Below, in pieces: positions 1 through 64,000 of a stretch of DNA of 64,000 nucleotides (position 1 is the first letter of the stretch; every line of letters begins with the position of its first letter). A model generated the notes under the pieces. The model was given only the letters and a program-made list of their open reading frames with translations. It was not told the origin of the DNA and did no database searches. Origin of the DNA: Lineus longissimus (lineage: Eukaryota > Nemertea > Pilidiophora > Heteronemertea > Lineidae); NCBI RefSeq assembly GCF_910592395.1, contig NC_088316.1, positions 17,856,001-17,920,000 on the forward strand, given 5' to 3'. Both the position numbers and the translations under genes were made by a program.

Positions 1-3000
1 ACAATCATGACAATCAGTTCTGTCAAGTGTCTGGGGGGACGATTTCCTGGTCTCAGGAAGTTCAAGTCATGCATTGGTGTTCATAATGATGATAATTATC
101 ATCGTTATCACTCGACATGACTTGGCACTAAAAAGAAGAATAAAAGATCATGACTTGAGGGGTGGTACCGTACTCATCAGTCAGATTTTGAACCACGATC
201 TCTCAGCTACTTCAAGATGCTGGCGATTGCCTTAGAACATGATTTCCCCCCCCCCTCCCCACACTAAAATGCTAGCTATGGCCCGACATGGTTAACAGCT
301 TATTGCTCAGTAGCTCTTATTATTCGCATAGACATGTATGTAAGACAAGTTGTATACAAAAAGACCAATTTGGAGTGGTCAGTGGATTCGATAGGGCTCA
401 TGCCCCATCTTTTGAGAGGATGGCATGGCAGATTCAGTCTGGAGGCCCATCCATCTTCATTATCTAGGTTTTTGCATCTTATAAAGATCTAAATAGGGAG
501 TTTAGGATGTCATCATGCAAAAGCAAAACCAAAGACCCATGTAAAATGAGCAGACTACCTGTTGTCTAGCCAAGCATTCCAAGGTTGTCCCATTACAGAT
601 AGAGAACTTGACTTGACTGATGCAGCCATAGTATGCACCATAAGAGGTGGCCCACACTAAGATCCTTACGAAACTGTCTATCCAAAAAGGCAAGGAAATT
701 CTGCACAGTTTTTGTACTGTTCACAACACAGGAAGAGTTGTTTTATTGATGTATCCAAGAAAATGTTTGAATAAATCAGTAGAAGAATAACAGCTAAGTG
801 ATAAGTTTATCCACTGACATCAGTCGGACATCCTCAAATCTACTGAAAATGCATGGGAAATCCCTTAACTCGCATGAATCGGATACTTGGCTGATGGTAA
901 TCCCCTTTTTAACACATTCTTGAAATAAGGAGTGTGATATCACCAACATCAGAAATCCATGCCAGTCATTCGGCTAATCTTATCAAGAAGGCCAAAGCCC
1001 CAGAAATCTGAAAGTTACAAATTAATTTCACAAGACCTGCCAAAATGATAAAAAACTGCTTGTTATTCTTTCAATGACCAAACACAAGCTTCAGAATGTT
1101 CGCTGCGAAACAAAGTCAGTGAAGTCCTGAGATGCCTCTCATTGCACTCGATCGGCAGTCCAATCCAGAAATAGTTGGTGAATTCACCGACTATCACCAG
1201 ACGTACTGAATCATGTTCTTGTTATCATCGAAATTCAGTTCATGACATCATTAGTGGACTTGGTCTATCTGCACATGACTCAATGACATGCTTTCATGTT
1301 GTTGGCATTAAAAACGGTCTGACCAATTATGTGACATGCTGTTTTGGTTGGGATTTCCAACCCCATATATGGTCGAGGGAAATGGCCACTCGTTTGCTCC
1401 TTAAAGGCCTAATATAATTGACATGTCATGTGATGTGAAAATAAATAGGTCATTGCATTTATTGAAGAGGATTATTGAAGCATTGATTGAGGAATGAGCA
1501 CATCCCATTGAAAAGAACTGCACTGCTTTATGAACAAAAGCAGTAGTTGCGATACTTGTTTATTGACATTCAGGGCCTACTAAAAATATATCGGTGCCAA
1601 AGAAAGACTGTCACTGGGCTCAGATGAGAAGAGTGTTTCAACTTTTGCAACACTTGCCTTTATCAGAAATGAGAAAGTTTGCTGTGAACTGCTAACCATT
1701 TGCTGGGGATAAAAGGAAGATGTTTTATTTTTAATTTTAAAAAGAATTCATTCCGGTCCCAACTGTTAAAGTCACAAGTAACTTCAGCACACTTCCACCT
1801 GTTGCCAGTGACAGTGAAAGCATTCTATTTTTAGAAAATGGGGAAACCAGATTTTTACTCAGTCAGGTGGGTTTATCATCTGACTCACCACATCGACAAG
1901 CCTGGTGGTTATCATAAAACCTCCCGAGTTATTGGCAATTGTGGAATAACATTATTCCTGAACAAATCTCAGCTGCTTGTCACAAAGCAATCCAAGCGGT
2001 CAACTCACTGATTAGAAGATTTCGGGTACAAGTTGTCTGAGTTATAGAATGAGAGGGTAACATTTTGGCTAAGGTGAGGGGACCGCCTGCGGCTTTCAAC
2101 ACGCTATGACTCGGATTGAGAAGAGACGGACAAATTTGCAACAAAATGAACTCTTCTGGGTCGCAAACTGACTGAAAAATGTCCATTTGAATTAATACTA
2201 TCATGCATCAGTGCCTTAATCAATCATCTATCCATTAAACTGACATATTGATTATTGGAGCAGACTGACATATGTCTCGGGGACCATTTACTAACAACAC
2301 CCTGTGATATATGAAAATACTAGTAGTACATGGGTCAGTACTAGAAGATCTGTTACAACTATCTTCTTTTAAAGTGTAGAAGGGAAGTACTTCACATCTG
2401 ATGGAACCTTGGACCTGTGAGCATGGAGCTGATCTAACTCTTTCTTGAGCATGTTGATGTTGTGTACAGTGTGCAAGGTTACTTATGGAGATAACTGTAC
2501 CCTGATGATCAGAAACATAGATCACTCCTACTTTATTGGCCTGATGCATAATTTCAATACAAATTGTTGTAATTGGACTATCATATTGGATCTAGGCCTT
2601 CATTGTTTGACCAACAGAGCCTATTTCCAGAACTAATACAAACGAGGCCCAGTAATTTTTCACAATTACTCAATTTTGATGTCATAAAGTGCACACTCTC
2701 CTGCCCACAATTCATGTACATATTATCAAGCGGTCAATGCAAACCCTGTTCTCCCCTTGTTCATGTCCCCGTAAAGTAAATTTGTGATCCGTCACAGCAA
2801 AACCAGGCGCATGTCGCTCTGAGCTTGGCAGGTTGAGACGGACTGTTTGTTCATTTCTCTATTGTCTGCCTTTTGTGAAATATGAGCACATCAATTTCTT
2901 CCATTATCTTCTGGTGTCATTTAGGCTGATCTTCTGTGCGACATGCGCCTGGTTTTGGTGTGACTAGTCACATTTGTTGAAAAGATCACGAGATTTGGGG

Positions 3001-4506
3001 AAATCGACATATAAAACTAGGTGCCCCTATGGAAGCACCTCTCTTTCTCGAAATCCTGCATGGATATTGCCCCTGTCACCCCCACACTCAGAGACAGTCG
3101 CCACAAGCAATCCTACCTCCTTGCATTTATACTAGCCCTACAGCAGCAATACCAACGAAAAAGGGCCAGATGGCAATGACACACACAGGGGCATACACAA
3201 AAACACCTAGTAGAAGAAGATTGCCCCAAGTGGTGTCCTAACTGAAATAGGTGTAATGAGGCACTTAAAAACCACCTAAATAGGAAGCCTGTCAAGACGT
3301 GGTGAACCAAAGAACTTAACTTATTTTGTGCAGACAATTTAAGCCTATATTCACCCCTGGCCCTAGGCGCATTTGCACAGGAATTTCCAAGAACGAATTT
3401 CCAACGGCTCCTGTTTGACTTCACAGGCACAGTTATTAAACTTCCAACACAGACAATGGCAATACATTCAATTATTATATAGTTTCACTTTGATACAGCT
3501 TCAAGCAAGTTTTTATGCACTTGTAATAAAAATGTGATATGGGTCACCCAGGGTTCAGGACAACAAGATTCCACCGATTTTCAATTTTATTGACACTGGT
3601 ATTTGTATTGGCATTTCCTATGACATACATGGTCATTTTTATGCTGTTCACTAAACTATATCTATTTCCAATCCCTATACTCCAGGTGATACCAATATTG
3701 GCAATAGTCAGTCATAATGCATGCTCGCATGTTATCGGTGTAGAATCGGAATCACAGTAGAATCTCTCGTTCTGTCCTCAGACCCAGAGGTAAGGTCAGC
3801 AGGAGGCAATGATCCTTAATGGATGGGTGGTATAGTGTGATCAAGCTACTCCACCCTCCACACATCCTGGCCAGACTATGCCAGATAACAACAATGAAAT
3901 TCAGCAAAGTTTTGCATTTGCCTATATACATGTATGTCAGCCAAAGGCGCTGGTAGTACTTTTTCCACAACCAACACTGCTAACGCCCAGAAACTGCTCT
4001 CTGGGGAGGCAGAAAACCACTTTTAAAAAATTCTATAAAAATCGTTATAAAAAGGCATACCGTTTTGACTACAGCCCAGCACAGAAAGGAAATTGACGAA
4101 ATGTACAGTACAGACCTTTCCCAGTATCGCAACAACAATACTCTTTTAGTCTTCAGAGCAGACGGGTTTTCAATTCAAAGGGAGGTACACCGACACAGAC
4201 AAAAACAGGACTGACAAAACTAAAATAGGCTTATTTATCTCTGGCTTGAACTATCATGTCATAAAATGTTCAACAAGTACAAAACCCCATTAAATTAAGG
4301 TTATCAGAGGCTTATCGTGGTAGAGCAATGCACAAGCTATCCAAAGAGTGGCAATCAATCATACGTCAGGGTCAAAAGAATAACAGACTGTCTTGGTCTT
4401 ATCGACATGTTGTGCGATAGCAGATAGGGGGCCGCAATCGCAGTAAAATTTTTAAAATATTCGACTAAATAATTCAAAGGACATTTTTTACCTTATGTTA
4501 TATATA
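1..4506. other. AT-rich noncoding stretch, no gene recognised
   Basis: Only short open frames occur on either strand. None shows a recognisable domain, a run of consistent splice sites, or a low-complexity or transmembrane pattern suggesting a real protein. It could be intergenic, or an intron or 3' UTR of a gene lying to the left of the window. Confidence 0.5.
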
Positions 4507-4620
4507 CAGTGGAACCTCTCTGAGTATTAAGACACCCTTGGGACCGACAATTGCTCTCCTCAAAAGGAAGGGTGACATGCTATTAAACAGAGACTGTGTT
4601 CACTCTGGGAGGTTCAACTC
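4507..4620. mobile_element. Small MITE-like element with imperfect inverted ends
   Basis: The left end reads CAGTGGAACCTCTCTGAGT. The right end, reverse complemented, reads GAGTTGAACCTCCCAGAGT, so the two ends form an imperfect inverted repeat about 114 bp apart. A CAGTGGAACCTC-type end is typical of pogo/Tigger-like miniature elements. No coding capacity. The family assignment is inference from the end sequence alone. Confidence 0.45.
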
Positions 4621-7438
4621 GGGTACTGAAGCTGCAGGACGAGTTTGATTAAGGAGATTTGAGTAGATAAATCATATTGACAAAACCACTAATCAGGCAT
4701 CAATCCGGGATGTCCTACTTCCCACAAAAAAATAACAATCATGCCTGATTTATATTTGTTATCATTCAATACTATCATCAATGGTAATCACATTACCAGA
4801 CTATTCTTTGTATTTCATGAAGGAAAACTGTGCCAGACCATAAGTAAGATAGCTAATGATTGTAAAGCCCTTTATATGAAGCCATTGTTGAGAGAGTTTA
4901 TGAGCAACATGTCAACTGCAATGTCAATGACTCAATCACACCATGCAACAACAACATGATATGGCATGAAAGGATTTTGTAAATTCTTCTTTTAAAAGTC
5001 ATATATTACAGCTAGGCTAAATTCACTAGTACCATCATAGAACTTGACATTTGCAATGGTGAAGACCCATGAAGTGCCTTTGATTATCTCTCCATGATCT
5101 GTGTAAAGATGAACTGACTTTTACAGCCATAGATCTGTCTCAAATCTTCCTGGTTAAAGACTGCATTTTTTAAATGTGAATAATTTACTTGGAAATAGAA
5201 TGAGATAGAATGCCTTGTATTATGGTTGCTTTGAATACTCAAGCCATGGAAATTGTGTTGGGCCATACTGCTATTTACTTCACAGCAAGGATTTTTATAA
5301 TCCCCTATAGGCCGATGACGATGTCACATTTATGAAACCCGGATGAGAAACTACCCTTAAAACAATGTTAACCAATTAGGGTCAAACAGACACAGCATTG
5401 CTAATTAATGAGAATCTCTAGTGGAATTTCCTGGAATTTCCTTCAATCTGATGAGGTTCAGATAAAGTGATATTCAAGGCGGATATGCATAATGATAGTC
5501 CGACTTCCAGAGAACAATTATAAGGGCCTATTATAGAGTGATTTTACTGTCAACAAGTCGGAACATGTCGCAAACCAGAATTGCGTACGCCGCCTGCCAT
5601 TTCATAAAAACTGACTTGGAACACACTATCCTTGGTCTATCCTACTCATTCACAACGCATCTAAATTTGACATTTTGGACACAACAACACTTCTCCACAG
5701 TTATTTTCAATTGTTGGACATCACTATTTCACTGTTCAATGTAATACTGGCAACATGGCTTGAGAGTGTCACCATGCATTTAATTTCCAAAAGAAGATTA
5801 GAGTAAGTCGGAGGAGAATCAATTGGATTTGGCCAGGATTAAATGGATCATTGAATGGGTTACAACTGGCTCATTTATATATTGAATTATGTTGGCAATA
5901 GGGCAGAGGTGGGTCAAGGACTAATGCTAAGCAAAGTCCCAGCCATTGTGACGTGTACGAGTGTTAATATCAAGTATCGATGAAATACTTAGCATTGTTT
6001 ATTACTTTTAGTTTACACTTTACAGGAAAAAAAAATTAAACTTCATTTGAATTGGCAAAAAACATGTTGGCAAAGTTTCTAAATTTGATAGTGCAGCCTA
6101 AAAACATATAAAATATAGATACCCTGACCTGAACCTGACTTTGCTTCATGATAACAACATTTAAGGCGGACAAAGTTTGAAGAAAGTTCAATTCGGGATA
6201 ACTATATCATGGTAAACCAGTTAGATATCACCCTTCAAATCAATCGGTCATTGTCAGGGATCTAAAAAATAGCTCCTTTACAATAAGATTCTTTGCAGTG
6301 CAAACATCGTTATGAGGCCTATGTTCATTCTTCGATGTCTTTTTAGTGCCTCTACAAGATTCAAAAAGGAGTTGATATTGGTCTTCACCAATCCCAATAC
6401 TCAGACCATGACTTTAAACACTCAATACATAGACACAAATAAAGATATTGAACAACATTGCGCATACCTTGGGTATGTGGTCATGACAAAACATCTGTAA
6501 ATTAGGTCATCATTCTAGTTGTGCAGGCATATACAATCATGTATTGTATATGACACTATAAAATGAGGTCAGCTGATCTATCTGGGTTGATCAATACACT
6601 CGAGAAGACAGTAAAATTATGTTCATAGAATTGAAGCAGCCTGAGAGTAAGAATTGGGAAAAATGCACTAAATTACTGATTCGAGACTTAAAAACTGACA
6701 TACATTAACTGACACAGCCACTAGACTACAGTTTTGATAGCTGGCTTTGAATCAGTCTTAACAGACCCAAAACTAAGCTAATGCTAATTATTCACCACAA
6801 TGGACAAACACTGGTTTATTATGGTGCTCAACAATAACCTCCGCTAGTCTGACTGGCACGAAGTAAACTATGATTGAGATGACAACCCTGGCACTGTCTC
6901 GGTGTCTGTCTGTAATGTCAAGGCAGGACTGACAAAAGGGGGGCGTATCCCACTTTTTATTGCCCAAAATAATGTAGACTTGGCATGACAGACAATACCA
7001 ATAATTTCACTGGGATCAGGGCACTTCTATCATAGTGTAAGCTATGCTGAGTACATGGAGTACTGTCAAAGTTATACTTTCTATTCCAAAGCCCAAATCA
7101 CCTCAACCATGACAAGGTTCGCCAGGGCTAGGCCAACAGAAACTTGGGCACACCCTTTCATTTTGCAATAAAACACCATTATACCAACCTGAAATCCTTC
7201 CCTTTTTCTTGGGAATGAAGCACTGGATGTCTTCGAGTAACTGGAATGTGCAGACAGTGCAAAGCAACTCCCTAAAATCTCGGAATTAGTAGCAAATTGT
7301 TCAGCAAAACACAAGCAAATAAAAAAGGGATTTCCCAGTTTTGTTTACGGGTGAGTCACGAAATCATGTGAACATGACGTCAGAGTAAGAAATTCCCACC
7401 AATATTGGCTCTGTAATTGTTTGTTTACACCCCCCCTA
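4621..7438. other. Noncoding stretch, nothing recognised
   Basis: AT-rich sequence with only short, unrelated open frames. I see no gene, tRNA, or clear repeat in it. Confidence 0.45.
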
Positions 7439-8084
7439 TCCGCGTTGGCAGGTGATCTTTGAGAACTGGTTTCAACTTATGTTCAAACAAGATATTTGTA
7501 AGTCTAATTTGATGGTGACCAACTACCGCAGCTTATACCAGCTCCTACCTAGACTCCATTTAACACCTTCAGCGCCGAACCAGATAGATCTACGTGGCCC
7601 AAATCCGCCCTCCCCTTTGATCTGGTTATCGGAGTCTCATGGACTTCATTAAAGAACTACGCCATCGCCATCTTCAGGGCAAGGTCAGAACTGAAAAGAC
7701 CGGTTGGCCTTGTCAGTTCCTCCCGTGCCCTGAAGATGGCGATGGCGTAGTTCTTTCATGAAGTCATTTAAAGTTCTGAACTACGCCATCTTCAGGGCAC
7801 GGGAGGAACTGAAAAGACCGGTTGGCCTAGTCAGTTCCTACCTTGCCCTGAAGATGGCGATGGCGTAGTTCTTTAATGAAGTCCATGAGACTCCGATAAC
7901 CAGCTCAAAGGGGGAGGGCGGATTTGGGCCACGTAGATCTATCTGGTTCGGCGCTGAAGGTGTTAAATGGGGTCTATAGGTAGGAGCTGCGGTAGGTGGT
8001 CACCATCAAATTAGACTTACAAAGATCTTGTTTGAACATAAGTTGAAACCAGTTCTCAAAGATCACATGACCTGCTAACGCGGA
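7439..8084. mobile_element. Long foldback (inverted-repeat) element
   Basis: The two halves are near-perfect reverse complements of each other. The left half runs from 'TCCGCGTTGGCAGGTG' through 'GAGAACTGGTTTCAAC' and 'GAACCAGATAGATCTACGTG' towards the centre near 7760, and the right half returns through the same blocks to 'CGCGGA' at 8084. Each half holds a smaller nested inverted repeat around 'AAAGACCGGTTGGCC', flanked by 'CTACGCCATC' and 'CTTCAGGGCA' blocks. There is no open frame of useful length, so it is a non-autonomous foldback or large MITE. The transcript could form a hairpin of about 300 bp. Confidence 0.8.
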
Positions 8085-8333
8085 TTGGATATAATATCGA
8101 CCGCAAATACGTCGGGTGGGCAGCACTTGATGAAATAGCCCAATTACAATACAATCTTTTCCACTCGGGGACGTAATTCTCAGAATGTTCTTTTGGTTGC
8201 AGTAATTGTACCTTGATTCTCTAACGTTGATATGAGCCAAAATAACAGCAATGAATCAATATACTCACAACTCTGGCGTGTAATATATTTACTAGAATTT
8301 AATAATCAAAAAAGCCTCGCCATTTTCAGCCAA

Positions 8334-8405
8334 GGTCCCGTGGTGTAATGGTTAGCACTCAGGACTCTGAATCCTGCGATCCGAGTTCAAATCTCGGCGG
8401 GACCT
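8334..8405 (+). tRNA. tRNA-Gln (anticodon CUG)
   Basis: A complete 72-nt cloverleaf. The acceptor stem GGTCCCG pairs with CGGGACC, and T at 8405 is the discriminator. Box A (TGGTGTAATGGTTAGCAC) and box B (GAGTTCAAATC) fit the pol III promoter, and the anticodon loop 'ACTCTGAA' gives CTG, read as glutamine. A TTTT run 3 nt downstream serves as the terminator. There is no intron. It lies 585 bp beyond the SDAD1 stop codon and points towards that gene. Confidence 0.96.
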
Positions 8406-8407
8406 AC

Positions 8408-8411
8408 TTTT
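8408..8411 (+). terminator. Pol III terminator of tRNA-Gln
   Basis: A TTTT run directly after the discriminator base, the normal stop signal for RNA polymerase III. Confidence 0.75.
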
Positions 8412-8847
8412 GTGAAAGAGCGCTTTTTTCTTCACATTTTTTGTGCCCTTTTTATGATCTTTTATGATCAACCATTACCCTTCTAACCACTACCAGACAA
8501 CGTTCTTTCGGTTTTGGATATTCCATACACTACTTTCTTGGGGCTGGGACCAGAATCCCCAAGGGTTACTTCTTTGTCCCAACAATGAGACTAATTTCCT
8601 GGTGTACTTAGTTGGGGCAGGAATATAAGACATCTTGACCCTCGCGTTTTGCCTGGCCAACACTAGACCATGGAGGACTTTCTTGTGGTAACATTATCCA
8701 GGATGAGTTTCCTTTGCATGGCTCAACTATTAATACTCTTAGCACTCGCAAACTGCCGAGGCGAGCGAACGGAAAATCTCCATGATATTTTTCAAGGCAG
8801 AAACTTTTGGAAAGAAAAACCAACTGGCAGCTCTAAATAATCGACTT

Positions 8848-8853
8848 TTTATT
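8848..8853 (-). promoter_or_regulatory. Poly(A) signal of SDAD1
   Basis: TTTATT on the + strand reads AATAAA on the minus strand. It lies 137 bp past the SDAD1 stop codon, a plausible distance for a short 3' UTR. Confidence 0.55.
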
Positions 8854-8989
8854 AACTTTAACGACAAAACCGTTAAACATGTTGAAGACCCGAATTTTTG
8901 AGATTGTACTGCCTGATGCCACAACCACAAACTATTAAGTTTAAAAAAAAGGGGTTTACAGTTAACAGTTACTCAGTCTCTTCCTTTCC

Positions 8990-11900
8990 CTATCGCATCT
9001 TATTCTTCATTTTCTTCAGCAGGGAATGTTTCAGAGCCAGCTGTTTGTCTCTAAATGATCTTTTCTGTTTTTTCTGCACTTTGTGTTTGATCATCATAAA
9101 GTTCTGATTCTTTTTCTTCTGTTTATTCGTCGTACTTGCATGCGGGTTCATCTTCGTGTCCTTCCATTTACCAAACTTCTCACGACCTTCCCGTCCAGCC
9201 TGCAGGCAAAGAATTAGAATGTGTTCAAGTAAACCTAACTATCCCTGCATTCTAAGATGTGACTTTGTCCTCAGAAGACCATTTGGGACAAATGGGAATA
9301 AGAATTCATTAAACAGATTTCCACAACACAGAATCTCTTTTCATGGTGTTCTTTTATGGTATGCATTAAAAAGATGGCAAAACCAAGATAAAATCGTCTC
9401 TGACACAACTATGCAATACTCCAGTGACATAGCACCATTCAGTGGTGCCTTTTGAGGACACCCTCTCGAGTAAGGACACTGCTTTTAATCCGAATTGTTT
9501 TTGTTCACAACTGGAGTCAACTGTACCTACCATGACTGTGGCAAGTCTTGACTTGTAATCATGAGCTCTTTTCTTGTGAACACGCTCAATGTCGTCTAAT
9601 CTAACTATCTCTCCCCTAAAACAAAATGCATTTGTGTTACTAAGAGAGAGTAAATCAGTCCAAACTTTAATAATGGCCAACTTGCTCGCTCTACTTCAGC
9701 ATTCTACAATGCGCTGTGTTTTGCAATTTGATGCAAGATTTCTAAATGCATTACATTAACAACATGAACACTGCCTGTAACGGGGGGAAAGGGGGTCTTG
9801 TTTATAAATACCTTTCCAATTGCTCCACATCTAACGGTTCCCGTTTACGTTTATTAGATGGATTCTTATCTGTGTCCATTTCTTTCGCCATCTGCCTCAC
9901 TCTGATCTGTTTGAACTCATCTTGAGACAAAATACGAGATTGAGTCACATCCTTTGCTTTCGCTACTTTGTCTTCGGGGGCCATTGCGTTCATTTCTTCT
10001 GTCACCTGAAGAAAGGCATGAAGTTTAAAAAACGTTTTAATAGGTGTAATTGAACAAATGAAACAGTGTCTCAAGTCTTCTCTAGAAGGCCGTTTAAGTA
10101 GAGGAGACAATAAACAAACAAACGTTTACTTCATGGGCTTTCCAACAAGGGTCAACATACAGTAAACAGCATCCTCCAGCATTTAGTAAAGTTTAAATCA
10201 TTACATCAGTAGACAATAACTGCCACCTTCAAAACAGCAAAAAGGTTGTCATTCCTCACCTCTGGTTCCTCATCTGATGAATGATGCACATCAACCCAGC
10301 CATCACTGTCATCATCTGCCTCCTCTTCTTCCTCAGAGTCTGAGCTCCATTCATCTGAAAAACATGATAGTAAGGTCGAGACTGGCAGACTAATCCAACT
10401 TATCCAGCATGTCTAAGATAGAACATGAAAATGTACAAAGGAATTTGGCGGCTGTGACGGAGTCCCGCAATGATGAAAACCAATGTGACGGAGATGATCT
10501 CCACCCCTGCTCACCTTGGTCTTGTTTTTCCTTTTCAATCTCCTCAACAGTCTTGAGCACCTCAGCCCCAGGAATGTAGTCTTTCCTGTCCACGTCCCCG
10601 TACACTAATGATGAGGCTTCTTTTGCAGCTTCTGTTGGTCTGCCCTGAAAGTTGGTAATTAACATCATGATTTCATACTTTTTCAAATTATCAAATGGCT
10701 TCGAGACCAAAGATGTTGTCAAATGTTGTAGCAAGATGTGGTCTGTTAATCTCTGTGACACCGACACAGAACAACTACTATTTAATCAAGCACCAATTTT
10801 ATTTTCAGACCTACTCTGTCCTTCTTATGCAATAAATGTGAACCGGTCGTCCTAAACAACTGTATCAGTGACCTGGCAGCCATTATCACGCTTTTGTCTT
10901 TGTGGTTTTTATACTGAACAAGATCCCGCAGTAAATCCTCATCCATGGCCAATGGACACCTGGCACAGATTTCCCTCACAGCATTTAACCTGGAATTTGA
11001 AAACGTGAACCATATACATGTACAACCAATTTTTGCTTAGCTCAAGTCTGGAGCTTCCTCTATCATACCTTCTCCTAAACTTAGTCTGTTGTCGAAGGTC
11101 TCTTTTTCAGAGATAATGCAACAAACCTCCTGACTTGCTTACTGGGATAGATTGTAACCAAAAGTTATAGGCATTTTTTTCATGTAGCCTCTTGAGAACT
11201 TTGTAGTGCGTGATTTCAATGTCACAGGAAACCTTACCCCACAGCCATGACTTCTCCTGAATTTCTCTCTGTGATAAAATTATTTGCGACTGCCATCATC
11301 ACTGGTTCCATAGCCTGTAAAATAAAGCAATCTAAACTGATTGTAACTAATAGAGGGAGGCCAAATTGTCTGAGCGAACTCTCAGGTGATGGTGCATATC
11401 ACAGCTTCTCGTTTGGTGCCATAGAGGCCTGTTGGAAATGTACTATAAAGATTATTTGTTGTTGATATCATCATCATTAGATATTTGGGATTAAAGTGTG
11501 ATATTGGATGATAACTGTTATCATTATTCCAGTCAGAATTTCAACCCAAACTTTACTTTTTAAACGTTTATGAGTACTTACATCTGGAGGGACCAACTCA
11601 TGACATGACTGAGCAGCGTAGGTAAGTAACTTTGTCACATCTGTAGAAATAGAAAATGGTAAGGAAATACAGGACTCGGTGTGAATATATTGTATTCTCA
11701 AGAACAGTGCGAAACTGTTGACAGATGGTGACAGATAAGATTCACTGACATTTGATAAAGAAGAAGCAGCAATTCAGCATTAGATAAGTGGTCTTCACGC
11801 GTTTTCACTGGAAATGGGATTTCTTACCTCTTTGATGTGGCTGAAGGAACCTCTGGAGGAAGGGATAAAAATTCAACAAGAAGAGTTGATGGATTCCAAT

Positions 11901-14900
11901 TAGTCGTGAAACCAAGTTGATCATCATGACTTTCACTTCGAATCTCTCATTACTGCTCTCCAACTGTCGAAATAATTTCTCAGCAAAGCCTTGTGGGTCA
12001 TGAATCAGGTGAAGGGCGGAGAAGTTAAATGGCTGGACTTTTTTCTTTTTCTTGTTTTTCTGCAAGAAGTGAAACATTTCAGTAGTTTTGATAATGCTCG
12101 ACTAATTTTCAATTATATCATTAATATTTATATCCCTGAATACGAAAAGTTTCAGCATAAAAAATCCAGTGGATTTCATACAGCACCACAAGTCAAATCA
12201 GCCTGTCCTTCTCTTTGCAAGCCTAGCCGGCACCGTATGTACTCCGAAAATAGATGTTGTGGAGAAAAACCACAAAGAGAACCTACCTTCAATACTTTCA
12301 AAGCCCTGTCCAACTTTTTCTGTCGTTTTTTCGACTTCTTACCAACCCTGTGTCCAAGGAGAAGCTCTTTTTCTGTCTTCTGTTCCGACTGAAAGATAGG
12401 ATACATGGAATGAATAATAGGTATATGAATCAAGCAGTTACTTTCTTACAATGCAATGTGTAATTATGCACTGGTAAATGGAAATCCTTTACCTCCCCCA
12501 GGCAGGGGTCAACCACTAACTTTGTGTAGAGTTCTCATTGAAGAGGTTTTTTGCTTTCTGTCAGTTCGAAAACTATGCAATGTTAACCCCAGTTGACATC
12601 CACATCATTGTTGATAGAAAGTTACTCATAATCAGTAAAAGATTTGTAAAAATTTGGCAGTTTCCCGGATTGAGAGTTAAGGCATCCTGTTGCACACTTA
12701 CATCAGATTCACTGTCACTCAATACTTCATCAGCTTCATCTCTTCCGAGGAAAAACTGAAGGGCTCCAACCAAAATCTTAAAAACAAAGAAAATAATGTG
12801 TTTTTGTCTGAGTCTTAAACAACAAGTCATGAAGTCAAGAAGTAAATGTAGGTCACTAGATGACAACAAATAGTCCTTCCTGAAGTAACCTTTTTGCAGT
12901 ATTAGTTTCTCTACATTCCTATCAACACCTCCTTTAACAATGCAATGAATAAAATGAATACAATTTAAACAATGGATACAAACCTTTGTAACCTTCGAGA
13001 AACAAGCAGTTGTGATGACATTCACAGTCTTGGAATCATTCCACACATTACGTCTGTACAGTTCAACCATTACATCCTACAGGGAAAAATAATCAAAATA
13101 ACCACAGTTTTAAGAACCCAAGTCAGAAGGGTGGCATCAAATGAGATGCAAATATCTGGATCTGTTGTAGGTTTATAATGACACTAACCAAGGATACATA
13201 GTCGCATTGTTTGCGCTTTTTCTGTTAGCGTTGGACCAAGGCCCCTTCTGATGATCAGGAACAAGTAGGGTAAATTTGTTACTACATTCATATACTTACC
13301 AGAGACATTTTAGCCGCTATAGCATTACTATCTCTGAGCATGGTGTACATGAAATTCTGAAGAGTCTGAAAAAGAATGCAACAGCTTTTAAAGGAGGGTT
13401 CCCAGTTGAGGATCTAGTTAAAATGGATGAAAGGTTGAGAACATTTCGACTAATGATGACTTTTGAATTCAATAGATCTTAAAAGTCAGAGGGGGAACCA
13501 TTACCAGGAGAACACTGTGAGCTGACTCTGAGAATGAAAAGTCATATCAAAGTGTCTTACCGTATTTAATTTTGCATTCTTATGTTTGGCATTCACATTC
13601 TTGATGTCCTGTACTATATAGGTGTAAAGAGTCTTCCTCAGCAGTTTGTCTTGGCATTTAAAGAGTTCAAAGAAGAGCTCCAAAACACTGACAGCAGGTA
13701 TCAGACCTTTGTTCCTCAGTAAGATCAGAGCCTTACACAAAGTCTGAAAATATATAACCTAGCTACTAGACGGGCAATAATTGGTGCGAACTTAGGACCT
13801 GAGCAATAGAACTAACAAAACAAATCCTCATGTTCAAGACTTGAAAGCTGTTTGTATTTTGTAACTCTCACAATTTTTAAGTGTAGAAAGATTAGCATAA
13901 CTCAACAACAAACTTCAGTTTAAAGATGTCTGGCCTGATTCGGTTTCATCAAAGTTGCCCCAGATCAAAAACTGAAGCATCATTAGATGATGGGTGTAAC
14001 AATCAGGTTGTTCTGCTGAGCTCAAGGTGTAACGAAATAAGTACATTATAGAGAATGTCAAAATGATCTTCAGGACAAATCCTTATAAAAACTTACAGAT
14101 CTCATGTCACTGTCTAGAACTGTAGCATGTTGGTGTAGCAAGTCTCTTAGTTCCTGTGGATACTCTGAAAGTTCTTCGTGATAACAATGAGCAACCTGAC
14201 TAAGGAAGATTACTAGTTCTGATAAGGTCTTGGAGTACTGAGACGGCCGCAGTAAGAAGATTTGTAAATTGGACTGGTAATGGTTGTATTGCTGCATGAA
14301 CTGAAAGAAAAAAAATGAAGTGAATTAGAGCATGTGTGTGGGCATGTGCGAACTCCACTAGTGAAACATTTACATTACTTGGGATGTCCGATAGCATAGT
14401 AATAGTATTAATAGTGCAGCACTAAGGGCCTAGTGTTGCAATCCTTTGGACTCCTCTTTTGTCTTTGACTTTTGAGGCCTTACTTATTTGGAACAGCAAC
14501 ACTCAATGCATTGCCATTATTGTGTTATTGTCATTGATTTTAGAACAAAAAACTTTAGGCAACCGGCCTTACACTACAGTCACTACTAGTCAGACAGACT
14601 AAAACGCGTAGGCTACCGACCAGCCTACCCGTACCACTACCAGTACCAGGCACGGCAGATTATCAAACGGTGTCCCTGCCCTACCCCAATGGCTGGCCTG
14701 TGTCAGTCAGACTCAGTGTGTCGGACTGTGATTGTGTCTGTCGTCACCGGTCACTCACGACTCAGAGTAAGAGCCCAGCCTACACCACAGGCTACAGCTA
14801 GTGCCGGTTGCCAGAGGCTGCATATGAACAGTGAACTGAACTGCAGCCCAGGCCAAGACCATGCCTAGAAGAAGCCAGAAATAGCTAAGTTACCTCATCT

Positions 14901-14971
14901 TTGTATGAATTTGGATCACGTTTGATTAGATTTTGGAGTTGCGGTAGATTGCTAGGTAATTTGTTAGTCAT
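8990..14971 (-). CDS. SDAD1: SDA1 domain protein, 60S ribosome biogenesis/export factor
   Basis: Sixteen exons, in transcript order: 14894-14971, 14097-14300, 13561-13743, 13300-13365, 12984-13076, 12702-12776, 12287-12388, 11828-12059, 11582-11640, 11238-11314, 10815-10989, 10515-10644, 10260-10354, 9812-10005, 9531-9615, 8990-9199. They total 2058 nt (685 residues), against about 687 in human. The protein starts [20 protein letters not shown], as the family does. An N-terminal helical-repeat region (NUC130/3NT type) is followed by a Lys-rich linker ([13 protein letters not shown]), an acidic block ([15 protein letters not shown]), the SDA1 domain with [10 protein letters not shown], and a very basic C-terminus ([16 protein letters not shown]). 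Orthologues act in the nucleolus and nucleus in pre-60S maturation and export. The gene is head-to-head with RFC3. Intron 15 is largely filled by a dispersed repeat. No frame break or missing exon was seen. Confidence 0.95.
9242..9300. repeat. Dispersed repeat fragment (copy 1)
   Basis: This stretch in the last intron of SDAD1 (TCCCTGCATT then TGTGACTTTGTCCTC then TTTGGGACAA) matches 39490-39550 in the same orientation with few differences. The neighbouring 'TTTTGAGGACACCCTCTCGAG' part of the intron looks like more of the same element family. Confidence 0.6.
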
Positions 14972-15227
14972 GATCACATGCCTAAAATCACTGAATTAGG
15001 GCTAAATTTGTGTTTTGTGGAGAAACACGTTGTTGCATCAAAACCGGAAGTAAAAATTGTACAGGTAAAATCTAACGAAAGCCAATTTAGACATCACCAT
15101 AAAATTATTCGAAATTAAGTGATGCAACTAATAAGTTTGTTTATTAATAAAAATAGTGTCTTTTTTCACTTAAGTAGCTGGAAGGGTACACAATAATTTT
15201 AGAAATAATTCAACTTTGTCGTCTCAA

Positions 15228-15294
15228 TGTTCTCGCGGATTTATCTGGCTCCCACGCTTGTTGGCTGATCATTATTGTTCCCCCAATTCTGTGG
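15228..15294 (+). promoter_or_regulatory. Shared promoter-region block, SDAD1 side
   Basis: This block lies about 260 bp upstream of the SDAD1 start. It holds 'CGCTTGTTGGCTGATCAT' and 'GTTCCCC..TTCTGTGG', and an inverted copy sits just upstream of RFC3 at 18249-18305. Its position before both divergent genes suggests a promoter element, but a small shared repeat is also possible. Confidence 0.5.
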
Positions 15295-15592
15295 TAAAAG
15301 TGGTAGTGCTCATGGCGCATGCGTTGACGAATTCCATATGTCAGGTGACCTTCTCTTTCCTCTTGCGGGAACCATGAAACTAAAGTCCTGACACGTGTAT
15401 GGCGCAGGACTATAAATCCGTCAGAATCCGTTGCAAGTTTCAAAAGTAAAATCACTTGCAGTTGAAAATATTTTTATCACAGAATGAAGGCCATCCATCT
15501 GGAAGCTGCAACATTCAACAACCTAAGTTTTTTAAATCATTGCTCTCACCTTTTTGATATTAGGCCTAGGTCTATATTATGTTAAATTGGTG

Positions 15593-15737
15593 TATTCCTG
15601 TTTCGCCTATTCCTGTTCCGCCTATTTCTGTTTCGCCTAATTCCTTATTCGACTATTCCTGATTCGCCTACTTCCTGTTTCGCCTAATTCCTGTTTCGCC
15701 TATTCCTGTTTCGCCTAATTCCTGTTTCGCCTATTCA
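15593..15737 (+). repeat. 15-16 bp minisatellite array (CCTGTTTCGCCTA units)
   Basis: Nine tandem units of the form TTCCTGTTTCGCCTA(A), with a few substitutions in units 2 to 5. The same unit appears in the opposite orientation at 16461-16572. Confidence 0.9.
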
Positions 15738-16460
15738 AATGTATTGCTAACCTCCCCACAGACGTAGGAATATGAACCGTCCCTTACTATAGTGTTAAAG
15801 GCTATCATTAAGAATAAAGTCTGAAATAATGGATTTAGCGACATGTCAATTATTTCAGTATTATTCGGAATAACTTTGGAAAATTATACATAGCTGACAT
15901 CGGCTTATGTTTTAGCTTATTTTAAAAGGCAAGAAATAAAATAGTAAGAAAGTTTTACCCTTTCATTGAATTTGAGAAAGGTTTCTTAGGCCTCCATTTT
16001 ATATTGTGGATTCTCTTTCTTTTGTCTTAGTCAGTAACTGGCTTCGTAATAGAAAGAATACCTATAGCTACATTGTTCTTTACTATGACATGGGTTTTAC
16101 AGCTGATTTCGATCAAATAATTATGAGAATGTACAGTATTATGTATTTTTATCAAAAAGTCATGAATTCCTGTTTTTATAAAATAAGCGACTGTTTTACT
16201 CTACTTAATCTATTAGTTTTTACTGTGTGTCAGTATGGTCATATGGTCAAATAAGTCCCGGACTGTCCCCGCTTTCAAGGTGACTCTTTCAAAACGGTCA
16301 TGGCATGGTTTGTTAACAAAGTTGATGGCATTTCATTAGTCAAATTGTCATCACATCGTTAACATCATCCAATTGTCCCCTCACATTTTTCCCATATAAT
16401 GGACATGCATCCCTAAGGTTCCCCCTTGGAGAGTCGATTTATTGTAGGGGTACTGGAAAG

Positions 16461-16572
16461 TAGGCGAAACAGGAAGTAGGCGAAACAGGAATAGGCGAAA
16501 CAGGAAATAGGCGAAACAGGAAATAGGCGAAACAGGAATTTTGTAGGCGAAACAGGAATAGGCGAAACAGGC
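16461..16572 (-). repeat. Inverted partner array (TAGGCGAAACAGGAA units)
   Basis: Seven tandem units of TAGGCGAAACAGGAA(A), the reverse complement of the unit at 15593-15737. One spacer is expanded to GGAATTTTG. Confidence 0.9.
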
Positions 16573-17307
16573 ATAAACCTTCTCAACGTCCGTGGGTACT
16601 CCCGGGGTTTATACTTGTATGTGGAGGGGGGGGGGGGGTAATGCCTGCGAGAGGACAGAGGGCCATTGCAGGCTGTTTTGCGTTTTAGAGGGCCTGAAAC
16701 ATGGCAGATGGGATTAACAGTAAAAAACACGGCCCCGTGTGACGCTGTGTGTCAAATTCTGACATGTCTCATGAAAACGCTAATAAGATAATTTAGAATC
16801 ATTGGAACTTTTTCAAATTCACTTATGACATTGACAAGATATAGTACTACACTTCTGCAAAGTTTGATGAAACTCCCAGCATTGATTTTTTTTAAATCAC
16901 GAAAATGTATGTATACAGAATGTGCACGGACCCTATCGCTGATTTAATTGCGTCCGGAGCCCGCTCCTGGCTCCCCTGCCGTTGGCCAGCCATACTACAT
17001 AGTACGCACATGAAACGTCCACACAGGAGTAATGCAGCGAGAATTTGTACTGCATATAAGGGTCCTACCCAGTAAGTAAGTTCTGAACAAAGAGACGCTG
17101 TGGCCGGCAACGGTCGGCAGTACCATGTTTGGGGTTCATGGAATAATTCGTCCCCCGTTCCCCCCTAACATGCAAGGGGGATAATTTCCATCTCACAATG
17201 AGACAATTTTTAATTTTAAGTAATCGCGTAGTTCCACTTTTTTAGCTCAGATGGCGCCAACTGAGGTCCTGTCAAAATCATTGGCCTACCTGAAACTCAC
17301 GAAACTC

Positions 17308-17419
17308 TACAGGGTGGCCGAGAAAGGTTTTGATCCCATGCACAATATAATTCTATTGTGTGTTCTATTGTGTGTGTCCATTGTGTGAGGGTAATTAATT
17401 CTGCATGGGCCACCCTGTA
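17308..17419. mobile_element. Mariner-like MITE
   Basis: The ends TACAGGGTGGCC and GGCCACCCTGTA are perfect inverted repeats about 112 bp apart, each starting with TA, as expected for Tc1/mariner insertions at TA. The inside holds TTCTATTGTGTG repeats and no coding sequence. A single similar end (TACAGGGTGGACC) also occurs near 17706. Confidence 0.7.
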
Positions 17420-17808
17420 GTACATGAACTTGTCACCCTTTTAAAGATATCGGAGCGAAAGTGAAAAACGAGGACATTTCTGTTTTCCACCGCAACGGGC
17501 CTGTGTATTTTACCGTCGCTCTATATTGTTACCTGCAGAAATGACAGTAGTGCACAATATCTCTTCATAGTTGATGTGCACTCCCCTTCATTGCTCGCCA
17601 TGTTGCCAGGGAGTACCAAGTCTTTGCTGGATGCCATGCCCCTTCACTATGCGTACTCTGTCTGATCTAGATGTGTACTCTCCCAACGTAGTGCACCATG
17701 TTTCTACAGGGTGGACCTTGTCTCCACGCTTCAGAAAACTGTGTCTCATTTTCACATGGTGAATATACTGATCATTTTCATCAAGGGATTACATGAAATC
17801 AGAACATT

Positions 17809-18172
17809 CACAGCCAGGCCGCATCAATCTTCGCCGCACTGCCTGGTTGTTAATATGGCGAGAGAGATGAGACAGTCACAGCCAGGCCGAATAATCAGTT
17901 CTGGCTGCTCCACCGTGTTGACAACATGATTAGAGTGATGAGACAGTCACAGCCAGGCTGCATCAGTCTTCGCTGCACTGCCTAGATGTTAATATGGTGA
18001 GAGAGATGAGACAGTCACAGCCAGGCCAAATCAGTCCTGGCTGCTCCACCTTGTTGACAACATGATCAGAGAGATGAGGAAGTCACTGCCAGGCCGAATC
18101 AATCCTGGCTGCTCCACCGTGCTGACAACATGATGAGAGAGGTGAGGAAGTCACAGCCAGGCCGAATCAATG
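17809..18172 (+). repeat. 68-bp minisatellite, about six units
   Basis: CACAGCCAGG starts recur at 17809, 17877, 17948, 18016, 18084 and 18152, giving spacings of 68, 71, 68, 68 and 68 bp. Two unit types occur. One carries 'CTTCGCCGCACTGCC', the other 'CTGGCTGCTCCACC' followed by 'TTGACAACATGAT'. They alternate at first and then the second type repeats. The array ends about 190 bp before the RFC3 start. Confidence 0.9.
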
Positions 18173-18248
18173 CCGTGGTCATCCCCATCTATTAATAGAC
18201 TTCAGCCCCGGTGACGTATTTACGACAAATCCCAAAACGAGGCCTCGC

Positions 18249-18305
18249 CACAGAAGTGGGGAACAAATAGTATGATCAGCCAACAAGCGGCTCCCGCGAA
18301 AACAT
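18249..18305 (-). promoter_or_regulatory. Shared promoter-region block, RFC3 side
   Basis: Reverse complemented, this block reads TTTTCGCGGGAGCC then GCTTGTTGGCTGATCAT then TTTGTTCCCC then TTCTGTG. It matches 15228-15294 upstream of SDAD1, and sits 60 to 116 bp before the RFC3 start codon. TTTTCGCGGG is also E2F-like, which would suit a replication gene, though this is inference. Confidence 0.5.
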
Positions 18306-18364
18306 AAATTTTTGTTGCCGAATTTTTGACAATTTCGCCCCAAAATCTATCAACCATCACTAAA

Positions 18365-20858
18365 ATGAGTTTATGGGTTGACAAATATCGCCCTAATAAT
18401 CTGGCAAAACTAGATTATCACAAAGATCAAGCTGCCCTACTAAAGAAATTGGTAAATAATTATCCTTGCCAAATATCTATTCATTCCAGCCTGTGATCCC
18501 CTAAATTCGCCACTACCCTAACCTCAAAGGGTGCACAATTTGTAGCCGCCCCACGGTGAGAGGAAAAAACGATTCTGAGAGTTTGAGTACGATGCATGAG
18601 CGTAGCATGCAAATGAGCAGTACAGCATGCAGGCTTCAGCATCTACTCTCGTGCTGGTCTAGTCTGGTGGGGGAGGTCCTCCTCAAAAACCAAAATAACT
18701 TGGGGCCTAAGTGGTTACCGCAGTCCCTGACCCCCTTGAAATGGAGGAACGACTAAAACAAGTGAAATTGAAGAGATATCTATTTCTTCTTTTTTGTTTA
18801 TTTGCACTTGCAGGTCCATGGAGGTGATTTTCCTCATCTTTTGGTGTATGGTCCGTCGGGCACTGGCAAGAAAACGAGAATCATGTGCATCCTACGAGAG
18901 CTCTATGGTGCTGGCGTTGAAAAATTGCGTATCGAACATGCAAGCTTTGTCAATCCGTCTAAAAAGAAGTTAGAGATATCAACCATCGCCAGTAATTATC
19001 ACATTGAGGTTAATCCGAGTGATGTTGGTCACAATGATCGAGTGGTTATCCAAGAAATCATCAAACAGGTGGCTCAGACTAATCAACTCGATTCATCTTC
19101 ACAGAGGGAGTTCAAAGGTAAGGATGGATGTGAGGAAGAGATTGTCACAATCTGAATCATGAAGACAGCTAGATTAGTTTGTCTTGACCATTGATCTTTA
19201 ATCCTTTTCAGTTGTGGTACTAACAGAAGTTGATCACCTGACCAAGGATGCGCAGCACGCATTGCGTCGAACTATGGAAAAATACATGGCTACTTGTCGC
19301 TTGATCTTATGCTGTAACTCAACCAGTAAAGTTATTCCTGCTATCCGTAGTCGCTGCTTAGGCATTCGTGTCCCTGCTCCCAAAATAGAAGAGGTAAGAG
19401 TTGTATGGAGTCCTTGTCATATTACAATCAGTTGACTAGTGGAAATTTTCTTTGAATGGATATAAAGAGACAAGCATATATAATTTGTGATTAATGTGTA
19501 GGGAGCTCACTGCTGTAACTCAACCAGTAAAGTTATTCCTGCTATCCGTAGTCGCTGCTTAGGCATTCGTGTCCCTGCTCCCAAAATAGAAGAGGTAAGA
19601 GTTGTATGGAGTCCTTGTCATATTACAATCAGTTGACTAGTGGAAATTTTCTTTGAATGGATATAAAGAGACAAGCATATATAATTTGTGATTAATGTGT
19701 AGGGAGCTCACTCCTCTTTGCCATCTAGCTTTTTGGGGATACTGGGCAAGGAGTGTTATTTTGTGTTGTTCCTATGGATTTGAAATGCCTAGTCTTTTGT
19801 CAAGGTGAATACCGATGAAAACAGCAACTCTTTTCAATAATGTTCTGTTTCAGATTTGCCAAATTCTTCAGAATATCTGTAAGAAGGAAAGTCTCAACCT
19901 ACCTATGGATTTGGCAAAGAAGATTGCCACCAAGAGCAATCGAAACATCCGTCGAGCTATTCTGACGTGCGAAGCCTGTAAAGTCCAGCAGTAAGTCACT
20001 GAGTCCCACTAACCCAGAGGTATTAAACCCAAGTTGTGATGTTGACAAGTGAAGGCAAGGCCTGAGCTCTCTGACCAATATATTAATCTGGCAATAATCA
20101 AATAGTCACTTGGCAATGGTATCATCTTGTGATTGTAAATGAATGAAACAGAAACTAATCTGAAACTGAGTGCTTGATAAGGTCAACCTTAGACCTTATT
20201 TATGGTAGTTTCCAACAGCCATCTTATCTGTGCTGCTCTGCAGTAGTTGCAGGTGTTGCGTTATACTAATCCTGTCAGTCCTGTCCGCAACCCATTCTGT
20301 ATAATTGTCTTGTGACTTGTATTGCAGATATCCATTCAGTCCTGACCAAGAGGTGACGGAGCCAGATTGGGAGGTCTTCCTCCGCGAGACTGCCATCCAG
20401 ATTGTTCAAGAACAGAGTCCAAAACGCCTGTTTGAGGTTCGCGGGAGACTGTACGAGTTACTAACTCATTGTATACCTCCAGATGTTATAATGAAGGTGA
20501 GGCCTTTGTTTTAGGAATAAATTTGTTATGAGAAATGGGGAAAGCTGGACCTCTTCACCAGGTGGTGACAAACTGGGGTGGTCACTTATTTGAGCATTTT
20601 GAGATCCGCTGTTGTACATGATTCTTGTTCCCGCCATGTGACTAGCATTTGTCGATTTCTTTCTTGCAGGGTCTCCTGAATGAATTGATAATAAACTGTG
20701 ATGGCCAGCTAAAAGCAGATGTGACCCGGATAGCTGCATTTTATGAACACAGACTTCAGCTGGGACAGAAAGCGATCTTTCATTTGGAGGCATTCGTGGC
20801 CAAATTCATGTCCATCTACAAACGATTCTTAGAGGAGGAATTGGCCGACTTTTTCTGA
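18365..20858 (+). CDS. RFC3: Replication factor C subunit 3 (clamp loader)
   Basis: Six exons: 18365-18451, 18814-19117, 19212-19393, 19854-19990, 20328-20496, 20670-20858. The protein is 355 residues, against 356 in human. It begins [19 protein letters not shown]. Walker A is [10 protein letters not shown] (residues 42-51). The Walker B region is VVLTEVDHL, with TEVD in place of DExx as is usual for this subunit. The SRC motif (IRSRC) is present, and the C-terminal collar ends [13 protein letters not shown] loads PCNA on primed DNA in the nucleus. All splice junctions are GT-AG and keep frame. The last part of exon 3, its donor and 117 nt of intron are tandemly duplicated, but the extra copy has no acceptor and should be spliced out. 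Confidence 0.97.
19310..19711 (+). repeat. Perfect 201-bp tandem duplication in RFC3
   Basis: Bases 19310-19510 and 19511-19711 are identical over 201 bp. Each unit carries the last 84 nt of exon 3 (28 codons), the GTAAGA donor and 117 nt of intron. The second exon piece has no polypyrimidine tract or acceptor before it. If the second donor were used, the frame would meet a TGA after 13 intron codons. Confidence 0.95.
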
Positions 20859-21045
20859 TGTGATACTTGAGTGTTCAGATGGAAACCTGGTGACCAGTTA
20901 CGGATTTTGAGGTCTTTCTAAGTTTTTATGTATTGTGTGCTGCATACAAATAGAAAAAATGTCAGCCTCTGAATTTTGCAGTTATTCCATGTTTGTGGAT
21001 CTCCTGCACACATGTGTATATAACTCTATGAAAACTTGTTTTGTA

Positions 21046-21051
21046 AATAAA
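21046..21051 (+). promoter_or_regulatory. Poly(A) signal of RFC3
   Basis: AATAAA, 188 bp after the RFC3 stop codon. Confidence 0.6.
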
Positions 21052-21253
21052 CTGTATAAGTGATGGAAAAAAAGAATTTGCTTGTTCATAATTTTTGTAG
21101 AATTTGACAATGTGGCACCAAGAACCCACCAGCGCACACACATTGATCCTACGTTCACACTGCAGCAAACCAAATATTGAAATGGAGTTGTAACCAAGGT
21201 CTTTATCTAGACCTTTTGTATAGGTATATGAGGTTATAAACAAAGACGCAGAA

Positions 21254-21280
21254 CCCCCCCCCCCCCCCCCCCAAAAAAAA
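21254..21280. repeat. Homopolymer C run followed by A run
   Basis: About 19 consecutive C followed by 8 A, in the space between RFC3 and ANKLE2. The rest of 21060-21900 shows no gene. Confidence 0.9.
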
Positions 21281-21904
21281 GGGTTTGGGCTACATCTGAA
21301 AGTGTGCTGGACCAATCGCCACTCCTAGCAGAAGAGAGCTGTCCTCGCACAAGATCTATTCCTGCTGTTTTGATCAAAACCTGAGCTCTATTCCTCTGCC
21401 AGGTCCTGGCAGTCCATATCACATCTCCCCACCCTCGCAAATGGACTTGTCATATTGATTTACCTGTAGGATGAGTTTTCTGTAAGACAGGTCAATGGTC
21501 AAGTGGTTCAAGCAGATATAACCTGGTGTATTTGTCTCTGGAGAAGGATCACTGCTGTTTTGTCTCAAGACAATTGACCAATAATTGTTTCGAATGGGAC
21601 CCAAATCAGGTTCCTTGTGCCAGAATAAGCAGAAGACCCTCTCAAAGTCAAGTAATGGGGAATAACAAAGCGTCAAACACCAAAGTGAGTCCAAGGTGGG
21701 GAGGGGTCTATTTCCATGAAGTCTGAGAGGGAGGTCTATTGAAGCCGAAACTGAAGTAGCACACAAAAACTGCTCATCCTTCTTTTGAAGAGGAATACTC
21801 CTTGGATAAGTTGGTCAGCAAGAGTGGCCCTTTCTTGAGCCAATTAAATCAAGGATAGGTTGATATCAATAAGGAATGACAGAAAAAATATGTCCTGAAA
21901 CAAT

Positions 21905-21910
21905 TTTATT
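21905..21910 (-). promoter_or_regulatory. Poly(A) signal of ANKLE2
   Basis: TTTATT on the + strand reads AATAAA on the minus strand, about 310 bp beyond the ANKLE2 stop codon. Confidence 0.45.
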
Positions 21911-22220
21911 TTGTACATGATTGCATATGAACTATATAAAAGGCGAATTAGCCGACATAATTTAACATGAAGTGTCCATAAAATAAACATGTACTGACAT
22001 AATTTACAAGGAGTGGCAAAATGTCCCATGATTTAGTAGTGTGGGGACTAAAATAATATGCAAAAGATCATTTCATAGCCATTCACAGGGTATATGTAGT
22101 AACTTACGTATTCATAACCTTCTGTGCATCGATATGAATAGTAGGGACAATTGTCACAATTCTATAGTACGTCTGCAAAAAGATCATCAGTGGATACTAG
22201 TGTCTGTAAACAATGCACAG

Positions 22221-25200
22221 CTAGAATTGTAATCTCGAGACGACTTCATCTTCCGAGTGGCCAGTTTTAGGGGTAGTTTGGAAGACTGTTCTCGGTTGAC
22301 CCAGAGGTGTTAGAAGACGGGATTTCCTCCGCACAGAAGCAGGACTTGGCCACCTGAAAACAAGAAAACCAGCACGGGCATAAAGAAGTGATCAATGCTG
22401 TGAGGTTTTGTAAGGTAGCTTGAACAGACAGATCAATTGAGATTCACTGTGACATGTAATTCTTGTTCCACTCCTAACTCCAGAATGGAACACTGAGTAA
22501 AGGAGTTGACAATTATTGGTTTAAGACCCTCCCCTCCCCAAGTCTGGTCACACCATAGTGATGACTCACCTTGATTGTTCATTCATTGAGAACTGAGTCA
22601 CCGTCTCTTTCCACTTGGCTGTAAAAGGATACAGGTCAGGGTCAAGGCCAACTACTTCCACGGCCCTCAGCACATCCAAGTCAAGCTTAGTAGGTTGATT
22701 CCTGCAATAAGGATACTTAATTATCATTTTGAAATGCAGAGAACAGTGACTACCTATTGCCACTGCTGGTATGGTATTGAAGGAAACCCCTCAAATCTCT
22801 ACCCAACTTGTCACAAACCAATGGCAATGCATGACTTTCTAATGCACAGTAATAACCTGAGAAGAAATTCACGGAGGTCATGATATTTACCCGTCAATGA
22901 AGATCCTTTGTAACCTCCCAGGGAATAGCATACTACCAATTTGTTGTTCATGAAATCGGGGCGAGTCAGAGTAGCCACACTTAGGGGTACTACACAATTC
23001 CTTGTCACTCGAAGCAGCACAGATTTCTTCCTCAGCAGCCATGGAGTCTACATGGACCCTAGAATCTGCACAGATTTCATCCTCTGAAACTCTCGAGTCA
23101 ACCTGGACCCTGGCTGCAGAACAAATTTCATCCTCAGCAACAATGGAATCCTCAGCATCAACAAAAATATCATCATCTGGGCTCGTAATTTTCGGATTCT
23201 CCTCAATTTCCAGCCCTGGACTCGTTTCTAAATTTTGTTCTGCCGCCTTAATTCCTTTCTGCTTTGGCGAGAATATTTTAAGTCCTGCAAATGCATTCCT
23301 TAGAACCCCCATCACAGACCAGCGGCTAGATTTGTCAGTATCTTGCAAAATTGGAATCACACACACTCTATCACTTTTCAATGTGTCTGATTCTTTTGAA
23401 ATCTGAGACATAGATGCCACATTTTCTGAAATTTTGTCAACCTCGTTTTCCAAAATACCTGAAGACTCGAAGAATTCCTCATCATCTGAGTCCAGATCAT
23501 CTGAATTGGCACCATTACCATCAACTGTCCTAGAAAGATACCCAAAAATCGGCATCTTAGAATGTGACTCTCCAGTTTCCTCAGAACTACAGTTCATTTT
23601 TAAATTCCCCATCTGTTCCACGAGACTTCCAAGAGAACTGTCCTGAGCACTGTCTGAAATTTGTGACAAATCACTACTTATATTTTCAGCACCATTCTTA
23701 AATTCTATTCTCCCACCGCATTTCATGCACAGTGAATGTCCACCGCTCAACCTCTCCTCCAGGCTTTCATCAAATGAATCCAAGGTTGAACACAAGCACT
23801 TATCACAAGAGTCTGAAGCTGTTGTAACACAAAATGACCCATCAGTTATCTTTTCAACGTTATTGTTTTCACCACCGAAATTCAAATGTTGGCATTGTTT
23901 TTGTGCTCTCCCACGGAGAAAGTCTTCAAGATGTTTCAGACCAGCAGGGGATGCTAGGTCAATGAAGCTGTTTAGGAAGTCCCAATGCTCTGTCCAAGGA
24001 ACGTGGAGATCTCGTGCCAGGTCCCTGAAAGTGAATAAACGTTGCATGTACACTTTGATACTTCACTTCCGGTTACTTTTCAAGGAGCTTCAGAAGGATA
24101 TGAATGACGACAAGTAAAATTATGAGTAAACAAATTTCATTATAAATGCTTTTACTTTTAGTTTTGCACTGAACAGTCTGTTAAGTTTTCAGTAAATGAA
24201 AAGATCAATTCGTCTACATCAACCAAAACAAGCAACACAGTGTTACCTTCCAAGCCGCTCAAGGCCCTTTTCCATATCTCCCCTCTTCAGCTCATGGTAT
24301 TTCAGCTTCACGTGATGTGGACTCCGCACAGGACAACTTTGCCACTTCTTATAGAACTTGTCTGCCTGAAATGAGATAGAAAAGCAAAAAGTGATAAAAC
24401 GAACGACAACACATCACAAATGGCAAATAAGACTACCAAAATACATGCATGAGGATTTGGTTCAAAGGAGATTCACACACCTCAGTTTCACTTGCACTGC
24501 TTTTTCATTCACATCAGCTGGAATTTTACAATAGTAATCAGAGTAATTGTCACAGATGGCATGTTTCAATCGGATTTTTGATTATATTACCTGAGTAGGA
24601 GACATTGGACCAGCATAGGCCTTAACCTTCAGCTTAGCGTCTTTGGGTGTCCGACTCAGAGGGGAATGACCAGCAGCAGGAGAGAAATCTCCCAGAGGGA
24701 CTGTGTCAGAATCCCAAACATCACCAACAGACAACTCTTGGTTTCCTTTCACTCTCGCATCTGGTGACCACGGTTTCCCAACGTACGGTGCCTCTGTGTT
24801 GTCTTCTGTCCTCAGTAGTGGCACATACACATTACTTGTCAATATCGCTAAGATTTCATCTTTGAGATGAGCAGAAGTGACCCTTGCTCGTCGACAGATC
24901 ACATCAGCGGCCGTTTCGTTATACCTGTTCCGTAGGTTGAGATCAGTTTGGGGATGGGCAGCAAGGATCTTTATTGTTGCCAAGGAGCCATACTTGCTCG
25001 CAGTGTGTAGGACACCGTCAAAAACCTGCAGATAGAAAATTAGACAAGATGGAATAGATTAGATATACATGAAGGACAATATCAAATAACAATGCAATAT
25101 CCACCATACAAATATTTGTCAAAGTAAAATGCCTTCTTCTTCCTGTTCTTTCAGTTATGCTAGGCTGAGATGGGCCAACTGTGATCATTGTTATAATGGT

Positions 25201-26292
25201 AAGTCATCATTGACCTTATCATTCCAGATCTAAACTAACCATAATGAAATGGCCAGGGCCATTGTGCTCACCTCATGTGGAGGAAAGATGGATAAAGAGC
25301 ATTGTATTGTGTCATGTAGTGTTAGGTTTGATGTAGGTCCAAGCAATTACAATTTCCCCAAAATGGCCAATTTACAGTACATTCGACCTCTGTGACCTTG
25401 CAAAGTAGGTCAAATCAAAGAAGACCCGGGTGACACATCGAATGGTTGTTAGAATTAGATGTACCTATGATATAAAATTGGTGCCAATCGGGCAAGTCAT
25501 TACTAGGAATAATGGCATTTTGAAGAATTTAGGATTTGGCCCCCTCCCTGGAGGCCAAACGGCAAATCAGATTGCACCAAACTTCGATACCTGAGATCAC
25601 CTGACCAAGGGGTACATGTGTACTTAATTTGTGATCAATAGTCATTGCAGTTAAGAAACGTGCCATAGTTACGGCCTGACGGCGAATTTACGCCATTTGA
25701 CCTCTGTGACCTTGACAAGAAGGTCAAATTAAAAACCTGTGTGACATATACTGTATGGTGGTTAGATGTACCCATGATATCAAATTGGTGGCAATCGGGC
25801 AAGAAGTTAAGGAATAATCACATTTTTAAGGTTTTTGGATTTTGCCCCCTGGTGGTCAAGTGGTGAATCATATTGGACCAAACTTCAGTCCCTGAGATCA
25901 CCTGACTAAGAGGTAAATGTGTACCAAATTTGGTATGAATAGTCATTGCAGTTTAGAAACGTGCCATCGTTACATCCTAACGGCCAATTTACACCATTTG
26001 ACCTCTGTGACCTTGAAAAGGAGGTCAAATCAAAAACCCGGAGGATATATGATGCACCTTTGCTAGAAGTACCTACCATATTTTTTTCAAAATTTCCCGA
26101 CTACTATTAAGGGAGATATTGCATATTTTCACTTTTAACGTTTGGCCCCCTGGTGGCCAAACCATGAAACGAATCGGACCGAAACTTGGTCTCCAAGGTG
26201 TCATTACATAAGGGTACATGTGTACCAAGTTTCAACTCAATAGCTCTAACAGTTACGAAACGTGCCCTGCTAACGGACGACGGACGACGACG

Positions 26293-26336
<44 letters not shown>

Positions 26337-28083
26337 ACGACGGACGCCACGGTATGGGATAAGCTCACCTCTGCTAAGAGGTGAGCTAAAAACCTACCCC
26401 TTTCTCTGGCATGTTAAGGTAGAGATCCAGCAGAAAGTTGATGCGGCTAGTTGTTGTCTCATGAGTATCAGTTGGAAACATCAATTTGAGGAATGCCTCA
26501 TCCTCTATGGTGTCAATATAGATTTGACAAATCGCAGCTTGGTTGAACTTTGCAGCAATGTGCAGCGCATTGTATCGGAATGCTTCCTGAAAGATAATAG
26601 ATGAGGTTAAACCTGTGTTATACTCCAAGATACTGGAGCATGAACATATGTAACAGGCAAATACTAGCTAAGGTAAGAAAGTGAAACGCTCTGTATTCAA
26701 TACCTACATGAAGAATAACAGGTGTGTCCCCATTGCTAATCACAATGCGAGGGTTGTTCCATAGTATTCTTTTGACCTCCTCAGCTTCTCCCACCTCTAT
26801 CAACTTCATCAGATTGATTCGTTCTGCTCTTGATGGTTCTTTGAACGAGCATTTCTCCTCAGTCAGCCCTGACTTTGCAGGCGGAATCTGCTCCTGAAAC
26901 AAAACACAATAAATGACTCAATTTACAATGTACATTCAGTTGTAATCGCCTCAGTTTGGGTTTTGGATAACTTCATGACCACTAGATAGCACAAACACAT
27001 GAAGCTCAGAGGTTGATTTGGAGACCAGGCAACCTCACTTGCTCAGCCATTCAGCTACACGACCTAACAGCAGCCAAGCAAAATAATCAAAATATGTGAA
27101 CAGGCTTCAGTAGTATTCCCCAATCCCAGTTCACAACTTTCCTTACATGGTCCTGAGGCAGTGGTCTCCTTGGTGATGGGCAAATCTCCTCAGCTGGGAC
27201 ATGACAGAATCTTAAGGCATCTTCTTTGTCTTTGAAGACTTTGAATCTTGACCCCTTGAATTCTTTCATCAACTTCAGCGCATTGGCTTTGTCTCTAAAT
27301 ACCAGATCGTCTCCTGAAGGAACTATAATGATGACTAAATAAATAAATGGCTAATTCATAACACAAGGTTTCTCAGGATGGTTTTTGACTTCATCATTGA
27401 TCAGATTTCTGCTCCAAGAAATTACAATGTAGTCAGAACCCTAATTCTGATCTTGGGTGGTCGAGATATCAACACTTCCTGCCTAATGATGTTGGCACAA
27501 TACCACAAAACGTTTAACAATATTTATTTGTCCTTGAATCTGATGGTGTGTTTAAAATCAAAATGCGAGTTACTACATTCGTCACGGCACTGGTATAGCT
27601 TGAAAAACTAGACGAGTTAAAACATCTTCCTTCCAATTTTATTGACAACTTGTCAGACAGTCAGCAACTCTTATTTCATTTACCCGACAGATTTCCACTC
27701 ATAACAGCAGGTAAGCTGATACTAAAATAGACTGTGTCTGACCCTGGGTCTTGTCCATCTGCGGCATTATTATTGCGTGGTTTTGAGCAGTCATCATCAA
27801 CGACATGACTGATGCCACTGGGCCGACTGGCACCGGGAACTGCCACCGACCCAACCCAGTTGCCACCATCACAGGAAGATTCTTTGTTACTGGGATCGTC
27901 ATCATCATCAGGGTTGATCCCTCGTTCTCGCAAAATATGTTTTGCAAGCTTCCTCAGAAATAATTTTCTGAGCGAGTGCAAAATTGGGCCAACAGATTCG
28001 CCACGTTCAATCAAATGCTGTCGCAATTCACTGTCTGACAGTCTTGATATTTCATTCATAACATCCTCCATTGAGTTTTTCAT
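22221..28083 (-). CDS. ANKLE2: Ankyrin repeat and LEM domain protein 2
   Basis: Nine exons: 27684-28083, 27147-27322, 26708-26893, 26398-26586, 24591-25025, 24247-24365, 22891-24024, 22570-22701, 22221-22353. The total is 2904 nt (967 residues), against about 938 in human. Residues 5-55 form a LEM domain (LSDSELRQHLIERGESVGPI). Residues 135-175 resemble the caulimovirus/RNase H1 N-terminal-like domain (KVFKDKEDALRFC). Ankyrin repeats span about 220-350. The C-terminal block FIDGNQPTKLDLDVLRAVE and the WPSPAS tail are typical of ANKLE2. The family recruits PP2A to help BAF rejoin the nuclear envelope after mitosis. Exon 2 may instead end at 27313, using the nearby CAG acceptor in the same frame. 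Start Met1 or Met5 (28071) are both possible. Exon 7 carries an acidic, Cys-containing insert. The gene is head-to-head with VSP. Confidence 0.94.
25380..26392. repeat. Composite interspersed repeat in ANKLE2 intron 4
   Basis: Three tandem subunits begin at about 25385, 25698 and 25999 (period roughly 301-313 bp), each opening GACCTCTGTGACCTTG and containing 'CCCCCTGGTGGCCAA'-like blocks. They are followed by a (GAC)n microsatellite at about 26278-26345 and a hairpin tail, AGCTCACCTCTGCTAAGAGG then GTGAGCTAAAAAC. This end structure is one I recognise as widespread in marine invertebrate genomes. It has no coding potential. The element may reach left to the GCTCACCTC at about 25266. Confidence 0.8.
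26278..26345. repeat. (GAC)n trinucleotide microsatellite
   Basis: An interrupted GAC/ACG run. It translates as poly-Asp in one frame, but it lies inside the intronic repeat and is not coding. Confidence 0.9.
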
Positions 28084-28819
28084 CTAATATTTGTGCTTAT
28101 TGAGAAAAGCTGTAGAAAAATCAGGTATTTTGAAGGTTTTGAGGAAGCAAAATCAAAAATCAGCGCCACTCCAACATTTCATGTGCATGATGTATTTCCC
28201 CATTTTGAAACATCGCCCAGGATTTCTAGAAGATCGACTGTGATTGGATAGTAGGGATTGCTCCCAATATGCAAATTTGAAAGCAGGGAATCCCCATTCC
28301 CACAATGCCATTCTCACTAATTCTTTTCAACAAATGAACATCGTAAAGTTATTGGGGGCGGTTCTGGTATTTTTGCGCGAAAAAAGTAACTTTTTGATAT
28401 TCTTCTGCTGACAATTTTTTTCTCAGGTGACTTAAGTACGAAAGCAACAAATACAGAATCCATATAATGCCAAAAACACGGAAATAAAAGGATATATTTA
28501 AGGTAAAACGTGGTTGTGAAGAGAGTTCACTGCGTTTGCCGTTTCTAGTTTCTACTGTCTACAGTATGTCCCCAAAAAGTCTTCCCCTTGGCCAGTCCCT
28601 GCCCTTTAAATTCAGTCCATCTGTGCCTCCCTTTTACCATGGACCCTAGTTCACTGTCCATGGCCGGACGTCAGAAGATATAATATTGCCATGTCGTGCA
28701 TTTGTCATGATTTCGTTTACCAATGAAGACGATGATGATGGGTTGAACACTTCAAGTTCAATCTTGAATTTCTTTTCAGTTCTGAAACAAGACCGAAATT
28801 TTGATCTTTTTATGGTATC
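28084..28819. promoter_or_regulatory. Divergent promoter region of ANKLE2 and VSP
   Basis: This 736-bp gap separates the start codons of two divergent genes. ATTGG at 28243-28247 is a CCAAT box in the ANKLE2 direction. A palindrome-like TTTTTTGCGCGAAAAAA at 28369-28385 contains TTTCGCGC on the minus strand, an E2F consensus half-site. Nothing else is recognised. Confidence 0.5.
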
Positions 28820-33852
<5,033 letters not shown>

Positions 33853-35838
33853 ATGATATTTCTGAGGTGGAATCAAGCCTCAAGGAACAATATAACTGAC
33901 AAGTTTTTCTTCAATTGTAGAGGGTGCCAATAGTCTAAGAAGTTGAATAGACATTTTGTGCAGTTTGTAAAGACAATTGCCGCTGGTCTTTCAGGCCATT
34001 CAATATTACTACAATGTAGTTTATCGTCACTTAACCTGATGATATTAGGTGGGCTGGTGTGGGCTAGGCATTTTGATTGCTGATATTGTGTTAGGTCACT
34101 CTATTTTGCAAGATTTAGTAGGAAGGGCTTAATCAAACACAGTCAGGCCCCTAACTCTGCATAGAGCCACATTAAACTTCCAGTTTGACCACCTGGCTTC
34201 AGCCAATAGTCCACCTTTTATTGGAGGAGGAACGTTTATGGCTCCTCTATCAAATAGTGCTTCTCTTAACAGACAAACCCATCATATTTGGTGCTTATCA
34301 ATTTTGAATATTTTAATGTTTAGGTTCAGACAATCAAAACCGATTTACTGTGTTTACTGCTTTAGTTGTGTTGGCCAGCTTCAGATGTTAAAGGTCTACA
34401 TTATTTAACCAGGTGCTCTTCATGGAACTAGGTGTCGCTGCACTTGGCGTGTTAAGTGTTTCTCTGTCATTTACTAAAAATTTACATTTTCACAATAACG
34501 CCGTTGTTTCAGAATGATTCCAACACAATATGTGGATCAAAACTATTTTTAACATCATTGAAATGTTCTATATGTGTTGGATATGTCAGCAGTTCACATG
34601 TGACTGGTGAAGACGAGCTCTTGAAGAAAGTTTATGAGATTCTTATTTCACACCTTCCACAAGTGAGAGTAAAACATTTTCCGTCCAATGAATATTTGAA
34701 GACCAATTTAAACTTTGTGTTTACCAATTATTCAAGGTTTTGCAAATCATTCTGCAAGGTAATGTTGTTTTTATTCGATTAAGTTGAGTAGCCTACAATT
34801 AATAGTGAGATATCATACTTCAACATAAATTTCTATGCATATCAAAAATCCTTGGTGCATTTTGACTACATGTAAACTGTATTTTTGTTGAGGCACAGTT
34901 GCGTAGCATGTGATGAGATTTCACGGGATAGACTGGTTTCTTATTGGTAAAGGATAGAGGCCATGCGGTGACGTCATTCGGACATCTATTTTGGACAAGA
35001 TTCTTTTTTTACCATAAAGTTTTTTGTACTATTTAGTCATTTGTAAATTTGGTGCATGCATTCCTTGGTGATCTATACAGATATTGAAAGCAATTTATAG
35101 CATACTTAGATCATATTGTTGCATAATTTCAATCACTTCAGGCACATATATTTAGTGATTTATATTTGCCTTTTACTATGAAAAGTATATACAGTAAGGC
35201 ATAAATATACTGTATAAGGCTCTCCTGTATGTTTTTGATAATATGACGTATCCTAAACCATTCTTTTTTAATGAAATGAATGTACGAAGACTTGAAATAC
35301 ATGTCCTTGTATGGTATATATTTTCTATCAGCAATAAAAAAATACTTTTGATAAACTGTTGTGGAAGTTTTGCTTGTGCCTGAGTTAATAACAAACAGGT
35401 CTATATACATATACATGGACATTCTGACAGTAAACAAATGAAAGGTATTCACCCAGTAGTATGAGGGACCACAGCATAAGTAATGAAGGCCAAAAGAGGA
35501 CCCTCCCTTTCTGATAAACATTATGAGGGAAGGTCACTCGGGTGCGAATAATTTCCATTGGAGGTGAAAATAGATTTTACGTGGGGTACAAAAGGGCTGA
35601 GTCGGTAAACGTCACTCGGATCCTTAGGCCTGTTGGTCACTTCTTCCTTGATAATGACCTTGTGGGCACATCACTTTTATTTGATGACGTTGGAGAAAGT
35701 AAACATAAGGTGCGCCAAGCCCAGCCTCCTAGTTAGACTATGAAATACTTTTTTAAAGGGGAGTGGTGGAAAAATAGGTCAGGAGAAAAAAATAAAAGAA
35801 CTTAGAAAAGAATTGGAATAACAAAAAATTTCTGCAGT
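33853..35838. other. VSP 3' UTR candidate and spacer
   Basis: There is no recognisable protein here. A 108-codon open frame at 34456-34782 lacks any known motif or splice support. An AATAAA at 35333-35338 could be a distant VSP poly(A) site, but the 3' end cannot be placed. Confidence 0.4.
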
Positions 35839-35910
35839 TGCCGTGACCAGGATTCGAACCTGGGTTATTGCGGCCACAACGCAATGTACTAACCACTATA
35901 CGATCACGGC
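35839..35910 (-). tRNA. tRNA-His (anticodon GUG)
   Basis: Read on the minus strand it starts GCCGTGATCGTATAGTGG and ends GTTCGAATCCTGGTCACGGC plus discriminator A. The seven-base acceptor stem is perfect. The anticodon loop TTGTGGC gives GTG, i.e. histidine. Boxes A and B are intact and there is no intron. The variable region and T stem pair well. It sits 132 bp before the NDPK start on the opposite strand. Confidence 0.96.
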
Positions 35911-35969
35911 TATTGCGGCAGATGGGTTGCTCGGTCGTTCTTAAGTTTATTAAATAATGCGCTGCATTG

Positions 35970-35974
35970 ATTGG
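35970..35974 (+). promoter_or_regulatory. CCAAT-type box upstream of NDPK
   Basis: ATTGG within ATTGATTGGTCGCGGAGG, 69 bp before the first ATG of the NDPK gene. This position suits a core promoter, but the call rests on a short motif only. Confidence 0.35.
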
Positions 35975-36042
35975 TCGCGGAGGGACAATCCACATTTTTG
36001 TCCACGTGACTTCCTTTACAGACCGGCTTCGGATAGTGCCAC

Positions 36043-38568
36043 ATGGTTGCTACACTTCTCTCAATTTTTGCAAGTTTTACCAGCAGTATGTCGTCCGTAC
36101 CATCCAGTGACATTAAGGAACAAACCTTCATTATGATCAAGCCAGATGCTGTACAACGCGGCTTGGTCAATAAGATTATAGGACGGTTTGAACAAAAAGG
36201 TTTCAAGCTCGTCGGAATGAAAATGATGAAGGTGTGTATTTTTGTGTGTATGCTCTGTAGTGTAGTCGAATGAACCATAGATAGACGTATATTGGCCGAG
36301 ACAATCTGATTTACGCCAGCTTCTTTGAAGTATTTTTTTCTTTTATCGTCTTAAGTTTTAAGACTATCTGTAGTGTAGAATGTATACAATACTACATGCA
36401 TGCGCGATAGATCTGCAATGAAATAGGCCTAGGCCTATAGAGCAGAGTGATACAGATAATATTGCCTATGGGCATCTATGATACTCTATGCATGATAAAG
36501 GTATGGCCCTTACAGTACACTTCTCCCTGAAGTGGAGTCTTCCTTTGTTAGGAAGCGAGGACCTTTCTCCTAAGTTGCTCAACGTGTGAGCGCTGCATGG
36601 TTGCAATTATATTGTTGATTCTAGCTTGATATACCATCAAGCTTGATTTAATGCTAACAAAACCTTTATGTACAATGCAAGTCATTTTGTGATATTTTGC
36701 TTTCTTTTTCAGGCTGACCGGGCACTATTGGAAAACCACTATGCTGACCTTTCCAAAAAACCATTCTTCAAAGGGTTGGTTTCTTACATGGCATCTGGAC
36801 CAGTGGTACCAATGGTGAGTCTGTGTATATGTCTTCAACACATAAGGAAAACATTGTGCCAGAGATGCTTTTTATGGATAGGAATATGCCTGAATTTTAA
36901 AAGAACAAATGAGAATAATTTTTTCTGTTTTAGGTTTGGGAAGGTAAAGGTGTCGTGAGAACAGGGCGAGTGATCCTCGGTGAAACTGATCCCGCAAAAT
37001 CTTTGCCAGGAACGATACGTGGTGATTACTGCATCGATATTGGAAGGTAAGTAACTCCATTCTTAGTACTATCAGTATCTGACGAAAAATGGATGGTACA
37101 TAGAATGTAGTAGGGGCTTAAGGTCACGTCAACAAAATTGGAGTTCGTCATATCATTATGAGTATTCAGTGGCAGTGGCTGGCTATTCAACTCATCCCTA
37201 AATCTTAAGTACAGTATACACTGCTGGTACAATTATTGATCTCCAGAATCGAGTCTCATTATGTCCGGATTAATTAGTTTTGTTCAATACCTTTTTCCTA
37301 TTTCTTTGGCTTCGAAAATACCTTTTATTGATCTGCATCACTGCGGTCTTATTAAAAAAAAGAAATGTTTCTCATCCCTGCTTGCCCTGAGTGAGCATAA
37401 AAATAGTTATCAATATCATATCAAATCCTGTCACCAATTCACTATGTTGTAGATCAGGCTGAATGTCCGCAGTCCACTCTGATAGCACTCGAGTCCTGTT
37501 ATCTGTGTGGGATCCATGGTGATATATTCAGTAAACAAAAATTTAGTAATTTTATTTCCCTTAAAGAGTACATTGTATTTTGGGAGAGGAATGTTTCCTT
37601 GAAGGAATGTTTCATGCCCTGCTCTGATAATTACCGATAATAAATTTTTTTGAAATTCCTCAATCTCCCATTTTGAGAAAATCTTGGGACAAGAATATTA
37701 AAAATTTGTACCTGGTCTTATCATTTTGCCAGTATGCCAAAAGCCACGGGAGCAGTAACTGTATCCTGGTGAACCCAGGTGAACAGAATTGGCATTTTGC
37801 ACTTTTCTGGACCATCCTTCGTGTAAATTACAAAGCTGCCGCCTCCTGTGAATAAAATCAATATTCCATATTTACTCCTTAATGAAAGAGTTAGAACTAT
37901 TTCCAACTGATGGGTCTATCACCTTCTGCTGTTCAATATGACCTTCATATGATATGCTGTAATTAACTATTCAAAATAAAACATCAATCTAGGATATTTT
38001 GTTTGTTTTCGAAAGAATCAATTCAATATTTAACCCTTCCAAAGTCGGGATAGGTGTACAATGGCCAATTCGTTTCTCTGAGACCTTTGAAAGAAATGCA
38101 AAAATGTAAACTGGAGAACCTAAGAGTAAGAAAGTTGGTGGCATAGTGGTTAGAGTGCTTAGTTCATAATCAGACCAGCCAGCAACTGTAACAGTTGCAA
38201 CTTGTACAATTTAGTCCATAATGAGCCATTTGCAACTTGGGCTAAGTCCAGGGCTGGGTTGTTCGAAATCACGTTAGCTTTAACGGCGCCGTTAAGTCTT
38301 AACGTGAAAATGCTAATGGGATTAACTGAAAGAGATAACGTCCATAAGGATATTTAACGCAACCGTTAAGGATGACGTGACTTTTGTGCTTTTGAACAAC
38401 CGGGCCCAGCAGTCTTAAATTTTACTTTCTATTTCTTTCAGGAACGTATGCCACGGTTCCGATGCGATTGAGTCTGCAAAAAAAGAGATTTCACTTTGGT
38501 TCAAGCCAGAAGAACTCTCCAGCTGGGAGCCAAGTCAGAATAGCTGGGTCTATGAAGTGTCCGATTAG
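36043..38568 (+). CDS. Nucleoside diphosphate kinase (NME/Nm23 group I)
   Basis: Four exons: 36043-36231, 36713-36814, 36934-37046, 38442-38568, giving 176 residues from the first ATG or 161 from Met16 (36088). The sequence [20 protein letters not shown] opens the kinase fold. The active-site motif [16 protein letters not shown] carries the phospho-accepting His139 (His124 from Met16), and the C-terminus ends [15 protein letters not shown] as in animal NME1/NME2. The enzyme moves the gamma phosphate of ATP to other nucleoside diphosphates. The usual length is about 152 residues, so Met16 gives the nearer match. The first 15 residues, [15 protein letters not shown], are hydrophobic with no acidic residue and could be a weak organelle-targeting or untranslated segment. 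Intron 3 contains a SINE head and a MITE. Confidence 0.96.
38134..38174 (+). mobile_element. Truncated tRNA-like SINE head
   Basis: GTGGCATAGTGGTTAGAGTG then TTCATAATCAG repeats the head of the SINE at 33366. It stops before box B, so only the 5' end remains. It lies in NDPK intron 3. Confidence 0.65.
38251..38407. mobile_element. MITE in NDPK intron 3
   Basis: The left end GGGCTGGGTTGTTCGAAATC and the right end, reverse complemented as TGGGCCCGGTTGTTCAAAAG, are imperfect inverted repeats. The inside carries more inverted blocks (ATCACGTTAGC / TGACGTGA and CCGTTAAG). It is about 157 bp long with no coding capacity, ending 34 bp before exon 4. Confidence 0.65.
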
Positions 38569-38730
38569 ATATCTTTTTGTAGTACTTTTTGGTCAGTTGT
38601 GTACATGGGACACCTCTGCATGAAATTGGACTGTATCTTTGTGTGTCAGCCATTTCATTCAGGTAACCTTCTTGAACTTGGCTGGAATTGTATAATAACC
38701 AGTCTTCCTTTTCCTTGAAATAGCAATTGA

Positions 38731-38736
38731 AATAAA
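38731..38736 (+). promoter_or_regulatory. Poly(A) signal of NDPK
   Basis: AATAAA, 163 bp after the NDPK stop codon. Confidence 0.6.
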
Positions 38737-39489
38737 TATCCTGGTGAAAATTACGGAGCACATTTCGATGGGTGTACTCTCATTAAAAAATGTTGCTACT
38801 GGTACACAATTGTAACATAACCCGTGTTTAAGGCACTGGTTGCCATAGTAATTGTAACAATCTGATTAATTTTCATTTGTAAATATTAAATGTGCTATTT
38901 ATGAAAAATATAAAAGTCATATCATGTGCTTCAAATCCACCATGCTGTAAAAAATCAAGAGTACTTGGTTTACGATTGTTCACACTTGAATCTTAATCAG
39001 ACTTTGATTGGCTTGTACACATTTGCTGTGCAGTTATACTGTATCTAGTAAGTGTATGCTCAAGGACACTACGTTCAAACTTACATTGGATGTGCTGAAT
39101 AAAAATGTGTAATTTCTGCGCCAGTAATGAGCATGAATAGCTAGGTAATTTGCAGGTTTTTGGAATTGATGTCCATTGTCATAAACTGGAGGTTTCCCTT
39201 TGTAGCTGGCTAGCTAGACTCTCAACACCAAGTCTTTCAATACTCCTCTGTAAAAACCCTGATTACAATAATGTTGGTGTAAGGTGTGCTAATCCAATAA
39301 ATAGCTGTCAAAAACATGGGTCTTGTTATTTTTCAGTGTTGTTACGTCTATTGTCTTTTGGAGACTTGAAAGTATGAAGTCTTCAAGGGACAGGATCTCT
39401 TAATGGAGTACCCATTCAACAGGTATTGGTATGAAATGTCTACCTGAAAGTTGGGGAGATTGTCCTCCCTCTGCTGTTGATGTGAACTT

Positions 39490-39550
39490 GTCCCTGCATT
39501 TTGGTTGTGACTTCGTCCTCAAAAGACAAATTTGGGACAAGTGGAAATTA
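39490..39550. repeat. Dispersed repeat fragment (copy 2)
   Basis: Matches 9242-9300 in the SDAD1 intron, in the same orientation: TCCCTGCATT, TGTGACTTCGTCCTC, TTTGGGACAA. Confidence 0.6.
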
Positions 39551-39935
39551 TAAGTGGTCATATTGTGCTTGGCTACACCTATTGTTGAAGCAACAGGAAG
39601 TATAGTTGGGGGGGGGACATTTTGAAAGCCCAAACAAATGCACCAATGAGAAATATTTAAATGGAGATGAATATCCTTAAGCAGTGACAGTCGCCTCTGA
39701 AAACCCTCACTGAAGACATTGTCTCTGGTTGACAAAGGCAGCTGTCAACTGGGTGTCCACAGAAAAAAACAGATCTGCTTTTATGGACATGGCAGTGGAG
39801 ACAGTCTTCTCCAGGGAATCCTCTGATGGACATTGCAGTCAACAGAGACACTGTGATGGACAGCCTCATCCAGGTTGAGAAGTCCTAAAGACGCCTGTCG
39901 TATATTGATTGATGTGTTAGTCAACAAAGACAGTC

Positions 39936-41160
39936 GATAAGGCAGTTATTGTTGTCCGTCTCATTACGGACGGATCCCACAGGCGGTAATCCAGCTTGAT
40001 TGACATGAGAAAGGGGTCCCTGGGAGGGATATTTTGCCTGAACATATACTGATTGATGTGTTAATCAACAAAGACAGTCTCCTCCGTCCAAGAGACATCT
40101 ATTTGTGACGGACATGTCAGTCGTCAGCAAAGACTCCTCATGGGAGAAACCTTCTTGAGGCATCTTTGATTGATGCTGCTGTATTACCTCGTAGACTGTT
40201 ATCAGCGATTGATATAGCATTTCAAGACCTCTTTCAGGGAGATCCGAAGGATTGATTGTTGACAAAGGGAGTCACCTCCCAGAAGGATCTTCAGAGACAT
40301 CCGTCTCCGATAAGGCAGTTATTGTTGTCCGTCTCATTTTCGGACGGATCCCACAGGCGTAATCCAGCTTGATTGACATGAGAAAGGGGTCCCTTGGAGG
40401 GATATTTTGCCTGAACATATACTGATTGATGTGTTAGTCAACAAAGACAGTCTCCTCCATCCAAGAGACATCTGTTTGTGACGGACATGTCAGTCAGCAA
40501 AGACTCCTCATGGGAGAAACCTTCTTGAGGCATCTGTCTTTGATTGATGCAGCGGTATCACCTCGTAGACTGGTATCACCGATTGATATGACATATCAAG
40601 ACCTCTGTCAGTGAGATACGAAGGATTGATTGTTGACAAAGGGAGTCACCTCCCAGAAGGATCCTTACTAGAGACATCCGTCTCCGATAAGGCAGTTATT
40701 GTTGTCCGTCTCATTTCGGACGGATCCCACAGGCGGTAATCCAGCTTGATTGACATGAGAAAGGGGTCCCTTGGAGGGATAGTTTGCCTGAACATATACT
40801 GATTGATGTGTTAGTCAACAAAGACAGTCTCCTCCATCCAAGAGACATCTATTTGTGACGGACATGTCAGTCAGCAAAGACTCCTCATGGGAGAAACCTT
40901 CTTGAGGCATCTGTCTTTGATTGATGCTGCTGTATTATCTCGTAGACTGTTGTCAGCGATTGATATAGCATTTCAAGACCTCTTTCAGAGAGATCCAAAG
41001 GATTGATTGTTGACAAAGGGAGTCACCTCCCAGAAGGATCCTTACTAGAGACATCCGTCTCCGACAAGGCAGTTATTGTCTCATTCGGACGGATCCCACA
41101 GGCGGTAATCAAGCTTAATTGATATGAGAAAGGGGTCCTCAGGAGGGATGGTTTGCCTGA
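39936..41160 (+). repeat. Satellite-like tandem array, ~375-bp unit
   Basis: GATAAGGCAGTTATTG recurs at 39936, 40309 and 40686, with a variant (GACAAGGCAG) at 41063, giving periods of 373, 377 and 377 bp. The last unit is partial. Each unit contains GGACGGATCCCACAGGCG, ATTGACATGAGAAAGGGGTC, CAACAAAGACAGTCTCCTCC and GGGAGTCACCTCCCAGAAGG. Diverged relatives of the same motifs extend left to about 39660. There is no long open frame through the units. Confidence 0.92.
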
Positions 41161-41807
41161 ACATCTACTGCACAGGAACAATGGGTGTCACAACTTGTTG
41201 ACCATCTCCGAAAGTGCTGCTCTGATTGTTACGTCCAGTGTTACAAATACATGTAGCAGGAAGAACTGATCTTCCATGGAAGTTTGTATACAGGGACAGA
41301 CCAAAGGGAGACTTCTCCTGAGGTAGAAATCATACACGTACTTAAAGAAAAGAAACCGAGACATCAAATCTTCACCAACTATAATTTATTGATCGTTTGT
41401 TCAAAATATTTCCAGAATCAACATGGAGCTTTTTAAAGCAGGAAAGTAGTTCTGGAGGATCTTGTGGAAGATTCCACTCGTAACCGTACACTGTATGTAG
41501 GCCTACTGGTACCTGTAAAAATCATTTTACACATAAACTGCATGTTGTTTTAGGTCAAGAATGACTTCCCAATTTCTCCCCCCACCCCCACCCCCAGGGC
41601 AGGACTGAAATTCATCCAAAGAATGGATGTTCATCCGTAAAATACATTGAGACAACCCATTCTCTGCAGCCCTACCATCATAATTATGCACATTCAAAAA
41701 CTTGTCCTAATAATGATTCAGGGTTGGCTCTGTGAATTTTTTTCTCCAAGCCACTTTTTAGCCAAGTGGCTGTCACTTTTAGCCATATTGAGTCAGCTCT
41801 AGCCATT

Positions 41808-41880
41808 GCCGATCGTTTGTCCATCTTGGGGCCGATCGTTTGTCCATCTTGGGGCCGATCGTTTGTCCATCTTGGGGCCG
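41808..41880 (+). repeat. 23-bp tandem repeat, three units
   Basis: Three perfect copies of CCGATCGTTTGTCCATCTTG plus GGG, starting at 41809, 41832 and 41855, inside the transposon at 41719-42407. Confidence 0.95.
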
Positions 41881-42017
41881 ACCCAGCCCACAGTAACATG
41901 TGCGAGAATGGCAGCCCGCCAGTACTGAGACCAGCAAATCAACGAACGATTCGAGGAACCCGTGACCGGAGACTCCATGGCAACGAAGCAAGCGGGAAAA
42001 TAGCCCATAATGCATTC

Positions 42018-42140
42018 GTAAGGCGACCAGCAGCGCCACCAAAATCACTGTAGCGGCAACGGGTAGAACTAATAATGTACGAGTAAGGCAACCAGCAGCG
42101 CTACCAACATCACTGTAGCGGCAACGGGTAGAACTACAAT
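42018..42140 (+). repeat. 65-bp tandem duplication
   Basis: GTAAGGCGACCAGCAGCG through CACTGTAGCGGCAACGGG occurs at 42018 and again at 42083, with a few substitutions. Confidence 0.85.
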
Positions 42141-42407
42141 GCAGACGATAGCAACCACGTGTGATATCGCGGCCGCCCGCAAATATGATAAAGTTTGTCC
42201 GACTAACGATCGTTCCTTGGTGCATTTGGTGTGGAAGTGGATCTTTTTGATAGACTTTGACCAATTTTCGCAAAACACTAATACTCTCTCGCCAAATCAT
42301 GGCAATTCAAATTGAATTCGCAACATTTTTAGCCAGACATTGTTTTACATTCGCCACTTGTGCAGCATTCGCAAGTGGCGAAAATGCGAACGGGCGCGCC
42401 AACCCTG

Positions 42408-43967
42408 ACTGATTTATAAGCAAAAAGATTGGCCTAAAGGCACCAAATCTTAAAAACACCACTATTAATGGAGTAGCAGATCTCTTCCCCCTTTATATCC
42501 GACAAGTCAGAGCGGCTCACCTATTGCCAAACCAACCTAAAACTATGGCAACAACATGTAGATGAATAGAACTCCATAACCTACATCTCACATCTTCCTG
42601 ACTACACACTATTCAAGATGGCAGCAATGTGGCCAGGACATATTTGGATCAATCAACACCAAAAGCATATAAACACTGCAGAAGCCATGATCAACATGGT
42701 TCGAACTGTCACTTGCTCCAGGCCAACTCTAACCTCATAGGCCCCGGGCCTAAGGGGTGAAGCTAATAACTACAGACTTGGGTATGACATTTTGCCAACC
42801 AACTAAATGATGCTTATTTGACCGACAGTAGGCCCTAAATCTTAAATGGTAAATAATTTTTTACATTATAATTGTTTACAGTATTTACATGTTTACAACA
42901 TATGTATCATTTGTACAAGAAACATCAACAGAAATGGACATACATGTAAATGTGATACAGGTACATGTACAATAAACATCAACTTAAGTACACATTGATG
43001 TACACAAATGTGCAACCCAAGTACATTCAACAAAGTGATTTCTCCATGAATTGACATTTACATGACACAGAAATGTATTTACATCCAAGTTAACAAACAA
43101 ACTCCCTCACTGACAACTATCAATCACTAATTTGTGAGAACATTGTGCAAGTCCTCCGGTATTTTCCCAATGCTTGTTTTTCATTTTAGTACCTTTCAAG
43201 CCACACAGGTTCATCCAGAAATACAATTCTTGGTTCTCCCCTGGATCAAACTTGGGCCCTGTTAGCTATGAGGCACCAATAAGGAATGGAATTCGATACC
43301 TTCCAGACAAAAACCACACAGATATGTCAGGCAAGATTCAGCATAACATTCATCCACCTTCAAATTTACAACAGGGGGTCAACTTTTCAAAGCAACACTG
43401 ATTCACCATCACTATATACACGAAGGTCGAAGAAAAGCTGTGGGGAACACAGCCGGACCTTCAGGCGACAAGCTGCTTCATCTCCGCCACAGGACTGAGG
43501 TTATAGTACTTAGGCAGGTTGAACGCTGAAGAAGAAGAACCATCACTATATGCATCAGCAGAAGGAAAGTACCGGTACCCGTGGATGCGTTCCTATTCGG
43601 ATCAATAACAAACAGCCGAAGGAAATCATGGAGGTTTCAAACATTTATACCCACACAGAAAGTTTAACTCTATCACACTCAACAAGAAATAAGTACATCT
43701 AACGTGATTCATTTACAATTATTCTGAATAAATACTTCCCCGCTGACAGAAGAAAATCTTCAGGGGTCTACTGTAGCACATTCAAGCGGCACAACATCTA
43801 GGATGATGCTGAAACCCTCACCCTCTGAGGATTTCTTTTAACAGGCTCTATGGAAGAAATCACTTAAGAGCAATTTTAAACTACAATACCTGATTATTGA
43901 ATAAACGCAACAACATACAAAAAAACCCAGAATCTCAATCTTCAGGCATCATTCATTAAGTATAAAA
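42408..43967. other. Spacer and STIM 3' UTR candidate
   Basis: Noncoding sequence between the transposon and the STIM stop codon. The part next to the stop is probably 3' UTR. I could not place a convincing minus-strand poly(A) signal. Part of 42840-43130 is rich in ACATGTACA-like words. Confidence 0.4.
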
Positions 43968-46900
43968 CTATGTTTTCTTTGTTTTGTCCTTTTTGAGAAA
44001 TTTCATCGAGAATCCCTTTCTCTTTTTCTCCTTTTTTTTCCCATCGGATAGATCCAATGAGCTTCCTTCCTCCGAACTATTTTCTTCAACTGGTGTACAT
44101 GGCGGTGTCAGTGACTGTGGTTGATCGGATCCCTCCACCCGTTTACGCAATGTTCCTAAAGAACCATTCAACGTATTACTCCGCGATGCTGATCCTTCAG
44201 TGATTAATGATTCTGAACGAGTTGCCTGTAAACTTAATGGACGCCCTAGGTGACGTTCATTCTTTGTTAAGGCTGAGTCTATGCTTATTGAATGGCCAAT
44301 TGTTGGGTTGACATACTTTGAACTTGGTGATGTACTTGGTTGCTCATGTATTCCATTTTCGTGGCTGTAAATTGGAAGAAATTCAAGTTAAGTAACCATG
44401 TACACTCAAGACAAACAGACTGTATTTCAAATCCTTTAGACCATGTTCAGTTTGAGGACCAGCTGAACGACCAGGCAAGAAAAAGTGATGCATGCTGATA
44501 TTAACTTCGAGCATTAGTTTCATTCAATTCTAAGAGCATGGTCAATGATGCATTGGCAATAATGCCGCCTGTGAAACGAATATGTGGCACTCGAAGCTTA
44601 CCCATCGATAGAGAACTTCACAGGACCATCAGGTGTTGAGGCGGTAGAGCCAGCAGTACCAACACGATCCTCGGCATGGTGTTCCGTGTCTGGCCTTGCT
44701 GTCATCCTCAGGAAGTTGTCTGAACTCCTTGCAGACGTCAACGTCCGTCGGTCAAAATCTGACTGACCGAGATGCATGGAATGTAAACCTGAGAAGAGAA
44801 GTATTGGAAAGTGTATGCAACATCTTGCAGAAACATGACTGTATTCGCAGTATTCTAAAACACCTTGGTTACAATGTTTCATTGACATGATGAAAAATGC
44901 ATTTGCCTCAGTTTGACCTCATAGGTTTTGGTGAGACCACCATGAGGTGGTCGGTTGGGTTAGTATAAAACGTATCAAAGCAGGTTCTTGGTGGTGAATT
45001 ATGCCTGGAAGATATAGATCTTTGACAGAAATCTGGAATCAATTGCAGCATGCAATGGCTTTGGAACACATGCAGGAATTCAGGCAGCGTGCATTGAGCA
45101 AATTATACTCATGCAGCATGAAAGGGAATTAGGAATGTCAAAGTATTTTATAAACTTCAAGATGGAAGTATTCCACCTCTACCAATCAATCTAAACTATT
45201 TATACAAAGTTGCTTGTTTCCTTGCCAAGGCAAATGTCACTAATATACACAAGTAAATACATCTATACCAAGCAAACAATTAAGCTAGGGTGAAAGCAGG
45301 CAACGGGCACAAATAGTACTCCTATAAGAGAAAGCAAGGATACTGAGAAATAGATTTTAATGAGACTAGGAGGAGAAGTGCATGCTTCCGTCGGCCATCA
45401 CTGAACTAAAGCAACCAAATCCATGTGAACGTACGCTGAAGAAACACATCTGAAAGTGTACATAAACAGCTAGTAGAACAAATCAACCAGTTGTCCTGGT
45501 GGAATAACTGTTGGTACAATAATTCACAATTAGCGATACAACGCCCCTCATTGGCCTGGCGCTCCAGTGACAACCTTATCTTTTCTCCCAAATCAGAGCT
45601 ATCCTTTATGCCACACAGGCAAATAACTTAGTGAAATGATTACGCATGCAGTTTACAAACAAAATATTTACAGCAGGTTATATACACATAGGAAGAAAAC
45701 AATTGATAGACATTTGATTCCCTTCGTCCTCCCTTACGCTAGTTTCTACATTTTAATAAACTTTACTACCCAACCATTTTTACCGTTCCATCTACTAAAT
45801 ACCCAGTTAGCTTAAAACTCCTTCCCTGGTGTTAAGATTAGGAATCGAAATGTATGCAAAGGTGCAAGACAAAGCATAGAATACGTCTTTACCTGGTGAA
45901 GATGGATTAGTCGGAAATCTGCTTGGTATATTTTTGACAGGGCTGACTCTGCTGTTAATTGCGGCATTTGTGGGATTTAAAGTTTGACTAGGAACAATAT
46001 GCCGTGACTGGGCCGCTTTTGTTCGGGCCCTGGCTTTAATGCGATAGCTCGTAGCGTACATGGCGGCTAGATTCGGAAAGAAAAACCATAGCAAATGTGT
46101 CAGAAGCAGGACAAACATGTGGTTTGCAAACATTCCAAAAGTTCTGTGTCAGTGGTCTCCCAGCTAACTTTTCCCAAGAGCTGTGAAATACTTCAATAAA
46201 CCACAACCAGGAATGGGTGTCTCATGACATGATGTTACAGGTTGGGCCGAAAATCAAATCATGTTGAGAGAGGATGGAAACATTCGCTCCCATATCTCTG
46301 AAAATTATTGATCACACCAAGATTTTCTTGGATTCTCTTCTTTTGTTTCCAACAACTCTCTCTCAACATATCGAGTCAACACAACTTTCTTAATTGGAGC
46401 ACCACAAACACAGAAAACTGGAAATGGTATCATATACAGACATTATTTGTACAGTTAGTGACCTAGACCCTACATGACCTACCACCAGAGCATGGAATTA
46501 TGATGAACGTTTGACGACGTAAGACATGCACACAGGAATACCAAAAATGGCTGAATTGAGCTGGGATAAAACACTGTACTGCAGCTATGTCGGAAGGCCA
46601 TGACTGCAGTCCACCAAAAGTGTCACAGACTGTTCACCAAACTCCTTCAAGAATATTGTTCCAAACCTGTTTTCGAATGGATAGAGGATGGGCGTCTCTG
46701 TGAGGCTATGTCTTGCGTCAAGAAACCTTCTGCAGGTATGCAAATAGTCGGGAGAGAATGAATGGGAGGGGCAAAGTAAAAGATCAGTTTCTCTCAAAAA
46801 GATGGAGAGTGACCACATTTTGCACAAAGTTGCAGGGCGACTAAGCTTCTCACAAAGTTTGAGAATCACCAAATTCAAATTCTGTTTGATGTACAAATAC

Positions 46901-49900
46901 CAATTTGAGTTTTTCAAACAGAAACTGGCGCTCTCCACTTCTAGATTACCGGTAGCGAATGAGAAACGGAATCTTTTACATCCTCCCATTATGGCACCGC
47001 CTTCGTTGTTTTACCTGAAAACGATGCATGATGTCCTGGATGTGTAAAGGACTTGTTCGGTTTAAGGCCCTGATTTCGGCCAAGTTGTGAAAGGACAATT
47101 GGTGCTACAGGAGAAATAACTTTTTATTATGAAGGCTTGACAGAGCACGAAGGCATAAGGAATCTTGCTCCACAATTCTCATAGGCAATTTGCTATGTTT
47201 AAGTGAAGAATATGGTATTAGATTTCACATTCTTTCGAAAACCATGACCGGCAAAACATATTGGCCCACCTCTCTGTATATATCATTGAGAAGAAAGAAT
47301 ATAGACAGATTCAAATAAAACTGTAGCACACCTAATCCTAGTGTGTAAAACCGTCCATGTTTCGCTGGTTCACTCGGCGCGACCTTGAATGGTGGTGACA
47401 TCTCGTCATCGGCATCGTCAATGGACAGCAGATTAGAAGCGCTCCCTCGTACCGAACCTGAAAGCATGGCATGATAGAAATAAACTTCAACTTGGTTTCT
47501 GATATTCCAACAAAGAAGTGTTAAGCAGAGAACATGACACAACCATACACTTCACACATAACAGCAGCAGCACTCCCAAGACCATCCATATACACATAGC
47601 AAACGAGACGTCTTACAAATAATTGGGAGTTTATTTCAGAGCTAGATACACATTTTCAAGATATACAATCGGATGGCCATGCAAGCAAAATGAGCTTTGT
47701 CACTGGGCTTTTGTTACATGTATATACCACTGGAATCCACTCCAAATGTTACAACACTGGTTATATTACTGGCTTTATTTACAAACGGAAACCCTTAGGA
47801 ACCCCCTTAGTGCGGATGAGCATCCACGGTAATACAAGTACCATACTATCGGGTTCTCTTGAGGTGACTCTGCTGGGCAACTTAATTTTCACAGAGCTGT
47901 CTTCTGATCTCAGAAAACTAAGCCTGAATTCATTACAAACATTACGTGGGTTAAAATATTCTTAACATGGTCTAAAACTATCCATTGAGGGAGAATCAGC
48001 AACTGTAGAAGAACCCAAATGAAAAACCAAAATATTACAGCTAAACCCATCCCTCTGCACATCTTTGAGTGGATGTAGCCCTAATCAAGGAATTATGAAA
48101 GAATTTACAGCAATGTCAAATTGTCATCATAAACTGAGCTGAGCATACTACCGCTCGAATCCATCCGTGAAAAAGAAGTTTTCTGAGGGGAAGAATGCGA
48201 CGAGTTATTCGAGTCCAGTTTAGAAAGTGAAGTATTCCTTGGAAATGCTGAAGACAAATTGAGTTTCTCTAAAGATGTACGCGATAGATTTTTTTGCATT
48301 TGCAAGTTTGTCCGTTGTCCAGGATTTGACTCGAAAGATTGGTTTCTAGGCATCCGTTTTCGTAATGTCTTGTCGCGCCACAGACTGGCACACTGTCGAA
48401 CGGTTGGAGTGTAGCCAAGTTGGTTTTGAGATCCTAATAAAGAAGAAGGAGGAGGTATGAGAGGGCAAGAAAGAAGTCAAATCTAGAATGCAACCTGCTT
48501 CAGAGGTCAACAAGTGTTGTCTGCTTAGCTGTAAGTGTAAGGTGGAGTTTTTGAATATTCCCCGAGACAGGTTTGATGTGAATGGACTTAGAAACAAGCC
48601 ATCTAGAGAGTGTTGCATTATCTTATTATAACATACAAAAATACTTTTTTAGCAACCTTAAAATAAAACGGAAACTAAGAGTTCCATAATGCTGAACAAA
48701 AGCAGCCAACTTAATAAGATAATTAGTGCAATTAACGACGTTTGATTTTCCACACACACAGTCAATGAACCAGTGAATACAACACAGAGAATCACAGTCT
48801 GGTGTCAATACAATGTATGCCATCATGCACCTAGTCGCGTAAGTGAGTGAGGATGCCAGGTCACTTTAAACATCAGGGATTCTTCTTATAACCAAAATCA
48901 TTTGCCAAGTGTAAGTATGGTATGTGTTCATGTACATTTGTGAGTTACTGGAGTAAATATCAACGTGAAAGTTTAATTGGGTTAGTAGGCCTGAATTGTG
49001 AAAGTATGTCTAAGAAGGCTGCATGCACTGCACAACATGGTTCATGCATTACATTAGTGGGACAAATAAACAACCAACCGAGAAAAAAGCATTTCTCCTT
49101 TTTGAAGATATTCCAATGGAAATGGGAGAATGGATCCAAAGACCAAATTGACACCTTAGAGGTTGACCAGGGAACGAAAAAATACTAGAGCCAGAAAAGA
49201 CTGGAATGTCAAGATCATATTAGTATGGGTTTTGTTGACACATTACATGCAAATAGAGCATATTATCTATGTATACCCGATCGACGCATAATCATCGGAG
49301 ATGGTGACGATCGCGAGGGAGTGATGCACCTGCCTGACGGCCTGAGGTAACTGCTTTTATCCTCTTCCTCGTCATCGAAGAATTGCAAAGAGCCTGAGGT
49401 AATGAAGATGAACGGTATGAGATAAGACTGCCATGGAGGTAGCATCTTATGCAAGTTATTGAGGATTGAACACTGATGTAATTGGGCTGTCTATACATGG
49501 GCCAAAAGGCAGACTAGTGGCAGAGTGGTTTATATACAGCCTCTGGGGGCAATGTGAAATCATGGTCCTACGATACATACCACATCACACATACGCAAAA
49601 CACTCACTGGGTGAAGCATAATGACTCTATAGTAACTTCCAACTAGAGCCTAACATCCATGCATGCAAGTAAGTCACTAGAACCTCTAGAAACTGACCGC
49701 CTACAAGTCAACCACAAAACATCCCTATCACACACAATTTACCCTTTTGCTGCAGGCGACACGCATAGGTTGTTATACCTATAATTTCATTTCATCAACA
49801 TTTGGCCGCAGCCTCTAAAGATGCCATTTGCACTGAACAGAAAACTTTAGATTGATCGAATTACTATAGATGGCAACACTTTGAATTTCAGTTGCTCATT

Positions 49901-52900
49901 TAGAAAAAAGCAAGTGATAATAAGCACTGTTACCCACTGCTCAGCACTGGCTGGAGCAGGCTGAAAAATGGCTTCTGCAGCAAAAGGGTTAACACAACAT
50001 CGCTGCATCACAATCAAACTATTGGTAACATTCACGGTACGTTATAGGTTTTTTCTACAAAGCAGAAGGCAGTCTGAAAATGAGAAAGGGCAGTTTCACA
50101 TGTCTGAATGTGATGCACAACATTGTACGTCTACCATACTGTGAACTGACAAATTTTCGTCGGTGTTCAGATTTCACCAAAAAATATCAATTCATGTAAG
50201 TGAAATTGGCAGTTTACAGTAATAACATCACAGTGAAGACAGTTTCTCAAACTTCTGACTCACACAATGCATACAAATGCCAAAATGTTAGTAAAACCAG
50301 AATTTTAACCAAAAAGTAAACTATATTTTAGACAAGTTTGGTTCATATAGAGGCCAGGTCTGGTCTTGAAGCTGTTACCTACACTATAACACATGTGTGG
50401 TGCATAGAATTAACACTGGTGCCACTTGTGTTGCAGAATATAAACATGTATAGCACAAGTTCATGGACCGACCTGGCCTTTGAAGCAGTTCAGCACAAAG
50501 TTCTGCAAGTTTTTTCTCCTCATGATTACACAATATCCGCATAGGTTTAAAACAGCATAGCCCAGGTCCAATACAAAGGAAGCATGACCACTATCATTTC
50601 AGTTTCATTTCTAAAAACGAAGTAAAGCGATATGGAGAGGAAAAATACTATGTTCTCCTCTACGTTAACTTGAATATCTCATTATCATCATTCGAACTTC
50701 GGGTCAAGCGTCCAGCACTAGAGACCTGGACTCAATGTAACACCCTTACCTTGACTGCCAGCACAGGATATGGAAGGGGCTGGGGGCGATGCACAAGAGT
50801 CACGCAGGGCTGGCTCCAGGATACCAAGGCCCGGGTTGCTCGTGATGGGAAAAGCACACAGAACTTCTATTTGACGCCACCGGTGAAGACGTTCTTGTAA
50901 GTCGTAGCGGACTTCCTCAAGTGCTGCCCTAAAAGGGGAAAAATCTTCATCAAAAAGGGTAATAATATGAGAAAAACAACAGATGAAAATAGACAAAACC
51001 AAAAAATGAGCAGTCAGGAAAACATTTTACCACAGACGTTTTCAGACATTTCCAAGACCTGTCAAAGACACAGAAATTTAAGTGAATTAACAAGGCCAGA
51101 GGCTGGCACTAAACTGACAGCATTCACATCTCCTAGTACTATTTGTTCTGGTTAAAACGCTGTTGATTGATATATTAAGTTCCTATGTACACTTGGCATC
51201 ATACATGTCATTAATAGAAAGTATCACCTGAACATGAAAAATTGAGTTCACAATAAAGGATGACGCAAGACAGAATGAACAGTTTTTTCTTTTGATAAAC
51301 ATGCAAAATAGAGGGCCAAAACTGGAGAGGTATGAAAACTTACTTCGACATGCAGGTTTTGATTCACAATAACAACACAACACAAGATATTTGTGCAAAA
51401 CACAGAAACCTTTAAAATAGAACAATAGGTTATAATATGGGAGGGACCAGCAAAAGCATGCTGCTGTGATCTTAAGCTGTATCTTCAAGAGTTATTCAGC
51501 ACACACAGATGCATAATATACACAGAGGAGAAAAAATATTTCGAGCCTTGAAGGCAATTGCTAATTCTACTCCACCGTGGCCAAGGAGGGGACACATAAA
51601 CTACATATAGGAGAGTATAAGCTACCTGGCTTCAGTAATACGTTTATCTACGTCGTCAAAAGCACCGCTATGAGCCATGCGGAATGGGGCCAAGAATGTC
51701 CCACGTTTTTTCCTGATTTTATCCCACTGAAATTGTACAGGATGGATTGGTTGATGAAGGGAGGAAAATGAACACGATCCCACCAATAGAGCAGACGTGC
51801 ATTTTGATGAAACGGTTAGTGTGATGCACAAAGCCTGCTCCCTGCCTTGAGTAATGAATCATTTGCATGAATTAGTAAAGGATGTTCCATGAATTAGCTC
51901 TTCAGACAGGGGCGACTTTTGTTGTCAATTATAGGACAGAGCAATTGTCACAAGATGGAGCTTGATCCAATGGTGCCATTTGTGTCAGAACTGACTTTAT
52001 CTCCAGGTAAGCTGTACATAGTTCCTGAAGTCCAACCTAGGCTAGGTCACCTGAGCCTTGTTCTATCGGCTATCTGAGCCACTCAATCCTGCATGAGGGT
52101 ATAATTCATGGAACAGATTCAATTCACCAAAGAACCTGAAAATGAACTGAAATCGTCACAGATTAGTAATTTACAGGACTACACTTACAAGTAGTTTGAT
52201 ATAGAGAGAGGCTCAGGAAATTCTTGTCAATCAAAGGTTAAATGTACATTTCAATCCTTTTTTATCCGAGTCGTGGCAGGCAATATGAGTTATATTGCTC
52301 AATGTATTCCTAAACCTCTCTCTTCAAAGAAACAGTGTGCTAGGTTAGAGACAGACAGGTGACACACATGGACTGGCATACTATGACAAAGTAAGCTAAG
52401 AGTAGCTCGCCTTACAGGTCATATCATCACAGGATTAGCTTTGTTAGGAAGAACATGTAATGAATGGTTATATAATGGACAGTAGCATTGGTCAGTCAGG
52501 CTGCGTCTCACAGGTAACCCAACACTCATGGTGAAATAGCATACTCTACTGTCATTTTTTTCACAGGGGGATTTATTTTCATGAAGTTTGCAAATAACTG
52601 TAAGGCAGTCCACTACTGTAGCATGGACTCCAGTGATGTTATTTCTAGCTTTAGTTTCAATACCTATTGGGATTAGGAATGGAATGGTCCTTTTCAGAAC
52701 ATTAGAGAAATCCAAGAATTAGGCTCATGACAAGACCACATACAGAAATGTGATTAACGAGACACATCGACTCCCAGGCATTCATAAATCCCATTATCAT
52801 TATGGAAGAAGCTAGTGGCTAATTGAAACTGCAGCCTGGCTGAACCACGCCCACCATCACATTTGACCTTGGCCTTACCTGGCTTGTAATATACGTTGAT

Positions 52901-55900
52901 CTATATCATCAATACCATTACTGTGAGCTAAACGTAACGAACCAAGAAACGCATTGCGCTTTTTCCTTAACTTTTCACACTGAAAATAGCAAATTGGAAT
53001 TTGCCAAGATTTGTGCTAAAGTTTGCTTTTAATTTCAATGCTTGCTCTCAGCAACGGCATATGTATTCCTTGCTCTATCTTCCAGTGAAAAAGGTAGAAA
53101 GATGCATGCAGATGCAAGCCATGTGACCAACAGTTTGGGTTTATCTAGTAAACATCAAGTGACACTGACAACATCACCATGAAAACAAGCAATTACACCA
53201 GTAGAGGTCATGCAAATCACATCATTTCAGCAAAAAAGTCCCGATTTTGGACATCAATTTATGTCACTGAGTAACTTGGTACACTTTGCCATCGGTGCAA
53301 GAATGGCAGTAGTGAAGTGTGACGACGTCAACCAAGATGTCTGCATGTAATCCACCCTGTGAGCAGGGTCTAGGATGTCGGGAGCTGTGTAACTATCAGG
53401 TACATGTAAACAGCATTTAATTAGAACACCAGATTGAAAATAAAGCAGACTGAAGACAAAAATATTGTAGAATTTGGAATAAGTACATGTATGTAGTTGC
53501 CCAAGGAAATGAGAACATATCTTCAGCCTAGTTGTCAGGCAAAGCTATAAAGTAGAGCCATGGAAATGCGACAAATCTAGTACTTTTAGGTTGATTTGAA
53601 CAAGACTTAATGTGGCAAGCGAAGTTTCAGCAGTAGTGGCTCTGTGTGGTTGCCAGTGTTTTTTAAGTTGTCTTTCTGACATCAAACAATAGTCTCTTTG
53701 CTCTTATAACTTGACTTCTCAATACCCACCCCATCTTTTGCAGTCAATAACTGTTTTTCAGCAGCAACTTTCTTCTGCTCATAATGTTTCAGCTCTATTT
53801 CATAGGTGAGCTGTAACCACTGTTGGAGATCACTCGATGGCAGAAACTGGTTGTCCTCAAGTTGTCGTTCTGCTTGCAGCAACAGACCTCGTAACTGAAA
53901 ACGTTAAGACAATAATAAACTTCTAATTATAGTTCTCACAAGTGCAATGCACCCTCAGATGAACAGATTTTAACTACGTATCTTGTAAAATGTAGTTCTC
54001 ACAAGTGCAATGCACCCTCAGATGAACAGATTTTAACTACGTATCTTGTAAAATGTAGTTCTCACAAGTGCAATGCACCCTCAGATGAACAGATTTTAAC
54101 TACGTATCTTGTAAAATGTGTTGCATTTCATTACAATTAGCATTTAGCTCGGTGTTAGCCTAATCTAGGTAATGACAACTTTTGAAAAATGGCCAGAATG
54201 GCTTTTGGGTGAGAATCTACTTACGTGGTCAATTTCCTCCTCCGCTAGTTTGAGACGTCCTATTTCACCATCGGTACTCTCTCTCTGTTCCTTCAGACGA
54301 AACGCTTCTCTCTGAAAGTGGAATAAAGATTTAGAATGCAATCCAACTTCTTGGTTTTTTACATCGTTGTCACCATGAAATGGGGAAGCTAAGGGTCCTA
54401 CGATAGCGGGAAACTCAACAACTTAAACTACCCGAACCTTTGTTTCTTCAATCTCATTCTTCATCTTCTTCTCTAGGCTCAGCTTCTCCTCACGCACAGA
54501 CTTATGTTCCTCCTGAGCTTTCGAGAGTCTGTAGGAAAAAAAATTACCATGTCAGTTTTAACTTCAAAACCAACATTCCCTTCTGGCAGCAACTGAAGCA
54601 CCCATTATTAAAACCCCTCGGCCTCAAGATCGAGCAGAATACTTGACATTATGCCTGGATTGATTAAACTGACAAAAAAAGTCATTTTTATTGACCCAAA
54701 CTCTGCTCAATCAATGATGTAATGTTGCTGCTACCTTTTTCTCTCTGCTCAATAACAATGACAAGAACAAACAATTATACCTGTTAGTGTCACATGTCTG
54801 TACAATTTCCTTTAAAATCAGAGCCATGAAAATAATGGGGTTGACAGTAGTTCATTTCAAAATCAAATAGTGCACAGAGAAGGACAATAAAACTTACTGG
54901 TGCTGCAAAGTTGATAATGAATCTTCTGCTTTCTGTAATACATCCAGATCTGACATCATTTTCTTCAGATGGGACTGAGCATTTTTGTGTTGGATGTATG
55001 CAAACCAGCACCCTGCCATCGCGACAAAGAGTGAGGTCACTAGAATCAGATCCTTCATGTAACTGTGTGGCTCTATAAAAGGGACAAAAATAAGTCACAC
55101 AGTGTCACGTCCGAATTACAAGTGCCTGAGAAAGGGTGATCAAACACAGATATGGTGGGAGAAAAAATCCTGCACACAGTTCATACCATTGAAGATAAAT
55201 TGAATAATAAGAGTGAAAAAAATCTTGAGCATTCCCGAACGCGATGAAAATGTTATTCTTTTATCACTATCAGCATCGTGGCCTGAACCCCAGAGTGAAT
55301 TATCTAACCAACTATGATATAATAATGTGATAGCATAGATGTACATGTACCCCAAAACGTACACCACCACATTAGCACATTTCTGGCCTCCAAGGTGACA
55401 GCACCCCCATCAAGCTGACCATCTGGTTTTCACAACTTGAAGTCATTCAAACTCTCATACATTATGGTTAAGAAAGGTGACCCCTGGAGTTCCAGTACTT
55501 ACTTTTTGGGGGACCAAATAAAACAACATCCATGGCTTTAAGTGTGAGTTTTTGTTTATGGACGGGATTTCTGATGCCAAGAACTGTAGTCATGTAGCTG
55601 TTAGTGTTTACTGCAATTCTGGAAAAGATGAAAAGATTTTACAATAAACACCACAACAATTTAAACTAGAGCCAGTCTAATTTCTTCTGTGTCCTCAGTT
55701 GCTTGCAATAACAGAGGGTTTTTCACTTGATGACAACAGATAGACATTATTTTAAACACACACCCAACCGATGTATGCATGATTTGAAACCGTAATTTCA
55801 AGCAGTTGTACGAACTGAACAGCAATCTATCACAATTAAAGTCGTTATTATCATTATCATTTGGCCTTGAGTAACAACTGAATATACAGTACACACATGT

Positions 55901-58900
55901 CAGTGTTCTCGCCAGGATTTCAATCAAATGGGGCACAGCTGGCCGGAGGCCAGCTCCTATATGCGCCTGTGGCCCATTTTTGGTGGGGGGGTCCGGGGGC
56001 CCTCCCCCGGCAAAAATTTTGAAACCTAGATGCTCTGAGGTGCAATTTCAGGCCTAATTCTGATGATATAAAACGACATTGCAGCGTTAGTATCGTAGGC
56101 AAAACATTTTGCTTCACGGCAATTTGCGGCGTCACGTCGGTCGGCGGGAGGGACGCATGGCGGGGTATCCACGTAAATACTAGTATTCAAACCGTTACAT
56201 GCGCAGGGCTGTTTACTTGTACGTTTCAACCGTATTTTGTACGTTTTCCGATGTTTGTGCACCGCTGTACGGTCGGGTACACTATATTATACGGAGAGAT
56301 AAAAAGTTGTGTTTGTACGGGCACTCAACATAAAATAACCACCTGAAGACAGTTTATACGATAAAAAAGTGAAGTTGTACGAATAAAAAATTCACTGGTT
56401 CCAAAAAAAGTTTTTGATCCCCCTTGGCCTTGCCCTCCCCGCTTGCTCCCCGGACCCTGACATCGTCAAAGCACATGGTAGGCCTATTTTGTAACCAGAT
56501 AGCGGCGCCAAATATAGATGCGCAGTAGCCAACTGCGCATCCCGCAGCCCGCGGATGCGCAGTAACCAACTGCGCAAGCCCTGTGCTTCTTCATGATGAC
56601 ATGATGATGATCGACGCTTCTATACATGTACAAGGTTTACTTTATAAAAAATTTGTAGAGGCCTTCTTCTCGTTTGATCCCGTTGTACCCTGTTTATCAA
56701 TTGAAAGAGACTGCTGATTTTACGCCGACAGCTATTATCATCCACCTGCGGCACACCTGCAAGCACTCTTTTGACATAATTGAAAACAACCGCCCCGCTC
56801 TGCCGCTAGCCGATCGTACAGGTGCGCTTTTGTCCACTCCCTTGACCTCGAAGCCAAGGCTACGGGTGATTGTTATTGGCCGACCGTCATCTGCCGGAAC
56901 ACGTGGATAGTAATGGTAGTAGGCCCTACTGCTGTACCGGGTAATTGAGATGGCTGGCAGTCGTGTTGCGGTGGGATAATGATCGTTGAGTGACGGCGGA
57001 ATGTTATTTGCGATATTTACGGCTGTGTTTGTGTAACTATTGGCTGGGATTTAAGCATGGCGGGGGTAAATTTAAAGAGGGCGGCTGCAAATTTAACAGG
57101 GCGGGCTAATTTTAGACGGGGCGCATTTTCACTGCTCAAATTTAAACGGGGCGCCAGCGCCCCGTTTAAATGGCCTGGCGAGAACACTGCATGTTTAGAC
57201 CACTAACCAGGAACTTTAGAACATAAAGATACATGTCCTACAGTGCAAGGTATTAATGTCGGTAGAAAATAAAGGGTCAACACAACCATAACAGGCTAAA
57301 TATTAGTTTAATATCAAATGGGGGCAGTGTCACTTTCAGCAGAACTAAGAAGTACATGTAGTGCAATTATACATGTAACTCTTTTAGTTTTAAATCTTCA
57401 ATTGACATATTCAAGGCCAGGCACTTTTTAGAGAAACTTTGGAGTGGTTGTTGGGAGAAAACCCAGTAGTTCATGCAAAAATGTACATGCACACAAAATA
57501 GGAAATGAACGGGTCTTTATCAATGGGGACACAAAACCAGAATATGGGTCTTCATCTACCCTGGAATGTTAAGAACTGCAAATCTGAAATATGAATTCAG
57601 AAGAAATGTTTGTATTTATCGGTTTGCATGGGACTTGATTAATTTTGTTCACAATTTATCATGTTTCGTACGCATCTACCAATTGAAATTCTTTTCACTA
57701 GATTATGGTTTATTTTTCCAAGTTAAATGAACCTGAACCCAACCAGTGCTCATTCAGTATTCCTGTCCGTGATTGAGTAGTGAATGTATGATTCACGCAG
57801 ACACACATGCCGTGTTCGTATTTTGATAACATCCCTTTGAAGGTTTCTTGAAGCAAATCTATTTTTAAACCTCTCAAATTGTTTTTGAATTGATCACCAA
57901 TATCTCACCTTGGTAATGCTGCACCATCAACATTATTCTGTTTGAAAGCCTCAGCATACTGTGCGAGTTCAACGTGGACTAACAGCCAATCCAACGCGTC
58001 ATCCGTCGTCCAGTTGTGAACTGAAACAAGACAGAGATTAACTTAAGACATCTTCTTGGGAAGCAATTCTCAGTTACCACTGGGCATGGCCTCTATGTCG
58101 ATGACTCGTCCGGATCATGAAGATTGAAATTAGGTCCTTAAGAAAGTATCTACACTAAGGCTTGAAATTGGATTTTTTGTTTGAGTTGCAATTTCAAAGA
58201 TTTGGTAGAAAATTTTGTGGAAACACAATACGTTATCGTAATCCCACAACTTACCTTCAGACTTTTTCCAGAACTTCCAGAGTTCATCGCTTGTGACATG
58301 TGTATCGTCTCCATGGAATGTTGTATGACGAGATCCATCGGTGTATTGGAGCTCTTCCCTTAGAAACTGAAAAAGATATAAAAATGCCATGGAACACATT
58401 TTTACCAAACGAGAATCCGAAAAGTGACCAGCACAGATTGGATTTTTCTTCCTTTTTACAGGTGGGACCAATCAGGTTAACTGGTATAAAAATTGCCCTG
58501 TCCTTGGCAAAGGAGTCATGTCTACTGACGACTGTGCACCAAAATTTGATGGACAACCAAGGAATGAAATCAGCAGATAGATAGATCTGCTGGTTTATTC
58601 AATCCTTTTGGTTTGGATGCAGTAAAACGCAACCATACTTCGTAAAGCTGCATGATACTATGTACATTGTAATGTTATGATACATTGGAAAATGGAAGGA
58701 CTTTCTCATTATGATGTAGGCCTATGTGTTAGGACCAATTTAATATCAACTTTTCATGGGTAATTTACATCAATATTGCAATGTGATCCAGATCACCCAC
58801 TGACCGACATCCACCCCTAAAAATTCTAGGCCTAACCACAAAAATCAATATTTAATCATCACAAAGCACTTTATGATGTTGACTATAATGATAATGACAA

Positions 58901-61900
58901 ATGATCTATTGCTAATACATTGGACAATGTCTGAAGATGATTTGAAAAAGTAGGGAACCAAATGTATTGATAAGTGATTTATCTAGGAAGTGCCCTAAGA
59001 ACCCGGCAAAACACTGTACAATCATCTAACATCCGACACAAATCCATTATTCCAGAGAGAATTCTAGCAATACAATCCATCTGCATTTGCTGGCAATCTA
59101 CAATCAGACAATAAAATTTGACATTTGACCTTTCGAGAAGTCGTAGACATAGATTCAATCTTTATTAATCCCTATTACTGCGCCGCTGGCGATGGAACAA
59201 TTTCATTACGCTTGGGTCCAGGTTAAAACAAATTGCTTTCAGAAGTAAAATTCACATCTTCTACATGCAACATTCATTAGTCTTTTACAAAATGCAAGAG
59301 TCAGCTACCAGTACAAGATGCAAAATAACCTGTTCAGGCCTATGAAATGAATAGTTGCCTATCAAAACACAACTTGTCATGGCAATACAGAGAGGGGTAG
59401 GCTACACCAAATCCACTTCTGAGCAAATATAACTACCTGAATTTACTTGCTAAATGATATGCCCTATCAGTATTCAGTACATACTGTAAAGATCAGTAAT
59501 AATATCTCACCTTGAGCAGTTCTATAACAGTCAAAGTGACAGGTCAAATTCCCTTGTACATGTATATCAATTGATTTCCCAAATTAGACATGGAATTGAA
59601 CTATAACAGTCAAAGTGACAGGTCAAATTCCCTTGTACATGTATATCAATTGATTTCCCAAATTAGACATGGAATTGAACTATAACAGTCAAAGTGACAG
59701 GTCAAATTCCCTTGTACATGTATATCAATTGATTTCACAAATTAGACATGGAATTGAAGGTGTCAATTACTGAGATATGCCCCGGGTCATTCTGAGGTAA
59801 TTCCATCCGAACCAATTGAGCTGAACAGATTTTTTTAATTGGCTCATTATTAATATTAATCCTTGGATACATGTATGTGTCACAATGGTTGTCATATCAC
59901 ACAAACAACTTGAAGAGCATTGGTATGTACATCTGAACATCTTGCACATACATACAATCATGTTACTTGTACATTTTTTATATCCAACCTCATGGCTCCT
60001 ACTGGTAGCCAAGCAGGTGGCCCTGTCTCAGGACTGTCAGGGTAAAACAAATGCAGTCATTCATGGCTTTTTTTTATTACAAATTTGAGTGGCTGATATT
60101 TTGATAATAGTAGCATCTGATAAAACAGACCAATTCTTTAAAGGATTGACTCATACACAAGATATATTTTTACCTCATCACTCTCTGATAAATCGATAGC
60201 ACCACTATGATCATCATCAATCTGGCGATGGAGTGCAGTGATTGAATCATACTCGACGCGCTCTTTATCACAGACTTTATCACCAGCAGCACACGGTTCT
60301 GAAAGTAGAACAAGAGCAATGATACTTCTCACTATTGAGTAAGATCTGTTTTACCAAATTACTCCACCAAGGATGGAGCTAAATGCTGGTTAGAACTTAG
60401 TCATTGTCAACCTTGCAAACGTCTTTATAACACCACACCCAACACTTCATTCAGCCAGAATGCCGATACATCATCAACAGGTACAATCTGATCGATATTG
60501 TCCCCGCCAATGCCTCTATGATGACATTATGTCGGAGACGTTTTAATGATAACCAAGACACTTTAGCCTTTATGGTACATTTGTAAATTGGCAATGTTGA
60601 TGACTACAGATTTATTGTCGATAAATATTCACCATACTATAGATCCATGCACTTGATTGGGACCAACGTTTATGAAAACGTCGCGTCTCGTCACGTTTAC
60701 AGTAATGTAAAATGCATGGTGACGTGACGACGGCCAACACTACGTCATGTAAACGTTGTTCCCAATCAAGTGCATGAATCTATAGTACTAATACTAGTAC
60801 ATGTATTTTGTGACATACATCTTATAATACGAACTGCACTGTTTTCAGTTCCTTACAGGGACTCATATTTCAAACTACCACTTTAAAATGTGTAACATAG
60901 TGGTTAATTCGACCTCGTTTATGTCATTACTATGTCCACTTCCACTCCAGAGGCTTTGGTTTCAAATGTCCACCACAATTGGATGTGCAACATGCACATA
61001 GTAGATGTAACAGGTGGTGTACATGTTGATCTGGTACAATACACTTGCTGAACCTATAGTCCTTCTATCACACTTTAAAATATCTCAATTTATCACAGTG
61101 TGAGAATACATACGTAACATTAACAATGATACTTGGCAGACACACTATGTATGGAGTTTTCAAGCATTATCATTTTTTATCAATATCAAAATTGGACTAG
61201 GCCACAATGCCTGCATAATCCTTTCTCAAAATATTTACTACCTAGACCAGGTATTAAGTGGCATAAGAAATACATGACGAAAGATTTAAAAGTACTGTGG
61301 CAAAACTGAAGTCTTTGATGTATATTGTAAAACCAGACTTTCTTGTGCTCGTTCCTATTTGAAAGACCAAGAGACAGGAAAGAAGTGGAGAGATTCAGGT
61401 GTGGACTAATGAAGAACCATAAAGTCAAGTATGTATGAAAGTGGCAAATCTTTCAATATACAATTTCTAAAACAGGTTCAGCAACAGGAGATTCAGAAAC
61501 TACTCTTTTGTTAAAAATCTGTCCACTGTGTCCATGGTTACAGCTGCTCACTGCTCTTTGACATTTCTTGCATAGCCTACACCTTAGAGATGATTCCTAT
61601 TGACCTGACTGAGCCACAGTTTATCTATGATTGCGATTCAGCAAATATCAGGTGGAGATGCAATAGGTTATTGATCAAATCTTTGATCGCAAGTCCATCT
61701 GCTGAGGAGCGATAGCACAAGGCATTTTATTGGATTAACCCTTTTTCTCATTGATTGGACCGGCGCCCCGACGACTGCGCAGCATTGCTTAACGTTGTGC
61801 GATATTGTATCGCCACGGCGTGAGAGGGTCTGCGTTGTATCGCCCACTTTTTAATGGAAATTAAGGTCATGACGTGAATTGTGATACAACGCAGAAGTGG

Positions 61901-62199
61901 TGATACAATATTGCGCAACGTAACATGTACTGTAGACGAAGCAGTCGAAAACTAACTCACCCGACGTTAGGCCTAGTGCAGAACATAAACTCACACCGTT
62001 GACAAACATTGTATTGATTCAACTTACCCTTTAGTTTTTCTCTCGTGCTGCCTTTGGCTTTACCAAGAGGAACGCTGTTCTTATTTCCAACATCAGCACA
62101 GGAATAAAGCACAAAAACACAAGCTGTCAGAAATAAACATTGAATGGAGGCCCTTGGCCTTTGCCAGCAGGTCCTGATGAGAGCCCCCATTTCATTCAC
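43968..62199 (-). CDS. STIM: Stromal interaction molecule, ER calcium sensor
   Basis: Seventeen exons per transcript: 62028-62199, 60174-60298, 58255-58366, 57909-58020, 55503-55618, 54898-55072, 54438-54528, 54225-54311, 53730-53894, then 52879-52979 or 51626-51726, 50750-50928, 49277-49393, 48152-48433, 47332-47457, 45893-46066, 44602-44788, 43968-44364. The product is 905 residues. A signal peptide (about 1-35) is followed by the conserved luminal Cys pair (C60, C67). The EF-hand loop DDDHSGAIDLSE (85-96) has all calcium ligands. A SAM domain (about 138-205) precedes a single TM helix (221-239, LILVTSLFVAMAGCWFAYI). CC1 leads to the Orai-activating CAD/SOAR with LQQWLQLTYEIELKHYEQKK and LQERLHRWRQIEVLCAF. 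An acidic patch FFDDEEEDK follows, and a Lys-rich tail (GFSMKFLKKDKTKKT) ends the protein. Exon 7's donor is an unusual GTTCGG, and exon 13's is GTAGTA. Introns hold a TIR transposon, two perfect triplications and MITEs. Head-to-head with SRA1. Confidence 0.95.
51626..51726 (-). CDS. STIM: STIM alternative exon 10b (CAD/SOAR variant)
   Basis: This 101-nt exon is flanked by a TTTCAG acceptor and a GTAGCT donor, the weaker of the pair. It enters in phase 0 and leaves with two bases (AG) to complete Arg with exon 11. It encodes residues 386-419 as WDKIRKKRGTFLAPFRMAH then SGAFDDVDKRITEAR. It is homologous to exon 10a, with 18 of 34 positions identical, including the basic RKKR and the DD.D helix start. 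It aligns with the part of vertebrate STIM1 SOAR around Phe394. Length and phases make it exclusive with 10a in any in-frame transcript. Confidence 0.92.
52879..52979 (-). CDS. STIM: STIM alternative exon 10a (CAD/SOAR variant)
   Basis: This 101-nt exon has a TTTTCAG acceptor and a strong GTAAGG donor, with the same entry and exit phases as exon 10b 1152 nt downstream. It encodes CEKLRKKRNAFLGSLRLAH then SNGIDDIDQRILQAR. Differences from 10b cluster at the tip region corresponding to STIM1 residues about 392-398: N-A-F-L-G-S-L here, against G-T-F-L-A-P-F in 10b. A Cys in place of Trp also opens the exon. Confidence 0.92.
53931..54119. repeat. Perfect 63-bp triplication in STIM intron 8
   Basis: AGTTCTCACAAGTGCAATGC starts three identical 63-bp units at 53931, 53994 and 54057. 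The array begins 37 bp from exon 9, on its acceptor side. Confidence 0.95.
55901..57189. mobile_element. 1.29-kb TIR DNA transposon in STIM intron 4
   Basis: Both ends carry the perfect 16-bp inverted repeat CAGTGTTCTCGCCAGG. The flanks share CATGT (55896-55900 and 57190-57194), a likely 5-bp target duplication. Inside are a GGGGCGCCAGCGCCCC hairpin near the right end and paired GATGCGCAGT/ACTGCGCATC hairpins at about 56516-56575. Only short open frames are present, so the copy is non-autonomous. The superfamily cannot be settled from ends alone. Confidence 0.85.
59522..59758. repeat. 79-bp triplication in STIM intron 2
   Basis: CTATAACAGTCAAAGTGACA starts units at 59522, 59601 and 59680. 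The units are 79 bp and almost identical (one C-to-A change in the third). Confidence 0.95.
60636..60786 (+). mobile_element. MITE copy A in STIM intron 1
   Basis: Inverted ends ACTATAGATCCATGCACTTG and CAAGTGCATGAATCTATAGT bound a 151-bp element. Inner inverted blocks (ACCAACGTTTA / TAAACGTTGTT and CGTCACGT / ACGTGACG) extend the palindrome. It is nearly identical to 63837-63986 in the same orientation. Confidence 0.9.
61788..61925. mobile_element. Palindromic MITE in STIM intron 1
   Basis: AACGTTGTGCGATATTGTAT and, on the other arm, ATACAATATTGCGCAACGT form inverted repeats, with a second inner pair CTGCGTTGTATCGCC / GTGATACAACGCAG. The element is about 138 bp, with no coding sequence, and ends roughly 100 bp from STIM exon 1. 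Confidence 0.75.
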
Positions 62200-62603
62200 T
62201 GTGTACAGGATTCCTGTGTTATAAATCGGTAAAATCTTTATATCTACATGTGCCTCATCACTACAACTTCATGACTGATGCATGAATTCAGTGATCAGTT
62301 CATAATAGGCGGTTCAATCGTCACTTATTCCTTCATCATGTTGATTTCAACATAGATCAGTCTCCTTAACAGCTCTTCTAGCAGTGACTGCCCTCCCCCT
62401 GAAAAACCTCAGGTGCAACCAATCATAAATTTACACAGTATCTATGCAAATCCTTAGGTAGGTTAAGAGTAATTTAGTTTTTCATTCCTGCCTGAAATAA
62501 ATTTGATGAGAAAATTGCAATAATAATTGTCTAAAAAGTATTTCCAGAAAACTTGGGTCTTTTCTGATTGGCCAAAACTGACGGATCATGTGACTTGGCC
62601 AAA
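62200..62603. promoter_or_regulatory. Divergent promoter region of STIM and SRA1
   Basis: A 404-bp gap separates two outward-facing start codons. ATTGG at 62567-62571 (CCAAT box on the minus strand) and an E-box-like TCATGTGAC at about 62587 lie just before SRA1. No TATA box is evident. Confidence 0.5.
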
Positions 62604-64000
62604 ATGGCAGAAACCAGACCTGGTGAGTTGGCAAGAAATTTCACCAATTTTCTCCCATTTTTTCGCCTAAACCGCTAATAAAACCTTCATGAGTGTCGTA
62701 TAGGCAGGCAGAAATGTGAGGGTGGGTGGGGCAAAGTAATTCAGTCTAACATCCATCTGTCGTTGGCAGGAAACCATGAGAGGGGCTGGAATGACCCACC
62801 TGTAATCTTACACAACCCATCAGCTGAAAACAGGACTCCAAAGAAAAATTTATTGAACAAGCGAGTCGCCTATCCTGCTGGCAGTAGTGGAAGTGGAACT
62901 GTGAATCAATCACCTGGTAAATATATCCAATTTCTTTGTGCTGCCTGGCATCCAGAATGTGGGGGCCAAAAGTCAATACATTTTATCAATCAAGTGCTGT
63001 ACATTTCATTAATCATTTTAGGTTCTGTCTCATGAAATGCGGTAATGTTGATTGTTGCGTCATGAAATCTCAAGATGAACAGCTTGTTGGATCTTTATAG
63101 GTTGAAATCATAGCCAATGGTTTTTTTCTTCTTCAGGACCAGGACCAGGCTCTAACAATGCTAGTACACCTCCCACTGCTCCTACTCCTGGTACAGTCAC
63201 ATCACCTGGACTGCCTCAGTCATCACCAGCCCCACCAAAACCTGCTGTATTCTCGCCAGCATCCAACAGTACCAGCATTTCCACGCCAAAACTGCCAGCA
63301 AACAGCAATATTGGGGATGAAGTAGAAAAGCTGGGAACAGTTTTGGAGAAATTGGAGGAGATTCAAATTCAGTTAAAAGTAAATTACATTGACATATTTG
63401 CAAAAGTTACAAAGCTCATCCTTCAATACGCCTTTATCTCCTTTTGTAAACTAATCGGCGGTTATTGACTTGTACACCATACACATCTCTCTTTCACTTC
63501 TCATTAATGTTATATTTCAGCCAAGAGTGCAAGCGGATATAAAAAAAAGATTGACCATATTCCAGGAGTTTTGGAAAGATGGGAAAATTTCAAGTCATGT
63601 AAAATTAAAGATGATGGCTCTTGCACAAGGTAAATGATCAAACTGCAGTGGTTGTTGCAATAATGCTTCAGAGATTGCTCCAGTATCTCAAAGATTCCTC
63701 CTGTAATTCCTAAGTACATTGTAAACAAGCTGAATAGAGAGGGCTGAATGGCTTTCACTAGCTGCCCTCCAAAATATCCCCCCTCCCACACACACACACA
63801 CGCTGCCACACTGATCTAACTTATTTACATATACATACTATAGATCCATGCACTTGATTGGGACCAACGTTTACGAAAACGTCGCGTCACGTCACGTTAC
63901 AGTAATGTAAAATGCATGGTGACGTGACGACGGCCAACACTACGTCATGTAAACGTTGTTCCCAATCAAGTGCATGAATCTATAGTGAGGATTGATATGT
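62604..64000 (+). CDS. SRA1: Steroid receptor RNA activator protein, 5' part
   Basis: Four exons are visible: 62604-62622, 62770-62916, 63137-63378, 63521-63629. The last ends in a GTAAAT donor, so the gene continues past the window. The protein begins MAETRPGNHERGWNDPPVI, matching the SRAP opening (PGNxERGWNDPP), followed by LLNKRVAYP, a Pro/Ser/Thr-rich linker (GPGPGSNNASTPPTAP), and the start of the C-terminal helical bundle (LGTVLEKLEEIQIQL, then VQADIKKRLTIFQEFW). SRA1 orthologues are transcriptional co-regulators whose RNA can also act without translation in mammals. Splice phases agree throughout. The remaining helices lie beyond the window. Its fourth intron carries MITE copy B. Confidence 0.92.
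63837..63986 (+). mobile_element. MITE copy B in SRA1 intron 4
   Basis: 150 bp with the same inverted ends and interior as 60636-60786, differing at only a few bases. Non-coding. Confidence 0.9.

Follow-up and report, generated by a model that had tools for sequence, protein, structure and literature searches.

The apex of SOAR is thought to be where STIM binds and opens Orai, and the role of residue 394 is still argued. A STIM gene of the nemertean Lineus longissimus carries two successive versions of the exon that encodes this part of the protein (exons 10a and 10b). The question that arises is whether each transcript takes only one of them and, if so, what the exchange does to STIM. Here we report a computational analysis of a 64,000-nucleotide stretch of contig NC_088316.1 (positions 17,856,001 to 17,920,000; hereafter the window), following up a first-pass annotation of the same DNA.

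Gene model and the exon 10 pair

A complete STIM gene lies on the minus strand of the window, with an open frame of 932 amino acids that has only its terminal stop whichever exon 10 is used. The EF-hand, SAM and SOAR domains were located by Pfam and the signal peptide, membrane segment and coiled coil 1 by eye, while the boundaries of exons 12-18 were picked by frame and GT-AG sites. In both isoforms Pfam EF-hand_STIM1, SAM and SOAR are all above cut-offs within the first 475 residues (SOAR: 134.6 bits with 10a, 127.8 with 10b), and the family features are found in one reading frame, i.e. a luminal EF-hand and SAM, a single membrane segment, SOAR and a Lys-rich tail. Two genome searches (391,118,348 bases, 30 contigs) returned 3 and 4 matches, all in this same gene, in agreement with the earlier description of a single-STIM animal. 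The features, in window positions, are as follows.

53730..62190, minus strand, exons 1-9: signal peptide, EF-hand, SAM, membrane segment, coiled coil 1, SOAR start
62028-62190, minus strand, exon 1
60174-60298, minus strand, exon 2
58255-58366, minus strand, exon 3
57909-58020, minus strand, exon 4
55503-55618, minus strand, exon 5
54898-55072, minus strand, exon 6
54438-54528, minus strand, exon 7
54225-54311, minus strand, exon 8
53730..53894, minus strand, exon 9, shared: SOAR start; last residue Gly, equivalent to human G379; donor GGG/GTGGGT (slash at the exon end)
52980..53729, minus strand, intron 9-10a: 750 nt; two TGCATG
52879..52979, minus strand, exon 10a: 101 nt, phase 0 to 2; Leu394, His398, Ile402
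51727..52878, minus strand, intron 10a-10b: 1152 nt; no TGCATG
51626..51726, minus strand, exon 10b: 101 nt, phase 0 to 2; Pro393, Phe394, His398, Phe402
50929..51625, minus strand, intron 10b-11: 697 nt; two TGCATG
50750..50928, minus strand, exon 11, shared: remainder of SOAR; holds the early stop when 10a and 10b are both skipped
43968..49393, minus strand, exons 12-18: tail, Lys-rich at its end
49277-49393, minus strand, exon 12
48152-48433, minus strand, exon 13
47332-47457, minus strand, exon 14
47015-47104, minus strand, exon 15 (tentative)
45893-46066, minus strand, exon 16
44602-44788, minus strand, exon 17
43968-44364, minus strand, exon 18

Exons 10a and 10b are tandem, adjacent and homologous, each with AG before it, GT after it and matching phases. 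The full gene model upholds what had first been annotated, namely two exons of exactly 101 nt with entry phase 0 and exit phase 2, and 18 of 34 matching residues once the codon split with exon 11 is included. The residue numbers 386-419 given at that time fit neither scheme; the segment corresponds to residues 383-416 of the gene model and 380-413 of human STIM1, whose numbering was anchored on 382-KIKKKR-387 and is used below.

The predicted frame break was also reproduced. Joining 10a and 10b puts a stop into 10b itself (codon 442), and skipping both puts one into exon 11 (codon 386). As several junctions lie downstream of these early stops, mRNAs with both exons or neither would probably be removed by nonsense-mediated decay. 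A productive/unproductive switch, in which regulated inclusion or skipping of both exons lowers STIM via decay, would make use of exactly these products; we regard it as very improbable, since one skippable exon would suffice and two diverged coding versions under selection would not be needed. Taken together, the frame, the matched phases, the selection on both copies (next section) and the stops in both alternative products strongly imply exclusive use, and on this sequence evidence the two exons are very probably mutually exclusive in transcripts.

The splice sites of the two exons differ in strength. The donor of 10a (11.2 bits) is the strongest of the 18 scored, against 5.0 bits for 10b, and its acceptor is slightly better (7.2 vs 6.4). 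Exon 10a is also ahead in SOAR score and in BLOSUM score to human STIM1 (98 vs 84), all of which would suit a gene with a single working exon, probably 10a, the other being rare, relict or very restricted and of little importance. This is nevertheless improbable, as 10b is open, its protein is conserved relative to 10a and human STIM1 (12 of 34 columns identical across the three), its donor scores above those of four other STIM exons (7, 12, 13 and 14) and simulation makes neutral drift unlikely.

Age of the duplication and selection on both copies

The ungapped BLOSUM62 score of 10a against 10b is 100, whereas 20,000 shuffles averaged -31 and never exceeded 20. Their codons differ at 21 of 34 third positions and 5 of 34 second positions; dN is 0.31-0.34, and dS is saturated by NG86 or about 2.5 by maximum likelihood. 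At least 18 identities without a stop were reached in only 20 and 9 of 20,000 runs of the neutral simulation.

The introns flanking 10a and 10b are no more similar to each other than shuffled sequence, which rules out a recent duplication of exon 10. The same comparison, along with identity at only 63 of 101 nucleotides, makes it scarcely conceivable that one exon was assembled twice as an assembly or haplotype artefact. Saturated synonymous sites, a conserved protein and unlike flanks together point to an old tandem duplication of which both copies appear to have been retained. Neither a six-frame scan of the window nor the matches from the animal's own genome included a third copy of exon 10. 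Pattern scans for the exons of relatives gave 129 matches in a collection of genome contigs and 225 in a collection of viral contigs, none of which was confirmed.

Residues exchanged between 10a and 10b

The segment covers the basic patch at 382-387, the alpha-2 helix at 393-398 and residue 402, so the earlier placement in the Orai-activating domain stands. Position 394 is Leu in 10a, as in STIM2, and Phe in 10b, as in STIM1, and His398 is common to both. Residue 402, a reported Orai contact, is Ile in 10a and Phe in 10b, and position 380, adjoining G379, is Cys or Trp depending on the exon. Over the 34 residues each exon shares 16 with human STIM1, and neither is STIM1-like overall. Leu is also aligned at 394 in the STIM of C. 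elegans.

Positions 394 and 402 have been reported as Orai-coupling sites and 398 also has a published role. Residue 394 distinguishes STIM1 (F394) from STIM2 (L485), with His398 kept in both, and the effect of STIM1 F394L has been described in several ways. One laboratory found weaker gating and constitutive puncta; a second found activation largely unaffected, with the current nearly doubled in HEK293 cells but not in STIM1/STIM2-null cells; and a third paper found Orai1 binding unchanged. The direction of the Phe394Leu effect is thus disputed. Another STIM1/STIM2 determinant, G379 (E470 in STIM2), is not split here, because the Gly is encoded in shared exon 9 and is present in both isoforms.

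As the two exons differ at 16 of 34 residues, the match to STIM1 and STIM2 at position 394 could be due to chance. The differences show no significant excess in the Orai-facing part: at 388-402 they affect 9 of 15 positions vs 7 of 19 elsewhere (P = 0.16), and the ranges 392-402 and 393-398 gave no significant clustering either. Such a spread would fit a pair that is exclusive but mainly tunes the coiled coil 1 clamp, the SOAR dimer or another partner, with Leu/Phe394 incidental. In line with this are the change in resting behaviour caused by F394L by itself and the Cys/Trp change at 380, a neighbour of G379; in SOAR constructs, a side chain above Ala in size at 379 tended to make the clamp weaker. 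Both reported Orai-coupling sites, 394 and 402, are nonetheless among the differing positions, and we consider a role mainly apart from gating unlikely, if well within reason. On sequence grounds, an effect of the exon swap on either Orai coupling or clamping appears reasonably probable. The proposal that one gene here does the work of two vertebrate genes stands in part: Leu and Phe at 394 agree with it, while the Gly at 379 in both isoforms and the unclustered differences do not, and we infer rather than observe a change of gating strength by exon choice.

Splicing control

The 1152-nt intron between 10a and 10b is too long for steric exclusion. Incompatibility of U2 and U12 sites was likewise not supported, as none of the three introns contains an exact U12 donor word or branch word. 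Whole-intron pairing, assessed by a crude method, was no stronger than in Markov shuffles (22, 9 and 37 of 60 shuffles at least as stable).

Ten classes of splicing-factor motif were counted in the three introns. TGCATG, an RBFOX-type word, is present in two copies in the intron before 10a and two in the intron after 10b, and is absent from the one between; the enrichment has P = 0.017 for the two outer introns, a set picked post hoc, and P = 0.07 for all three. There are three GCATG downstream of 10b (nominal P = 0.023) and three ACTAAY between the exons (nominal P = 0.043), both among many motif counts. Given so many counts, these excesses are leads only, and neither the motif counts nor whole-intron pairing yielded a convincing control element in the three introns.

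Comparison with known splice forms

The first-pass annotation knew of no exclusive exon pair at this point in STIM, and none is reported for STIM in the available text of the literature searched on STIM splicing and exclusive exons. Two cases there are similar: brown-trout stim1b has a skipped-exon event (PMC9204890), and in mule muscle STIM1 is listed among alternatively spliced genes, the event type not being given in the accessible part of the report (PMC7341310). The words "mutually exclusive" are absent from the main text of a review of STIM splice forms (PMC7795233), which in its available text describes STIM1L, STIM1A and STIM2.3 as products of alternative splicing that alters the part C-terminal to SOAR.

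Among the systems closest to the present pair are vertebrate STIM2.1 and STIM2.2 (cassette exon 9), where, according to the available text of PMC4411291, splicing within SOAR/CAD likewise alters Orai coupling and the STIM2.1 insertion prevents Orai1 activation. That insertion is of 8 residues, can be omitted in frame and, as we read the residue equivalences given there (L373 to A, A376 to Y), falls some eight residues upstream of the 10a/10b segment, whereas in L. longissimus 34 residues are replaced. The vertebrate STIM1 and STIM2 paralogues also show the Phe/Leu alternative (F394/L485) at the apex and both retain His398, but they are two genes that differ further at G379/E470 and in luminal Ca2+ affinity; the L. 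longissimus isoforms come from one gene, with Gly379 in both and a common luminal part. A comparable exon swap is known in a Ca2+-handling protein unrelated to STIM, where it alters an important functional site by changing how many Ca2+ sites CBD2 has. The L. longissimus exons are likely to be mutually exclusive and occupy a functionally important part of STIM.

Proposed mechanism and significance

We propose that each mature STIM mRNA would run from exon 9 through either 10a or 10b to exon 11. The choice would exchange residues 380-413 of the Orai-activating region, taking in the flanks of the basic patch, the alpha-2 apex and residue 402, and would leave the Ca2+ sensor, membrane segment, clamp helix and tail constant. 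The isoform with 10b would present the Phe394-His398 pair in the fashion of STIM1, and that with 10a the Leu394-His398 pair in the fashion of STIM2. The most likely outcome would be two STIM proteins unlike in resting clamping of the apex and in Orai opening, and an old duplicate pair of which each mRNA takes one member, to this effect, is the explanation that we favour as probable. More tentatively, it is possible that splicing toggles between a tightly clamped, strong-gating STIM (10b) and a looser STIM with basal activity (10a), perhaps with mixed dimers grading store-operated Ca2+ entry, the Phe/Leu alternative that vertebrates reached with two genes having been reached here by exon duplication.

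Since only this segment would be swapped and the rest kept constant, the two isoforms may serve as ready-made chimeras with which clamping and gating can be told apart. If both are used, a division of labour of the STIM1/STIM2 type would have arisen within one gene, independently of the vertebrate gene duplication.

STIM gene model and copy number

Exons joined by GT-AG borders formed a complete STIM gene on the minus strand, running from 62190 down to 43968. Whichever version of exon 10 is used, the model reads open over 932 aa (902 aa without the tentative exon 15), and its sole stop is the terminal one. The Pfam models EF-hand_STIM1, SAM_2, SAM_1 and SOAR, the Orai-activating region, matched the first 475 residues above their cut-offs with both exon 10 versions; a FUT8 match in the STIM product fell under its cut-off and was taken as chance. 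When the SOAR part was compared to PDB sequences, each predicted isoform matched only two entries, 3teq (human STIM1) and 3ter, which we take to be C. elegans STIM. The description of L. longissimus as a single-STIM animal in the first-pass annotation was supported, as all matches in its own assembly (391,118,348 bases, 30 contigs) lay within this gene, three for a 72-aa SOAR query and four for the Pfam SOAR model.

The five successive tail exons 12-16 (45893-49393, minus; 117, 282, 126, 90 and 174 nt in the model) are all phase 1-1 and divisible by three in length, and skipping any one of them would therefore keep the frame; the exon 10 pair, by contrast, is 0-to-2. The STIM introns also carry three-copy tandem repeats at 53930-54119 (unit 63 nt) and 59522-59758 (unit 79 nt), which are probably recent since their copies match 100% and 99%. 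Two similar sequences with inverted ends, recognized by eye at about 60640-60780 (in STIM intron 1) and 63820-63990, are possibly a small DNA transposon.

Neighbouring genes

The following features were observed elsewhere in the window:
62620-63468, plus strand: gene head to head with STIM; its peptides resemble what we take to be SRA1 (steroid receptor RNA activator protein); no Pfam match in the 2 frames searched
22887-28083, minus strand: ANKLE2-like gene, with Pfam LEM domain (27676-28080) and ANKLE2 third domain (24585-25058)
31029-32756, plus strand: frames presumably of a voltage-sensing phosphatase (TPTE/VSP type)
18772-19155, plus strand: frames presumably of RFC3
For the last two, no Pfam match was found in the 3 frames searched.

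Structure and frame of the exon 10 pair

Between the shared exons 9 and 11 lie two candidate versions of exon 10, spaced 1152 nt apart:
52879-52979, minus strand: exon 10a, 101 nt, AG before and GT after
51626-51726, minus strand: exon 10b, 101 nt, AG before and GT after

The initial proposal of tandem homologous 101-nt exons, entered in phase 0 and left in phase 2, agrees with these borders, with the gene model (exit phase 0 for exon 9 and 2 for exon 10) and with an identity of 18/34 in protein and 63/101 in DNA; the similarity score of the pair was 100, against a highest value of 20 among 20,000 shuffles. The accompanying claim that using both or neither would break the frame also held, with inclusion of both giving a stop at codon 442 of the joined frame, inside 10b, and skipping of both a stop at codon 386, in exon 11. 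On the evidence of sequence, exons 10a and 10b are very probably mutually exclusive.

Age and selection

The duplication is judged to be old, and both copies appear to have stayed protein-coding, because of the codon-position pattern, the substitution rates, a neutral simulation and the dissimilar flanks. Third codon positions differ in 21 of the 34 codons and second positions in 5, and the same codon is used for 7 of the 18 common residues. The dN was 0.31-0.34. NG86 returned a saturated dS, and the ML estimate of dS was about 2.5, a rough value drawn from 102 nt. With nucleotide changes set equal in number to those observed, neutral simulation retained at least 18 identities without a stop in 20/20,000 runs from 10a and in 9/20,000 from 10b. 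Similarity of the surroundings (200 nt on each side, and whole introns) was not above that of shuffles. Scans with the aligned exon peptides confirmed no relative in genome_contigs and viral_contigs, which cover bacteria, archaea and viruses, where none was expected.

Choice between the exons

Because of the reading frame, one exon 10 per transcript would be the only productive outcome. Steric exclusion by a short intron was ruled out, the 10a-10b intron being 1152 nt long; no exact U12-type words were seen in the three introns between exons 9 and 11, and whole-intron pairing there was unremarkable. In a small leave-one-out matrix built on the gene's own exons, the 10a donor scored 11.2 bits, the highest of 18, and the 10b donor 5.0 bits, above 4 other exons of the gene; given the stronger donor of 10a, we speculate that 10a would be used by default and 10b under regulation. 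TGCATG words occur upstream of 10a and downstream of 10b but not between them, an excess that is weak and was picked post hoc, and it may be speculated that an RBFOX-type factor could favour 10b through this layout.

Position in the protein and residue states

Human numbering was anchored on 382-KIKKKR-387 (available part of PMC6267984). Exon 10 then covers residues 380-413, comprising the end of alpha-1 with its basic patch, alpha-2 (393-398 in the portion available of PMC8558294) and the part that follows.

Residue states in the two exons (residue: 10a, 10b)
380: Cys, Trp
388: Asn, Gly
393: Ser, Pro
394: Leu, Phe
398: His, His
402: Ile, Phe

Each exon is identical to human STIM1 at 16/34 positions, 12 of them common to both, with further matches at 381, 388, 392 and 410 in 10a and at 383, 389, 394 and 405 in 10b. 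Given this equal identity and the higher BLOSUM score of 10a (98, against 84 for 10b), which places 10a nearer, 10b as a whole is not 'STIM1-like' by sequence, and the claim of likeness rests on position 394.

Implications for Orai gating

In the available parts of PMC10616141, F394 and H398 are described as important in Orai1 binding and relay of the gating signal, the STIM2 equivalent of F394 is Leu485, and Drosophila STIM reportedly keeps the Phe-His pair; full-length STIM1 F394L gave spontaneous puncta in >40% of cells, and its lower efficacy is cited there as a prior result of the same group. Passages of PMC6267984 state that F394L and L485F retain Orai1 binding and that G379E is an additional STIM1/STIM2 determinant, acting on the clamp and on coupling. 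Sections of PMC8558294 report activation largely unaffected by F394L, with current nearly doubled in HEK293 but not in STIM1/STIM2-null cells. L402 and Orai1 E166 form a pair within the gating interface, as given in excerpts of PMC7795233. From these reports, whether position 394 holds Leu or Phe should make a difference, of a sign not settled in the literature. The initial suggestion that Orai gating may be tuned by splicing of the exon pair is retained as plausible, and may plausibly be sharpened to an apex switch between Leu394/Ile402 in 10a and Phe394/Phe402 in 10b.
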